Notes under the pieces: generated by a model
Databases searched by the model: none
What the model was told of the DNA's origin: nothing
What the model saw: only the letters and a program-made list of their open reading frames with translations
Shown here: positions 1 to 52,848 of the stretch, one piece after another
Position numbering within the stretch: position 1 is the first letter of the stretch
Layout: every line of letters begins with the position of its first letter
Virus record (IMG/VR): IMGVR_UViG_3300007960_008803
Location: 1-52,848 of that record
DNA length: 52,848 nt
Strand: one strand, 5' to 3'
DNA from: a virus
Translations under genes and position numbers: made by a program

Positions 1-1809
1 GGAGCAAAAAGAAAAAAAGGAATTTTAGATAAAGAGGTTGATCAATTAATTGAATATGGAAAAATGATTTTAAAATCTTTGCCAAAAACAATATCCGAAG
101 CAGATGAGACTGAAACAGGTCCAGAAACAGCAGAAGAAAGTGTTAATTTGCAACCACTTCACGACTTCATTAATTTTATCGTTGGTGGTAAGTTAGAAAC
201 ATCAAATAAAGATGATATACAAGGTGAACTTGAAAACGTTAAAACAATTCTCAAAGTATTTCCAAACGTTGCACCATTTGGCTCTGCCGATGGACCTGAA
301 CTTAATAAGTACGAAGATGAGTTTCAAAAAGCAATAAACACACATTTAAAAACAGCAATTGCAAATTTTAAATCTTTAAATTCAGTCGATGGCGGAGAAG
401 TTGCAATTGAAGGATTAAGAACAGCATTGATTCAATTTCTTGGAAATGGATTATCAATTCTTGGAAAAGGTGTAAACGGAGAAGATATTGAAAATTTAGG
501 AAGAGAAGAAGCGATTGATCCTAAAGACGAAACAGCAGAAGTTAGTGATTTATCTCCTGAAGCAATAATGGCAGAATTAGGCTTAGATACTTCAGAAGAA
601 GGCAAAATAACTACTACAAGTGATGAAGAGACCGCATTTAAAATTATGAATTCAATTTTTTATAGATTTCAAGATGAGAGGTTCAACGACCTACGCAAAA
701 TAGAAAACTTTATTTATGATTATGTTAAAAAAGATGAAGACAATTGGTTGAAAAAATTAGCGAAAGGAACACTTAGAAGTCTTCCTTTTATGGTTAGAGA
801 ATCAAATGAAAATCAAAATTTTAAAGATAAGTTTTCTGAAAACTTTATAAATAAAATAAAAGAAATGTGGGTAAAATGGAAAAACAATAAAAACAAAAAT
901 GAATTAAGAACAGCAGCAAAAGAATTGGCCAAATATTCTAATGAAATGTTAACTAAGTATCAAACACTATCTGATAATGAAGGTAGAACGAACACCGGAG
1001 CACAACTATCAAATATGTTCCGAGATTTATATTCGTATACTCAATCCAAATACAATTCAGAAGAAAAGGATATTCATGATGGATTTAAATCCTCAGAAAT
1101 TAACAAGAAAGTGCATAAAGCTTTAAAGCTAATAAATGATAACATTAATAAAGTTGATTATAAAATATTTTTAAAGACATTGACAAAAATTGACCTAAAA
1201 GATTTAGATGATAATAATCTAAGAAGAATAGAAAATATTTCCGAAAAGATTTTTAAAAAACCTCACTTTATCGAACACTTTAAAATCAATAGTGTTATGA
1301 AAGATGATTCGGGCAATCTTGTGCTTGTTGGGACCAAAAACAAAATTGATAATAAATATCCAACTTTTCCTTTTGTGAAAGATAACCTTGATAAAATAAC
1401 CACTTCAATTTCTAAATGGTGGAACAATCTTACCAATCTTAGTTTAGAAGAATATCAAAAAAATGACTTAGTGTACACACTACTTGAATTAAAAAATGAG
1501 ATATTAGAAAAAAAATATGAAATATCTGAAAATTTTGAAGTAGGCACGATCACATATTCTAAAAGGGAAATAGTACAAATTACTAAAATTGAAGAACAAT
1601 CAGAAGGCATACTAACAGTCACATTGAAAAAAGAAAATAACGATAATTCACAAGACATGAGCTCCTCCGTAGGTAGTCTAACCCACTATTTGGAAATGAA
1701 ATCAGAAGTTAGAGAATCAAAAAATCATAAAATTCAATTTAAACTAGAAAAACTAGTTGAAAATTACATTAACAAAAGGAAACAACAATGGCGAAAAAGA
1801 ACTATGTGA
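1..1809 (+). CDS. Large charged, mostly helical phage protein, 5' end outside the window
   Basis: The frame is open from base 1 to the TGA at 1807-1809, so the gene starts upstream; 602 codons are visible. The first ATG inside the window (64) has no special status. The product is rich in Lys, Glu and Asn and has no cysteine-rich, transmembrane or enzymatic motif that I recognise. There are acidic stretches near the beginning of the visible part and a very basic end (KRKQQWRKRTM). The last 22 bases overlap the start of the PIN-PhoH gene, which suggests co-transcription. In composition it resembles internal head or other accessory virion proteins of T4-like phages, but this is only an impression. 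The function is unknown. Confidence 0.75.
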   Translation, partial: GAKRKKGILDKEVDQLIEYGKMILKSLPKTISEADETETGPETAEESVNLQPLHDFINFIVGGKLETSNKDDIQGELENVKTILKVFPNVAPFGSADGPELNKYEDEFQKAINTHLKTAIANFKSLNSVDGGEVAIEGLRTALIQFLGNGLSILGKGVNGEDIENLGREEAIDPKDETAEVSDLSPEAIMAELGLDTSEEGKITTTSDEETAFKIMNSIFYRFQDERFNDLRKIENFIYDYVKKDEDNWLKKLAKGTLRSLPFMVRESNENQNFKDKFSENFINKIKEMWVKWKNNKNKNELRTAAKELAKYSNEMLTKYQTLSDNEGRTNTGAQLSNMFRDLYSYTQSKYNSEEKDIHDGFKSSEINKKVHKALKLINDNINKVDYKIFLKTLTKIDLKDLDDNNLRRIENISEKIFKKPHFIEHFKINSVMKDDSGNLVLVGTKNKIDNKYPTFPFVKDNLDKITTSISKWWNNLTNLSLEEYQKNDLVYTLLELKNEILEKKYEISENFEVGTITYSKREIVQITKIEEQSEGILTVTLKKENNDNSQDMSSSVGSLTHYLEMKSEVRESKNHKIQFKLEKLVENYINKRKQQWRKRTM

Positions 1810-3125
1810 TTGATACCTCGGTTTTCTTAACCGACTCATCATGTCTTTATAAACTTGGCAACAATGATTTGTTCATTGCTTACAAAGTTCTCGAAGAAAT
1901 TGACAAACATAAAAAACGTCAAGATTCCGTTGGATTTCATGCAAGACAGATCATTAAAACCCTTGACGAATTGCGCGAAAAGGGTTCTTTAAGCAAGGGA
2001 ATAAAGCTTGGCAAGGGTTTGGGCACCCTCAAAGTTGAAGAGGCAAAAAAGGACCTTCCTGGCTTCTTATCAATGCAAGTTCCCGACCATCAAATCCTTG
2101 GTGTTGCTCTTGCTGTTCAAGAACAATTCCCAAAGAGAAAGACGGTAATGATTTCTCGCGATATCAACATGCGAGTCATTGCTGATGCCATTGGTCTTTT
2201 GTCCGAGGACTATGAAACAGGAAAAGTTATTGAAGATGCTGAAAAGATTTACACTGGCTTTCTTGAATTAGTTGTTGATGATGAATTAATTGAACAGTTC
2301 TATAGTGACGAACCAATTCATTTTGACGAAATCTTTCAACAAGAAAGAAAGATCAAGTTGTATCCAAATCAATTTCTTATTCTTACTTCCTCTTCAAATC
2401 CAAAGAAATCAGCCCTTGCTCGTTTTGTTTTGGATGAAAAACCCATAGAGAAAATAAGAGATGATGTTAAGAACTTAACAATGGGTATTATTCCAAGAAA
2501 TAAAGAACAAAAGTTTGCTTATGATCTTCTTTTTGATGATTCAATTAAATTTGTTTCTCTTATTGGAAAAGCTGGTTCTGGAAAGACCTTAATGGCAATT
2601 GCTGCCGGAATGGAACAAACACTTTCCTTAAAGAAAACAAACAACAAATATAGAAAGATTGTTGTTTCTCGTCCCGTTCAACCTCTTGGAAAAGACATTG
2701 GATTCTTGCCCGGAACCATGCATGAGAAAATGCTTCCTTGGTTAATGCCTATACAAGATAACTTGGAGACTATTTTAGGAAAAGATAATGTTTATTTGGA
2801 TGAATATGTTGCAAGAGGAAAGATTCAAATCGAAGCTCTTACCTATATCCGTGGTCGTTCTATTAATAACGCATTTATTGTTATTGACGAGGCTCAAAAC
2901 TTAACCGCACATGAGGTTAAAACTATACTTACTCGTGTTGGAGAAGGAACAAAAATTGTTCTTACAGGAGATATTGAACAGATTGATAATATCTATACAA
3001 ATGAAACCTCAAATGGTTTAACTTATGCTGTTGAAAAATTTAAGTCTCATGACATTTCAGGACATATAACTTTCTTAAAAGGTGAAAGATCTCGCCTTGC
3101 AACGATTGCTTCAAAAATTCTTTAG
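1788..3125 (+). CDS. phoH: PIN-PhoH fusion ATPase/nuclease (PhoH2-type)
   Basis: This 445-residue protein has two domains. Residues 1 to about 150 form a PIN-type RNase domain, with acidic residues in VIDTSV (D9), LEEIDK (E37/E38) and SRDIN (D125). Residues of about 230-445 form a PhoH P-loop ATPase, with Walker A GKAGSGKT at 260-267, Walker B FIVIDEAQN at 363-371 and LTGDIEQID near 392-400. PhoH2 proteins of bacteria couple a PIN ribonuclease to an RNA helicase-like ATPase. PhoH is very common in marine phages, where its role is unsettled. The start is the ATG at 1788 with an AAGGA site 8-9 bases upstream, inside the end of the previous gene. The stop is TAG. Confidence 0.93.
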   Translation: MAKKNYVIDTSVFLTDSSCLYKLGNNDLFIAYKVLEEIDKHKKRQDSVGFHARQIIKTLDELREKGSLSKGIKLGKGLGTLKVEEAKKDLPGFLSMQVPDHQILGVALAVQEQFPKRKTVMISRDINMRVIADAIGLLSEDYETGKVIEDAEKIYTGFLELVVDDELIEQFYSDEPIHFDEIFQQERKIKLYPNQFLILTSSSNPKKSALARFVLDEKPIEKIRDDVKNLTMGIIPRNKEQKFAYDLLFDDSIKFVSLIGKAGSGKTLMAIAAGMEQTLSLKKTNNKYRKIVVSRPVQPLGKDIGFLPGTMHEKMLPWLMPIQDNLETILGKDNVYLDEYVARGKIQIEALTYIRGRSINNAFIVIDEAQNLTAHEVKTILTRVGEGTKIVLTGDIEQIDNIYTNETSNGLTYAVEKFKSHDISGHITFLKGERSRLATIASKIL

Positions 3126-3142
3126 TTTGATTAAAAAAGATT

Positions 3143-3151
3143 CTATTTATT
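3143..3151 (+). promoter_or_regulatory. CTATTTATT motif, candidate late promoter element
   Basis: This is one of three exact copies of CTATTTATT that I found by eye, all in gaps between genes (others at 27970 and 48034). Here it lies 3 bases before the -35 box of a host-type promoter, so the metallopeptidase gene may be read both early and late. Recognition by the phage sigma factor is inferred only. Confidence 0.3.
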
Positions 3152-3154
3152 TCC

Positions 3155-3183
3155 TTGACAAATTTATACTTCCGTGTTATAAT
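3155..3183 (+). promoter_or_regulatory. Consensus sigma-70 promoter with extended -10
   Basis: TTGACA lies at 3155-3160, followed by a 17-base spacer and TATAAT at 3178-3183, preceded by TG (TGTTATAAT). The predicted transcript start is about 3190, giving a leader of about 17 nt that holds only the GGAG site at 3198-3201. Three near-identical promoters occur elsewhere in the window. Confidence 0.9.
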
Positions 3184-3206
3184 TACATTACTACTTTGGA
3201 GAATAA

Positions 3207-3878
3207 ATGAACTGGTTAGAAGAGTCTGTAAAAAGATCAAAAAAACTAAAGGATCATTATATGTTAGGTGACGTAAACATCTATATCAAAGACCAACTAC
3301 CTCAAGAGATTGATGTAGATTTTGTTATTCGTTATGTTGCTAAACATCTTCCTAACCATGTTTTATCAAATATTGATATAATCTATATTGGACAATTTCA
3401 AGATCTTATTGATCGAGATATTAATGCTCTATGGCAAAATGGAGCAATTTATATTACAAACAAACAAGATTCTGAAATGGATATGATCGATGATCTAATC
3501 CATGAAATTGCTCATTCAAATGAAAAGCAATTTGAACAAATAATCTATGAAGATGGAAAGCTTGAAAGAGAGTTCCTCTATAGAAGAAAGAAATTAGCTT
3601 TTATTTTGAAAGATCAAGGTTTCGGCACACCAACAGGTTTTATTTACAATATTGATTATGATAAAGACATTGATGATTTTCTTTATGAAAAAGTTACCTA
3701 TGATGTTTTGTGGCAATTGATTCCTGGGATCTTTCCTTCACCTTATGCTGTTACCTCGTTAAGAGAGTATTGGGCAAAAGGTTTTGAACAGTTCTATATG
3801 GGCAAACGCGAAGAATTAAAAGAAACTTCACCAGTTTTGTTCTCCAAGTTAATGCAATTACATGACTTGGAGGATTAA
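3207..3878 (+). CDS. Putative zinc metallopeptidase (HEIAH; lethal-factor-like arrangement)
   Basis: This is a 223-residue protein with a zincin motif HEIAH at residues 99-103, preceded by a hydrophobic/acidic helix (DMIDDLI). About 80 residues later comes SLREYWAKGFEQFYMG, which resembles the second helix of anthrax-lethal-factor-like (M34/ATLF) peptidases, where a Glu supplies the third zinc ligand. It has no signal peptide. The start at 3207 is supported by GGAG at 3198-3201 and by a consensus promoter. The gene sits between PIN-PhoH and a RecB-like nuclease and abuts the latter with no gap. The substrate is unknown; a host protein or a phage head/tail precursor are both possible. The peptidase call rests on the two motifs; the family assignment is an inference. 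Confidence 0.7.
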   Translation: MNWLEESVKRSKKLKDHYMLGDVNIYIKDQLPQEIDVDFVIRYVAKHLPNHVLSNIDIIYIGQFQDLIDRDINALWQNGAIYITNKQDSEMDMIDDLIHEIAHSNEKQFEQIIYEDGKLEREFLYRRKKLAFILKDQGFGTPTGFIYNIDYDKDIDDFLYEKVTYDVLWQLIPGIFPSPYAVTSLREYWAKGFEQFYMGKREELKETSPVLFSKLMQLHDLED

Positions 3879-4652
3879 ATGCATATATCATATTCAGAAC
3901 TTAAAACGTGGTCCGAGTGTGCTTGGAAACACAAACTAATCTATTTAGATAAAATAAAGAAATTCGTTGGAAACGAATACACAGCCTTTGGAAGATCTCT
4001 TCATCTTTTGTGCGAACATGCAATTGAAGATAAGATCCAAGAAGAAGATTACGATGACTTTTGGGATTTTACGTTTGAAAAAGAGATTGAAGAACTTTTA
4101 AAACAAGATGTTGAGTTGGAACAAAATGTTGTAACAATAATGTCTGATCAAGCAAAGAAAATTGCTCCTCAAATAATTCCTGAGGTAATCAAAACATTCA
4201 AAAATTATGAAGTGTTTTCTGTTGAGGAAAAACTATACATTGACATTCCTGAACTAGAAGAATGTAAGTTTAAAGGTTTTATTGATTTGGTATTAAAAAC
4301 AGATGATGGAAAATACCACATCATTGATTGGAAGACATGCTCTTGGGGTTGGGATGCTCAAAAAAGAACAGACAAATATATTACCTATCAATTGACCCTT
4401 TATAAAAAGTTTTTTTGCTTAAAGCATAACATTGAACCAAAATTAGTTGAGACTCACTTTGCTTTATTAAAAAGAACAGCAAAGAAAGATAATGTTGAAA
4501 TCTTTCGTGTGACTTCAGGACCTCGCAAGATTCAAAATGCAACAGATCTTCTGGTAAAGGGTGTAAAGTCTATTTTTAACAAAGCTCACTTCAAGAATAG
4601 AGGGTCTTGTTCTCTTTGCGAATTTAGAAACACCGAACACTGCCCAAGATAA
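3879..4652 (+). CDS. RecB/Cas4-like PD-(D/E)XK nuclease with probable 4Fe-4S cluster
   Basis: This 257-residue protein carries the full RecB-family nuclease core: GFID (D136), IIDWKT (D150, K152) and the downstream QLTLY helix (Q171, Y175). An N-terminal SYSELKTWSEC segment gives C14, and the C-terminus gives C244, C247 and C255. A first cysteine before the core and three after it is the iron-sulfur layout of Cas4 and AddB nucleases. These enzymes resect DNA ends, usually 5' to 3', and phage versions are linked to recombination or replication. The ATG follows the previous stop directly, with GGAGG in the preceding coding end. No Cas1/Cas2 or CRISPR array is present, so a CRISPR role is unlikely. 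Confidence 0.88.
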   Translation: MHISYSELKTWSECAWKHKLIYLDKIKKFVGNEYTAFGRSLHLLCEHAIEDKIQEEDYDDFWDFTFEKEIEELLKQDVELEQNVVTIMSDQAKKIAPQIIPEVIKTFKNYEVFSVEEKLYIDIPELEECKFKGFIDLVLKTDDGKYHIIDWKTCSWGWDAQKRTDKYITYQLTLYKKFFCLKHNIEPKLVETHFALLKRTAKKDNVEIFRVTSGPRKIQNATDLLVKGVKSIFNKAHFKNRGSCSLCEFRNTEHCPR

Positions 4653-4677
4653 AATAAATTTTTTTTTATTTTTTTTT
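4651..4677 (+). terminator. Possible weak AT-only hairpin plus T tract
   Basis: AAAATAAA (4651-4658) can pair with TTTATTTT (4665-4672) around a T6 loop, followed by five more Ts and then A7. An eight-pair stem made only of A-T pairs is weak. It may merely be a homopolymer-rich spacer between the nuclease gene and the next promoter. Confidence 0.25.
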
Positions 4678-4686
4678 AAAAAAAGT

Positions 4687-4715
4687 TTGACAACCTCGAA
4701 ATTATGTGTTATAAT
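4687..4715 (+). promoter_or_regulatory. Consensus sigma-70 promoter with extended -10
   Basis: TTGACA lies at 4687-4692, followed by a 17-base spacer and TATAAT at 4710-4715 with TG in front. The predicted start is about 4722, 15 nt before the TTG start codon, with AGAGGTG (4726-4732) as ribosome binding site. It is the only clear promoter I see for the whole sugar cassette. Confidence 0.9.
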
Positions 4716-4736
4716 ACAAATAAAAAGAGGTGACAA

Positions 4737-5981
4737 TTGTCAAAAATAAAAATATTAACACTTTCCGACCATCCTCTATCACCTTCCGGCGTTGGAACTC
4801 AAACAAAATACTTTTGTGAGAGTCTACTCAAAACTGGAAGGTATTCTATTATAAGTTTGGGTGGCGCAATAAAACATCATGATTATACACCAAAATTGGT
4901 TGATCCTTATGGTCAAGATTGGAAAATAATTCCCGTTGACGGATACGGGACGCAAGAAATGATCCGTTCAATAATTAAGACTGAAAGAATTGAATTACTT
5001 TGGTTTATGACTGATCCCCGCTTTTGGGGTTGGTTATGGGAGATTGAAAATGAAATTAGACCACTTTGTCCGATGGTTTATCACCATGTTTGGGATAACT
5101 TTCCTGCACCTTATTTTAATAGGGACTTTTACTTATCTAACGATCACATTGTCACTATTTCTAAAGTTACTGATGAAATTGTTAGAACTGTAGCACCGGA
5201 AGTTCCTTGCACATATTTACCTCATTCGGTAAATTCAGATATCTTTAAACCTTTGTCTGATCTTCAAATTAAAGAGATTCGCGAAAGATCTCTGCAAGAA
5301 GAAGATCGGGAAAAGGTTATTTTCTTTTGGAATAACAGAAATGCTAGAAGAAAACAATCTGGAACTCTTGTATGGTGGTTTAAAGAATGGCTTGATAAAG
5401 AAAATCTTCATGATAAAGCTGCATTAATAATGCATACAGAACCAAAAGATCCACACGGACAAGACCTAGAACATATTATAGAGCATTTAGGTCTTAAAGA
5501 TAGACAAATTATGTTATCAACCAAAAAACTTCCTCCTGAACAATTGGCACAACTTTACAACATGGTTGATTGTACAATTAATATATCAGATGCTGAGGGT
5601 TTTGGTTTAGCCACACTGGAATCGCTTTCCTGTGGAACTCCAATAATTGCCACAATGACCGGTGGTCTTCAAGAACAGGTCACGGATGGAGATGATGAAT
5701 TTGGAATTGGTATATTCCCAACATCTAAATCTATTATAGGGTCTCAACAAGTTCCTTATATTTATGAAGACAGAATAGACAAAGCACAGTTCCATTCTGC
5801 TCTTTCAAAGATTTATAAAATGGGCAAAGAAGGAAGAAGGCAACTTGGAACACTTGGCAGAGAATATGTTGAAGAAAATTACAATTTTTCTGAACTGCAA
5901 CAAAAATGGGTTGAGATAATTGATAAAGTTATGAAACAAAAAGGAAATTATAATGGAATTAGATTTAAGGAGGTCGCATAA
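4737..5981 (+). CDS. GT-B fold glycosyltransferase (GT4-like), TTG start
   Basis: This is a 414-residue protein with two Rossmann halves. The N-terminus (KILTLSDHPLSPSGVGTQ) is the glycine-rich acceptor-side loop of GT4 enzymes. Near residue 285, EGFGLATLESLSCGTPII is the E-x7-E donor-binding motif. A TTG start codon is chosen because the protein must begin just before its first beta strand, no ATG lies nearby, and AGAGGTG is well spaced. It is the first gene after the cassette promoter and overlaps the next gene by one base (TAATG). The sugar and acceptor cannot be read from sequence. It could glycosylate a lipid, a virion protein or DNA. Confidence 0.85.
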   Translation: MSKIKILTLSDHPLSPSGVGTQTKYFCESLLKTGRYSIISLGGAIKHHDYTPKLVDPYGQDWKIIPVDGYGTQEMIRSIIKTERIELLWFMTDPRFWGWLWEIENEIRPLCPMVYHHVWDNFPAPYFNRDFYLSNDHIVTISKVTDEIVRTVAPEVPCTYLPHSVNSDIFKPLSDLQIKEIRERSLQEEDREKVIFFWNNRNARRKQSGTLVWWFKEWLDKENLHDKAALIMHTEPKDPHGQDLEHIIEHLGLKDRQIMLSTKKLPPEQLAQLYNMVDCTINISDAEGFGLATLESLSCGTPIIATMTGGLQEQVTDGDDEFGIGIFPTSKSIIGSQQVPYIYEDRIDKAQFHSALSKIYKMGKEGRRQLGTLGREYVEENYNFSELQQKWVEIIDKVMKQKGNYNGIRFKEVA

Positions 5982-7219
5982 TGAAAAAGAAAATATTTGT
6001 TAGAGGCCCTGTATTATCACAATCAGGTTACGGAGAACAGTCTAGGTTTGCTTTAAGAGCATTAAGAAGTCGAGAGGATTTGTTCGACATTTATATCCAA
6101 CCTATTGCCTGGGGTAAAACCGGATGGATTTGGGAAGATAACGAAATGAGAAAATGGATAGATGAAAGAATTGTACAAACACAAATTCTTTTACAACAAA
6201 AACAATTACAACCTGACATTTCTCTACAGATTACAATACCAAATGAGTTTCAAAAGATGTGTCCTGTAAATATAGGATATACAGCTGGAATTGAAACTAA
6301 CAAGTGCTCACCACAGTGGTTACCAAAATGTAATGAAATGGATAAAGTTTTAGTTGTATCAAATCATGCTAAGGTTTCTTTGATTGATACTGTTGCTCAA
6401 GCAACCAACAATCAAACTGGTGAGACATTTCCTTACAAATGCGAAACTCCTGTTGAAGTTGTTTGGGAGAATACCCAAAGACATGAACCTGAAGAAATCC
6501 CAGGTTTTAATTTAGACTTTGATAAAAACTTCCTTCTTGTGTCTCAACTTGGACCAAGAAAAAACTTTGAAAACACAATCACTTGGTTTGTTGAAGAGTT
6601 TATTGACCAAGAAATTGGTTTGGTTGTTAAGACCAATTTCAAAGGAAATTCAATTATGGACTTTACACAAGTTGAAAAGCACCTTAAATCCCTTCTTGGA
6701 CGCTACGAGAATCGCAAATGCAAGGTTTATTTGCTCCACGGGGACCTTACCCCTGGGCAAATGACTAGCCTCTATTGTAACCCCAAAATTAGCGCTTTAA
6801 TTAACATTGCTCATGGTGAAGGGTTTGGGCTTCCAATCTATGAAGCTGCTCGAGAAGGATTGCCTATTATTGCATGTGGTTGGTCTGGTCAAATGGATAT
6901 TTTAAATCACGGTGGCAAGGATTATTTTACCTCTGTTGAATATACTCTTCGACCTGTACAACAGCAAGCGCATTGGAAAGGTGTTATTGAACCTGAACAA
7001 ATGTGGGCATTTGCTGATCAAGGATCTTACAAAATGTCGTTAAGATATCTTGCAAAGAATCTTGACAAAGCGAGAGAACAATCAAAAGAATTGCAAGGCT
7101 TAGTTCTTGACAAGTTTTCTGATGAGAAGTTGTTTGAATTGTTTTGCGATTCAATTTACAGTCCTTCAAAAGAAGAATTAGAATGGTTAAACGATATTGA
7201 AGAAATGGTGATTATTTAA
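5981..7219 (+). CDS. GT-B fold glycosyltransferase, second of tandem pair
   Basis: This 412-residue protein begins KIFVRGPVLSQSGYGEQSR, again the glycine-rich N-terminal loop of a GT-B enzyme. The donor motif EGFGLPIYEAAREGLPII lies near residue 280. Length and organisation match the preceding gene, so the two may be diverged relatives that add successive sugars. The ATG overlaps the upstream TAA by one base and has a strong AGGAGG site. A stretch around 6690-6800 uses noticeably more GC-rich synonymous codons (CGC, CTC, CCC, GGG) than the rest of the gene, a possible trace of recombination. Confidence 0.83.
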   Translation: MKKKIFVRGPVLSQSGYGEQSRFALRALRSREDLFDIYIQPIAWGKTGWIWEDNEMRKWIDERIVQTQILLQQKQLQPDISLQITIPNEFQKMCPVNIGYTAGIETNKCSPQWLPKCNEMDKVLVVSNHAKVSLIDTVAQATNNQTGETFPYKCETPVEVVWENTQRHEPEEIPGFNLDFDKNFLLVSQLGPRKNFENTITWFVEEFIDQEIGLVVKTNFKGNSIMDFTQVEKHLKSLLGRYENRKCKVYLLHGDLTPGQMTSLYCNPKISALINIAHGEGFGLPIYEAAREGLPIIACGWSGQMDILNHGGKDYFTSVEYTLRPVQQQAHWKGVIEPEQMWAFADQGSYKMSLRYLAKNLDKAREQSKELQGLVLDKFSDEKLFELFCDSIYSPSKEELEWLNDIEEMVII

Positions 7220-8961
7220 TGAAAAAATTATTATTCATTTCAGATTTTTTTAGTAATCAGATTGTTGGCGGAACTGAGAAAAACGACAATGTTTTGATTA
7301 ATTATTTAAAACAACACTTCGACTTAGCATATATTAATTGTAAAAAATTGACAGAAAGCATAGTCAACGCTCATGATTTGATAATAGTATCAAATTTTGT
7401 GCAATTGAGTGATGGAATGAAAGAGCTGATATCTACAAAAAAATACATTATTTATGAACATGATCACAAATATGTAAACACTAGAGACCCTTCAGTGTTT
7501 AGCAACTTTATTATCCCTAAAGAGAAAATAGTAAATAAGTTTTTCTATAAAAGGGCTTATAAGGTTATTACTTTGAGTAAAATTTGTCAAAAAATATTAA
7601 TAGAAAATTTAAATTTAAACAATGTTATCAATATTGGTACAAGTCTTTGGTCTAATGATGATTTGAATAAAATAGAAGAAATATTTCATAAAGAGGACAA
7701 TACAACTCACAGAATTTCTATTTTAAAAAGTGGTAATCCGATCAAAGGTTTTTCAGATTCAATCAAATTATGTGAAAAAAATAATTTAAAACCGAACATC
7801 ATAAAAACAACAAAACAAGAAGAAATATGGAAACAACTTTCCCAATCAGAAACGTTTCTTTTTGTTCCAAAAGTTTTAGAAACATTTTCTAGAATCACTT
7901 GTGAAGCAAAAATGCTAGGCTGTAAAGTTATGACTAAAAAAAGCAAAATAGGTTTTTTAAGTGAAGAATTACAACTAGAAGGCAAAGAATTAATATCTGA
8001 AATTAGAAGAAGAGTAGAAATTGCAAAAGAAACGTTTTTGCAGATTTTACTAGAACTTTCTGAAGACAAAAAAGTTATTTGTTTTATTGGAAAATTTGAT
8101 GAAATTTATGACGAAGAAGGAAAAGCCAGAGCATTAGAAGAAACAGGTTATAGAGTCTTAAGATTTGAAGAAAATAGGTTATTGAACAAAGAGCTAGTAT
8201 TAAGAACAAACCCAGACTTTCTGTTCTACACAAAATTGAGAATCAAAGAAAAAGAAAAACTTCTAATTCAATGTAAAGAAAAAAATATCACCACTGTTTG
8301 TTGGGTGCCTGACTTGTATTTTGGTCTAGAAAGAGAAAAGGAGCTATCATCAGATCCTATCTTTAAATCAGACTATGTCTTGACACCAGATGGAGGTAAT
8401 GAAGAAAATTTCAAAAAATTGAATATTAATCACCATTGTGTTAGACAAGGAATAAGCAAAGAATATCTTTCTAAAGATATAGAAGAGAAAGACATAGACA
8501 TTCTATTTGTAGGAACTTTACAAAAGTGCCATTTACCATATAGAAAAAATTTATTAGACTTTTTGAAAAAAACTTATTCTAATAAATTTCAATGGTTTGG
8601 AAACACAGGAGACAGGGAACTAAGAAACGATAGTTTGGCTAAAGTTTACAAAAGATCTAAAATAGTTATTGGTGAATGTGTCGAATCTGACAATTATTGG
8701 TCTAATAGAATTTATGAAGCATTAGGTAGAAATTCCTTCTTGATTCATCCTTATGTGAAAGGGATAGAAAAAGAGTTTAATGTTGAAAAAGAGTTAATAA
8801 CTTTTGAGAGAAACAATTTCGAAGATTTAAAAAATAAAATTGACTACTACCTAGAAAATGAAAAAGAGAGAAACTTTATTTCTTCTAATGGGTACAAAAA
8901 AGTATCAGAAAATGATTTATTATTGAATCGTTCAAACACAATAAAGGAATTATTATCATGA
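7219..8961 (+). CDS. Two-domain glycosyltransferase fusion (GT4-like plus CgeB-like)
   Basis: This 580-residue protein looks like two glycosyltransferases joined near residue 280. The N-terminal half starts LLFISDFFSNQIVGGTEKND and ends with ETFSRITCEAKMLG, an E-x7-E donor motif. The second half restarts with a Rossmann strand (KVICFIGKFDEIYDEEGKAR). It contains CWVPDLYFG, then DILFVGTLQK and YWSNRIYEALGRNSFLIHP, the pattern of CgeB/DUF3880-type transferases. One-base overlap with the previous gene (TAATG) and ATGA overlap with the next imply coupled translation. From here to about 15.4 kb the codons look more AT-rich than in the two preceding genes. Specificity is unknown. Confidence 0.75.
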   Translation: MKKLLFISDFFSNQIVGGTEKNDNVLINYLKQHFDLAYINCKKLTESIVNAHDLIIVSNFVQLSDGMKELISTKKYIIYEHDHKYVNTRDPSVFSNFIIPKEKIVNKFFYKRAYKVITLSKICQKILIENLNLNNVINIGTSLWSNDDLNKIEEIFHKEDNTTHRISILKSGNPIKGFSDSIKLCEKNNLKPNIIKTTKQEEIWKQLSQSETFLFVPKVLETFSRITCEAKMLGCKVMTKKSKIGFLSEELQLEGKELISEIRRRVEIAKETFLQILLELSEDKKVICFIGKFDEIYDEEGKARALEETGYRVLRFEENRLLNKELVLRTNPDFLFYTKLRIKEKEKLLIQCKEKNITTVCWVPDLYFGLEREKELSSDPIFKSDYVLTPDGGNEENFKKLNINHHCVRQGISKEYLSKDIEEKDIDILFVGTLQKCHLPYRKNLLDFLKKTYSNKFQWFGNTGDRELRNDSLAKVYKRSKIVIGECVESDNYWSNRIYEALGRNSFLIHPYVKGIEKEFNVEKELITFERNNFEDLKNKIDYYLENEKERNFISSNGYKKVSENDLLLNRSNTIKELLS

Positions 8962-9983
8962 TAATAGGAACAGTAGCATTGTCTACAAACCAAGGATTAG
9001 GATATCTTGTTAGAGATTTTTACAGGAATGGCTTGATTCAAAAGGTATTGATACAATCTCATGCAGATAAAAAAAACAATCCTGACTGGTTTAATAAAGA
9101 AGTAATTGATCTAGATGTCTGTGCTGATTGGCCATATTCCAAAACTATTTCAAAAGAAAATTTAATTAAAATAACGTCATTTTTAAAAGAAATAAACATT
9201 TTATTATTATTTGAAACACCTTTTTATCTAGATATTTTTAAATTAGCCAAATCTGTCGGTGTTAAGACAATTTTATTTCCCATGTATGAAATTACACCGT
9301 TTCCCATGTATCCAGATGCATTTATCACAACATCAGATTTAGACCATCAATACTATACAAAACTTTATCCTAAAATAAAGTCATATAGAATCAACATTCC
9401 AGTGCCTTCTGAGATTAAATGGAATAAAAGAAAAACGGCAAAAACTTTTATTCATAATTCTGGAAACGGAGGAACATATGGTAGAAACGGAACAAGTGAA
9501 CTAATAGAGTCTATGGAATATGTGAAAAGTCCAATAAAATTAATAGTCAGAAGCCAAAAACCTATTGAAATTCCAAAAGACAGTAGAATTGAAGTAATTA
9601 ACAAAAGTGTAAAATTTGAAGATTTGTGGTCTTCTGGAGATGTCTTTATCTTTCCAGAAAAATTTAATGGACTATCTTTACCTATTCAAGAAGCTTATGC
9701 AAGTGGATTAGCTGTTATGTGTGGAGATAGATTTCCTATGAATCAGTGGCTCCCTAAAGAGATTCTAATACCAGTTGAAAATTATGAAACCAAAAACATC
9801 ACAAACGTTAAGTTTAAATCTGCAATATTTTGCAAAAAAAATATTGCAAAAACTATAGATATATGGTACAATAAAGAAATAGAGGAAATCTCTATTAAAG
9901 GAAAAAAATGGTACGAAGAAAACAATTGGTCTACTCTCAAACAAAAGTACTTAAATATTTTTCAAGAGGTTATTAATGGGTAG
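8958..9983 (+). CDS. Glycosyltransferase, GT4-like
   Basis: This 341-residue protein has an N-terminal loop GTVALSTNQGLGYLVRDFYR typical of GT-B acceptors. Its C-terminal donor segment, EKFNGLSLPIQEAYASGL near residue 232, retains the second Glu of the usual motif but has Asn-Gly where the first Glu-Gly would be. Rossmann strands such as KTFIHNSGNGGTYGR lie between. The ATGA junction with the preceding gene and an 8-base overlap with the following methyltransferase place it inside one transcription unit. It is shorter than most GT4 enzymes, but both halves are present. The sugar is unknown. Confidence 0.75.
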   Translation: MIIGTVALSTNQGLGYLVRDFYRNGLIQKVLIQSHADKKNNPDWFNKEVIDLDVCADWPYSKTISKENLIKITSFLKEINILLLFETPFYLDIFKLAKSVGVKTILFPMYEITPFPMYPDAFITTSDLDHQYYTKLYPKIKSYRINIPVPSEIKWNKRKTAKTFIHNSGNGGTYGRNGTSELIESMEYVKSPIKLIVRSQKPIEIPKDSRIEVINKSVKFEDLWSSGDVFIFPEKFNGLSLPIQEAYASGLAVMCGDRFPMNQWLPKEILIPVENYETKNITNVKFKSAIFCKKNIAKTIDIWYNKEIEEISIKGKKWYEENNWSTLKQKYLNIFQEVING

Positions 9984-10626
9984 TAAAGACAACAACGATA
10001 GAATTGAATTGAAAAAGATAATAGAAATCTGTAATGAATTCAACATTTCAATAGATTCAATTTTAGAAGTGGGTTCTATGACTGGAGATGATTCAAAATA
10101 CCTATCAGAATTGCTAAATGTAGAAGCAGATTGTGTCTATATACTAGAGCCACATCCAGCTCATTTCAAAAGAATAATGAAGAAATATCCACAATTTAAT
10201 GTATTTAACTTAGCTGCTTGGAAAGAAGACGGAGAAATGATTTTTCATGCTGGGAAAGATATTGATGATGGAAGATCTTCGGTATTAGAGAGAGAGTATA
10301 AAAAGGATTCTTTTCTTAAAGTAAAAGTAAGAGTGATTAAAATTGGCAATTTTATACAAGAAAATATTTCAAAACAAAATATTTGTTGCAAAATAGATGT
10401 AGAAGGAGCAGCTTACGAAGTACTTTCTGGTTTTGAAGATAAGTTGGAAAAGATAAAATTATTACAAATAGAAACAGAACAGAAAGAAATTTGGAAAAAT
10501 CAAAAAACACATAAAGACGTAGAAGCATTCTTGCTAGAGAAGGGTTTTGAAAAACTTTGGGAAACAAAACTAGGTGCTACACAAATTGATTCAATCTGGA
10601 GAAAAAATGAAAATAAGTTTAATTAA
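9976..10626 (+). CDS. FkbM-family SAM-dependent methyltransferase
   Basis: This 216-residue class I methyltransferase has SAM motif I at SILEVGSMTGDDSKY (about residues 29-43), the acidic strand end ILEPHPAHF, and the FkbM signature KIDVEGAAYEVLSGFED near residue 137. FkbM enzymes O-methylate sugars or polyketides, so in this cassette sugar O-methylation is the natural reading. The start at 9976 has AGAGG about 7 bases upstream and overlaps the previous gene by 8 bases. Confidence 0.85.
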   Translation: MGSKDNNDRIELKKIIEICNEFNISIDSILEVGSMTGDDSKYLSELLNVEADCVYILEPHPAHFKRIMKKYPQFNVFNLAAWKEDGEMIFHAGKDIDDGRSSVLEREYKKDSFLKVKVRVIKIGNFIQENISKQNICCKIDVEGAAYEVLSGFEDKLEKIKLLQIETEQKEIWKNQKTHKDVEAFLLEKGFEKLWETKLGATQIDSIWRKNENKFN

Positions 10627-11464
10627 ATCTTCATCAAATAACTTAAACCCATGGGTTCCTGAGTTAGAAAAACAAGGAATAGAAGTTCTTGTAAATAAAG
10701 TAGACAATGATTGTGATTTTATTGTTTTAGCCACAAATTCACAACTGTCTAGATTAGAAGATTTTCACAAAAAATACCCAAATATAAGAATCATCTGCTA
10801 TGCTTGGGACCTTTACGAATGGATCTGGAAACATCCAAGAGGATATGATTGGAAAGGTTTTGGCGAATATCTAAAGAAAAGTGTAGAAATTTGGGTTCCG
10901 TCTGAAGAAGTTGCACTACGAGTAGAAGAATACTTTGGAGTTGGAGATAAATGCCAAACAATACATACGTTTGCAAGATTCTTTTCTGCAAGTGAGGATG
11001 ATATCAAAGACAATAGATATATATACAACCCTTTAAGAGACATACCAGATAGAAACAATGGGTGGTTAAAAAAGGTGTGTTCGAAGTACAATCTTCCTTT
11101 GCACGAAAGCAGACACAGATTATCAGAAGATGAATTTCAGAAAAAAATTCTAGAATGTTCCTTTATGGTTTGCGAATATTACGAAGCTTCAACAGGTGGA
11201 CTAACTCTTTTAGAGGGTTTTTATCATGGAAAACCCTGTATAGTCAGTGACTCTAAGTACATGGGAGCAAAAGAATACTTAAAAGAACAAGCAATATATT
11301 TCAAACACGATAGTTACGAAGATTTTGAAAAAACTGTTTTAGAAACTTGGAACAATACACCAAAACTAAAATTAGAAAACACAAGAGAATTTTTCAATGA
11401 TTTAACAATAGAAAAAATGGTAGAAAAAATGATAGAAAGAATGGAGAAATTAAATGAACAATAA
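10607..11464 (+). CDS. Glycosyltransferase-like protein (GT-B)
   Basis: This is a 285-residue protein. The frame opens earlier, but ATG 10607 is chosen: it has GGAG just upstream and begins KISLIKSSSNN, a normal first beta strand. It overlaps the FkbM gene by 20 bases. The segment CEYYEASTGGLTLLEGFY followed by GKPCIVSD, near residue 190, resembles the donor-side region of GT4 enzymes, though the Glu spacing is x9 rather than x7. YAWDLYEWIW and EIWVPSEEVALRVEEYF are typical of the region where the N-terminal domain folds back. Family placement is therefore probable, not certain. It is the last glycosyltransferase of the set. Confidence 0.7.
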   Translation: MKISLIKSSSNNLNPWVPELEKQGIEVLVNKVDNDCDFIVLATNSQLSRLEDFHKKYPNIRIICYAWDLYEWIWKHPRGYDWKGFGEYLKKSVEIWVPSEEVALRVEEYFGVGDKCQTIHTFARFFSASEDDIKDNRYIYNPLRDIPDRNNGWLKKVCSKYNLPLHESRHRLSEDEFQKKILECSFMVCEYYEASTGGLTLLEGFYHGKPCIVSDSKYMGAKEYLKEQAIYFKHDSYEDFEKTVLETWNNTPKLKLENTREFFNDLTIEKMVEKMIERMEKLNEQ

Positions 11465-12167
11465 ACCAAAAATACTAGGAAATAATGTAAAAATACATCC
11501 AAGTGTCAAATTTGGCATAAATGTTATTATTTACGATAATGTTGAGATAGGAGAGCAAACAATAATATCGCATAACTGTATTATCGGAGACTCAGATATT
11601 AAACTTTACAAATCTAAAAACCACCAATCAAAAAAAACAATTATAGGAAAAAATTCCTTTATAAGGCCCTACACAATGATTTCTGAAGATGTACAAATTG
11701 GTGACAATTTTCAATGTGGCGATAAGGTAATGATGCGTAAGAACACAAGAATAGGGAATGACTGCTCCATTGGAACAATGTGTGATTTACAAGGTAACAT
11801 AGTGATCGGAAATAATGTGAGATTTCATTCAAATGTACATATCGGAATGAAAACAGTTATCAAAAACAATGTCTGGATTTATCCATATGTTGTTGTAACA
11901 AATGACCCAAATCCACCTAAAGGAGAACTATTATCTACAACAATAGAATCTTACTCGCAAATAGCAAGCAATTCAGTTTTAATGCCTGGTATCACTATCG
12001 GTGAGTCTTCTTTTGTTGGAGCTAATTCTTTAGTAGTTAAAAGTGTAGAAAAAGAAACCTTGGTTTACGGCTCACCAGCCAAGTCTATTTGTAGTGTTAG
12101 AGAGGTTAAAGATATTCATGGTAATTCATACTTGCCATGGCAAGAATTTATAGGAGAAAATAAATGA
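11454..12167 (+). CDS. Left-handed beta-helix (hexapeptide repeat) acyltransferase
   Basis: This 237-residue protein is built largely from hexapeptide repeats: VEIGEQTIISHNCIIGD, VQIGDNFQCGDKVMMRKN, IVIGNNVRFHSNVHIG, ITIGESSFVGANSLV. It ends YGSPAKSICSV, the usual end of a LbH sugar acyltransferase. Such trimeric enzymes (WbpD, PglD, QdtC and relatives) N-acetylate amino-sugar nucleotides from acetyl-CoA. That fits the nearby aminotransferase and dehydratase: dehydratase, then amination, then acylation. The start lies 11 bases inside the previous gene with GGAG upstream; the end makes an ATGA junction with the SDR gene. Confidence 0.9.
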   Translation: MNNKPKILGNNVKIHPSVKFGINVIIYDNVEIGEQTIISHNCIIGDSDIKLYKSKNHQSKKTIIGKNSFIRPYTMISEDVQIGDNFQCGDKVMMRKNTRIGNDCSIGTMCDLQGNIVIGNNVRFHSNVHIGMKTVIKNNVWIYPYVVVTNDPNPPKGELLSTTIESYSQIASNSVLMPGITIGESSFVGANSLVVKSVEKETLVYGSPAKSICSVREVKDIHGNSYLPWQEFIGENK

Positions 12168-13117
12168 GAAATATAAAAAACTGTAATGTATGTGTTATAG
12201 GTGGAGCTGGCTTTCTTGGCTCTCATCTAGTTGATCATCTAATAGATGATCGAGAATGTAAAGTGTTAGTTCTTGATAATCTAATCACAGGATTGAAAAA
12301 GCATTTAAATGAAAAAGCTAAATTCCTATGGTTTGATATCAGAGATGATGAAAACGACTTAGCAAAAGTGTTTATTGACAACAAAATTGATTATGTATTC
12401 AATTATGCTGCTGAACCTTATATACCAGAATGCTTTGAAAGGCCAATGCATTTTTTTGATATTAATGCAACTTCTGTCTTGAGGGTCCTAAATGCATGTC
12501 AAAAAGCAGGAATCAAAGGAGTTTTACAAGTCTCATCAGCTGAGATATATGGTGATATGACCGGTAAAATTACTGAAGAAGATCCTATCGTACCTCACTC
12601 TACTTATGGAGTTTCAAAAGTAGCTGCTGACGGACTAGTACAAGTTCGCTGGAGAGAAGCGGGCGTACCTGCAATTGCTATGAGACAATTTAACTGTGTT
12701 GGTGAAAGGGAAACACATCCTTATGTAATACCAGAAATTATTAGTCAATTAAATCAAAGTAACAAAATAAAACTTGGAAATAATTCTTTCAGAGACTTTC
12801 AATACTCTCGCGACGCAGTAACAATGGCTGTTGAACTCCTAGAAAAAGGAGATTTTGGAGAAGTATACAATATGGGCTCTGAAGGTGGAATCAAGATTTA
12901 TGAATTAGCAAAATTAATAGGTGAGCTGATGGGGCATGAAGAGGTAATTATCGAAGTCGATCAAGAAAGAGTTAGGCCTTGGGAGATATGGCATCTCCAA
13001 TCTGATAACACTAAGTTATATAAAGCAATTGGTAAGAGAGAGACTACTTCATTACGAGATGCTTTAAAGAAGACTATTGAATACTATAGAGCTAATAATA
13101 ACAAGTGGGACTGGTAA
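12164..13117 (+). CDS. Extended SDR, nucleotide-sugar 4,6-dehydratase-like (or epimerase/decarboxylase)
   Basis: This 317-residue protein has the NAD-binding GGAGFLG loop at residues 13-19, the active-site strand VSSAEIYGD near 123-131 and the catalytic YGVSK (Y148, K152). An acidic residue in SSAEIYG is more like 4,6-dehydratases or UDP-xylose synthases than simple 4-epimerases. The C-terminal RVRPWEIWHLQSDNTK also resembles the conserved RPxxSEVxRLxxDNTK-like segment of LPS-sugar dehydratases. It would supply the 4-keto sugar for the aminotransferase downstream. The substrate base (UDP, GDP or dTDP) cannot be told. ATGA start junction, one-base overlap (TAATG) at the end. Confidence 0.85.
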   Translation: MRNIKNCNVCVIGGAGFLGSHLVDHLIDDRECKVLVLDNLITGLKKHLNEKAKFLWFDIRDDENDLAKVFIDNKIDYVFNYAAEPYIPECFERPMHFFDINATSVLRVLNACQKAGIKGVLQVSSAEIYGDMTGKITEEDPIVPHSTYGVSKVAADGLVQVRWREAGVPAIAMRQFNCVGERETHPYVIPEIISQLNQSNKIKLGNNSFRDFQYSRDAVTMAVELLEKGDFGEVYNMGSEGGIKIYELAKLIGELMGHEEVIIEVDQERVRPWEIWHLQSDNTKLYKAIGKRETTSLRDALKKTIEYYRANNNKWDW

Positions 13118-13647
13118 TGTCTAAAATTAATAATGAAAACTTTTGGCATAATCGTTTAGCTTATGCTAAAAGTCTAGCTAAAAATGATGAGATGATACAC
13201 TTTTCTGTTTTTAAAGTATCAAAAGAGTATTGGGATAAAATTCAAAAAAGTCATGAAAAAGTAATACTTGAGAACATTGATATTGATGGAGATAAGATTC
13301 TGGATATTGGCTGCGCTTTCGGTAGAGACTACATTAAAAATATGAAAAACTATGTTGGAATTGATTTTTCAAAAGATTTTATAAACGAAGCAAAAAGAAG
13401 ATTTCCTGATAAAGAATTTGTTGTGACCAAAATGGAAGACTTTGAAACAAAAGAAAAGTTTGATTGGGGAATTTTATCTAGTATCAAAAGAATGATAATA
13501 AGAGAAAATGGTCTTGAAGATTGGAATAAGAAAGAAGAACATTTAAAGAAAATATGTAAAAGAATTCTAGTTTTAGAATACACAGAAGCTGCTGAAGATG
13601 AGAACTATGTAGCAACAGAAATTATTGAAGGATATCATGATATATAA
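13117..13647 (+). CDS. Class I SAM-dependent methyltransferase
   Basis: This 176-residue protein has motif I KILDIGCAFGRDY (about residues 60-72), YVGIDFSKDFINEA as the strand that binds the SAM ribose, and FDWGILSSIKRM as the post-motif strand. The frame extends four codons upstream, but the ATG at 13117 overlapping the previous TAA is preferred. The protein is short, with little beyond the core fold, so the acceptor is unknown. Its place between a nucleotide-sugar dehydratase and an aminotransferase suggests a sugar substrate. Confidence 0.8.
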   Translation: MSKINNENFWHNRLAYAKSLAKNDEMIHFSVFKVSKEYWDKIQKSHEKVILENIDIDGDKILDIGCAFGRDYIKNMKNYVGIDFSKDFINEAKRRFPDKEFVVTKMEDFETKEKFDWGILSSIKRMIIRENGLEDWNKKEEHLKKICKRILVLEYTEAAEDENYVATEIIEGYHDI

Positions 13648-14605
13648 GAAATTAGAAGAACAATATGCTAAATACATTGGCACTAAAAATTGCGTAGCAG
13701 TGAACACAGGAACTGCTGCTTTACATGTAACTTTAGAAGCTCTACAGTTACCAGAAGGCTCTAAAGTTATAGTACCTGATTTTACAATGTACGCTTCTGG
13801 CCTAGCAGTATATTATGCAAGACTTGAACCTGTGTTTGTTGATTGCGATGAAAATCTTTTAATTGATCTTGATCAAGTAGAACAATTGATTGATGAAAAA
13901 ACAAAAGTATTGATGGTTACACACATTTATGGAAGAGTGGTAGACATGACTCGTGTTATGAAAATAGCAAAAAAACATAACTTAAGAGTAATAGAAGATG
14001 CTTGCGAAGCTCAAGGAGCTATTCAAAATGGCAAAATGATAGGGTCTTTTGATATTGGATGCTTTTCATTTTATAGAAACAAAATAATACGTGGCGAAGA
14101 AGGCGGTGCGATAACTACCAATGACACTGAATTATCTGAAAAGATAGCTGACATGAAAAGTATGGCCTTTGGAGATACACATAATTACTATCATAAAACT
14201 ATTGGATTTAATTATAGAATTACAGATTTACAATCTGAGTTAATTTTAAACTCTTTAAGCAATGTTGAAGAAAATCTGTCAATACGAAAAGAAATAACAG
14301 ATAAGTTCAACACTTTGTTTCCCCAAAAATATAAGATGCCAAATAATAGAGAAGTAGTGTGGGTTTATGACATGATACACCCAAATGCAGATAAAGTGGT
14401 CAAGAAGCTGAAATCAATAGGGATAAACGCAAGACATTCCTTTAAGCCAATGTCCATGATGCCTCTTTTTAAAAAACAAAAAGTAGGGCCTGTTTCTTTA
14501 AAAAAATCAAAAGAAGTTTTTTATTTGCACATTGATACAAAGTGGACAGAAAAAGATATTAAAGAAGTTTATAATGCTACAATTAATGTTTTGGAGAATA
14601 CATGA
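13637..14605 (+). CDS. DegT/DnrJ/EryC1 family PLP sugar aminotransferase
   Basis: This is a 322-residue protein with the family landmarks: NTGTAALH (residues 23-30, phosphate-binding), VPDFTMYASG, VIEDACEAQGA (D121, pyridine nitrogen) and FSFYRNKIIRGEEGGAI, in which K149 is the Schiff-base lysine. ATG 13637 is preferred over a TTG four codons upstream because GAAGGA lies in front of it. It overlaps the preceding gene by 11 bases. The family transaminates 3- or 4-keto sugar nucleotides from glutamate. It is somewhat short for the family (usually 360-400). With the SDR and the beta-helix acyltransferase it forms a plausible route to an N-acylamino sugar. Confidence 0.9.
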   Translation: MIYKKLEEQYAKYIGTKNCVAVNTGTAALHVTLEALQLPEGSKVIVPDFTMYASGLAVYYARLEPVFVDCDENLLIDLDQVEQLIDEKTKVLMVTHIYGRVVDMTRVMKIAKKHNLRVIEDACEAQGAIQNGKMIGSFDIGCFSFYRNKIIRGEEGGAITTNDTELSEKIADMKSMAFGDTHNYYHKTIGFNYRITDLQSELILNSLSNVEENLSIRKEITDKFNTLFPQKYKMPNNREVVWVYDMIHPNADKVVKKLKSIGINARHSFKPMSMMPLFKKQKVGPVSLKKSKEVFYLHIDTKWTEKDIKEVYNATINVLENT

Positions 14606-15432
14606 AAATAAAGATAGGTTTAGTAGGAAATGGGTTTGTTGGTAACGCTATCAACGAAGGAATGAAAGATTTTTACGATATTCAAATTTATGACATTGAC
14701 AGTAGCAAGTGTTATAATACACTAGATGAAGTATCAAAAAATAATATCATCTTTATTTGTGTTCCAACTCCAATTGATCAAGATGGAAAATTTGTTTTAG
14801 ACTTTTTGGAAACAGCCATAGAGAAATTATCAAATAACAAGATTTTGATCATAAAGTCTACAATAACACCAGCAGCTGCTGATAAGCTAGTAAAAATGTT
14901 TCCAAATCAAAATTTAGTATTTAATCCAGAATTCTTAACAGAAAGAACAGCAGTTAAAGATTTTAAAAACCAAAAAAGAATAGTCCTAGGAGGTGCCAAA
15001 GTGCCTATGGATAAAGTAGAAGAAATGTATAGAAAAGTATTTCCAAAAGTTAAGATAATAAAAACAGACTACAAAACAGCTTGTTTTATCAAATACTTTT
15101 GTAACTGTTTTTTTGCTGCAAAAGTTTCTTTAATGAATGAGTTTTACCAAATAGCCGAAGCTGAAGGTGCTAATTGGAATGTAGCTTTAGACGGACTGTT
15201 ATCCTCGGAGTGGGTAAACCCAATGCATACACAAGTTCCTGGTCCTGATGGTGATTATGGTTTTGGAGGAAAATGCTTTCCCAAAGATATCAATGCTTTT
15301 ATTGATTATGCTGAAAATCTAGATATCGATGCACTAGGATTGAAAGCTGCATGGAATAAAAATCTTGAGATAAGAAAGAATAAAAACTGGCTTCAAATTG
15401 ATGGAGCTGTAATTACAAAGGAGAAAAAATGA
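14602..15432 (+). CDS. Short UDP-glucose/GDP-mannose dehydrogenase family protein
   Basis: This 276-residue protein has the NAD loop GLVGNGFVGNAI at residues 6-17, CVPTPID at 53-59, KSTITP at 85-90 and NPEFLTERTA at 108-117. The central helix KYFCNCFFAAKVSLMNE carries K164 and N168, and GFGGKCFPKD carries the catalytic C225. These match UDP-sugar 6-dehydrogenases, which oxidise C6 to a uronic acid. The usual C-terminal sugar-nucleotide-binding domain (total about 390-440 residues) is absent: the protein ends about 50 residues after the catalytic cysteine. No frameshifted remainder follows; the next gene begins at once with an ATGA junction. It may act as a minimal enzyme or pair with another subunit. 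Confidence 0.85.
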   Translation: MKIKIGLVGNGFVGNAINEGMKDFYDIQIYDIDSSKCYNTLDEVSKNNIIFICVPTPIDQDGKFVLDFLETAIEKLSNNKILIIKSTITPAAADKLVKMFPNQNLVFNPEFLTERTAVKDFKNQKRIVLGGAKVPMDKVEEMYRKVFPKVKIIKTDYKTACFIKYFCNCFFAAKVSLMNEFYQIAEAEGANWNVALDGLLSSEWVNPMHTQVPGPDGDYGFGGKCFPKDINAFIDYAENLDIDALGLKAAWNKNLEIRKNKNWLQIDGAVITKEKK

Positions 15433-15614
15433 AATTATCTGATCAAGCACTTGGAGCTATTATGATGGCTCTTCAAAAAGCTCTAACTGAGCAAACGGAC
15501 ATTGTTCCTGTTCTCAAATCTTTCGAACTGGATCTTATGGACAACGGAGAACTTCTTGTTAAGAACCCTCCAGTTGTCAAAACAAATGTAAACGTTGGCG
15601 TTAAAGATGCCTAG
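15429..15614 (+). CDS. Small phage protein of unknown function (61 aa)
   Basis: The ATG overlaps the previous TGA (ATGA) and has AGGAG at the right distance. The product starts KLSDQALGAIMMALQKAL, a likely amphipathic helix, and ends in a polar tail. I do not recognise the family. The next gene overlaps its last 8 bases, so it appears to be a true member of the operon that leads to the late sigma factor. Confidence 0.7.
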   Translation: MKLSDQALGAIMMALQKALTEQTDIVPVLKSFELDLMDNGELLVKNPPVVKTNVNVGVKDA

Positions 15615-15858
15615 ATACGTCTACAGATGTTCTAAATGCGAGGGAGAGTTCCAAGTTCATCATGGTATGAATGAGAAGCAAGACAAATGTGAACTATGTT
15701 ATTCTCATGTCTCCGAGCTTGAACGCATCCCTCAATTAACTTCTATCTCCAAGCCTCCGTCGGAAGAGGGAAAGAGAGTTAAGGAAGCTATTGAGGACAA
15801 CAAGAAAATCTTTAAAGAACTATATAACGAAGCGAGGAATCAAACTTATGATGATTGA
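15607..15858 (+). CDS. FmdB-type zinc-ribbon protein
   Basis: This 83-residue protein begins PRYVYRCSKCEGEFQVHHGM, followed by KCELCYS. The two CxxC pairs about 20 residues apart after an aromatic start are the FmdB-type (putative regulatory) zinc ribbon. The rest is a charged helix. ATG 15607 is chosen over an upstream TTG because the family starts with Met-Pro right before the first cysteine pair. Small zinc ribbons of this type are frequent in T4-like marine phages; the target is unknown. Confidence 0.8.
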   Translation: MPRYVYRCSKCEGEFQVHHGMNEKQDKCELCYSHVSELERIPQLTSISKPPSEEGKRVKEAIEDNKKIFKELYNEARNQTYDD

Positions 15859-16273
15859 TGCTGCATTGGGAATTGCCCTATTAATAAGCTTAGGAAGCAA
15901 TTTAATAGCCTTTTATTACATTCGGGACCTACTAGGTAGGCTTGGCTGGTTAACGCAAAATTTGGCTAATTTAAGCGAATTAATAAGGGGTTTTCAAGAA
16001 CACATAAGAGGAGTTTATGAATTAGAAAAGTTTTATGGAGATGATGATGTAAAATTACTAGTTCAACACACGAATGATTTGATAGAGGTCATGGATGATT
16101 ATTTGGAAGTCGGTCTTGATTCTGAATTAATCGAGGAAGATTTAACAGAGGACATAACAAATGACACAAAGACGAAGAAAGACAGAGAACAAAAAGATGT
16201 ACTTTACTCAGACTCACGAGGACGCGATTCTGAAGTATTGCGATCCGGCTACAACATACCTGGAGAAATGTAA
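15848..16273 (+). CDS. Single-span membrane protein of unknown function
   Basis: The 141-residue product from ATG 15848 (AGGA at 15835-15838) begins MMIDAALGIALLISLGSNLI, one N-terminal membrane segment, then a helical soluble region and an acidic tail (EEDLTEDITND). It overlaps the previous gene by 11 bases. Its last 113 bases overlap the late sigma factor gene in another frame. The tail past the overlap point is low-complexity and may be little constrained. Role unknown. Confidence 0.7.
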   Translation: MMIDAALGIALLISLGSNLIAFYYIRDLLGRLGWLTQNLANLSELIRGFQEHIRGVYELEKFYGDDDVKLLVQHTNDLIEVMDDYLEVGLDSELIEEDLTEDITNDTKTKKDREQKDVLYSDSRGRDSEVLRSGYNIPGEM

Positions 16274-16859
16274 TTTATATGAAAATTTAATCCAACCAGC
16301 TTTTAATGAAATGGTTGATAAGATAGTTTTTACTTATAGATTCACAACACTCCCTAACATTGAAGAATTAAGAGATGACTGCAAAGTATGGCTAACTACC
16401 ATCTTAGCAAAATACGATCCAAATCGTGGATCAAAAGCATTTTCTTATTTTTCAGTAATAACCAAAAACTGGTTTATTGCACAAGTAAAAAAGAATTCTA
16501 AAAGAGCTAAACGAGAAGTAGATTACGAATCAGCTGATGCTGAATTGCAAAAATCCAGAATGACATCAGAAATAACATACATTCAAGATGAAATTGAAAA
16601 AGAATTTTGGGAAAATCTAAATAAAGAAATTGATTCTTGGGATTCAAAAAGCATGAATGAGAATGAAAAAAAAGTTTTAGATGCAATAAAAATATTAATA
16701 AATTCAGTTAACGAAATTGATATTTTAAACAAAAAAGCTGTTTATCTTTATCTTCGAGAGCTAACAGGATTTTCAACAAAACAAATTGTTTCTCAATTAA
16801 ATAAACTAAGAAAGAGATACAAAATGTTTAAAGATAACTGGGACGAAGGTAAAATTTAG
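16161..16859 (+). CDS. 55: Late-transcription sigma factor, gp55-type
   Basis: This is a 232-residue protein. After an N-terminal helix set (QPAFNEMVDKIVFTYRF) comes the sigma region 2-like core, YDPNRGSKAFSYFSVITKNW (about residues 91-110), and KKNSKRAKREVDYES. A C-terminal helix-turn-helix-like part (VYLYLRELTGFSTKQIVSQL) follows. The aromatic/basic core is what gp55-type sigma factors of marine T4-like phages use to recognise the -10 element of late promoters. The start at 16161 has AGAGGA upstream and lies 113 bases inside the preceding gene; a second ATG at 16197 is possible but has a poorer site. It probably directs the tail genes that follow, perhaps through the CTATTTATT motif. Confidence 0.82.
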   Translation: MTQRRRKTENKKMYFTQTHEDAILKYCDPATTYLEKCNLYENLIQPAFNEMVDKIVFTYRFTTLPNIEELRDDCKVWLTTILAKYDPNRGSKAFSYFSVITKNWFIAQVKKNSKRAKREVDYESADAELQKSRMTSEITYIQDEIEKEFWENLNKEIDSWDSKSMNENEKKVLDAIKILINSVNEIDILNKKAVYLYLRELTGFSTKQIVSQLNKLRKRYKMFKDNWDEGKI

Positions 16860-16876
16860 TAAAGACTAATTATTGT

Positions 16877-17164
16877 ATGTCAAAAAAACTAGATGAAATA
16901 ATACAAAAAACACTTGCCAACATAGAGGAAGATCGTTTGGTTACTCGAGATTTACTCGAGGATGCTATGGAATATCTTGCAAAAGATGAACATCGTCATA
17001 GAGAAATTGGTCTTACTTTAGCTAAGTATGTTGAAACCCTTCAACGTTCAAATGAACAAATGGTGAAGGTTGCTTCTCTTATTCAAAAAGAAGAAAAGAA
17101 AGAGGATGGGATCTCGAAAGAAGAGATGGATAATTTATTCTCTGCGATTGCGGAGAAAGATTAA
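16877..17164 (+). CDS. Small helical phage protein (95 aa), unknown
   Basis: The product is almost entirely helical and charged: a repeated Leu/Ile pattern (DEIIQKTLANIEEDR), HRHREIGLTLAKYVETLQRS, and an acidic C-terminus (EEMDNLFSAIAEKD). The ATG at 16877 follows a 17-base gap with no recognisable Shine-Dalgarno site, unlike almost all other genes here. The following gene overlaps its stop by one base. Similar small proteins sit near late-sigma or hub genes in T4-like marine phages. Roles such as a late-transcription co-factor can be imagined, but nothing in the sequence shows one. Confidence 0.65.
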   Translation: MSKKLDEIIQKTLANIEEDRLVTRDLLEDAMEYLAKDEHRHREIGLTLAKYVETLQRSNEQMVKVASLIQKEEKKEDGISKEEMDNLFSAIAEKD

Positions 17165-18414
17165 TGGCTAAAACTTTTGATAGAATATCTACTTTTCTAG
17201 CCAAACCTAGAACAAGAGTAAAACACTCTAATGATAGAATTATAGAGTTAGAAACTAAAAAAGAACTTAATAAATTCTTAGGAAAGACACAATTTACAGC
17301 TAGAGTTGTTGGTTTACCTAGAATAGACGAAGGAGCTGTATTCACATTGGCTAGTTCTGCTAATGATGATTTAAATGAAAACATTGTTTATGTTAGACTA
17401 GACGAAATAGAAGATTATTTTTTACCTGATCCTTCTACTACAAAATTAGACGGAGCACAACAACTTATAGATTTAATCTTAGCGCACCCTGTAGCTGTTA
17501 TAGGACCAAATGTTACTGGTATCAAACTAGGCAGCTTAGTTGTTTGTGAATTTGATGAAAACCCTGGTAACCTAGGTAAACAAAGAGGATTAAAAGTAGT
17601 CGGATCTCTAGCTACATCTGACCAAGAAGAATATGCTGATTTGATAATGAAAAAATTATTAGCTTCTGAGCTAACTGCTGCACAATTAGCTATGGAGAAT
17701 GGTGGGTACCAACAACAATCTACAGTAGAAAATCCCAGTACTGAAGATTTTGTAGGACGTTATTCCCAAGCTTCAACAACAATTAAAAGATTTCTTGACG
17801 ACCTTGTTGTAATCATTAAAAACAATAATAGGAAAGATTTATTACCAATTAAAGTTGGATCTTTGTTTAGATCATTGGGAGATCAAGCTACAATAATGTG
17901 GGAAAATGTTGTTGAAGGAAAACAAGCAGCCAAAATGGGTTGGTTTGATACAACGTATAAACCGAATAAATCATATGCTTCTTATGTAGCAACTGCTACA
18001 ATAGGAACAAATTATGGATTTTACGGTACTGAGACAAAGAAAGGTGGTTATATGAGAAAATATATGCAGTATGAAGCCAAATTAGTATTACAAGATGGAA
18101 TTGATAAAAAAATAACTAAAACCGATGGAGTAAAGAAAATAACTGAGATATATGAAAAATATTTTAAAAATTATCAAATTGTCCCATCTAGACACAATCT
18201 TGGAGAAGCTGTAGATATCAAAACATCTAATGGCTCAAGAGCCGATATTCCTGCTAACGAATACACAACTCAACAAAAAGAAGATTTAAAAAAGTTTGCA
18301 AAACAATCAAAATATTGTACATTTGCAAATATTGAAAGTTTAGATAAAAGAGGGGAGCATTTACACTGTAATGCTAAAAAAGAAGAAGGAGGTAGCCATG
18401 GCTCGGATATATAA
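17164..18414 (+). CDS. gp5-like baseplate hub protein with C-terminal M15 peptidase (tail lysin)
   Basis: In this 416-residue protein, residues of about 40-150 look like the OB-fold domain of T4 gp5 (FTARVVGLP; VYVRLDEIEDYF; GSLVVCEFDENPGNLGKQRG). Residues of about 320-405 carry the metallopeptidase M15 (VanY/D-Ala-D-Ala carboxypeptidase) motif: SRHNLGEAVDI (H344, D351) and GEHLHC (E398, H401). T4 gp5 uses a lysozyme to open peptidoglycan; here a peptide-cleaving domain would do that job. Context supports it: a spike-region protein follows, then gp25 and gp6. The start codon overlaps the previous stop (TAATG) with GGAG upstream. The M15 call is firm; the hub assignment is inferred. Confidence 0.8.
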   Translation: MAKTFDRISTFLAKPRTRVKHSNDRIIELETKKELNKFLGKTQFTARVVGLPRIDEGAVFTLASSANDDLNENIVYVRLDEIEDYFLPDPSTTKLDGAQQLIDLILAHPVAVIGPNVTGIKLGSLVVCEFDENPGNLGKQRGLKVVGSLATSDQEEYADLIMKKLLASELTAAQLAMENGGYQQQSTVENPSTEDFVGRYSQASTTIKRFLDDLVVIIKNNNRKDLLPIKVGSLFRSLGDQATIMWENVVEGKQAAKMGWFDTTYKPNKSYASYVATATIGTNYGFYGTETKKGGYMRKYMQYEAKLVLQDGIDKKITKTDGVKKITEIYEKYFKNYQIVPSRHNLGEAVDIKTSNGSRADIPANEYTTQQKEDLKKFAKQSKYCTFANIESLDKRGEHLHCNAKKEEGGSHGSDI

Positions 18415-19405
18415 TAAAACAGAAGAGTTTTTTAAAAAAGAAGTCGCAGAAGGAACACAAAGACCTGGAATTCTTCATAATGCTTTTAAGGAAAAGATGC
18501 CTACATTTGAAAAAGCAGGTTGCGAGTTTGTCTATCCAGATGTCAATTATGCAGTTGATGGTGGTGGAGATACAAAGATAAATGCTAATATTGTAATAGG
18601 TAGAGATAGGCCATCTCACTTAATGTCAGGATACGGAAAGATTGCCGGCCCTCCATGTGCTTCAATTGATCTTGTTGCCGGAAGAATGTCTGGAGCTAAT
18701 AGGAAAAAAGGAGCAGTTAAGAAATATCTAGATGTGATAGATAGAGATACTGTTGTTGGAAATAATTTTGCCCTAGATGCTTCAAGGATCTATATTTCTC
18801 AAAAATGTGACATTGACCATTACTTTGGACTACCAGAAGGAAAATTTGGAAGACCAAAGGGTGAAGCTGGAATTGGTATTAAATCTGATCATGTAAGAAT
18901 GATTGGAAGAAATTCAGTCAAAATATTTGCAGGAGGATCACAGTTCGAAAACCTAGGTTTAAAAGGAGAACTTGATTCAAATGGAGATAAATTAATTGAC
19001 CCAAGAATTGAATTCATAACAGGAGACGGACAAGATTTACAACCAATTGTTCGAGGCAATAACTTGGTATTCTTACTAGATGAGATTTTGAATCAACTAT
19101 CTTCTTTACAACAAGCTTTTCTTTTGCAAAATAAAAATATGGCAAAACTAAAAACTGTTTTATCAACACATTTTCATGTTGGAGGTGGTGCTGGAGTTGT
19201 GGTTGTTGGACCTGATCCGATTTTAGCTACAGCAGCTTTGTCTGATGTTCCAAAAGATCTTTTAAAAATAACAGATAATATAACAAAATCTTTGAATTTT
19301 GAAATTTTAAAATTAAATTATCTTGGAATCGGAGATCCTGATAATCCAACATTAAGGTTGAAAACAAGAAAAAACATACTTAGCAGAACAGTACATTCAT
19401 CATAA
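18398..19405 (+). CDS. Putative baseplate/spike-region structural protein
   Basis: The 335-residue protein starts at ATG 18398, which has a perfect GAAGGAGG site and overlaps the peptidase gene by 17 bases. It contains a glycine-rich, beta-like middle region (HVRMIGRNSVKIFAGG; IEFITGDGQDLQPIVRGNN), which could be part of a beta-helical spike or needle. A helical segment (LDEILNQLSSLQQAFLLQNK) and the segment HFHVGGGAGVVVVGPD follow. The immediate partner of the tail lysin in T4-like phages is the central spike, so a hub or spike role is likely. I do not recognise a named family. Confidence 0.65.
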   Translation: MARIYNKTEEFFKKEVAEGTQRPGILHNAFKEKMPTFEKAGCEFVYPDVNYAVDGGGDTKINANIVIGRDRPSHLMSGYGKIAGPPCASIDLVAGRMSGANRKKGAVKKYLDVIDRDTVVGNNFALDASRIYISQKCDIDHYFGLPEGKFGRPKGEAGIGIKSDHVRMIGRNSVKIFAGGSQFENLGLKGELDSNGDKLIDPRIEFITGDGQDLQPIVRGNNLVFLLDEILNQLSSLQQAFLLQNKNMAKLKTVLSTHFHVGGGAGVVVVGPDPILATAALSDVPKDLLKITDNITKSLNFEILKLNYLGIGDPDNPTLRLKTRKNILSRTVHSS

Positions 19406-19414
19406 GGAAAAACA

Positions 19415-22400
19415 ATGGCAGAACAAGGATTACCATTAACAACTACGGTCACTCAGGTGGTTACAGCTTTGGAACAATATGTAGACATTGGAAAAAACTC
19501 TGGCAGCCCAGATGATTTTATTAGAATTTATATTAAACCTCGTCAAGGTACTAGTTCACAAAATCACTTTTCTGATCAAGACGGTGATGGCTTAATAGAT
19601 GGTTTAGATGGAGCTCCAACGGGCTACGATGATACGCCACTTTATGTTAAGATAAGGTTTGTAAAGAGAGGAAGAAATGAAATAAAAATAGAACATTTTT
19701 ATGAATCAACAGACTTTACGTATAATACTTTAGTTATTGTAGTAAAATTTGATGGTGGAACTTCCGGAACTAATTATTCTCAATTAATGAGAAGAATAGA
19801 AGACTATTCAGCAGCTGAGTTTGTAAACGGAGGACAAAATTTCTATTTTCATTGTACAATATTTGGAAACAATCAATCTTTATTACCTTATAATAATAGT
19901 GTTGGAAATGGTAATCCAATGTTTGAAAATGATTTTCAAATTAAAACCTATGAAATAACAGAAGAGTTAACAACAACAACTGTGGACGATTCTTATTATA
20001 CAGCAGAGGCAAACACCCAATCGTACACAGAGCCTGTTATCTCTTATTCTATAGAAGATCCGGATGGTGTTTCATCAACATTCGCAGATCTTCAAAAAGA
20101 TATTTGTATCAAAGAACCAGTTGTTGATGAATTTGGATTAAATCAAAATCCTGATCTCAAAAGAATTTGCCCAACTTGTATCCCTAATCCAGACTTTATT
20201 CCTCCTGATTGGAGATATGAAACAATTTGGTTGAATGAGAAGACATGTAATTGGACTGTTCGAGTAAGATCAGAAGAACTTTTTTCTGAAGTAGCAAATA
20301 ATCCACAATTAAGAGAAAAATATGTAAGAAAAGGAATAGTAGATATTTTAGGATATTTGAACAAACAGATCATCGACCAAGATATATGCTGGAATCCTCC
20401 GGAAAACGCATCAGAATCTTGTGCCCAAAGACTACCTCAATCAATTATCAATCAATACCTTGAAATCTATCAAGTTCCAACAGGAAATGGTGATGGTTCA
20501 ACTTTCACTGTTTATCGTATGAATCCTTCGATTTATGACAATTACCAAATCAGAAACCCAATAGCTTTAGAATTGTTCGGAATGGCGGGAAGAATAAACC
20601 CTTCTTCTACTTCATCTGAAGGTGTTCCTTCGGATAATGCTAAAGCTCATATTGAGATCGTTGTTCCTGCTAATTTGATTAACTTAATACCTCAAGATTA
20701 TCTCGCAGAAGAATCAGAAGACCAACAGCAAGAGTTAGAAAGTGTTGAAGAAGTAACTTTCAGGGGCCCTACAATTAAAAGAACATTTAAAAAAACGTTG
20801 CCAAAGTTATTCAAAACGTATTCTGAATATCAATCATTTTACAAGAAAACAGAAGGCGGACATTTGAGGATTGGTACTGACTTTGATCAAGAAACACCAG
20901 ATACAAAGTTGTATTATTTTATTAAGTACGAAAAGCAATTTAAACAATTTTATTCTGATTTAAAAAACCTCTTAGGAGAAAATAATTATAAACTTTACTC
21001 AGATGAATATGGCTCAAGCGCTTCTTACAAATCAAACTCAAAGTACAGTGGTGGACTCACACAAAAACTAGCTGGTTCTGGTGTAAAATATCGAGAAGCT
21101 GTTGAGGTAAAGATAATATTTGATAAAAGTGATGAGTCTAATCCATTCAAAATAAGATCAGTAAAAGCGAAGTACGCTGGTTGCCCGTTTTACAGATGTG
21201 GTGTTGGTTTGAATGCATTTAAAGAAAAATATAACAATAGACCAACTCTCATGGCTTATGTTTCCAAAGCAAATGAAATGATGAGGGACATTGATAATTC
21301 CAGACAACTACCAGCTTGGAAAGATTTTGGAGTTAAATATACTTCACCGGAATTAACCTTTGTTTCCGGAGACCCTGATGGTAATCCAGACGCAGACAGT
21401 TGTTTGGATCAAAACGAAAGTACTTTTAATGATCTCGTACTAGGAGCTGAATTATCTTTTTCAAAAGCCGTAGAATACGCTTTCAATTCATTAAACTGTA
21501 GAGATTTTGAAAATTATGATAAAGATGAATACAAGAAGATTATGGGAGGACTAAAAAATGGTTCTTTATCACCTGCTATAAACATTTATGCTCAAGAAGA
21601 ACTAGAAGCTTACAACAAAGCCTTACAAATACAAAAAGATTATTGGAAGTTAGCTACTGAGGCAACTTCTCCTATTGCTAAGTTTTATAAATCATTAACA
21701 AATGAACAAACGAGAGATAAAGGATTCTTTGAGAGATTAACTGGAAAAACAATAGAAGAAGCTGTTGCTAATTTAAAAAACAAAAGCTCTCGAGAAGAGT
21801 TTGTTGGAGAACTTATTGAGAAGATAAACCCTTGTAATTGGGAATCTTTAACTTTGGATATAATTAATTGTTTGTTAAAAGGACTAAACCCAGCTGAAGC
21901 TTTACAAACAGCAGTAAAAAGCTTGCTTAACTCTCAAGATCCTCAATCTTGGGAAAAAATATTTATTGGTCTAACACCTGAGCAACAACAAAAAATAAAA
22001 GAAGAAATACAAAACAATTTTGGAAATCTTCCAACACCTTGGGAATTTAAACAACAACAAGAGAAAAAAGGTGTTGTAAAAATAAACGATTATGAAGCCC
22101 AACGGCAACCTCCGCAAAATCCCGGAGACCTAACACAACAAGAAAACGCACAACTTCTTGATTCTTTACAAGATACTGATGATCAAATTTTGCAACTCGA
22201 AGAGCAAATAAGAGAAAATAACAATAAAATTAATTCTTACAGACCCATCATTGGAGATATGTTTATTATTAATTCAAAGCCAATAATAGGTGAATACACA
22301 TCTGAAGATAAAGAAAATGAAAAATCAGAATTTATGTTTTTGAAAAGTATATCTGATAAAGATATTTTTCTATTATTTTACACAGAAGAGGAAATTCCAA

Positions 22401-25400
22401 ATACGGTTATAAAATTTGATGAATTTTACAATTATTTAATTAATGAAGTTTCTATTTTAGAATCAGAAATACTCAACTACAATAATTCAATTTCTCAACT
22501 TAAAATACAAAAATCAAATACTACTAACGATGTAATTCAAGGACTAGAAGACGATAGGTTTAGAAATGACGTAAATGCTTACGAACAAGCTGTTCAAAGA
22601 GTTGCAAAGGTTCTTTTAGAATCTTACACACAAGCATTAATAAATTCTTTTTCAATTGAAGAATTAAGAGAGTTAATTGATAGCATTCCCGGATCTGAGA
22701 TATTTGCCACAGTTGTTGCAACAGCATCTTGCCCTAATACATCATCAATAGACGAGTTTCTAGATGAGGTTGTTGGAGGAATAGAACTAAATCCATGTAT
22801 GGGAAAAAATGCTTGGTATTTTCCTGATATTCCCACTTTACCTGGTTTTGCTTGGCTCGATGTGTTAAAGTTTATGTTAAATAAATTTATCGAAAAGATA
22901 GTGAAATCAATCTTCGCAATATTGACCAAATATCTTCTAAAGACATTGCAAAAGATTTTAGCAAGAGCTTGTGATTTATTATCAGGTGTTGGTAGAACCT
23001 TGTTAGGAAATGACGATACAGGCTTGTTAGACGCCATTGCTGACGCTTTCTGCGAAGGAGATAGATTTACTCCCTTTGGAGAAACTCAAGAGGATTTAGG
23101 AGCAATTTCGGACGCTACAACAACACTTCAAGATTTTGTTTATCGTTACAGCACGCAGAAGATAGATAAAGAACCTGTTGTAGATTGGGCAACAGCTGTA
23201 AGTCAAAACATCAATTCAAGTCAATTTTTGAACATATTTCTTGAAGGGGCTCCTCAAGGCTCTCCTTTGTTTGATTTAATCTGGGAAGCAACACAAGAAA
23301 CCGAAATGTCTAATATTCTAAGAACTGAAGAAGACTTGGAAGAACTAATAAACTTGATAGGCAGTTATCTAGATGAAGACCAAAAAGCTACAATAATGGG
23401 CTTGTTGGAAAATCAATATGAAACATTTAATACATCAGAAGATGGCGATACAACTTATGCAGAGTTTTGTAAAAGATATTTATGCTTAGAAACAGACACT
23501 GGTTTTACTCCCGGTACTGATCCTGGTGTTGCCATTGGTTTTGATTTAGAAGATTTATTTGATTCATTTTTAAATGGACCCGATAGTGAATTTGAAGAAG
23601 AGTTTAGTAAAATATCACTAGATCCCGGTGGTGATCCTTTCTGTGATGATTTAAACGATCCAGACGACCCAATGGAAATAGAAGGGTCTTCATTGATGTC
23701 ACAATTACCACCAGAACTTAAAGACTTTCAAAAAGAATTAGCTGACTCTGTATTTGCTGATTTAGAATCGGCATACATCTCAGATACAATTGAGGGAAGA
23801 AATTCGTTTTTTAATAATGTCTTGGCTGATCAAGATAATGTACCATTAGTTAGAGGAACTATTTCATCACATGAAGCAAGAGTTGAGAGAAAGATATTGT
23901 TCCCGAATGCAGCCAACACAGTTGAAGACCATCAAGACAAGTACGATGATGCAAAAAATTTTCTAAGAAGAATAATGCATTTATTTGATTTTAAAAATGA
24001 AGATGGTGGAGTTAGAACTAGTAAGGCTGATGGTGATTACCCAACACCAACAAACTTATTCCCATCGACCGTTGGAGCTTGGTTGAGAAAACAAAGTTCA
24101 AATTTTGTCTTTAACGCTGATTACAAAACAAGAATTTATCTAGAAGAAGAAACATCAAGAATAGTTTCTAAAAAAGAATGGAAAAGACTTGGATTTACCA
24201 GTAATAATATTGAATCTTTCAAAAGATTTAAACAAAAACCTGATTTAAGGTTATCTTATCGGGATAGAAATGGTGGAGATCACTTTACTTGGGGATTTGA
24301 CTTAAATTACAATTCAGTATATCTGGAAGAAAGAAACGAAGATGAAGCATTTTATAATACATCAATTGCGCCATCATATGAATTAGAGATAAACGAATTT
24401 ACCGCAACCGCTCCTCCATCAGGATTTAAATCAGCACTATTAAAGCTTTTACCATCTGTATTACAAACAACCTATGAGATTGATGAGGAGACACTATTAC
24501 AACTTCAAGTTCCTTTCAATTTGTCTGGATTTGAGGAATTGTACGAAAAATACAAAGAAGACATCCTTGTTGTTAAAATAGATAAAGATTCTTCTGTTGG
24601 AAGAAAAAGTCCTCAAGAAGCAGCATTTATCAATTTTCTATTAGACAATCCTGAAAGAAAAGTGATTATCAATGTTGGTCAACAGTTTAAAGAAGAAGCT
24701 GGCTTGAGTGATAACTTGGCAACTTCTGAGGTCACTTTAGCTTTTGGTAAGTTTAATTCTTTGCCAAATAGACTTTACGGCAAAATGAAAGACATGTTTG
24801 CAAAAAAACTAATTCATGGGATTTATTCTGCTTCTCGAGAAGGAGATTCTAATTCTTTCTTATTTGGATACACAAAGGATTCTGAAATAAATTATCAAGA
24901 TTTATTGTATGTAGACCCAACCGCTGATCCAAAAAACAGTGCAACTTGGAAATATTCTTACCGAGAACAAGACAAAGTATTAGGAAAATCAGCAACAGAA
25001 AATAAGAGAGTTGTGTTCTTAGATCCTGAGGTTTATGGTGGAACTTATAAAAAACCAAAGATTTATATTCATCCTCATCCTTACAAAGGATGGCTTGGTA
25101 TTATGCAAGCATTTAATCCTGAAATGGATGGTTGTTCTCCAAAACGTTCTGGCTGGTTGTTTTTAGGAGAAATTTCTGAGAGAGTTAATAAGCTAGAAAA
25201 CTCTTTGAAAAAAGACAAAAGATTAGAATACGATCCTGATTGTGTTAAAAAAGCACCATATGATTTAATAGCTGATTCTTCAACACACGCATATCTAGAT
25301 GGTATTGTTACTTCGACTATCAGAACTTATATAGTAGAAAATATTTTAAGAACCATACCAACTCTAGGACAATTAAGGTTTAATTCACAAAACTTTGATA

Positions 25401-27517
25401 CAGGTATGGGCCTATTTCTGATTAATAGGATGAAAGAAGAGATGAAAGACTTTCCAAATAATCGATTGTCTGGAAATATTTCCAAGCTGAGATATTGGTA
25501 TCTATTTTTAGAACAAATGGTCCAAACAGTTGAGAGAAGAATTATAACTGGTGAAATCATAAAAGATGAGAAATTAGAAGAATTATTTGCTAAAATACTA
25601 GAAGTAAAAACCTCTTATTATTATCCTTCAAAAAGAGATAGAAAAATATTCAAAAGAATAACTAAAATTGCTTGGAATAGCGACGGTGTAGTAGATTATA
25701 TGCTTTATGATTATGGCCAAGGTGCTGTAAAAACCTTGAGAGAAGGAGATCCATTATATTCAAAATTGTCTAACTTTATTGATGCGATTTCTTTTAATGC
25801 ATTTGGTCCAAGCTTTAGACAAGTGCTTAAAAATATAACTGATTTTAATTTTAAAGTTAGAAAGATAAAATTAAAAGAATTGAGAATGTACACTAAAATT
25901 TATGACATTTACAGAAGTGAAGAAATAGCCACACAGATATCATCTTATTTGGTCTTGAATGAATTTAACTCTTATCAATACAAAATACAAAAATATCTAC
26001 CAGAAGAACCTTATATACAAGATTTGAACAAATTTGTATTAAATCCAAAATCCGGATTAACTATTGGGCCTCCAATAAATGTCGGAACTGTAGATGGAGA
26101 ATATACTGATTCAATTGAGAAAGAATTATATGGAGACGTTGTTTCTGTTGTTGATGATCCAATGACACAGCATCCATTAGAAAACTTATCACCTTTCATG
26201 GATGGAATACAAAAACAAACACTAAAAGTATTTGGTGGATTTTATTTAGAAAAATATGTTATTGTAATTCCAAAGAAAGAAGTAAAAAGTAAAGACTTTC
26301 AGGATCAATTCTCGGATGTAAGTAATAGGCCAATTTCAGTTGAAAAATTTGCTGAGGTTTTTGGCGCTTTCAAACAATCAACTAAATATTCAGAAGAAAC
26401 TGGTGAGCTTTTTATTTCTGACTTGTTTGGAAATGCTGTTAGAGAAGAAGAAGGGTATTCTGGATCAATCGGAATAAGATTTGGAGTTAGACTGAGCTAT
26501 CTACCTCCAGAAGGATTTGATCCAAGATCAGAAGATTTTGATAATGATTACTTTAGAAACATCAGAGGTTTTAGAGGTGTTCATTATTACAAAAATATTC
26601 CTAGTGAATTTGATTCTGAATCTTTTAAATATCCAATACCATTGGTGAATTTTGAAGAAGATATTACTGACTACAAGATAAAAAATGTATCTCAATTTGA
26701 GATTGACAATTTGTTGAAATGTTATATTGATAAACTAGCAGAGAAGCCAGAGTACAAGTTCTTAATGAACTACATTTTTAATGTCAAAGGTTTTGCAACC
26801 ATGTCATCAATTTACAGTTACTATGGTTTTCCTGATTCTATCGGAGAAGATCCGGGAGAAAGACCTGATCCTTCTAGAGAGTCAAATAAAACTTGGATAA
26901 GTTTGATTATGAAGAAAACGAAAATGAAGAATTATGGATTATTTAAAAAATACTATGATGTTCAAAATTTCAACAAAGAAGAGCAAACAGATCCAAAACA
27001 CTCAGATGCTTTTAGAGGAAGAAGTAAACCAACTTTAGATAAAAACCTAAGTGACAATATTAGATGGTGGCAGAGAAAAAGGTTTTATGAACGTCCTTTT
27101 GATGAAGAAGGGAGAGAATGTGCTGATGGAGCATTGGCAGCATTTGATCAAAATCCTGGTAAACCTCCAAGAACAGATCAAAACACCTACAGTACCTCAA
27201 CTGTTGTTGAAGAGGAAAATCCACTAAAGAAAATTGATCCAACTCCACAAGAAGCAGAGAAAGCATTACAAGAGAAATTTATTGATCAAAGTCAAAACAT
27301 TGCTTTCACAATACCTAGTTATGATGAAGAGGAAGAACAACAAGAAGAACAAGCAACAGTGGCTTCTCAAACAGAGACTACTATTGCAACAAACTCTGTT
27401 GCTTTTGCAAGTGAAGTTTATCAAGAAGCACAAGAAGAAGAGCCTTTGTTTGGAGAAGAAGATAAAGTAGAAGGAAGTACGATTAATCAATTTAGCAACA
27501 TAACAAAGAATTTGTAG
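19415..27517 (+). CDS. Giant virion structural protein (2700 aa), probable baseplate component
   Basis: One uninterrupted frame of 2700 codons starts with AAGGA and ATG 19415. Near residues 54-65, DQDGDGLIDGLD is a DxDxDGxxDxxD calcium-binding-type loop. Several cysteine clusters occur in the first 500 residues (RICPTCIPNPDF; DICWNPPENASESC). Coiled-coil-like sequence lies at about 907-942. A long hydrophobic/amphipathic block lies at about 1146-1190 (KFMLNKFIEKIVKSIFAILT). The last 80 residues are Gln/Glu-rich and acidic. Much of it is not heptad-like, so a simple tape measure is unlikely. Position between the hub lysin and gp25 suggests a baseplate or tail-tip structure. No family recognised. 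Confidence 0.85.
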   Translation: MAEQGLPLTTTVTQVVTALEQYVDIGKNSGSPDDFIRIYIKPRQGTSSQNHFSDQDGDGLIDGLDGAPTGYDDTPLYVKIRFVKRGRNEIKIEHFYESTDFTYNTLVIVVKFDGGTSGTNYSQLMRRIEDYSAAEFVNGGQNFYFHCTIFGNNQSLLPYNNSVGNGNPMFENDFQIKTYEITEELTTTTVDDSYYTAEANTQSYTEPVISYSIEDPDGVSSTFADLQKDICIKEPVVDEFGLNQNPDLKRICPTCIPNPDFIPPDWRYETIWLNEKTCNWTVRVRSEELFSEVANNPQLREKYVRKGIVDILGYLNKQIIDQDICWNPPENASESCAQRLPQSIINQYLEIYQVPTGNGDGSTFTVYRMNPSIYDNYQIRNPIALELFGMAGRINPSSTSSEGVPSDNAKAHIEIVVPANLINLIPQDYLAEESEDQQQELESVEEVTFRGPTIKRTFKKTLPKLFKTYSEYQSFYKKTEGGHLRIGTDFDQETPDTKLYYFIKYEKQFKQFYSDLKNLLGENNYKLYSDEYGSSASYKSNSKYSGGLTQKLAGSGVKYREAVEVKIIFDKSDESNPFKIRSVKAKYAGCPFYRCGVGLNAFKEKYNNRPTLMAYVSKANEMMRDIDNSRQLPAWKDFGVKYTSPELTFVSGDPDGNPDADSCLDQNESTFNDLVLGAELSFSKAVEYAFNSLNCRDFENYDKDEYKKIMGGLKNGSLSPAINIYAQEELEAYNKALQIQKDYWKLATEATSPIAKFYKSLTNEQTRDKGFFERLTGKTIEEAVANLKNKSSREEFVGELIEKINPCNWESLTLDIINCLLKGLNPAEALQTAVKSLLNSQDPQSWEKIFIGLTPEQQQKIKEEIQNNFGNLPTPWEFKQQQEKKGVVKINDYEAQRQPPQNPGDLTQQENAQLLDSLQDTDDQILQLEEQIRENNNKINSYRPIIGDMFIINSKPIIGEYTSEDKENEKSEFMFLKSISDKDIFLLFYTEEEIPNTVIKFDEFYNYLINEVSILESEILNYNNSISQLKIQKSNTTNDVIQGLEDDRFRNDVNAYEQAVQRVAKVLLESYTQALINSFSIEELRELIDSIPGSEIFATVVATASCPNTSSIDEFLDEVVGGIELNPCMGKNAWYFPDIPTLPGFAWLDVLKFMLNKFIEKIVKSIFAILTKYLLKTLQKILARACDLLSGVGRTLLGNDDTGLLDAIADAFCEGDRFTPFGETQEDLGAISDATTTLQDFVYRYSTQKIDKEPVVDWATAVSQNINSSQFLNIFLEGAPQGSPLFDLIWEATQETEMSNILRTEEDLEELINLIGSYLDEDQKATIMGLLENQYETFNTSEDGDTTYAEFCKRYLCLETDTGFTPGTDPGVAIGFDLEDLFDSFLNGPDSEFEEEFSKISLDPGGDPFCDDLNDPDDPMEIEGSSLMSQLPPELKDFQKELADSVFADLESAYISDTIEGRNSFFNNVLADQDNVPLVRGTISSHEARVERKILFPNAANTVEDHQDKYDDAKNFLRRIMHLFDFKNEDGGVRTSKADGDYPTPTNLFPSTVGAWLRKQSSNFVFNADYKTRIYLEEETSRIVSKKEWKRLGFTSNNIESFKRFKQKPDLRLSYRDRNGGDHFTWGFDLNYNSVYLEERNEDEAFYNTSIAPSYELEINEFTATAPPSGFKSALLKLLPSVLQTTYEIDEETLLQLQVPFNLSGFEELYEKYKEDILVVKIDKDSSVGRKSPQEAAFINFLLDNPERKVIINVGQQFKEEAGLSDNLATSEVTLAFGKFNSLPNRLYGKMKDMFAKKLIHGIYSASREGDSNSFLFGYTKDSEINYQDLLYVDPTADPKNSATWKYSYREQDKVLGKSATENKRVVFLDPEVYGGTYKKPKIYIHPHPYKGWLGIMQAFNPEMDGCSPKRSGWLFLGEISERVNKLENSLKKDKRLEYDPDCVKKAPYDLIADSSTHAYLDGIVTSTIRTYIVENILRTIPTLGQLRFNSQNFDTGMGLFLINRMKEEMKDFPNNRLSGNISKLRYWYLFLEQMVQTVERRIITGEIIKDEKLEELFAKILEVKTSYYYPSKRDRKIFKRITKIAWNSDGVVDYMLYDYGQGAVKTLREGDPLYSKLSNFIDAISFNAFGPSFRQVLKNITDFNFKVRKIKLKELRMYTKIYDIYRSEEIATQISSYLVLNEFNSYQYKIQKYLPEEPYIQDLNKFVLNPKSGLTIGPPINVGTVDGEYTDSIEKELYGDVVSVVDDPMTQHPLENLSPFMDGIQKQTLKVFGGFYLEKYVIVIPKKEVKSKDFQDQFSDVSNRPISVEKFAEVFGAFKQSTKYSEETGELFISDLFGNAVREEEGYSGSIGIRFGVRLSYLPPEGFDPRSEDFDNDYFRNIRGFRGVHYYKNIPSEFDSESFKYPIPLVNFEEDITDYKIKNVSQFEIDNLLKCYIDKLAEKPEYKFLMNYIFNVKGFATMSSIYSYYGFPDSIGEDPGERPDPSRESNKTWISLIMKKTKMKNYGLFKKYYDVQNFNKEEQTDPKHSDAFRGRSKPTLDKNLSDNIRWWQRKRFYERPFDEEGRECADGALAAFDQNPGKPPRTDQNTYSTSTVVEEENPLKKIDPTPQEAEKALQEKFIDQSQNIAFTIPSYDEEEEQQEEQATVASQTETTIATNSVAFASEVYQEAQEEEPLFGEEDKVEGSTINQFSNITKNL

Positions 27518-27527
27518 AGGATAATAT

Positions 27528-27950
27528 ATGTCGGTCAAAAATAATTATTTCGGAATATCAGCATTAAGAGATATTACAGTAAAAGTGCCATTGAACATTG
27601 AAGGTAATAATGTAGGCTACGAAACTTTAAACGAAGAAGAAATATCTGAGGTTATAAAGTTCAATTTAAAGTCAATAATTCTAACACATCCCGGAGAGCG
27701 TATGGATACCCGTTTTGGAGTTGGAATAAAGCGTTTTCTATTTGAACAAGCTGGTGATGAGCTTTACCAAACAGTACAATCTACAATATTTAATCAAATA
27801 AGAACATATATGCCTTGGTTGACTAATGTGAACGTTCAGGTTTTTGGAGAAGACAATGAAAGAAAACTATCTGTAGCAATAAAATACAAGTTGAATAGTC
27901 CCGAGATTGTGGATTATTTTGAACTTTCTCTTTCAATTGATGAATTATAA
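27528..27950 (+). CDS. 25: Baseplate wedge protein gp25 (GPW/gp25 family)
   Basis: This 140-residue protein matches gp25. It opens with NYFGISALRDITVKVPLN, then HPGERMDTRFGVGIKRFLFE (family signature, about residues 54-73), and ends with the TYMPWLTNVNV strand region. gp25-type proteins bind the sheath initiator end of baseplate wedges and are shared with R-type pyocins and type VI secretion (TssE). AGAGGA precedes the ATG. It is followed by gp6, its partner in the wedge core. Confidence 0.95.
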   Translation: MSVKNNYFGISALRDITVKVPLNIEGNNVGYETLNEEEISEVIKFNLKSIILTHPGERMDTRFGVGIKRFLFEQAGDELYQTVQSTIFNQIRTYMPWLTNVNVQVFGEDNERKLSVAIKYKLNSPEIVDYFELSLSIDEL

Positions 27951-27969
27951 AAATTTTATTGCCTTAATC

Positions 27970-27978
27970 CTATTTATT
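27970..27978 (+). promoter_or_regulatory. CTATTTATT motif, candidate late promoter
   Basis: An exact CTATTTATT lies in the 44-base gap before the gp6 gene, ending 16 bases before the ATG with AGAGGA (27982-27987) between. If it is a -10 element, the leader would be about 10 nt, as short as those of the host-type promoters. No -35 box is visible, as expected for a gp55-type late promoter. Confidence 0.4.
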
Positions 27979-27994
27979 ATCAGAGGATTGACAG

Positions 27995-29806
27995 ATGCCG
28001 AAGAACAAAAATATTCCAATAAAATACACCAGTAGAGACTTTAATTCAATAAAGAAAGACTTAATAGAACATGCTAAGAGATATTATCCTGATAACTATA
28101 ATGATTTCTCTGAGGCTTCCTTTGGATCTTTAATGTTTGACACCGTTTCGTACATAGGAGATGTATTATCTTATTATTTAGACTATTCAGTCAATGAATC
28201 ATTCTTAGATACAGCAATCGAGTTTCCAAATGTCAGAAGACATGCAAAGAACCTAGGTTATAATTTTACAGGAATACCTGTTGCTTTCGGTTCAGTTGCT
28301 TTATTCATTGAAGTACCAGCAAACTCAGATGGAAATGGACCAAATACATCATACATTCCGGTCCTTAAAAAAGGAGCTGAATTTCTTGGTGGCAATGGAA
28401 CAACTTACACTTTATTAGAAGACGTTAGGTTTGATAGACCAGAGAATGATATAATAGCAGTTAAATTTAACAATGTAACAGGTCAAGCAACTCATTATGC
28501 AATAAGATCTTTCGGTCAAGTTTCATCAGGTAAATCATTTACAGCTATTATTGATTTGTCTCAAGCAACATTTAAAAAATTTAGAAGAGTACAAGTAGGA
28601 GATAATACAATTTCTGAGATAATTGATGTAAGAGATGCCGAAGGAAATGTGTTTTATGAAGTTGACTTCTTATCTCAAGAAACAGTCTTTGTTGAAACAA
28701 CAAACCCTACAGCTTTATCAGACGGTGTTAGATCTATAATGAAGCCATATGTAACAGCCCGTAGATTTATCTTAGAACAAGACGATACAGGAACTTATAT
28801 ACAATTTGGTTTCGGATCAGACGACGATGACGATTCAGGACTTGCAGATCCATCTCAAGTAGCTGTTCAAATGCATGGCAAGAATTATGTTACAAGTAAA
28901 GCAATAGATCCAACAAAGCTATTAGGCACAGACAAGCTTGGGATATCTCCACAAGGAACAACACTAACAGTTACTTACAGAAAGAATGATGGTAATATTA
29001 CCAACGCAGGACCAAGAACAATTAAAGAGGTTTCTTTTTCGAATCTAGTATTTAGTAATCCTAACACTTTAGACAGTGGTCTTATCAATACTGTTAAGTC
29101 TAGTTTAGAAGTTATCAATGATGAACCGATAGTTGGTTCTTCTGTTGATTTTACAATAGATGAATTGAAAGTAAGGTCAAAGAACTTTTTTGCTTCTCAA
29201 AACAGAGCTGTTACCAAAATGGATTACGAAGCAATTGCTTACAATATGCCAACAAAATTTGGCCAAGTAAAAAGAGTTAATGTTATCAATAATCCTTTTG
29301 CTACTAATAAGAAGCTAGCTATTTACGTTGCTTCAATAGATAATCAAGGAGCATTTGTTCAAACAAATCAGGCAACAAAAAATAATTTAAAAAATTGGTT
29401 AAACCAGTATGCGTCGATAAATGATGTTATTGAGATATTTGATGCAAAGATTGTAAACTTTTCAATTGATTTTTCAATAATGACAGACAATAGATATGAT
29501 ACATCGACAGTATTGGCTAATGCTATCACAAGACTTAAGAATAAATATTCAGAAAAGTTTTACATTGGTGAACCGATCTATATTAACGACATCTACAATC
29601 TTCTCTCAAAAACAGAAGGTGTGATTGATGTTAAAGAAGTTAAGATTGAAAATAAAAACGCTTCAAACCACGGAACAGGATATTCAAATATTCAATTGGA
29701 AATGCAGGATATGATCTCACAAGATAGAACTTACTACAAGGCTCCAAAAAACGTAATATTTGAACTCAAGTTTCCGAATCAAGACATCAAAGGGAAAGCA
29801 AGATAA
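27995..29806 (+). CDS. 6: Baseplate wedge protein gp6 (J-like family)
   Basis: This 603-residue protein has the gp6/baseplate J-type N-terminus: IKYTSRDFNSIKKDLIEHAK, FGSLMFDTVSYIGDVLSYYL, then ESFLDTAIEFPNVRRHAKNL (roughly residues 7-88). The C-terminal half has the conserved RAVTKMDYEAIAYNMP and a final domain IYINDIYNLLSKTEGVIDV. gp6 forms the dimeric ring that joins baseplate wedges. A run of acidic residues (SDDDDD) lies near residue 270. Its stop overlaps the next ATG by one base. Confidence 0.93.
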   Translation: MPKNKNIPIKYTSRDFNSIKKDLIEHAKRYYPDNYNDFSEASFGSLMFDTVSYIGDVLSYYLDYSVNESFLDTAIEFPNVRRHAKNLGYNFTGIPVAFGSVALFIEVPANSDGNGPNTSYIPVLKKGAEFLGGNGTTYTLLEDVRFDRPENDIIAVKFNNVTGQATHYAIRSFGQVSSGKSFTAIIDLSQATFKKFRRVQVGDNTISEIIDVRDAEGNVFYEVDFLSQETVFVETTNPTALSDGVRSIMKPYVTARRFILEQDDTGTYIQFGFGSDDDDDSGLADPSQVAVQMHGKNYVTSKAIDPTKLLGTDKLGISPQGTTLTVTYRKNDGNITNAGPRTIKEVSFSNLVFSNPNTLDSGLINTVKSSLEVINDEPIVGSSVDFTIDELKVRSKNFFASQNRAVTKMDYEAIAYNMPTKFGQVKRVNVINNPFATNKKLAIYVASIDNQGAFVQTNQATKNNLKNWLNQYASINDVIEIFDAKIVNFSIDFSIMTDNRYDTSTVLANAITRLKNKYSEKFYIGEPIYINDIYNLLSKTEGVIDVKEVKIENKNASNHGTGYSNIQLEMQDMISQDRTYYKAPKNVIFELKFPNQDIKGKAR

Positions 29807-31227
29807 TGGCTATTAAAAAATACTTTGCAACAGCAGACAATACAATTTCCAATGCTTTTGATGAAACCCTTTTATCATCAAACAGAGCAACGGGCTCCAA
29901 TATGGGAGCTTCTGATATTTTAGAAGTCTTTCAAATTTATGGACAGGCTACAACCAGCTCATCAGAGCTTTCAAGAATTTTGATTCAATTTGACACAGAT
30001 CAAATATCCTCGGATAGAACAGCCGGTAAAATACCTGCTGCTGGTTCTGTAAACTTTTATCTCAATCTCTACAACGCTGAGCATTCCTCGACATTACCTG
30101 AAAATTTTGATCTCACAATCTCTGCTGTGTCTCAATCATGGCAAGAAGGTAACGGTCTTGACATGGTTAACTACACCGACAAAACATACAATGTAACTGG
30201 TTCTAACTGGAATAGCAGAGGAACTGAAGGACTTTGGGATTCTGCCGGAGGAGACTATCATGCTTCTCCAACATTTAATAAAAACTTCCCAGAAGGCTAT
30301 GAAAATCTTTCTGTTGACGTCACATCTCTTGTAGAAGAATGGCTTGACGGAACAAAAGACAATTATGGTTTTGGAATAAAACTTAAAGATAACTTGGAAT
30401 CAGCAACAAAGTCTTATTACACAAAAAAATTCTTTGCAAGAGGAACCGAGTTCTTTTTCAACAGACCAAGTTTGGAAGCTAAGTGGAATGATTCTATAAC
30501 GGACGATAGAGGTGCTTTCTTTGCGTCTTCTTCTCTAGCCCCTGCCAATGACAACCTAAACACTTTGTACCTCTACAATCGCATTAGAGGGCGATTAAGA
30601 GACATACCTGCTGTAGGTACTGATGACATCGAAGTGTCGCTTTACACAGAAGCTGGAGGAACTCAAATTGGTTCTACATTCACTGGTTCACATGTTTCAA
30701 CTGGAATTTACAAATGCAGTGTTTATGCAGATACAGATGACACGTCAATAATTGACGTTTGGCATTCAGGTGGAGTTGAATATCACACAGGTTCAATTTC
30801 GGTTTTATCAGAAAATGCGGAGATAATAGATGAAAACACAAGATATCTTCTTTCAATTCCAAACTTGAACAAAGAATACAGAAATACAGATAAAGTAAGA
30901 TTTAAGTTATATGTAAGACCAAAGAATTGGTCTCCGACAATTTACACAGTTGCAAAAGCGACACCAGAATCGACAGTTATTCATTCAGCTTCATATGAGA
31001 TTTGCAGATCAATTGATAACTTAGTGGTTATTCCGCACGATACAGGGTCTAATTTATCGACTAAATTATCATACAATGTTAGTGGTAACTACTTTGACAT
31101 AGATATGTCTTACTTCGAGCCAGGCTATGATTACGATATAAAGTTTGCTTTTTATGATGAATATCTTGAAAGCTGGAATCACCAACCTTATCAATTTAAA
31201 TTTAAAGTGAGAGAAGATGAGTATTAA
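29806..31227 (+). CDS. Virion protein with DNRLRE-type domain
   Basis: Of its 473 residues, about 1-220 form a beta-sandwich of the DNRLRE type: YFATADNTISNAF, then SRILIQFDTDQI, the Trp-rich core AVSQSWQEGNGLDMVNYTD, and VDVTSLVEEWLDGTKDNYGF. The rest contains further beta-rich repeats (IEVSLYTEAGGTQIGSTFTG; GIYKCSVYADTDD). DNRLRE modules occur in cell-surface and carbohydrate-related proteins. In a phage tail operon this suggests a peripheral baseplate or host-contact part. It occupies the place that gp7/gp8 hold next to gp6 in T4, but I see no clear similarity to them. Confidence 0.75.
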   Translation: MAIKKYFATADNTISNAFDETLLSSNRATGSNMGASDILEVFQIYGQATTSSSELSRILIQFDTDQISSDRTAGKIPAAGSVNFYLNLYNAEHSSTLPENFDLTISAVSQSWQEGNGLDMVNYTDKTYNVTGSNWNSRGTEGLWDSAGGDYHASPTFNKNFPEGYENLSVDVTSLVEEWLDGTKDNYGFGIKLKDNLESATKSYYTKKFFARGTEFFFNRPSLEAKWNDSITDDRGAFFASSSLAPANDNLNTLYLYNRIRGRLRDIPAVGTDDIEVSLYTEAGGTQIGSTFTGSHVSTGIYKCSVYADTDDTSIIDVWHSGGVEYHTGSISVLSENAEIIDENTRYLLSIPNLNKEYRNTDKVRFKLYVRPKNWSPTIYTVAKATPESTVIHSASYEICRSIDNLVVIPHDTGSNLSTKLSYNVSGNYFDIDMSYFEPGYDYDIKFAFYDEYLESWNHQPYQFKFKVREDEY

Positions 31228-32461
31228 AGATTTTTTTTATAAAAAAGAAGTTGTTCTTGAAGACCAATCAAAACTAACTTCTTCGGTTGAATCTGCGGAT
31301 TTAATTGAGGAAATAAGAGAACAAAACAAGACTTTTGTTCCTGATGTAGATTTTTCTGATCCAAAAAACTTCGCAAGATTTGGTTCCGCTAAAGAATATT
31401 ACGAAGGATCTATCAAAAGAATTTATGAACAATATCCTTACGATGGCTCCGAAGCAGAAAAGCTAAGCTTCTATAACGATTCAACGTTTCTCGACCAATG
31501 GTTATTTGACAACAAATATCCAAAATCTACTGGTTATGCAGTCTTCTCAGCAGATGGTTGGGGAACTGCAACAACAATTAACGACTACGGTAAACCAAAT
31601 GTTTTGGAATATATATACTCTGCCGGTGGATTGCGAGAAGCTTCTCTTTATCAACACACAGGTTCTGATACAATTAGTTCAGGACAACTAAAGAATGTTT
31701 TTGACAAAGGCGTTAAACACGATTCGGATAAGAACAGAACTTTAAATTACAGAATGAAGATGGACGATGGTCTCACAATTCAATTTTGGATGAAAAAAGA
31801 CGAATTCCTTCCTTCCTCTACAAGACGAGAAGTCATTCTTGACCTTTGGAATGGCGTAACCACATCTGGTTCGCATGATTACGGACGTTTGATACTTGAA
31901 ATGTCTGCTTCCGATAAGCAAGAGTCTGCGCTAAGATTGACACTGTATTCAGGTTCTTATGGTATTGTTGATCAACCAATCGCACTTAGTTCTTATGGAT
32001 CAGCGTCGATAGCAAATGGTGAATGGCAACACCACACAATCACAGTTAAAGCAGCTTCTCAAAATCTCGAGATAAGTTACTACAACAACGGTATCTTGAA
32101 CAGCGGTTCGACATACAGCACTACCAATACACTAGGTGAGATACCCAATAACATTAACGGATATCTTGGAGCCTTACAAACAGCTTCATATGGAAATGAT
32201 TATCATAATCAAGATATGGTAGGAGCAGGAAAACTTTCTGCTTCTCTCGACGATTTCAGATATTGGAAAAAAGAATTAGATGCCCAGTACATTAAAAACA
32301 CTTGGTTCTACCCAATTGGTGGAGGATCAAATTCTGATGATAACAGAACTTCACTTGGAGTTTATTACAAGTTTAACGAAGGTGTTGTAGGAAATACAGC
32401 GTATGATGCGACCGTCTTGGATTATTCAGGAAGAATTGCAAACGGAACTTGGACAGGATAA
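31217..32461 (+). CDS. LamG/concanavalin-like virion protein ending at an in-frame TAA
   Basis: In this 414-residue protein, residues of about 185-400 form a LamG-like jelly roll: LTIQFWMKKDEF, GEWQHHTITV, SLDDFRYWKKELDAQYIKN, then the typical exit YYKFNEGVVGN and LDYSGRIANGTWTG. The TAA at 32459-32461 comes right there. The reading frame continues unbroken after the stop into the 1695-codon gene downstream, in the same phase. The peptide just after the stop (TTSSRNTGSAYVSASIL) reads as a natural continuation. The ATG at 31217 lies 11 bases inside the previous gene. It may be a free-standing protein, or the first part of a 2127-codon reading frame. Confidence 0.75.
   Translation: MSIKDFFYKKEVVLEDQSKLTSSVESADLIEEIREQNKTFVPDVDFSDPKNFARFGSAKEYYEGSIKRIYEQYPYDGSEAEKLSFYNDSTFLDQWLFDNKYPKSTGYAVFSADGWGTATTINDYGKPNVLEYIYSAGGLREASLYQHTGSDTISSGQLKNVFDKGVKHDSDKNRTLNYRMKMDDGLTIQFWMKKDEFLPSSTRREVILDLWNGVTTSGSHDYGRLILEMSASDKQESALRLTLYSGSYGIVDQPIALSSYGSASIANGEWQHHTITVKAASQNLEISYYNNGILNSGSTYSTTNTLGEIPNNINGYLGALQTASYGNDYHNQDMVGAGKLSASLDDFRYWKKELDAQYIKNTWFYPIGGGSNSDDNRTSLGVYYKFNEGVVGNTAYDATVLDYSGRIANGTWTG
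32459..32461 (+). other. In-frame TAA dividing a possible 2127-codon reading frame
   Basis: Bases 31217-37597 are one frame except for this TAA. The context is GGA TAA ACA ACT. No Shine-Dalgarno site lies between it and the next usable starts (TTG 32510, ATG 32579), while nearly all other genes here have one. The context does not match the CARYYA readthrough signal. A point error (for example TAT to TAA), a recent nonsense mutation, readthrough or re-initiation all remain possible. Confidence 0.8.
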
Positions 32462-32509
32462 ACAACTAGTTCTAGAAATACAGGATCAGCATACGTTAGT
32501 GCCTCAATA

Positions 32510-35500
32510 TTGCAATCTGAACCCGGTGATCCCATCATCCGGTTAGATCACCCTAGCGTTCAATCTTTGTTGACTGAGATGGCAACAAGCGGCTCTAATC
32601 ACGATAGAGATAATACAATAAGAATGTATGATATGGTTCCTGCTTGGCTTCGAGAAGAAGATACAAATGGAAATATAAATTATCTTTTTCAAATACTTTC
32701 TTCATACTTTGACACACTTTATTGTCAAATCAAAGAAGTTCCAAAGTTAAAAGACAAAAACTACTTCGATAGTGGCAATATGCCTTATGAGTTCATCGAT
32801 AGAATGTTGTCCGAGAAAGGATTATTGGTTCCGAATACGTTTGTATCCTCAGAAATTTTGAACACATTTTGGCAAAGAGACGATCAGAACAATTATTTTG
32901 AGCAATCAATTGAGAAAACAAAACGACAAATTTATTATAACATCTACAATAATCTCGAGTTTATCTTAAAATCGAAAGGAACTGAGAAGTCGTTCCGTAA
33001 TTTATTAAGATGTTTTGGTATTGATGACGAAGTTATTAAGTTAAATGTTTACACCGATAATGCAACTCATTATTTAAAAGACAGATACAAAAACTCGTCT
33101 GTTAAATCAAAATTTGTTAACTTCAATAAACCTTCTAGATTTGGAGCTTCAATAACACAAACCACTTCTTCAATTAATTCATTGACATTTATCTCTGGTT
33201 CTGATACAGCAAGACTTGAAAGAAACAACGCTTTTACAATTGAAGGTGATGTGTTGTTCCCCGAGCCAAGAAAAGTTGAAGATAATGATTACTTTGTTGC
33301 ATCATTTATTTCAAGCTCGATATTTGGCTTTCACGAGGCAAATTCTTCGGATAGCACCGATTACACCTTTGGCGGCTCAAACGACGCCAATTTGCAATTT
33401 TACGCCGTTAAAGAGGAAGTTGGTTCTACCTCTGCAAAGTTTGTTGTAAAAAATGCTGATGATTCAATTGTTGTCGAATCTGATTTGTTTGAGGAAGTAT
33501 ACACAAACGAAAGATGGAACTTTTCTTTAACTATTGAACCAGTTGGATACCCTTTCGCTGGATCTTTCTTAAGTTCATCAAATCCAGATTATAATATTAG
33601 ACTTTATGGCGTCACCTACAATAACGAAGAAATCAAAAACCAATTTACTTTAACTGCTTCTGTTAGCAATACCGTGGGCATTTCTTTATTAACAAAACCA
33701 AAAAGACTGTATGTTGGAGCAAATAAGACCAATTTTACTGGTTCTGTGATAGCTTCAACAGATGTAAAGATCGGTTCAATAAGAATGTGGATGGATAAAT
33801 TGTCTAACGAAGCTATTCAACAGCACAATTTAGACCCTAAAAACTACGGACACAACAAGATTTATGGTTCTCCGACCGTTTTTTTCCATGATATTTCTGG
33901 TTCTTCACAAATTCCTGCTATGGATTCTCTTATTCTTCATTGGAATTTTGATGAAAATGCGTCCTCTGATGCAAATGGAGAGTTTGTTGTTGAGGATTTC
34001 TCAAGTGGATCAACCTCAAATCTCTATGGTTGGGCATCAAATATCATTGAAAGAGAAAACAAAGGTCTTGGTTTGGACTTTCCTGCGTCTGAAGAGGTGT
34101 TTACAAACGAATTTATCTTTGCGAGAAGAAAAGAATTGCCTGAGATATCGTTCACCGATGATAGAATCACAATAATGGACGATGAAAAAGAGTTTTTTAT
34201 TGAAGACGAAGACACAACCGACAATGTTTTCTCTCTTGAGAAGTCAATGAATCAATCAATTTCTGAGGAAATGATAAGAACATTCTCGACAATGAAAGAA
34301 TATGCAAATCTTTTTGCCAAACCTGTTGATTATTATCGTCAAGAATACAAACGTTTAAGAAAAGCTCGTTCTCTTTTCTTCGAGAGAACCACCGGAAATC
34401 CTGACTTTGATAAGTTTACTGAATATTTCAAGTGGATTGACACATCTGTATCATTCTTTATCGAGCAATTAAAGCCTGCTTCTGTCACATTTAATGAAGG
34501 AATCGCAAACGTTGTTGAATCTCATATTTTTGAAAGACCAAAGAACGAAAGAAAATTCCCAACCATCAAAACCCTTCAATCTACAATGGGTTCTTTGCGA
34601 GGTATCGGAGAGCTTGACTACAATTGGAAGTTCGGACATGCTCCTGACTACAAAAGCTCAACAGATGATATCCATTGTCTTTGGAAAAAAGAAAGAGAAG
34701 TTCGAGAAGACATAGCTGATAGGGAAACAATAAGAAAAATACTTGGTTCTAAAACTGGTGGTATAATCAAAAGACTTGGAGATCCCACAACAGATCCTCA
34801 AACTGCTTATATAGCCCAAGGTTATGCTGAGGCCACAAGAAGGTTTTCAAAACCTTACAAATTAACAGCTGAGGCTTCAACTACAATTCACGGTGGAACA
34901 AATTACAACGAGAATAGAAATAGAGACTTTATTTTTGATAATATCAAACCTCATGGCTCAAAGACATCAATAGGAATCCCAGTAAATGTTGTAGTAGTAG
35001 GTATCGGACCAGGTCAAGGAATAATTAATTCATCTGTATGTGATGATATAGAAGATCCAAACAAAAAAGAAAAATACAACTTTAGAATGACCGTTGGTAA
35101 AGACTCGTCAGGTGATGGTTCACAACCCTCAACAGGATCTTTGGACTTGGTTTATGAAGTTAAATCCGCTTATGGTTCTCCATTTAATATTGTTTCAGGA
35201 AACGTAGACGATGGAACAAACAGAACTGTAGATCAGAATTACAAAGATAGTGTAATTTTGACTAACTTGCATTCTGATACCACATATATTTCAAATGATG
35301 TTCCAATGCAAGGACCTTTTACTGAAACTTGGGTTGGAGGTCGTCAAAATAGACATGTTCAATTGAATAAATATAATGAAGATTACACAACAACTAATAA
35401 ATTGGACGATCAATACACAAGACCAGAAGCTTATAGGATTTTGTTTGGAGAACATCCTGATGAATCTGTTCAAGATGGTGCTCTTGGGATTGTTGGCCCT

Positions 35501-37597
35501 GATTATGGTGGCCCTTATCCTGATACCACAAGAAAATGGGCTATTTATTATAGAGATTTTAGAGGAAAGCGTCCTTACAATATTCAAAATATCCAAGGTG
35601 ACCAGTATCGTCAAGGAAACTATACAAGAAAATATGAATATTTTAGTTCTGTTGGTCGTTTGGAAAATAATTCAAGATTTAAAAAAGCAGGATCTGAAAC
35701 AGGTTATGAATTAAGCGGAACCTTTTTACCAACACAGATAAAACAAGATTTACCACAAACAACTCACCCTTTGACCCTTGTGGCTCAAAATAATTCTAGA
35801 GTTGGTAATGTTTTCGGTTCAGGAATATCAAACAGGATAAACCCATTAGATGCGTTTAATTACGTATTTACAGTTAAAACCGGTTCTTCATTGTCTGATG
35901 GTGACCTATTACAGTTAACTGGTTCTATTAATGAGATCACCAGTATTGATAAAGAGGTCGAAGTAGATACAGATGGAAATTTCACAGCTTCTCAAGGAGA
36001 GATTTTTGTATACAATTATAGAAAAGCGTTTAGAGCCAATTCACTAAGCGATGCTCGAGCAGTAGATGGATCATACACAGGTTTATCAAATAATAATTTT
36101 TCTGTCTCAATGTGGATAAACAATACCGATTCTGATGTTTCTAGTGCATCTTATCTATTATTTTATGAAAGCGGAAATCTTAGGCATTATTTACATTTTG
36201 GATACGATGATAATAGAATTTATTATGAAAATCAAGCTGGTAGTAATGACTATTTAGAATTTGATACCAACTTAGCTTCTGTTTCTGGAAGTCAATGGGT
36301 TCATTTAATAGCAATATTTGAAATAGATGACTTAACAGATAACGCAAAAGCACCTAGGTTATGGCTGAATGGAAATCAAGTTACATCTTCTGGAGGAAGT
36401 TCTTACACTGCACCTGGTGGAGTAACTCCAGTAATAGATGAAATTAGAATACAACTGGACGATAGAGTAGCAGTTCAAGATGTAGTTCTTTGGAGTACTC
36501 TCCTAACTGGCTCTGATGCTATTGATGAATTGTACAATGGGGGTAATTGGAAAGATCCAACTACACACACTAGTGCTTCGGCCATAATAGATTATTATAA
36601 ATTTGGAGAAGAAGAATACTGGGAACAATTAGGATACAGAACACAAAATGTTCTGTCTGCTTACAACAATTCAGATTCTAAATTTATTTCTTCCAGCTAT
36701 GGACATGGAGCAAATACCTTAGAAATAACCACAACCTATGATGAAGATTTTAAATTTATTCAAGGAAAAGGAAATAGAACCAATACAGAAATTTGGGACT
36801 CTCTTAAAAACAATTTAAATTACAATTTTACCGATTGGGATGTAAGTTATGTTTCAGGTTCAAGTGAAGCTACTTTTACTATAAGACCAAAGACAACACC
36901 CTACATAAGTAATTCAAAATTTTATTTGTCAGAAACAGGAACAACGTTCGACATTTTAGATGTAATATCTCCAGATGGTGTATCTAATGTTATAGAAAAA
37001 GAATCCGATTTCTTAACTGGCTCAATAAGAAATAGAACCGTAATTACCTCTCGATTCTCTGCTCCCGGTGGTGTTGAAGTTCAAACATATGGGTATCTTG
37101 ATGCTTATGCCAGAGAATATTCTGTGCATAATAACCTAAACTACAGAAACTTATCGATTAGAGGCTCAGGAAGCGGCGAATCTGGAACAATAAGAGTAAA
37201 TAGCCACGCTAACACTAGAGACGGTTTAAGAACGCTCTATCAACGTCCTATGGGCCGTGGAGGGGTTGATTCTGTTTATGAACAAGTTGACGAAACAGAT
37301 TACAACTTAACAGCGTCATTTCACAAAGTTCCAAGAAACACTTTGGTTACACCAAGATCTGGCTCTGCCGCAGTTGAAATCGTCGAGAGAAACAACAACT
37401 ACAATTACCAATCAATAATACCAGCATCTGATTATAACTATTCTTGGGTAACTTCTTCGCTTGGTGATAATTATAATGTAAGAAGTGGAACACAAAAAGT
37501 GTTTGGTTATTGGCCAAAAGATGGCTTAAATAAAGTCAACGGGATTGTTGACACAGCAATAACCTTCCCAACAGCATCAGACATAGTTGGAGTATAG
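32510..37597 (+). CDS. Giant LamG-containing virion protein
   Basis: This is about 1695 residues if the TTG at 32510 is used; ATG 32579 is an alternative, and readthrough from the upstream gene is another. The N-terminal part (MVPAWLREEDTNGNINYLFQ; YFDTLYCQIKEVPKL; LKSKGTEKSFRNLLRCFGID) is a helical region that looks like an assembly domain. Two LamG-like modules follow, at about 225-445 (KIGSIRMWMDKLSNEAIQQH) and about 1170-1365 (FSVSMWINNTDSD; DEIRIQLDDRVAVQDVVLWS). Between them are helical and loop regions with RRKELPEISF and FFERTTGNPDFDKFTEYFKW. It ends TAG one base before the next ATG. Role: probably a baseplate-attached fibre or large wedge accessory. Confidence 0.8.
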   Translation: MQSEPGDPIIRLDHPSVQSLLTEMATSGSNHDRDNTIRMYDMVPAWLREEDTNGNINYLFQILSSYFDTLYCQIKEVPKLKDKNYFDSGNMPYEFIDRMLSEKGLLVPNTFVSSEILNTFWQRDDQNNYFEQSIEKTKRQIYYNIYNNLEFILKSKGTEKSFRNLLRCFGIDDEVIKLNVYTDNATHYLKDRYKNSSVKSKFVNFNKPSRFGASITQTTSSINSLTFISGSDTARLERNNAFTIEGDVLFPEPRKVEDNDYFVASFISSSIFGFHEANSSDSTDYTFGGSNDANLQFYAVKEEVGSTSAKFVVKNADDSIVVESDLFEEVYTNERWNFSLTIEPVGYPFAGSFLSSSNPDYNIRLYGVTYNNEEIKNQFTLTASVSNTVGISLLTKPKRLYVGANKTNFTGSVIASTDVKIGSIRMWMDKLSNEAIQQHNLDPKNYGHNKIYGSPTVFFHDISGSSQIPAMDSLILHWNFDENASSDANGEFVVEDFSSGSTSNLYGWASNIIERENKGLGLDFPASEEVFTNEFIFARRKELPEISFTDDRITIMDDEKEFFIEDEDTTDNVFSLEKSMNQSISEEMIRTFSTMKEYANLFAKPVDYYRQEYKRLRKARSLFFERTTGNPDFDKFTEYFKWIDTSVSFFIEQLKPASVTFNEGIANVVESHIFERPKNERKFPTIKTLQSTMGSLRGIGELDYNWKFGHAPDYKSSTDDIHCLWKKEREVREDIADRETIRKILGSKTGGIIKRLGDPTTDPQTAYIAQGYAEATRRFSKPYKLTAEASTTIHGGTNYNENRNRDFIFDNIKPHGSKTSIGIPVNVVVVGIGPGQGIINSSVCDDIEDPNKKEKYNFRMTVGKDSSGDGSQPSTGSLDLVYEVKSAYGSPFNIVSGNVDDGTNRTVDQNYKDSVILTNLHSDTTYISNDVPMQGPFTETWVGGRQNRHVQLNKYNEDYTTTNKLDDQYTRPEAYRILFGEHPDESVQDGALGIVGPDYGGPYPDTTRKWAIYYRDFRGKRPYNIQNIQGDQYRQGNYTRKYEYFSSVGRLENNSRFKKAGSETGYELSGTFLPTQIKQDLPQTTHPLTLVAQNNSRVGNVFGSGISNRINPLDAFNYVFTVKTGSSLSDGDLLQLTGSINEITSIDKEVEVDTDGNFTASQGEIFVYNYRKAFRANSLSDARAVDGSYTGLSNNNFSVSMWINNTDSDVSSASYLLFYESGNLRHYLHFGYDDNRIYYENQAGSNDYLEFDTNLASVSGSQWVHLIAIFEIDDLTDNAKAPRLWLNGNQVTSSGGSSYTAPGGVTPVIDEIRIQLDDRVAVQDVVLWSTLLTGSDAIDELYNGGNWKDPTTHTSASAIIDYYKFGEEEYWEQLGYRTQNVLSAYNNSDSKFISSSYGHGANTLEITTTYDEDFKFIQGKGNRTNTEIWDSLKNNLNYNFTDWDVSYVSGSSEATFTIRPKTTPYISNSKFYLSETGTTFDILDVISPDGVSNVIEKESDFLTGSIRNRTVITSRFSAPGGVEVQTYGYLDAYAREYSVHNNLNYRNLSIRGSGSGESGTIRVNSHANTRDGLRTLYQRPMGRGGVDSVYEQVDETDYNLTASFHKVPRNTLVTPRSGSAAVEIVERNNNYNYQSIIPASDYNYSWVTSSLGDNYNVRSGTQKVFGYWPKDGLNKVNGIVDTAITFPTASDIVGV

Positions 37598-37598
37598 A

Positions 37599-40500
37599 AT
37601 GTCAACACCATTAGATTTTGTAGGTTTAAATACACTAATAACAAAAAATGAAGATTTAAAAGCAGAAAACAAAGTAACAAATTATGATAAACCAAGATTA
37701 GACTATATCATTGATGCTACTAATGGATCTAAAAACTTATCTGCAATCGAATTGGGAAAAACGATAGAAGAATTGGAAGCTAAACATGGTAAATTGATAG
37801 GAAGCAAGATCAATGGAAGACAATATTTAAACGATTCTTATAGTACTTTTGTGACAAGTTTTAAAGGCGGAGGTAAAAATTTAACTTTCGAAATTACTTT
37901 TAATTATAATGGCTGGACTCCAGTAGAGGGCTCTGCGAGTAATACAACCACGGCCTTTTTATATGGTTCTGAAGGTTCTTCATTATTTACTTTATTTGAT
38001 CGACTTTTGGTCATATTACCAATTACAGGAATTGGAGATACAATAGCCCTTGCCACTGAAGGAGCTTCTGCCGGCGGTAGTTATACACGACCGCGAGTAA
38101 TTTGGCCTTTTGATATTTCTTCATACAAGTCCGGAGATATCAAACTAACTATTGTCCTATATAGCGACGAAGAAAATTTCTACAAGTCTTCAAAATCTGG
38201 TAAGTTTAGCTCACAGGAAAGAAAATATGCAATCTATGTTAACGGACAAGAACTAGGAACACCACTGATCTATTCTAGTGTTGACGCTCTTGAAAGTGCT
38301 TACAAAGGTTTGTCTCTTTTGTTGTTAGAATATATACAAGGGGTTAGTACTCCTTCTATTGGTAGCGACCTCAACGATTACGCGGGACTTGGCTATGAAT
38401 ATATCGTTGATGCATTTGCCGGAAAAATTAAATCAATAATCGTATGGGATGAAGCGATTGAGGACAACCTAATAGAAGAACTAAACAACAGAAGTTTAGA
38501 ATATTATTACAAAAGAAATAATGGAATAGATGTTGGAGAAACACAAATACCAAAAGAGAGTTTTATCACATACGATAACACAATTATAGAAAAATCAATT
38601 AATGAAATATCACATCACAACTCAATAGCAAGTATTGTAAGTTCTCAAGGAGAACAAGTTTTACTTTCTGCTGTTTTAAACAACATTAATGGTCCATACG
38701 GATATTCTTCATTTAAGCAATTAAGAGCATCTCAAAATTGGCTTATGAGAGCTTACAACAAAGATAATACATTTTCTTTTGTTTCTGAAAAAGGTGATAC
38801 AATAACCGTCACAAAAGACGGAAAAATTTTGTCAACTCATAAAACAAAATACGGAGACATTCAAAATCTTACGGAAACTCCTGTGTCTGAACAACACAAA
38901 CCTTTGGAGATGATTGCAACAATATCTGATGGTTTTGACGATGAGAAACTTTCTATCAAAGGAACTTACTCGAATGAAACTCAATTCTTTAAAAATAAAG
39001 TAATAAATGTTGAAACATCTCGAGAAATAGAAGACTCTGAAACTTACGAGGATTTAAAAGCTTTAACTGACACAGAAACAACCCCTCTTAAATCATTTGA
39101 TAAATTAACACTTAAGCAATCTGTGTTTCCAAAAAACATTTATACACACTCTAGAAACCACAGAACAAGACCAGCATACTCTTCAAAAATATGGAGAGAT
39201 CAAAGAGCTTCAAGAACAGAATTGGGCTTAAATAATGGTTTTGGTTATTATACACCTTCACAATCTTTCTGGCCTCTTGATGCCGAGGAAAACTTCACAA
39301 CTCTTCCAACAACAAATTACTATGGAGGAGCTTTAGGGTACAATTCTTCTGGAGCCGCTGGTGTTCTTCAAAATTCCTATTCTTTATTTGCAACATCATC
39401 TGATCTTTCTGGTGTTGAAATAGACAATGTTGTTTCTGCTTCAATATTGTATGCAAGACCTCACACTTTAACATCTTCAACTTCAGTTAAAAATCCTTTC
39501 TTTACAAACCTTTCAGGTGGAACCATTGGTGATTGTTCCAAATTCACAGGACATGCAGCTTGGGAAGCAGGAGACATGGCAGGTTTTTTTAATACCGATG
39601 GAAACTTTCAGTTGTCTCCAAAAAAACCTTTCCCAGATTCATATGATGAATGGGCGGAATCTTTTCGAGGTCTAGGAAAGGGTTATTCAGTTGTTCCTGA
39701 GTTTAGAATTTCTGATCATGTAAATCATTATTTGACAAACGGTTTTACTTCGCAGAAATTGGACTTTCTTGATGTTAAAGGTGGAAACCAAGATTATGCA
39801 AAGTCTTCCGACCAAGACTTTTTTAAAGTTTATTCAACAACAGATTTTCTCAAGAACTTTGAGATTGTAAAAGAAGATTTCAAAAACAAAGCAGCTCCAA
39901 CAGGAATCACACTTAGATGCAAAGCAATAAAAAAGTTTTTGCCTTATGAAGGGTTCTATCCTTGTCAAAGAACTGTTGATTTAGCAAAACAATTTTATGA
40001 TTCATATGGTTTCTTTATTTCGGGATCATCATGGAATGAGCATGAGTTAGGATATACTGTCTCAGGAGCAATTGCAGATGTATCTTCAACATCAAAATAT
40101 ATAGCTCAGCCACTAATAACACCTTTGTTTTCACCTGGGATTTTATTTAATTCAATAAAATCAGGAATTGCATGTGACTTTCCTATTTTTGATTATCCGT
40201 ACGTAACAGGAAGTGTAACTCCTAGTCTTGATGGTCCATTTATTTCTTCTGAGATAAGAAAAAGAATTCCATTTGAAGCGTTAATGGAACCTGAAAAACA
40301 TTTGGCTAATTTTGAAATACATTCGATTGATCCTGATATACAATCACCAAAGATAAAATCAACTTGGACAGGCCAAGGAGATAATCTTTATAAATTGATG
40401 ATAAACAACTTTGTCTCTGAGATTGGTGATTTCTTTTTAGAAAATGAAAGACACACGACAATCACTTCTTTACCAGAAGGAGATCCAAACTTTGGAAATG

Positions 40501-42158
40501 TTCAACCGGGTAAAATCTATGGAATGAGAATAAAAATGTTTCGTTCTATTTCCGGGTCGAAAGGTGTGTACATTGATCATGAAGGTGATGTTTATGGCAT
40601 ACCTCAAGACAATGGAGAAATGGGAGAAACATTCACTATGTATTCAAGGCCCTCTGCGTTCGGCCCTCCTGTTGCTAGAATAGTTAATTCAAGTGCAAAT
40701 AATTTTCGAGCTATTAACTGGGCTAAATTCAAATTTGAAGGATCAATAGATTTTAGCTACCCAGGACCAGACACAGCAAGATCCATATCTCTACCACCAG
40801 GATATGGCTATAGTAGTATCGGTCCAGAAGATGGTTATAATTGGCCTTTTACACCTCCTTATTATCATGGAGAAGCTTGGGCAGATATATTTTTTCAGCC
40901 CCCATCAGGTGCAAAAAAATACTCATTATCAGAAATTATTAATAACTCTTCTGTAGAATTTTTTAGACACTACACTACTTCCTCCGTATCGGATTCAAAT
41001 TTGTCTAGTGGAATAAGTTTTCCTTCACTAATGATAAATGATCAAGCAATGCAAATTCCTTCTTCTATGAATATTTTTTCTAGAGGTATTCTTCGAGAAG
41101 ACTCAGAGAACCTTACAATTAATACACAAATAGAGTCTAAATATCGATGGATTATTCAATCAAAATGGGAAACACCAACACTTAACTTCAATCATTTATC
41201 TCATGAAGATTTAACTATGCCTCCATCTCACGCAACAGCATCTGTTCCAATTGGAATGTGGCACCAATACGGCCGGCTCCCTCAAAGGACTGATGAGGGA
41301 ATTTTTATACAAGTAACTGATATTCCGTCAAACTGGATTGAGGGAGCTATGTCAGGTAGTGTTAACACCACTGGTTCTCTTGTCGACCTTTGTGGATTTT
41401 CAACAGATCCAATCAGAGTTGGAGAGATTAAAAATACAAAAACTATCGAAGAAGCTGTTGTTGCTGTTCCTTTTGTTAATCGCAATGGATTTAGAGAGTT
41501 CTTTAAATTAAACAAAGAAGATATCTATCGTGCTATCAATGGAATAGAAGAAGCTGTTGGTCCAACCGTATTCAAACTAACTCAACAATTAGACAAATAC
41601 GTATTTCCTCCACAATTTGATTATAAAAGAAATAAAGATATTACACCTGTTGCAATGTATGTGTTTGAGTTTTCTCACGAATTTACCAAGCAAGACCTTG
41701 CAGATATTTGGCAGAACCTGCCTCCAAAGCTTGGAGAAGTTCACGAAACAGCAGAGGCAACAGTATCTCACGCTCTTTTTGCAGAAGAGTTCCTGGGAAA
41801 AGGAGCAGATCCAAAGAAAACCGAAAACGGAATTGAAAGAAATATCGTATCAGAATTAACAGATTTGCCATCAGATATCCAATGGATGGTTTTCAAAGTC
41901 AAGAAAAGAGCAAAATCGAATTACTTTGAGAAAATGTTTCAAAGAAACGAATCAAGAGATTCGGATGGAAACACCAACTTTACCGTTGACTCAACAGGTA
42001 AAAAATCAGATGTATCTTACAATTGGCCTTATGATTTCTTTTCTATGGTTGAACTAATTAAATTAGATGCAGAGGTGGAATTTTCTAACGTTGACGAACA
42101 AAAGTCAAAACAAGAAAAGAAGCTTGTGACAAAGCCATATATATTTAGAGAAGATTAA
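37599..42158 (+). CDS. Giant virion structural protein with N-terminal LamG-like domain
   Basis: This is a 1519-residue protein. ATG 37599 is preferred over an upstream TTG because GGAG (37589-37592) is correctly placed and the previous gene ends one base earlier. Residues of about 80-310 look like another LamG/jelly-roll module: NLTFEITFNYNGW, KYAIYVNGQELG and AGKIKSIIVWDEAIEDNLIE. The remainder is beta-rich with Tyr/Pro/Ser-rich loops and a helical stretch near the C-terminus (KQDLADIWQNLPPKLGEVHE). It ends with a basic tail and a TAATG junction. It is probably a large tail or baseplate peripheral protein; the family is not recognised. Confidence 0.8.
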   Translation: MSTPLDFVGLNTLITKNEDLKAENKVTNYDKPRLDYIIDATNGSKNLSAIELGKTIEELEAKHGKLIGSKINGRQYLNDSYSTFVTSFKGGGKNLTFEITFNYNGWTPVEGSASNTTTAFLYGSEGSSLFTLFDRLLVILPITGIGDTIALATEGASAGGSYTRPRVIWPFDISSYKSGDIKLTIVLYSDEENFYKSSKSGKFSSQERKYAIYVNGQELGTPLIYSSVDALESAYKGLSLLLLEYIQGVSTPSIGSDLNDYAGLGYEYIVDAFAGKIKSIIVWDEAIEDNLIEELNNRSLEYYYKRNNGIDVGETQIPKESFITYDNTIIEKSINEISHHNSIASIVSSQGEQVLLSAVLNNINGPYGYSSFKQLRASQNWLMRAYNKDNTFSFVSEKGDTITVTKDGKILSTHKTKYGDIQNLTETPVSEQHKPLEMIATISDGFDDEKLSIKGTYSNETQFFKNKVINVETSREIEDSETYEDLKALTDTETTPLKSFDKLTLKQSVFPKNIYTHSRNHRTRPAYSSKIWRDQRASRTELGLNNGFGYYTPSQSFWPLDAEENFTTLPTTNYYGGALGYNSSGAAGVLQNSYSLFATSSDLSGVEIDNVVSASILYARPHTLTSSTSVKNPFFTNLSGGTIGDCSKFTGHAAWEAGDMAGFFNTDGNFQLSPKKPFPDSYDEWAESFRGLGKGYSVVPEFRISDHVNHYLTNGFTSQKLDFLDVKGGNQDYAKSSDQDFFKVYSTTDFLKNFEIVKEDFKNKAAPTGITLRCKAIKKFLPYEGFYPCQRTVDLAKQFYDSYGFFISGSSWNEHELGYTVSGAIADVSSTSKYIAQPLITPLFSPGILFNSIKSGIACDFPIFDYPYVTGSVTPSLDGPFISSEIRKRIPFEALMEPEKHLANFEIHSIDPDIQSPKIKSTWTGQGDNLYKLMINNFVSEIGDFFLENERHTTITSLPEGDPNFGNVQPGKIYGMRIKMFRSISGSKGVYIDHEGDVYGIPQDNGEMGETFTMYSRPSAFGPPVARIVNSSANNFRAINWAKFKFEGSIDFSYPGPDTARSISLPPGYGYSSIGPEDGYNWPFTPPYYHGEAWADIFFQPPSGAKKYSLSEIINNSSVEFFRHYTTSSVSDSNLSSGISFPSLMINDQAMQIPSSMNIFSRGILREDSENLTINTQIESKYRWIIQSKWETPTLNFNHLSHEDLTMPPSHATASVPIGMWHQYGRLPQRTDEGIFIQVTDIPSNWIEGAMSGSVNTTGSLVDLCGFSTDPIRVGEIKNTKTIEEAVVAVPFVNRNGFREFFKLNKEDIYRAINGIEEAVGPTVFKLTQQLDKYVFPPQFDYKRNKDITPVAMYVFEFSHEFTKQDLADIWQNLPPKLGEVHETAEATVSHALFAEEFLGKGADPKKTENGIERNIVSELTDLPSDIQWMVFKVKKRAKSNYFEKMFQRNESRDSDGNTNFTVDSTGKKSDVSYNWPYDFFSMVELIKLDAEVEFSNVDEQKSKQEKKLVTKPYIFRED

Positions 42159-43258
42159 TGTCATTTTTTGATAAGAAAGAAGAAGTATTGGACCTCAAGC
42201 TAACGCCTTACGGAAGACATCTGTTGTCCAAAGGCAAATTGAAGCCTGTTTATTATGCTTTTCTTGATGATGATATTATTTATGACTCTGATGCTGCTAA
42301 CTTCACAGAATCAAATGACGAAATAAAAGCAAGGATTATTGATGAAACTCCTTCGCTAAAGCCTCATTATACCATGAATTCCGTTGAGACCACAATAAAT
42401 GATAATGAATATGACGAAATAGATTATGATGATCAAGCAGCTCTTGACGCTCTAACTCAACCATACGACAAATACAGTCCTTTATCAGACTTAAACACAA
42501 AATTCCTTCAGAATACCATTGGAACATCCAATTCCTCAAAGAAAAATGCCCCATTTTGGGACGTTCTCAATCTCCGAGGGGAAATCACTAAGGCAACAAG
42601 AACAACGAATTCTGAGGTGTCCTCGTCCGTTGAATACCAAAATGATATTGATACTCCATCTTTGGTTACTAACATACCACAAATTGATGTTGAGATTGAA
42701 TATTTTGCAACATTAAAAAGATCTTCAGATGCAGATTATCTAGAGATAACTAACAAACTATCTTCCTTAAATCTTCCTCCACCAGAAGTCGAAGCAGATG
42801 GAACCTATATTTACATTCAAGAAGATCAATTATTGTCAAGAATATATGAAAGAAATGCTTTTGAATTTGACGAAGCTTTTGATATTCAAGTGTTCAAGTA
42901 TGTTCAAGAAGGAAACGCAAATACCTCAAACAATTGGAAACAGCTAAAATTCTTAAACAAACCAAAGAGAATTATTAAAGATATCTTGATGGATGAAGAA
43001 GAGCAAGAAGAATTCATAGAACTTGAAACAACACCAGACGTTGTTGAGTATTATTTTGATCTTAGAGTTGATGAAGAAATTGCAATAAAAGATATCTGTC
43101 AAGCGGTTGCTCAACTTGAAGGAGTCGACGATATTACGCTTGATCTTGGAATAGATATTGATATCGATTGCAAAGATCTTATTCTTACACCAGATAGTGG
43201 CGGTGGAGGTCCTGATAAGTGTGCTGACGATGTATGTGATGACGAGGTGGAATCATGA
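42158..43258 (+). CDS. Virion protein with LTxxGRxxLxKG N-terminal domain
   Basis: This 366-residue protein starts SFFDKKEEVLDLKLTPYGRH, followed by LLSKGKLKPVYYAFLDDD. The same pattern opens the gene at 48063 (ILDAVLTDHGRKVLAKG), so the two share an N-terminal domain. The rest is strongly acidic. It finishes with a Gly run and CADDVCDDE, two Cys in an acidic tail that could bind a metal or form a disulfide. One-base overlap upstream and ATGA overlap downstream indicate tight coupling with the other tail genes. The exact role is unknown. Confidence 0.75.
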   Translation: MSFFDKKEEVLDLKLTPYGRHLLSKGKLKPVYYAFLDDDIIYDSDAANFTESNDEIKARIIDETPSLKPHYTMNSVETTINDNEYDEIDYDDQAALDALTQPYDKYSPLSDLNTKFLQNTIGTSNSSKKNAPFWDVLNLRGEITKATRTTNSEVSSSVEYQNDIDTPSLVTNIPQIDVEIEYFATLKRSSDADYLEITNKLSSLNLPPPEVEADGTYIYIQEDQLLSRIYERNAFEFDEAFDIQVFKYVQEGNANTSNNWKQLKFLNKPKRIIKDILMDEEEQEEFIELETTPDVVEYYFDLRVDEEIAIKDICQAVAQLEGVDDITLDLGIDIDIDCKDLILTPDSGGGGPDKCADDVCDDEVES

Positions 43259-46200
43259 TTTTAGATTTAATTGGTGAAGAAAATCTTCCAAATGTTTATT
43301 TTGATTCCATCGAAATAGATGCTGTAAACCATGCTGGAAAAACAAGACAAGATATGGGAGCTCACCTGAAGGTCTCATTGAAAGTGTATGATGGTTTAAA
43401 TCATTTAGGCATTCCTTATTTTTCTGATTTTAAAACAAATCCAAAGAAAACAATACTTTTGGTATTGTCGAAAGATCCTAAATTTACACAAGTCTTAACA
43501 GAACAAGGCGGTGTGTTAAATCCTAGAAAACTTAGAAGTTTGCCTGGATATGATCCATCAAAAGTCGAATATCAAGTCTTGTCCTCTCGGCGCGTCAAGC
43601 TAAGTAAAGAAGAAGAAACAGAGATCTATTATAATGTAAAATTTAAATTAGGATCTAAAGAAGATCATGCTGCGTTGTTTACTTGCATTTACAAAGAAAT
43701 AAGAGACGATTACACAAACGGCCCAGTCACATCAGAGTTGGTCTTAATCGAAGGAAAAACGGTCAAGAAAGCTTTCTATTTTGTTGAAAGGGGTACAAGC
43801 CGAGTTTGGAATGGACCGGTCCACAAACACCCTTCTCGTGGCTTTATGGGTGGTTCTTACCACACCTCTGAACAACATCCTTTGCTTGATCGAATAGGTA
43901 CAGCAAATTTAAAGATCAAAGACAAAAGAGTGCAAAGCTCACAATTAAGTTTGCCTACAAAAGAATATAATAAAGATAAGAAAAATTTAACAAACTATCA
44001 TTTTGGAGAATTGGTTCATTCTCAAAGCGAAAATGGAGGTTTTAATTTTATCTTTGACATAAACAAATTTCAAATAATGAAGGACTATTCTTTAAACAAA
44101 AAGATGACAATGATAAATGAAGACTTATTCTATAACCTTTCAATGAGGTCAAGAATTAAAGATTTCTCTATTTTCTATAACACAAAAACAAATAAAGAAT
44201 TTAAACGTATCTCTAAGTCAATGGAAGTCAATGGACTTCTTAAAACCATGTACACTGATGTTAGAGGTAACGAAACAAGAATGTTAAGTAACAGAGATGA
44301 TAGAGTAGGTAAGATAGAAGCTATCGTTGAGGAATTAGTTCTAAACAGAGAGAATGAATTAAGAACTTTTAATTGTCAAATAAACAAAAAACAAATTTAT
44401 CAAATTAAAGTTGTAATAGAGTTTGACGATTCAACAATAAACTACCTTAAAAGTTTACAAAGAGAAATAGAGAAATCAAAAGCAAACTTGACAAAGTACC
44501 ATGCTCTTCTCAAGAAGCCAATAAATTATGACAAAGATAGAATGAAAACAAGCACAATATTTAGAGAAAATTATTCTAGAAGAATTGAACTGTGGTATTC
44601 TCCGATAAAAACGTTTGAAAAGATAATTAATATCAATACAAAAATACCTCAACAAGAGAAACAAGAATTGTTGTCAAACATTTTCAATATGTTAAATCCA
44701 AGAGCGGTCACACCTGATAGTTGCGAGAAAGTTATTAATTTTTATTCTAAAGAAGCAGAAAGGTTTTTAAAGTTATATAACATTAGGAAAAATGATAAAT
44801 TTGGCAAAGGTCGAACAAATGCAAAACCTAATCTTGATAAAAACACAGTTCAAGTCAAAAAGGTCTACAAAGTTAATTTCAAAACAAATCCAAGAACTTT
44901 AGATATGTTCCCAACTACAGATGCAGACAAACAGATTCCATTGGTCAGAGTTTCCAGTTTGATACAATTGTTAACAGCAGAAGCGGAAAGATACGAGGTC
45001 AACACTAGTGAGTTTGAAAATATTAGAAATCTAGATAGAGATGTGTTGTACCTAGGCCCTAGGGCCATTAATTTCAAGAATAATAGATACGATACGGAAC
45101 AACTAAAGAACATAGAAGAAGAAAAGATCAAGACAATTGTTGAAGAATCAAACAAAAAACTAGATTTTAATTTAGGATTTTCAAGACTTTTAGTGCAAAG
45201 ATATGTTGAAGACAAAGCTGAAACAATTGATCCTGTTAAGCAACTAGGAGAAGACTCACCTTTTCAAACTAATTTAGATTCTAAAGATAAAGTTAAAGAA
45301 AGAGTAAGAACTTCTTTAAATGCAACCAATTTAACTTCAGTGTCTAAAAGTAGAACGATGGGTTACAACAAAAACAAAAAGCTTTTTGCAAAAGACAAAG
45401 ATGGTAATATATTTTCTTCAAAGGGTTCGACACAAATCCAAAGAATTCCTGTTCATCTCAAAGATCTTACTTACAAAGATGAAATATATGGTGTTGATAA
45501 GAATGAATTCTTGAAAAACCAACCAAACAAGAAAAGCTTAATGTATGAAAATATCTACAAATTAGAGATTCTATCTGAAGCTGAAGAAGATAAAAGAAAT
45601 AGAGTTATGATGAATAGCAGAAACCCTATCGAGAGAAGTTTAGCTCAATTACGAAGACTGGATAAGCCTACATATTGTATTTTAAGCAAATATATAGAAA
45701 ATGATGTTGTTGTCGAGGACAACGAGTTTAATCGTTTTGCTGCGGTGAACACTTGTGTACTTATAATACCTGACAATTGGGACTTTACCAGAGAAGAATT
45801 ACAAGAATACAACGGTTCTAATACATTAGCGATACTTTATGACCAAATGATAAACACAATAGATTTAGAAGAATCATTTATAAGAACTAGCCTAGTTATT
45901 CAGAGTGAAGATAGAGAGCCAATCAAGATAGTCAAAAGAGCAGGAAGCTCTAGAAGACCTTTGATATCTAAGCCAAAAACGGGTAGGGTTGAAAAGATTA
46001 CGAATAAACAACAAATAGAACAAAAGAAAGAACAAGAGATAAAAATCAAGGAAGCGAATAAAATAAAGCCAAAAGAAGAGCCAAAGAAACCTACACGCAA
46101 GCAAATTAAAGATAGTAGAAAACAAAGAGAAAAGGCTAAACAACCTTTAAATAATAGAACTGAGACACAGCCAACTACAAGAACTAATACATCTAGACAA

Positions 46201-46269
46201 CAATCAAGCGAAAACACAAGACAACCAACTAGAAGAACAAATAGAACAGGAAGAAGACGTGGTTATTAA
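43255..46269 (+). CDS. Large virion protein with Lys/Arg-rich C-terminal tail
   Basis: This 1004-residue protein has an N-terminal beta-rich region (YFDSIEIDAVNHAGKTRQDM; GAHLKVSLKVYDGLNHLG) and a central helical region (INYLKSLQREIEKSKANLTK; LLSNIFNMLNPRAVTPD). The final segment of about 95 residues is composed almost wholly of Lys, Arg, Gln, Asn and Thr, ending RRTNRTGRRRGY. The tail is disordered by composition and might bind nucleic acid or an acidic partner. The start has GAGGTGG and an ATGA junction. The next gene starts inside this tail on a GTG. No family recognised. Confidence 0.75.
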   Translation: MILDLIGEENLPNVYFDSIEIDAVNHAGKTRQDMGAHLKVSLKVYDGLNHLGIPYFSDFKTNPKKTILLVLSKDPKFTQVLTEQGGVLNPRKLRSLPGYDPSKVEYQVLSSRRVKLSKEEETEIYYNVKFKLGSKEDHAALFTCIYKEIRDDYTNGPVTSELVLIEGKTVKKAFYFVERGTSRVWNGPVHKHPSRGFMGGSYHTSEQHPLLDRIGTANLKIKDKRVQSSQLSLPTKEYNKDKKNLTNYHFGELVHSQSENGGFNFIFDINKFQIMKDYSLNKKMTMINEDLFYNLSMRSRIKDFSIFYNTKTNKEFKRISKSMEVNGLLKTMYTDVRGNETRMLSNRDDRVGKIEAIVEELVLNRENELRTFNCQINKKQIYQIKVVIEFDDSTINYLKSLQREIEKSKANLTKYHALLKKPINYDKDRMKTSTIFRENYSRRIELWYSPIKTFEKIININTKIPQQEKQELLSNIFNMLNPRAVTPDSCEKVINFYSKEAERFLKLYNIRKNDKFGKGRTNAKPNLDKNTVQVKKVYKVNFKTNPRTLDMFPTTDADKQIPLVRVSSLIQLLTAEAERYEVNTSEFENIRNLDRDVLYLGPRAINFKNNRYDTEQLKNIEEEKIKTIVEESNKKLDFNLGFSRLLVQRYVEDKAETIDPVKQLGEDSPFQTNLDSKDKVKERVRTSLNATNLTSVSKSRTMGYNKNKKLFAKDKDGNIFSSKGSTQIQRIPVHLKDLTYKDEIYGVDKNEFLKNQPNKKSLMYENIYKLEILSEAEEDKRNRVMMNSRNPIERSLAQLRRLDKPTYCILSKYIENDVVVEDNEFNRFAAVNTCVLIIPDNWDFTREELQEYNGSNTLAILYDQMINTIDLEESFIRTSLVIQSEDREPIKIVKRAGSSRRPLISKPKTGRVEKITNKQQIEQKKEQEIKIKEANKIKPKEEPKKPTRKQIKDSRKQREKAKQPLNNRTETQPTTRTNTSRQQSSENTRQPTRRTNRTGRRRGY

Positions 46270-48031
46270 GATTAAATCTGAAATTGGTAATATAAATTTT
46301 GGAAATTTTGGAGGAATATTTGATGTTAATATTCCTCAACCTGGAATATTAATAAAACCAGTATTTGAATACATTAGTAAACAATTTGAAGATTATTCTG
46401 ATGTTTTGTCATCAGAATTGCAATTACCAAACTGCTATTTAGAAACCAGTTTTAATCCAAATGATCATTCGGAACTTGAAAAATTGGTTCTTTTCGACAC
46501 AAATACGTTGTCAATAAAGCCCGAAGATCCTGACAGAAGAAGGTATTTTATAGATTTTAATTTTTTTAGAAGTTTTGATGGAGATTCTCCTCCTGTTGTC
46601 AATGATTTAACAGGAGATGCAACAAGATTTGAAAATATTGTATTAACATCTTACTCACCTTTTTACATAAACGGCCCTTCAATTGGAAAAGTTTTTCCAA
46701 ATAAAATTAATATTAAAATATCAAACTTGGGAACAACACCAATACAAATTGGAAATAATTTTAAAAAGTTTTTGCGTGAAAATAAATACATGTATAAATT
46801 TCTTGCTGATATGGTTCAAGGAGTATCTCCACTAAAACAAAGAGATGTACTTCTAAACAATGAACTAGTAACATTAAATTATTATGATCTTGTTGGTTTT
46901 AGCTCACCAGAAATAGACGATAAATGGTTTGATAATCATGTGGCTTTAATAAAACCAGAAGAAAAAGAGATAGATATAGATCTTTACAATGGAGACATAA
47001 GTGTTCAATCCTTTTATCATAATGGAGAAATTGTTTTTGTAAGAATAAACAAAACTGGTGAGGGAATAAATCAAAATTTTTGGGTTTATCCTAATTCTGA
47101 TGGTATAGTTAATTTTTGCGATACACAAGTAAAGATAGAAAAAGATTACACGTACAAAGCTTTTGCATATGTTTTAATCAACGAAGATATGACGTCTGTT
47201 TATAATGGAGAAATTTCAAGACCAAAACTTTATGAAATTCAAATAAGTGACGAAATTGTAGCCAAAGTAATGCAACCACCTCACCCAAGACCTCAAGTAG
47301 AATTTAAAAATATTAAAAACAAAAAAGACAAGATAAAAGTTATGCTTAATTTATCCTCGAATGAATATAAAAGTCTAAACTACAGAGGTGTATCTCAATC
47401 TGAGGAGGAAGATTTTGATTTAAATTATGCAAAATACGATCCATTCTCCACAAGAGATTCTTGCTTTCAATATGAAACAGAAAGAGGAAAATTCCAAATT
47501 TTCAAAATGGAAAAACATCCAACAAGTTATTATGACATTGGATCTAATGCTTCCTCATTCAATGTAGAATCAGATAAATCAACTATGGCTCATTTTCAAG
47601 ATACAATTGAACCATTTAAAGATTATTACTACATGATAAGAAGTTTCAACACATATGGATACTATTCCAATCCCTCGCCAATTTACAAAGTACATATGAC
47701 AAAAGACGCAAATGATACTTTCTTGCACGTTGAAACCGTTGACTTTCATGTTTCGGATCAAAACAAATATATGCTTGAGAAAACAATGGCAAAACTATTA
47801 CAAGTTGTCCCTTCAAGTTATCAAACAACTTTAGTCACATCTGAGGAGTTTGGAGGATATGGTCAAGAAACAAATTCCAACAATTTACCAGATCTTGGAA
47901 TTGTTGATAAAAAAATATGGGATACAAACACAAAATTCAAATTAAGATTAGTTTCTAGAAAAACAGGAAAGAAAATTGATTTTAACTTGAATTTTAAATT
48001 AACAAAACAAATTACTCAAAATACTGAGTAA
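46259..48031 (+). CDS. Virion protein with fibronectin-III-like segments, GTG start
   Basis: This is a 590-residue protein. The start is GTG 46259, with AGGAAG upstream inside the Arg-rich end of the previous gene (11-base overlap). The middle and C-terminal parts contain beta-sandwich segments such as DYTYKAFAYVLINEDM and DYYYMIRSFNTYGYYSNPSP, which resemble the last strands of fibronectin-III domains. It ends in a mixed hydrophilic segment (GKKIDFNLNFKLTKQI). No enzyme motif is visible. A tail fibre or baseplate accessory is likely. Confidence 0.72.
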   Translation: MVIKIKSEIGNINFGNFGGIFDVNIPQPGILIKPVFEYISKQFEDYSDVLSSELQLPNCYLETSFNPNDHSELEKLVLFDTNTLSIKPEDPDRRRYFIDFNFFRSFDGDSPPVVNDLTGDATRFENIVLTSYSPFYINGPSIGKVFPNKINIKISNLGTTPIQIGNNFKKFLRENKYMYKFLADMVQGVSPLKQRDVLLNNELVTLNYYDLVGFSSPEIDDKWFDNHVALIKPEEKEIDIDLYNGDISVQSFYHNGEIVFVRINKTGEGINQNFWVYPNSDGIVNFCDTQVKIEKDYTYKAFAYVLINEDMTSVYNGEISRPKLYEIQISDEIVAKVMQPPHPRPQVEFKNIKNKKDKIKVMLNLSSNEYKSLNYRGVSQSEEEDFDLNYAKYDPFSTRDSCFQYETERGKFQIFKMEKHPTSYYDIGSNASSFNVESDKSTMAHFQDTIEPFKDYYYMIRSFNTYGYYSNPSPIYKVHMTKDANDTFLHVETVDFHVSDQNKYMLEKTMAKLLQVVPSSYQTTLVTSEEFGGYGQETNSNNLPDLGIVDKKIWDTNTKFKLRLVSRKTGKKIDFNLNFKLTKQITQNTE

Positions 48032-48033
48032 TA

Positions 48034-48042
48034 CTATTTATT
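48034..48042 (+). promoter_or_regulatory. CTATTTATT motif, candidate late promoter
   Basis: This is the third exact CTATTTATT, in the 31-base gap before the gene at 48063. It ends 20 bases before the ATG, with AGGGAG (48051-48056) between. The geometry is nearly the same as that before gp6, which supports a shared promoter role. Confidence 0.4.
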
Positions 48043-48062
48043 ATAACATTAGGGAGAAATTT

Positions 48063-49016
48063 ATGGGTTTTTTAGATAATTCTGGCGACATAATTTTAGA
48101 CGCTGTATTAACGGACCATGGTCGCAAAGTTTTAGCTAAAGGTGACGGTTCTTTTCAAATTACAAAATTTGCACTTGGAGATGAAGAAATAGATTACTCT
48201 TTGTATGACACTTCAAACACCAATGGATCGGCTTATTATGATCTCGAAATCCTTCAAACCCCAATTCTTGAAGCTTTCACAGATAACGCTGTTTCAATGA
48301 AATCTAAACTGGTAACTTATGAAAGTCTAGAACTTTTGTACCTTCCGGTGATTAAGTTGAATGAAATAATTGATGGATCAACAACAGCTCGACATTCAAG
48401 TGGATCATTTATTGTTGCTGTTGACGGATTAACAGAAAATGACAATGGAAGCACTTCAACACAAAATGGTATTGGATATGATTCAACAGGAACAGCTATT
48501 GCCGGTATTCTATTTGGGCAAACTACATCTACCGGTGGAAGAATAAGATTAGACCAAGGTTTAGACACAAACGCTATTACACCAGCTCAAACCCTTTCAG
48601 CTGATATGGTTGAAGAAAGTTACACAATTCAAATAGATAACAGACTAGGAAATATCAGAACTGTTGCAGGTGGAAATGTTTCTTTAGATTACATTGACGA
48701 TGACAATATTGCTTATTATACAGTAACTTCAGAAGATGGTGTTATTACCAATAATCCAAATACTGATTCAAATGGTGCTGGTCAAGTAATTGAAGGTCCA
48801 AGAGGCACAATTTTACAATTTAAAATTGGTTCTTCTTTGTCATTACAGACTAGTACTTATCTATTTACACAACTTGGTTCTACTTCAAGACTAGACAACA
48901 GAGCAGGAAGCTCATCTGAAGTATATCATATCGATACACTAGTTAGAGTTACTGGAATGAATACTGGGTACACTATTGATGTTCCTGTAAGATTCGTAAA
49001 ATTTAAATCAACATAA
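48063..49016 (+). CDS. Virion structural protein with LTxxGRxxLxKG N-terminal domain
   Basis: This 317-residue protein begins GFLDNSGDIILDAVLTDHGR, then KVLAKGDGSFQITKFALGDE, and is paralogous at its N-terminus to the 42158 gene. The rest is a beta-rich region with Ser/Thr/Gly-rich loops, ending in a probable beta-sandwich domain (VYHIDTLVRVTGMNTGYTID). It follows a candidate late promoter and a strong AGGGAG site, so it may be made in quantity. This N-terminal pattern is frequent in tail operons of marine myoviruses. The precise role is unknown. Confidence 0.78.
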   Translation: MGFLDNSGDIILDAVLTDHGRKVLAKGDGSFQITKFALGDEEIDYSLYDTSNTNGSAYYDLEILQTPILEAFTDNAVSMKSKLVTYESLELLYLPVIKLNEIIDGSTTARHSSGSFIVAVDGLTENDNGSTSTQNGIGYDSTGTAIAGILFGQTTSTGGRIRLDQGLDTNAITPAQTLSADMVEESYTIQIDNRLGNIRTVAGGNVSLDYIDDDNIAYYTVTSEDGVITNNPNTDSNGAGQVIEGPRGTILQFKIGSSLSLQTSTYLFTQLGSTSRLDNRAGSSSEVYHIDTLVRVTGMNTGYTIDVPVRFVKFKST

Positions 49017-49029
49017 AGAGAGATAAAAT

Positions 49030-50166
49030 ATGGCTAATGTAGGTGCATTTAAAAATTTAGGTGAAAACGATATCGTTTCAACAAGAACGCTTCTTCATGA
49101 AGCTATTCCTTTAACGGGAACAATTGTTTCCGGAACTTATAATGATAATAATATAAAGTTTCATACTCACGGTATGTTCCAAACTGTTTATGATTATCCT
49201 TATCTATCTTCTTCAGCAAACCACATTTTTGATATTACTTATGGTATGTCAACAAATTCTGCTGTTTATGATACAAGTGTAAATCAATACAAAAAGAAAA
49301 AGAACGTTTACAATCAAATGGCTCAAATTCTTGTAGGATATGATGTAACAGGTTCAGTTCTGGAATTCGACGCAGATGGAAATATTCTTGCTGGTGGAGC
49401 TAAACTAAGAGACAACTTTATTATCCCTTTTTCTCGTTTGCTTGTTAAAGATGAAATCAAGAAAGAGTCTTTCTCAATGGAGTTAGGTATCTCTTCTTCT
49501 GTTGATTTTGCCGGAGCGTTGTTCCAAGACAGAATAACCATTTCTGATGTTGGAGCTAAAACTTCTTACTTTGTAAACTCTCCTGCTGGGGAATATGCGA
49601 TTCTTTATGCAACTGCTTCAAACCAAACAGGATATCTATTACACGATACAAACGTAACCACAATTGGGTCGAATGTTTATCATCCAGTTGGTTTGATTTA
49701 TTATCAAGCAGGTATTGTTGTTATCACTGGTTCTGTTTTTAAAGATCAAGCTGATGGTGGAATTATCCATAACGACTCAGGTTCTTGCAACTTTTTCGAT
49801 ACAGCAGGAAATACCACATCTTCTTTTGATGAAATGACAGATGAATTTACAATTAAAACAATTGGTAACAATTTGAGAAATAGAATTTACAACATTTCTT
49901 TTAATAACACAACCGAGTTAAACTCAACAATTTATTTCTGTCGTGCAAATCACAACGAGTTTAACTACTCAACTAATCCAACTTACCTATCAGGTTCAAA
50001 GATAATTGTAAAAGATAACAATCCATCAGCTGATCCGATTTCTTATATTACAACAATCGGTTTGTATTCTCCGAATAATGAATTGATGGCTGTTGCAAAA
50101 TTGTCTGAACCTTTGAAGAAAACACCTTCTCAAGAGTTTACCCTCCGAGTTAGATTAGACTATTAA
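49030..50166 (+). CDS. Virion structural protein, first of a tandem paralogous pair
   Basis: This 378-residue protein shares three blocks in the same order with its downstream neighbour: GLIYYQAGIVVITGS, FCRANHNEFNYSTNPTY and the last 30 residues (IGLYSPNNELMAVAKL, ending RVRLDY). The C-terminal motif looks like a capping or assembly domain. GAGAGA precedes the ATG. No catalytic motif is seen. It may be a tail-fibre or baseplate-edge component. Confidence 0.75.
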   Translation: MANVGAFKNLGENDIVSTRTLLHEAIPLTGTIVSGTYNDNNIKFHTHGMFQTVYDYPYLSSSANHIFDITYGMSTNSAVYDTSVNQYKKKKNVYNQMAQILVGYDVTGSVLEFDADGNILAGGAKLRDNFIIPFSRLLVKDEIKKESFSMELGISSSVDFAGALFQDRITISDVGAKTSYFVNSPAGEYAILYATASNQTGYLLHDTNVTTIGSNVYHPVGLIYYQAGIVVITGSVFKDQADGGIIHNDSGSCNFFDTAGNTTSSFDEMTDEFTIKTIGNNLRNRIYNISFNNTTELNSTIYFCRANHNEFNYSTNPTYLSGSKIIVKDNNPSADPISYITTIGLYSPNNELMAVAKLSEPLKKTPSQEFTLRVRLDY

Positions 50167-50180
50167 TCTAGGAGGCTCTT

Positions 50181-51497
50181 ATGGCTGTTTTTAAGTTTGG
50201 AGAAAATGATGTCTTTGTGAATACTTTGGAAGCTTATCCCGAGACTAGCTTCTATATTCATTCAGGCACCGTTGTTATTGATTCAATCCCTGATCTTTCA
50301 GGAGCCAATCAATCAAACATTCTTCATGTTGATGATGGACACATTTCTCTATATGAGATAAACGTTGATAGGCCAGATGGACAAGAGATATCGGCTTCAA
50401 TAACAGCAGATGGTATTCGTTCTTATCCTTCAGCATTATCTGTTGAAGGTTTGTATGCATACAATGTTGTGTATAGCAAAGGACAAGAGATTCCAGTTTC
50501 TTACAATCTGTCAGGAACAATTTCTCAATATTATTATCCTGAACAATCAAATCCAGGTACTAAATTAGATAGACTAAACAAAGATCAAATATTAAACAAT
50601 ACCCCTCCATTCAACGGCAGAGTAATCCACGGAGTAAAGACAGCACTTCCTGAAGAGTCTCCGAACGCTTCAACATATGAAGGCTATCCTGTTCCTTATT
50701 CAATCGAGGGATTGTTAGACAAATACTCTTTTCAATCTCCTCATTTTAAAATGAAAACAGTAGCGCCTTTACCCGAAAGAGACCTTAGAACGGCCGAAAT
50801 GTCTGTTATTTCGATTCCTTCGATATTCTATGGGTCAAAGATTAAGAAAGGATCTGTTGAGCTAAATTACTATGTTTCTGGCTCTAAAATAGGAACCCTC
50901 ACTGATAGAGGTAGAAGAGGAGAACTAATTCAAACTGGTCCTGCTGGTTCAACAGGATCTGGTTCAGTTGCTGGTCTTGTGTTTTACCAAGAAGGAATCA
51001 TTGTTTTAACAGGCTCTTGGCAATTAGGCGAGGACAATAACATTAATTATTCTGGTTCCTCCGATACAATAAACAAGTGGACACACTTTGGATCAGGCTT
51101 ACACAAAGATATTTCAAGCTTCTCAACACTTCCCTCGGCTTCTTTCTCAATTGATTTTCAAGGAACTACAAGAATTCCAACAATGGGAATGCTTTGCAGA
51201 GCCCCGTTTTCTGAATTAAATTGGTCAAACAATCCAACATTTGTAAACCACAACTCTGCTTACTATGGAACGTTCGGATCTTCTTCGATTCATTACAAAG
51301 AAAATGAAGTTGATGTTGCAAATATCACACACACAGAGTTAGTCGACTACGTTCCGGAACAAGTTAAAGAAACCTACATATCAAAAGTTGCAATCTATGA
51401 TGAAAAGAAAAACCTGATTGGTGTTGCAAAAGTTGCCAATCCTGTTCGCAAGACACCGGATCGTTCATATTTATTTAAATTAAAATTAGATTTATAG
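50181..51497 (+). CDS. Virion structural protein, second of a tandem paralogous pair
   Basis: This is a 438-residue protein with a perfect AGGAGG site. It matches the upstream gene at GLVFYQEGIIVLTGS, LCRAPFSELNWSNNPTF and VAIYDEKKNLIGVAKV, ending KLKLDL, but has a different and longer N-terminal half. Near residue 253 a short collagen-like run (GPAGSTGSG) is inserted. The TAG stop is followed immediately by the promoter of the RuvC gene, so this ends the structural block. Confidence 0.75.
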   Translation: MAVFKFGENDVFVNTLEAYPETSFYIHSGTVVIDSIPDLSGANQSNILHVDDGHISLYEINVDRPDGQEISASITADGIRSYPSALSVEGLYAYNVVYSKGQEIPVSYNLSGTISQYYYPEQSNPGTKLDRLNKDQILNNTPPFNGRVIHGVKTALPEESPNASTYEGYPVPYSIEGLLDKYSFQSPHFKMKTVAPLPERDLRTAEMSVISIPSIFYGSKIKKGSVELNYYVSGSKIGTLTDRGRRGELIQTGPAGSTGSGSVAGLVFYQEGIIVLTGSWQLGEDNNINYSGSSDTINKWTHFGSGLHKDISSFSTLPSASFSIDFQGTTRIPTMGMLCRAPFSELNWSNNPTFVNHNSAYYGTFGSSSIHYKENEVDVANITHTELVDYVPEQVKETYISKVAIYDEKKNLIGVAKVANPVRKTPDRSYLFKLKLDL

Positions 51498-51526
51498 TTG
51501 ACAACCTTCACAATATATGTTATAAT
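51498..51526 (+). promoter_or_regulatory. Consensus sigma-70 promoter giving a leaderless mRNA
   Basis: TTGACA (51498-51503), a 17-base spacer and TATAAT (51521-51526) are preceded by TG. It starts one base after the stop codon of the tail gene. The predicted transcript start near 51533 is only about 2 nt before the ATG at 51535. Confidence 0.88.
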
Positions 51527-51534
51527 AGATTATT

Positions 51535-52050
51535 ATGATTATTTTAGGACTAGATATTAGCTCAAGTAGAGTTGGTTATTGTTTGATAAACGAAAACGAA
51601 GAATTGCTTCTTGTTGATGAGATCAAATTTAAAACTGATCTCGAACTTGAAGAACGAGCCGATGTCTTTAAAAAAACAATGGAAATAATAAAAGAACATT
51701 CGGAGGTAGATTATGTTTTCATCGAACAACCATTCATGGCATTCTCCGGAGGCAAAACAACAGCGGTTACAATGGCCAAGCTACAACGTTTTAATGGTAT
51801 GTGTAGCTATGTGGTTCATAATTTATTTGGCAGCCCTCCGACTCTCCTTCAGGCAAACAAAGCTCGGGGTCTCGTTGATCTCAAAATTAAAAGGGGCGAG
51901 AACACGAAGCTCAAGGTTATTGAGTGGGTTCAAGAGAAATACCCAACATCTTTTTTAATTGAATATACTTCTCATGGAAACCCAAAGCCCGGAACCGATG
52001 ATAAAGCCGATGCAGTTGTTATAGCAAATGCTGGATTAAAAACTATTTAG
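51535..52050 (+). CDS. RuvC-like Holliday junction resolvase
   Basis: This 171-residue protein has the RuvC/RNase H-fold acidic set. GLDISSSRVGY gives D7 in the first strand, VFIEQPFMAF gives the conserved Glu near residue 64, and the C-terminal DDKADAVVIA supplies the last two acids. It would cut branched DNA before packaging, replacing T4 endonuclease VII. The start must be at 51535: an in-frame TAG lies three codons upstream and the first strand begins at residue 3. There is no Shine-Dalgarno site. The promoter directly before it predicts an essentially leaderless message. Confidence 0.88.
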   Translation: MIILGLDISSSRVGYCLINENEELLLVDEIKFKTDLELEERADVFKKTMEIIKEHSEVDYVFIEQPFMAFSGGKTTAVTMAKLQRFNGMCSYVVHNLFGSPPTLLQANKARGLVDLKIKRGENTKLKVIEWVQEKYPTSFLIEYTSHGNPKPGTDDKADAVVIANAGLKTI

Positions 52051-52069
52051 ACATAAAAGAGGAAAAATT

Positions 52070-52528
52070 ATGTCAAATGATATGAAAGTGATCATGGAGA
52101 ATTGGAGAAAGAAAACTTTAAACGAAGCTCCAATACAAACCGTTGGGCAACTAAAGAAAGTTATAAATTCTTATCGCTTAGCTCAAGCTGGAAAAGAAGC
52201 AGGAAAGAAAGCATTAGAACAAATAATTGACGAAGTACCAGTAGTTGGAACCTTAAAAAGAATCTGGGGTAACGCAAAAGATGCCAAAGAAATAGTTGCC
52301 AAAATGATGGGTGCTGAGGATGAGTTCAAAACACAGACCGGCTTAGATCTATTGAATATGAATGATAATGTTTCTAAAATTGTTGACGACAGAATAGAAC
52401 AAAATTTTATAAATCGTTTTTTAATGTTTCTTAATGGATTAGAAGATAATGATCCTATACCAAATGTTGAAGAAAAATTCAGTGAGTTTTTAAAAACTAC
52501 TTTTGATCAACATGATGTTAAAAAATAA
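52070..52528 (+). CDS. Small phage protein with probable capsid-targeting peptide
   Basis: This 152-residue protein begins MKVIMENWRKKTLNEAP at residue 5. In T4, internal head proteins carry a short N-terminal targeting peptide that ends in (Leu/Ile)-x-Glu and is removed by the prohead protease gp21; LNE followed by Ala fits that rule, with cleavage after E19. The rest is helical (IIDEVPVVGTLKRIWGNAKD; NDNVSKIVDDRIEQNFINRF). It may be an internal head protein, injected or not. AGAGGA lies at a normal distance before ATG 52070. The reading as an internal protein is inference. Confidence 0.7.
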   Translation: MSNDMKVIMENWRKKTLNEAPIQTVGQLKKVINSYRLAQAGKEAGKKALEQIIDEVPVVGTLKRIWGNAKDAKEIVAKMMGAEDEFKTQTGLDLLNMNDNVSKIVDDRIEQNFINRFLMFLNGLEDNDPIPNVEEKFSEFLKTTFDQHDVKK

Positions 52529-52538
52529 AAAATAATTC

Positions 52539-52566
52539 TTGACAAATTTTCAAAACGTGTTATACT
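52539..52566 (+). promoter_or_regulatory. Sigma-70 promoter with extended -10
   Basis: TTGACA (52539-52544), a 16-base spacer and TATACT (52561-52566) are preceded by TG. The predicted transcript start is about 52573. The leader of about 12 nt consists largely of the GGAGGA site (52575-52580). Confidence 0.85.
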
Positions 52567-52584
52567 AAAATCACGGAGGAAATT

Positions 52585-52848
52585 ATGGAAGAAAAAAGAA
52601 AGATGTTAACCGACATCCTCGGTTCATATTATCAAAAAGGTAATGAGCATTTGTATCACTGTCCTTTTTGTAAACACCACAAGAAGAAAATGTCTGTAAA
52701 CTTTGCAAACGGATTCTTTAAGTGCTGGGTTTGTGATGTTCGCGGAAAGAACATTTACAGAATTGTAAGAAGATTTGGCAACTATCAACAACGACAACGT
52801 TGGTTGGAGTTGGACGGTAGACTTGATCTCGCAGACTTTGATAAAATA
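52585..52848 (+). CDS. DNA primase, zinc-finger N-terminus (3' end outside window)
   Basis: The frame is open from ATG 52585 to the end of the window (88 codons), preceded by GGAGGA and a strong promoter. YHCPFCKHH (Cys about residues 28 and 31) and FKCWVCDVRG (Cys about residues 48 and 51) form a four-cysteine zinc ribbon of the CHC2 type. This stands at the start of DnaG-like and T4 gp61-type primases, followed by KNIYRIVRRFG. Primase makes RNA primers for lagging-strand synthesis. The catalytic TOPRIM part would lie downstream, so the family cannot be refined here. Confidence 0.85.
   Translation, partial: MEEKRKMLTDILGSYYQKGNEHLYHCPFCKHHKKKMSVNFANGFFKCWVCDVRGKNIYRIVRRFGNYQQRQRWLELDGRLDLADFDKI

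What the first reader, a model, noticed from the sequence alone, without database searches (positions are those of the whole stretch)
19415..27517. 2700-residue virion protein with an internal hydrophobic block
It is the largest gene in the window and unassigned. A run of about 45 hydrophobic/amphipathic residues near 1146-1190 is unusual for a baseplate protein and could insert into the host membrane or pack in a core. Much of the rest is not coiled coil, so a tape-measure role is not obvious.
Basis: partly seen in the sequence, partly recalled or inferred. Interest (0 to 1): 0.5.

Follow-up and report, generated by a model that had tools for sequence, protein, structure and literature searches.

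The report
Giant baseplate-locus protein of uncultured phages
The largest gene in this phage fragment encodes a 2,700-residue protein of an apparently undescribed family found between tail-spike-like and baseplate genes in a group of uncultured phages; it is probably a baseplate part rather than a tape measure or fibre, and its hydrophobic stretch is a conserved helix, not a clear membrane anchor.

Summary
The ORF is real: 19415-27517, 2,700 aa. Pfam, PHROGs, PDB sequences and phage records gave no significant match. Two uncultured contigs hold orthologues (90%, 67%); others came through gp6. In 24 of 24 related loci with the neighbouring ~330-aa spike-like gene, the order is that gene, a giant ORF (20 loci, 1,296-2,809 aa) or two to three large ORFs (4 loci), a gp25-size ORF, gp6; 23 of 24 carry at least one giant module. 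Module H was absent from seven other records. In L030 the module groups lie in three end-to-end genes, so the giant looks like a fusion. Three relatives with a sheath match (one over cut-off) have a tape-measure-like gene near the sheath, 54-66 kb from the giant; that label is my inference. The hydrophobic run is within chance here (175 of 500 shuffles), yet lies in a conserved block that is the hydrophobic maximum in 10 of 12 members. Best reading, inferred from location: an inner-baseplate (hub-to-wedge) scaffold. Against it: models were poor, no fold matched, the family diverges fast, no virion data. About 180 N-terminal residues look swapped between close relatives.

The parts
19415..27517 (+). 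giant protein, 2,700 aa
   Evidence: intact ORF; relatives L003 90%, L002 67% identical; no significant family match
19444..19980 (+). N-terminal region that differs as a block from L003 (about residues 11-189)
   Evidence: blastn of window against L003 stops at 19443 (86.7% identity before) and resumes at 19981 (92.6% after); codon-aligned identity 0.44-0.50 inside against 0.54-0.71 to L002
20159..20398 (+). module B with CPTCxPNP and LNExTC (about residues 249-328)
   Evidence: profile hits in 11 of 98 loci; Cys 252, 255 and 278 all present in 7 of 12 rows of A10
21638..22201 (+). module D (about residues 742-929)
   Evidence: profile hits in 10 of 98 loci
22574..23056 (+). module E (residues 1054-1214), holds the hydrophobic helix
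   Evidence: profile hits in 12 of 98 loci; alignment A8
22850..22984 (+). hydrophobic/amphipathic run, residues 1146-1190
24818..25609 (+). module H (about residues 1802-2065), the most widely found block
   Evidence: profile hits in 36 of 98 loci; alignment A6 of 34 rows
26180..27124 (+). module J (residues 2256-2570)
   Evidence: profile hits in 26 of 98 loci; alignment A7
18371..19405 (+). ~330-aa gene next to the giant; spike role inferred
   Evidence: 19-member alignment A11; precedes the giant region in 24 of 24 related loci where found; weak profile match to outgroup proteins L079 (E 1.3e-4) and L098 (E 3.1e-4) whose repeats read like a spike to me; no PDB match, no phage-record match
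17164..18414 (+). 416-aa ORF, weak VanY peptidase match; candidate tail peptidase, inferred
   Evidence: PF02557 E 8.4e-4, 19.6 bits against a cut-off of 25; no PHROG match
27528..27950 (+). gp25 baseplate wedge protein
   Evidence: PF04965 E 1.7e-8; phrog_261 E 1.5e-12
27995..29806 (+). gp6 baseplate wedge protein
   Evidence: phrog_219 E 5.8e-21; 28-32% identity over 98-100% of its length in six phage records

Best explanation
A structural protein of the inner baseplate of a group of uncultured, probably contractile-tailed phages, acting as a scaffold that joins the central spike to the gp25/gp6 wedge ring. It looks like a fusion of three module groups (B-D, E, H-J) that a relative encodes as separate neighbouring genes, so the modules probably sit together in equal number in the particle. 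The helix of module E is most likely packed inside that assembly. The variable N-terminus is an exposed, exchangeable domain. Shown: the family by profiles, gene order, modularity, block-wise N-terminal difference between close relatives, no module H in seven other records. Inferred: presence in the virion, place in the baseplate, scaffold role, packing of the helix, tape-measure and spike labels of neighbours and relatives.
For: The ~330-aa gene was found in 26 of 98 loci; in the 24 of the window's group it is followed by the giant region, a gp25-size ORF and gp6 (gp25 was confirmed by family only in the window). Single ORF in 20 of 24, two ORFs in L016, L026, L027, three in L030; at least one module in 23 of 24 (none in L050). 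In L030, B+D, E and H+J fall in ORF1, ORF2, ORF3; ORF1/ORF2 abut and ORF2/ORF3 share ATGA. Module H: one copy in each of 5 group contigs (all five supplied rows to the profile, so presence is by construction) and none in 7 other records, three of them fragments of 53-97 kb. Group contigs G003, G004 and G005 have sheath and tape-measure-like genes away from the giant. N-terminal block difference.
Against: No virion data. No fold match: nothing at E 0.001 in PDB for the C-half model, best VIA-align Z 4.3; models are poor (pTM 0.51 and 0.31). The family diverges fast (module H 11-37% identity to the window beyond the three closest) while gp6 stays at 40-54%: not what one expects of a core scaffold. 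Neighbourhood does not prove a baseplate place. The tape-measure-like gene carries no family match, is seen only in 3 of 18 records searched, and not in the 127-kb contig G006. I lowered this from 0.5 to 0.45 because the divergence argument had been left out.
Confidence: 0.45

Rival explanations
1. Membrane-active or ejected protein: conserved hydrophobic helices insert into the host membrane when the tail contracts and help form the DNA channel.
For: Module E reaches KD19 1.6 in 7 of 12 members (highest 2.14 in L033); 25 of 41 ORFs with module H or J have at least one such segment, several in module H or near the C-terminus.
Against: The window protein, L003 and L002 have no segment of 1.6; in the window protein the run is within shuffles, and for 11 of 12 members shuffles reach the block's KD45 in 8 to 166 of 200. 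The 25 of 41 count has no shuffle control.
Confidence: 0.2
2. Baseplate-attached receptor-binding giant whose exchangeable N-terminus and inserted lectin domains bind the host.
For: N-terminal block difference; extensions of about 390-550 residues before module B in L013, L020, L054, L056 and nearly none in L010, L022; lectin-like stretch in L047 (Laminin_G_3 E 1.4e-5, 25.7 bits against a cut-off of 27.6); fast divergence of the family.
Against: No fibre family in the window protein; a separate lectin-domain gene (31217-32461) and long unassigned ORFs (1,695 and 1,523 aa) downstream are other adsorption candidates.
Confidence: 0.15
3. Tape measure protein.
For: Long and variable in length, in a tail gene region; the window fragment itself has no sheath or tube gene among its family matches, so its own tape measure is not seen.
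Against: In G004 two Ala/Gly-rich ORFs of 875 and 741 aa lie by the sheath and a phrog_150 hub gene; relatives of the first lie 2-4 kb from sheath matches in G003 and G005. In L030 the modules are separate genes. The label of those ORFs is inferred.
Confidence: 0.07
4. Non-virion assembly chaperone or scaffold of the baseplate.
For: Lies among assembly genes; no structural match.
Against: Such a size would be unusual for a non-structural helper (general knowledge); the exchangeable N-terminus suggests outside selection (inference).
Confidence: 0.1

Closest known systems
UniProt A0A516M7H3 (viral protein in BFVD, no name in the table at hand)
   Same: The C-half model matches its second chunk (E 3.5e-29, 23% identity over 796 columns, TM 0.57) and the N-half model its first chunk (E 4.2e-19)
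   Different: No function given; the N-half match has TM 0.17 from a model of pTM 0.31; that the two chunks form one long protein is read from their suffixes
T4 inner wedge gp53/gp25/gp6 (PMC3004832, passages read)
   Same: Gene neighbours are gp25 and gp6, which with gp53 surround the T4 hub
   Different: No family match to gp53 or another wedge protein; gp53 is 23 kDa
Tape measure proteins (T4 gp29 type)
   Same: Large size, tail gene region
   Different: No family match; a separate tape-measure-like gene (inferred) in three relatives; modules separable
Small ORF upstream of the gp25-size ORF in outgroup loci (122-198 aa in the 19 loci listed)
   Same: Same position
   Different: A 17-protein profile of it shows no similarity to the modules (hhalign probability under 1%)

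Membership tests
Tape measure protein | match to a tape-measure family | tested here: not met
   none in PHROGs at E 1 or Pfam at E 0.1
Tape measure protein | no other tape measure gene in the genome | tested here: inconclusive
   tape-measure-like ORFs near sheath matches in G003, G004, G005, label inferred; sheath over the Pfam cut-off only in G004; window is a fragment
Tape measure protein | length sets tail length | not testable with these tools
   needs mutants and electron microscopy
T4-type baseplate wedge (gp53, gp7, gp8, gp10) | sequence match to a wedge family | tested here: not met
   34 members of module H give no wedge family in PHROGs
T4-type baseplate wedge (gp53, gp7, gp8, gp10) | encoded with wedge genes | tested here: met
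   next to gp25 and gp6 in the window; next to a gp25-size ORF and gp6 in 24 of 24 loci with the ~330-aa gene
T4-type baseplate wedge (gp53, gp7, gp8, gp10) | shared fold | tested here: inconclusive
   poor models; no significant PDB match for the C-half; N-half not searched in PDB
Tail fibre / tailspike | fibre or depolymerase family match | tested here: not met
   for the window protein; relative L047 has a lectin-like stretch just under the cut-off
Baseplate hub | hub family match | tested here: not met
   none; in G004 a phrog_150 'baseplate hub' gene lies by the sheath instead (E 1.1e-13)

The most novel reading that the evidence does not exclude
A new class of contractile-tail baseplate core: one fused giant, built from genes still separate in some relatives, has taken over several small T4-type baseplate parts in a group of uncultured phages, and carries conserved hydrophobic helices that are released into the host envelope on contraction.
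Probability: 0.12. Interest if true: 0.65.

Novelty: new variant of a known kind. Interest (0 to 1): 0.42.

Why it matters
The family marks a group of phages with no close relative among the 50,697 phage records searched by tblastn, and fills much of their baseplate locus without any assigned function. Fused and separate versions of the same modules give a natural map of which pieces act together, and the block-wise N-terminal difference between phages about 90% identical around it points to the part under outside selection. If the protein is a core baseplate part, the inner baseplate, usually thought well conserved, can be rebuilt around a group-specific giant.

Tried and rejected
Direct searches: PHROGs, Pfam and tblastn with the whole protein and with pieces at E 10 gave only one chance hit (E 7). 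Four viral scans with the protein or its alignments returned only L002 and the contig of L003 (L008 and L009 are that contig again). tblastn with relatives' pieces (L046 giant, L036 second ORF) gave no match. Structure: two AlphaFold2 jobs, both poor; PDB Foldseek rows begin at E 0.055 and look like noise (helical toxins and others); VIA-align best Z 4.3, designed helical bundles first. PDB profile searches of the giant, module H, the ~330-aa gene and the VanY-type gene gave nothing credible. The second ORFs of L023, L027, L036, L041, L045 lie where module J would be expected, but profile comparison with J is not significant (probability 1.2%), so I do not claim them as separate J genes. Small outgroup ORF: no similarity to the modules. 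The T4 late-promoter motif (recalled) gave no support: 1 match, 5.65 expected. Literature: six searches with listings, some capped; no title or abstract start in them described this family, and only three papers were opened. PMC12619734 (passages and section 12) reports large aquatic phages with gp25, gp6 and PhoH and no identified tape measure; whether they are this group was not tested. PMC3004832 and PMC5628999: passages only. NCBIfam and PADLOC were not searched; no tree was built, so 'group' means gp6 40-54% identical to the window's.

Full report
The observation. The window is a 52,848-base virus record. Upstream lie a late-sigma-like gene (16161-16859, phrog_234 E 5e-4), a 95-aa ORF, a 416-aa ORF with a weak VanY match and a 344-aa ORF; downstream gp25 and gp6. 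The giant has no significant match in PHROGs, Pfam, PDB sequences or phage records.

The hydrophobic block. Residues 1146-1190 read AWLDVLKFMLNKFIEKIVKSIFAILTKYLLKTLQKILARACDLLS: 8 K/R, 3 D/E, KD45 0.76. The protein's maxima are KD19 1.14 and KD45 0.85; 500 of 500 and 175 of 500 shuffles reach them. For this protein alone the block is not unusual and does not look transmembrane. In the family, module E was found in 12 of 98 loci (window, L003 and L002 are close kin). It holds the KD45 maximum in 10 of 12 (not in L010, L016), the KD19 maximum in 8 of 12, and reaches KD19 1.6 in 7 of 12. The control speaks partly against it: shuffles of each member reach the block's KD45 in 0 of 200 for L030, 8-12 of 200 for L052, L022 and L020, and 26-166 of 200 for the other eight. 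Cysteines 1106, 1128 and 1186 are kept in 9, 8 and 9 of the 12 rows of alignment A10; three rows have gaps there.

Finding relatives. Scans with the giant gave L003 (90% identity) and L002 (67%). L010-L058 have gp6 40-54% identical to the window's, L059-L089 30-33%. Upstream ORFs were listed for 68 of the 80. In L010-L058 the ORFs before the gp25-size ORF range from pieces cut by the contig end to 3,171 aa; L039, with 308 and 480 aa, is not a giant by size. In the 19 listed of the 31 loci L059-L089 a 122-198-aa ORF stands there (L068 has ORFs of 600 and 1,090 aa before it, without a match to the profiles). Iterated profiles, built from ORFs of at least 160 aa of L010-L058 and the three close kin, were run over ORFs of 98 loci, duplicates L008 and L009 and the later loci L101-L111 left out: module H 36, J 26, E 12, B 11, D 10 loci. 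Module H identity to the window falls to 11-37% beyond the closest three, so distant members rest on profiles, which can drift. A genome-contig scan gave 11 gp6 loci in metagenome bins; L091 carries H and J; bins of unlike bacteria give no host.

Gene order and fusion. A 19-member profile of the ~330-aa gene finds it in 26 of 98 loci. In all 24 of the window's group it is followed by the giant region, a gp25-size ORF and gp6; the other two, L079 and L098 (E 1.3e-4 and 3.1e-4), are outgroup loci with a 198-aa ORF and with 390- and 114-aa ORFs there. gp25 was identified by family only in the window. One ORF in 20 of 24 (1,296-2,809 aa, stop to stop); two in L016, L026 (793-aa part without module), L027; three in L030 (622, 593, 570 aa). 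L050 (1,296 aa) has no detected module; the other 23 have at least one. In L030, B+D, E and H+J fall one set per ORF; in L016 B and E are in different ORFs. L030 ORF1 and ORF2 abut and ORF2 and ORF3 share ATGA, as expected of separate genes; an assembly error cannot be excluded. Module H occurs once in each of five group contigs that supplied rows to the profile, and in none of seven other records: Mel-JY01, Immutovirus immuto, LR756508, P-SSM2 and three fragments.

Not the tape measure, probably. In G004, the 146.6-kb contig of L024, lie a sheath gene (phrog_23 E 3.4e-67), a phrog_150 'baseplate hub' gene (E 1.1e-13), Ala/Gly-rich ORFs of 875 and 741 aa, and a 1,156-aa ORF that reads hub-like to me but has no PHROG match; the giant is about 63-66 kb away. 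The 875-aa ORF matches in 3 of 18 records: its own, G003 and G005. The same three of 8 records gave sheath matches, only G004 over the cut-off; G003 has E 0.0154. In G003 and G005 the distance to the giant is about 54-55 kb. G006, 127 kb, gave neither sheath nor tape-measure match. The tape-measure label is my inference from composition and position; no family or phage record matched.

The N-terminus. Window and L003 are 86.7% identical in DNA up to 19443 and 92.6% from 19981; between, blastn finds nothing and codon-aligned identity is 0.44-0.50. L002, more distant overall, is 0.54-0.71 identical to the window there. Exchange is the simplest reading; very fast divergence is not excluded. Before module B, L010 and L022 have 17-28 residues, L013, L020, L054 and L056 about 390-550, without a match to the window's N-terminal profile. 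Five N-termini (L003, L013, L020, L054, L056) have no Pfam match; L047 has a Laminin_G_3-like stretch at residues 939-1074, just under the cut-off.

Structure. AlphaFold2 of residues 1770-2640 (14 sequences): pLDDT 61, pTM 0.51; of residues 240-1230 (12 sequences): pLDDT 52, pTM 0.31. No credible PDB match for the first; the second was not searched in PDB. A long relative is thus probably already in UniProt.

Mechanism. In T4, gp6, gp25 and gp53 surround the hub, and wedges join once gp53 binds (PMC3004832, passages). A modular protein encoded between a spike-like gene and gp25/gp6, and probably not tape measure or hub, is best read as a hub-to-wedge scaffold. Against this stands its fast divergence beside a gp6 of 40-54% identity. 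The helix is most simply a packed amphipathic helix; membrane action remains a serious rival. Nothing here has been tested in particles. On re-reading I lowered the best explanation to 0.45 and raised the receptor-binding rival to 0.15 and the tape-measure rival to 0.07, because the divergence and the weak sheath matches had not been told fully.

Noticed in passing
window 19444-19980; L003 8438-8986: Block-wise N-terminal difference between two phages otherwise about 90% identical here; the window type and L002 have a DxDGDG stretch (calcium-loop-like, recalled) that L003 lacks.
   Followed up: partly
L002 11019-11204: After the stop of the giant a 62-aa ORF matches residues ~2607-2663 of the giant profile (E about 1e-25), as if the C-terminal tail were partly duplicated.
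   Followed up: no
window 31217-32461: 414-aa protein with a Laminin_G_3 (ConA-like lectin) domain, E 1.7e-7, two genes after gp6: candidate adsorption protein.
   Followed up: no
window 4737-15432: Block of glycosyltransferase, methyltransferase, epimerase, aminotransferase and UDP-glucose dehydrogenase matches between PhoH/exonuclease genes and the tail genes.
   Followed up: no
window whole: TATAAATA occurs once against 5.65 expected from shuffles although a late-sigma-like gene is present.
   Followed up: partly
L107 301-5135 (contig of L024): Two adjacent tape-measure-like ORFs (875 and 741 aa), 27% identical over query residues 100-518: a possible duplicated tape measure.
   Followed up: partly
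L068 3962-9034: Outgroup-type gp6 locus with ORFs of 600 and 1,090 aa near the gp25-size ORF that do not match the giant profiles.
   Followed up: no
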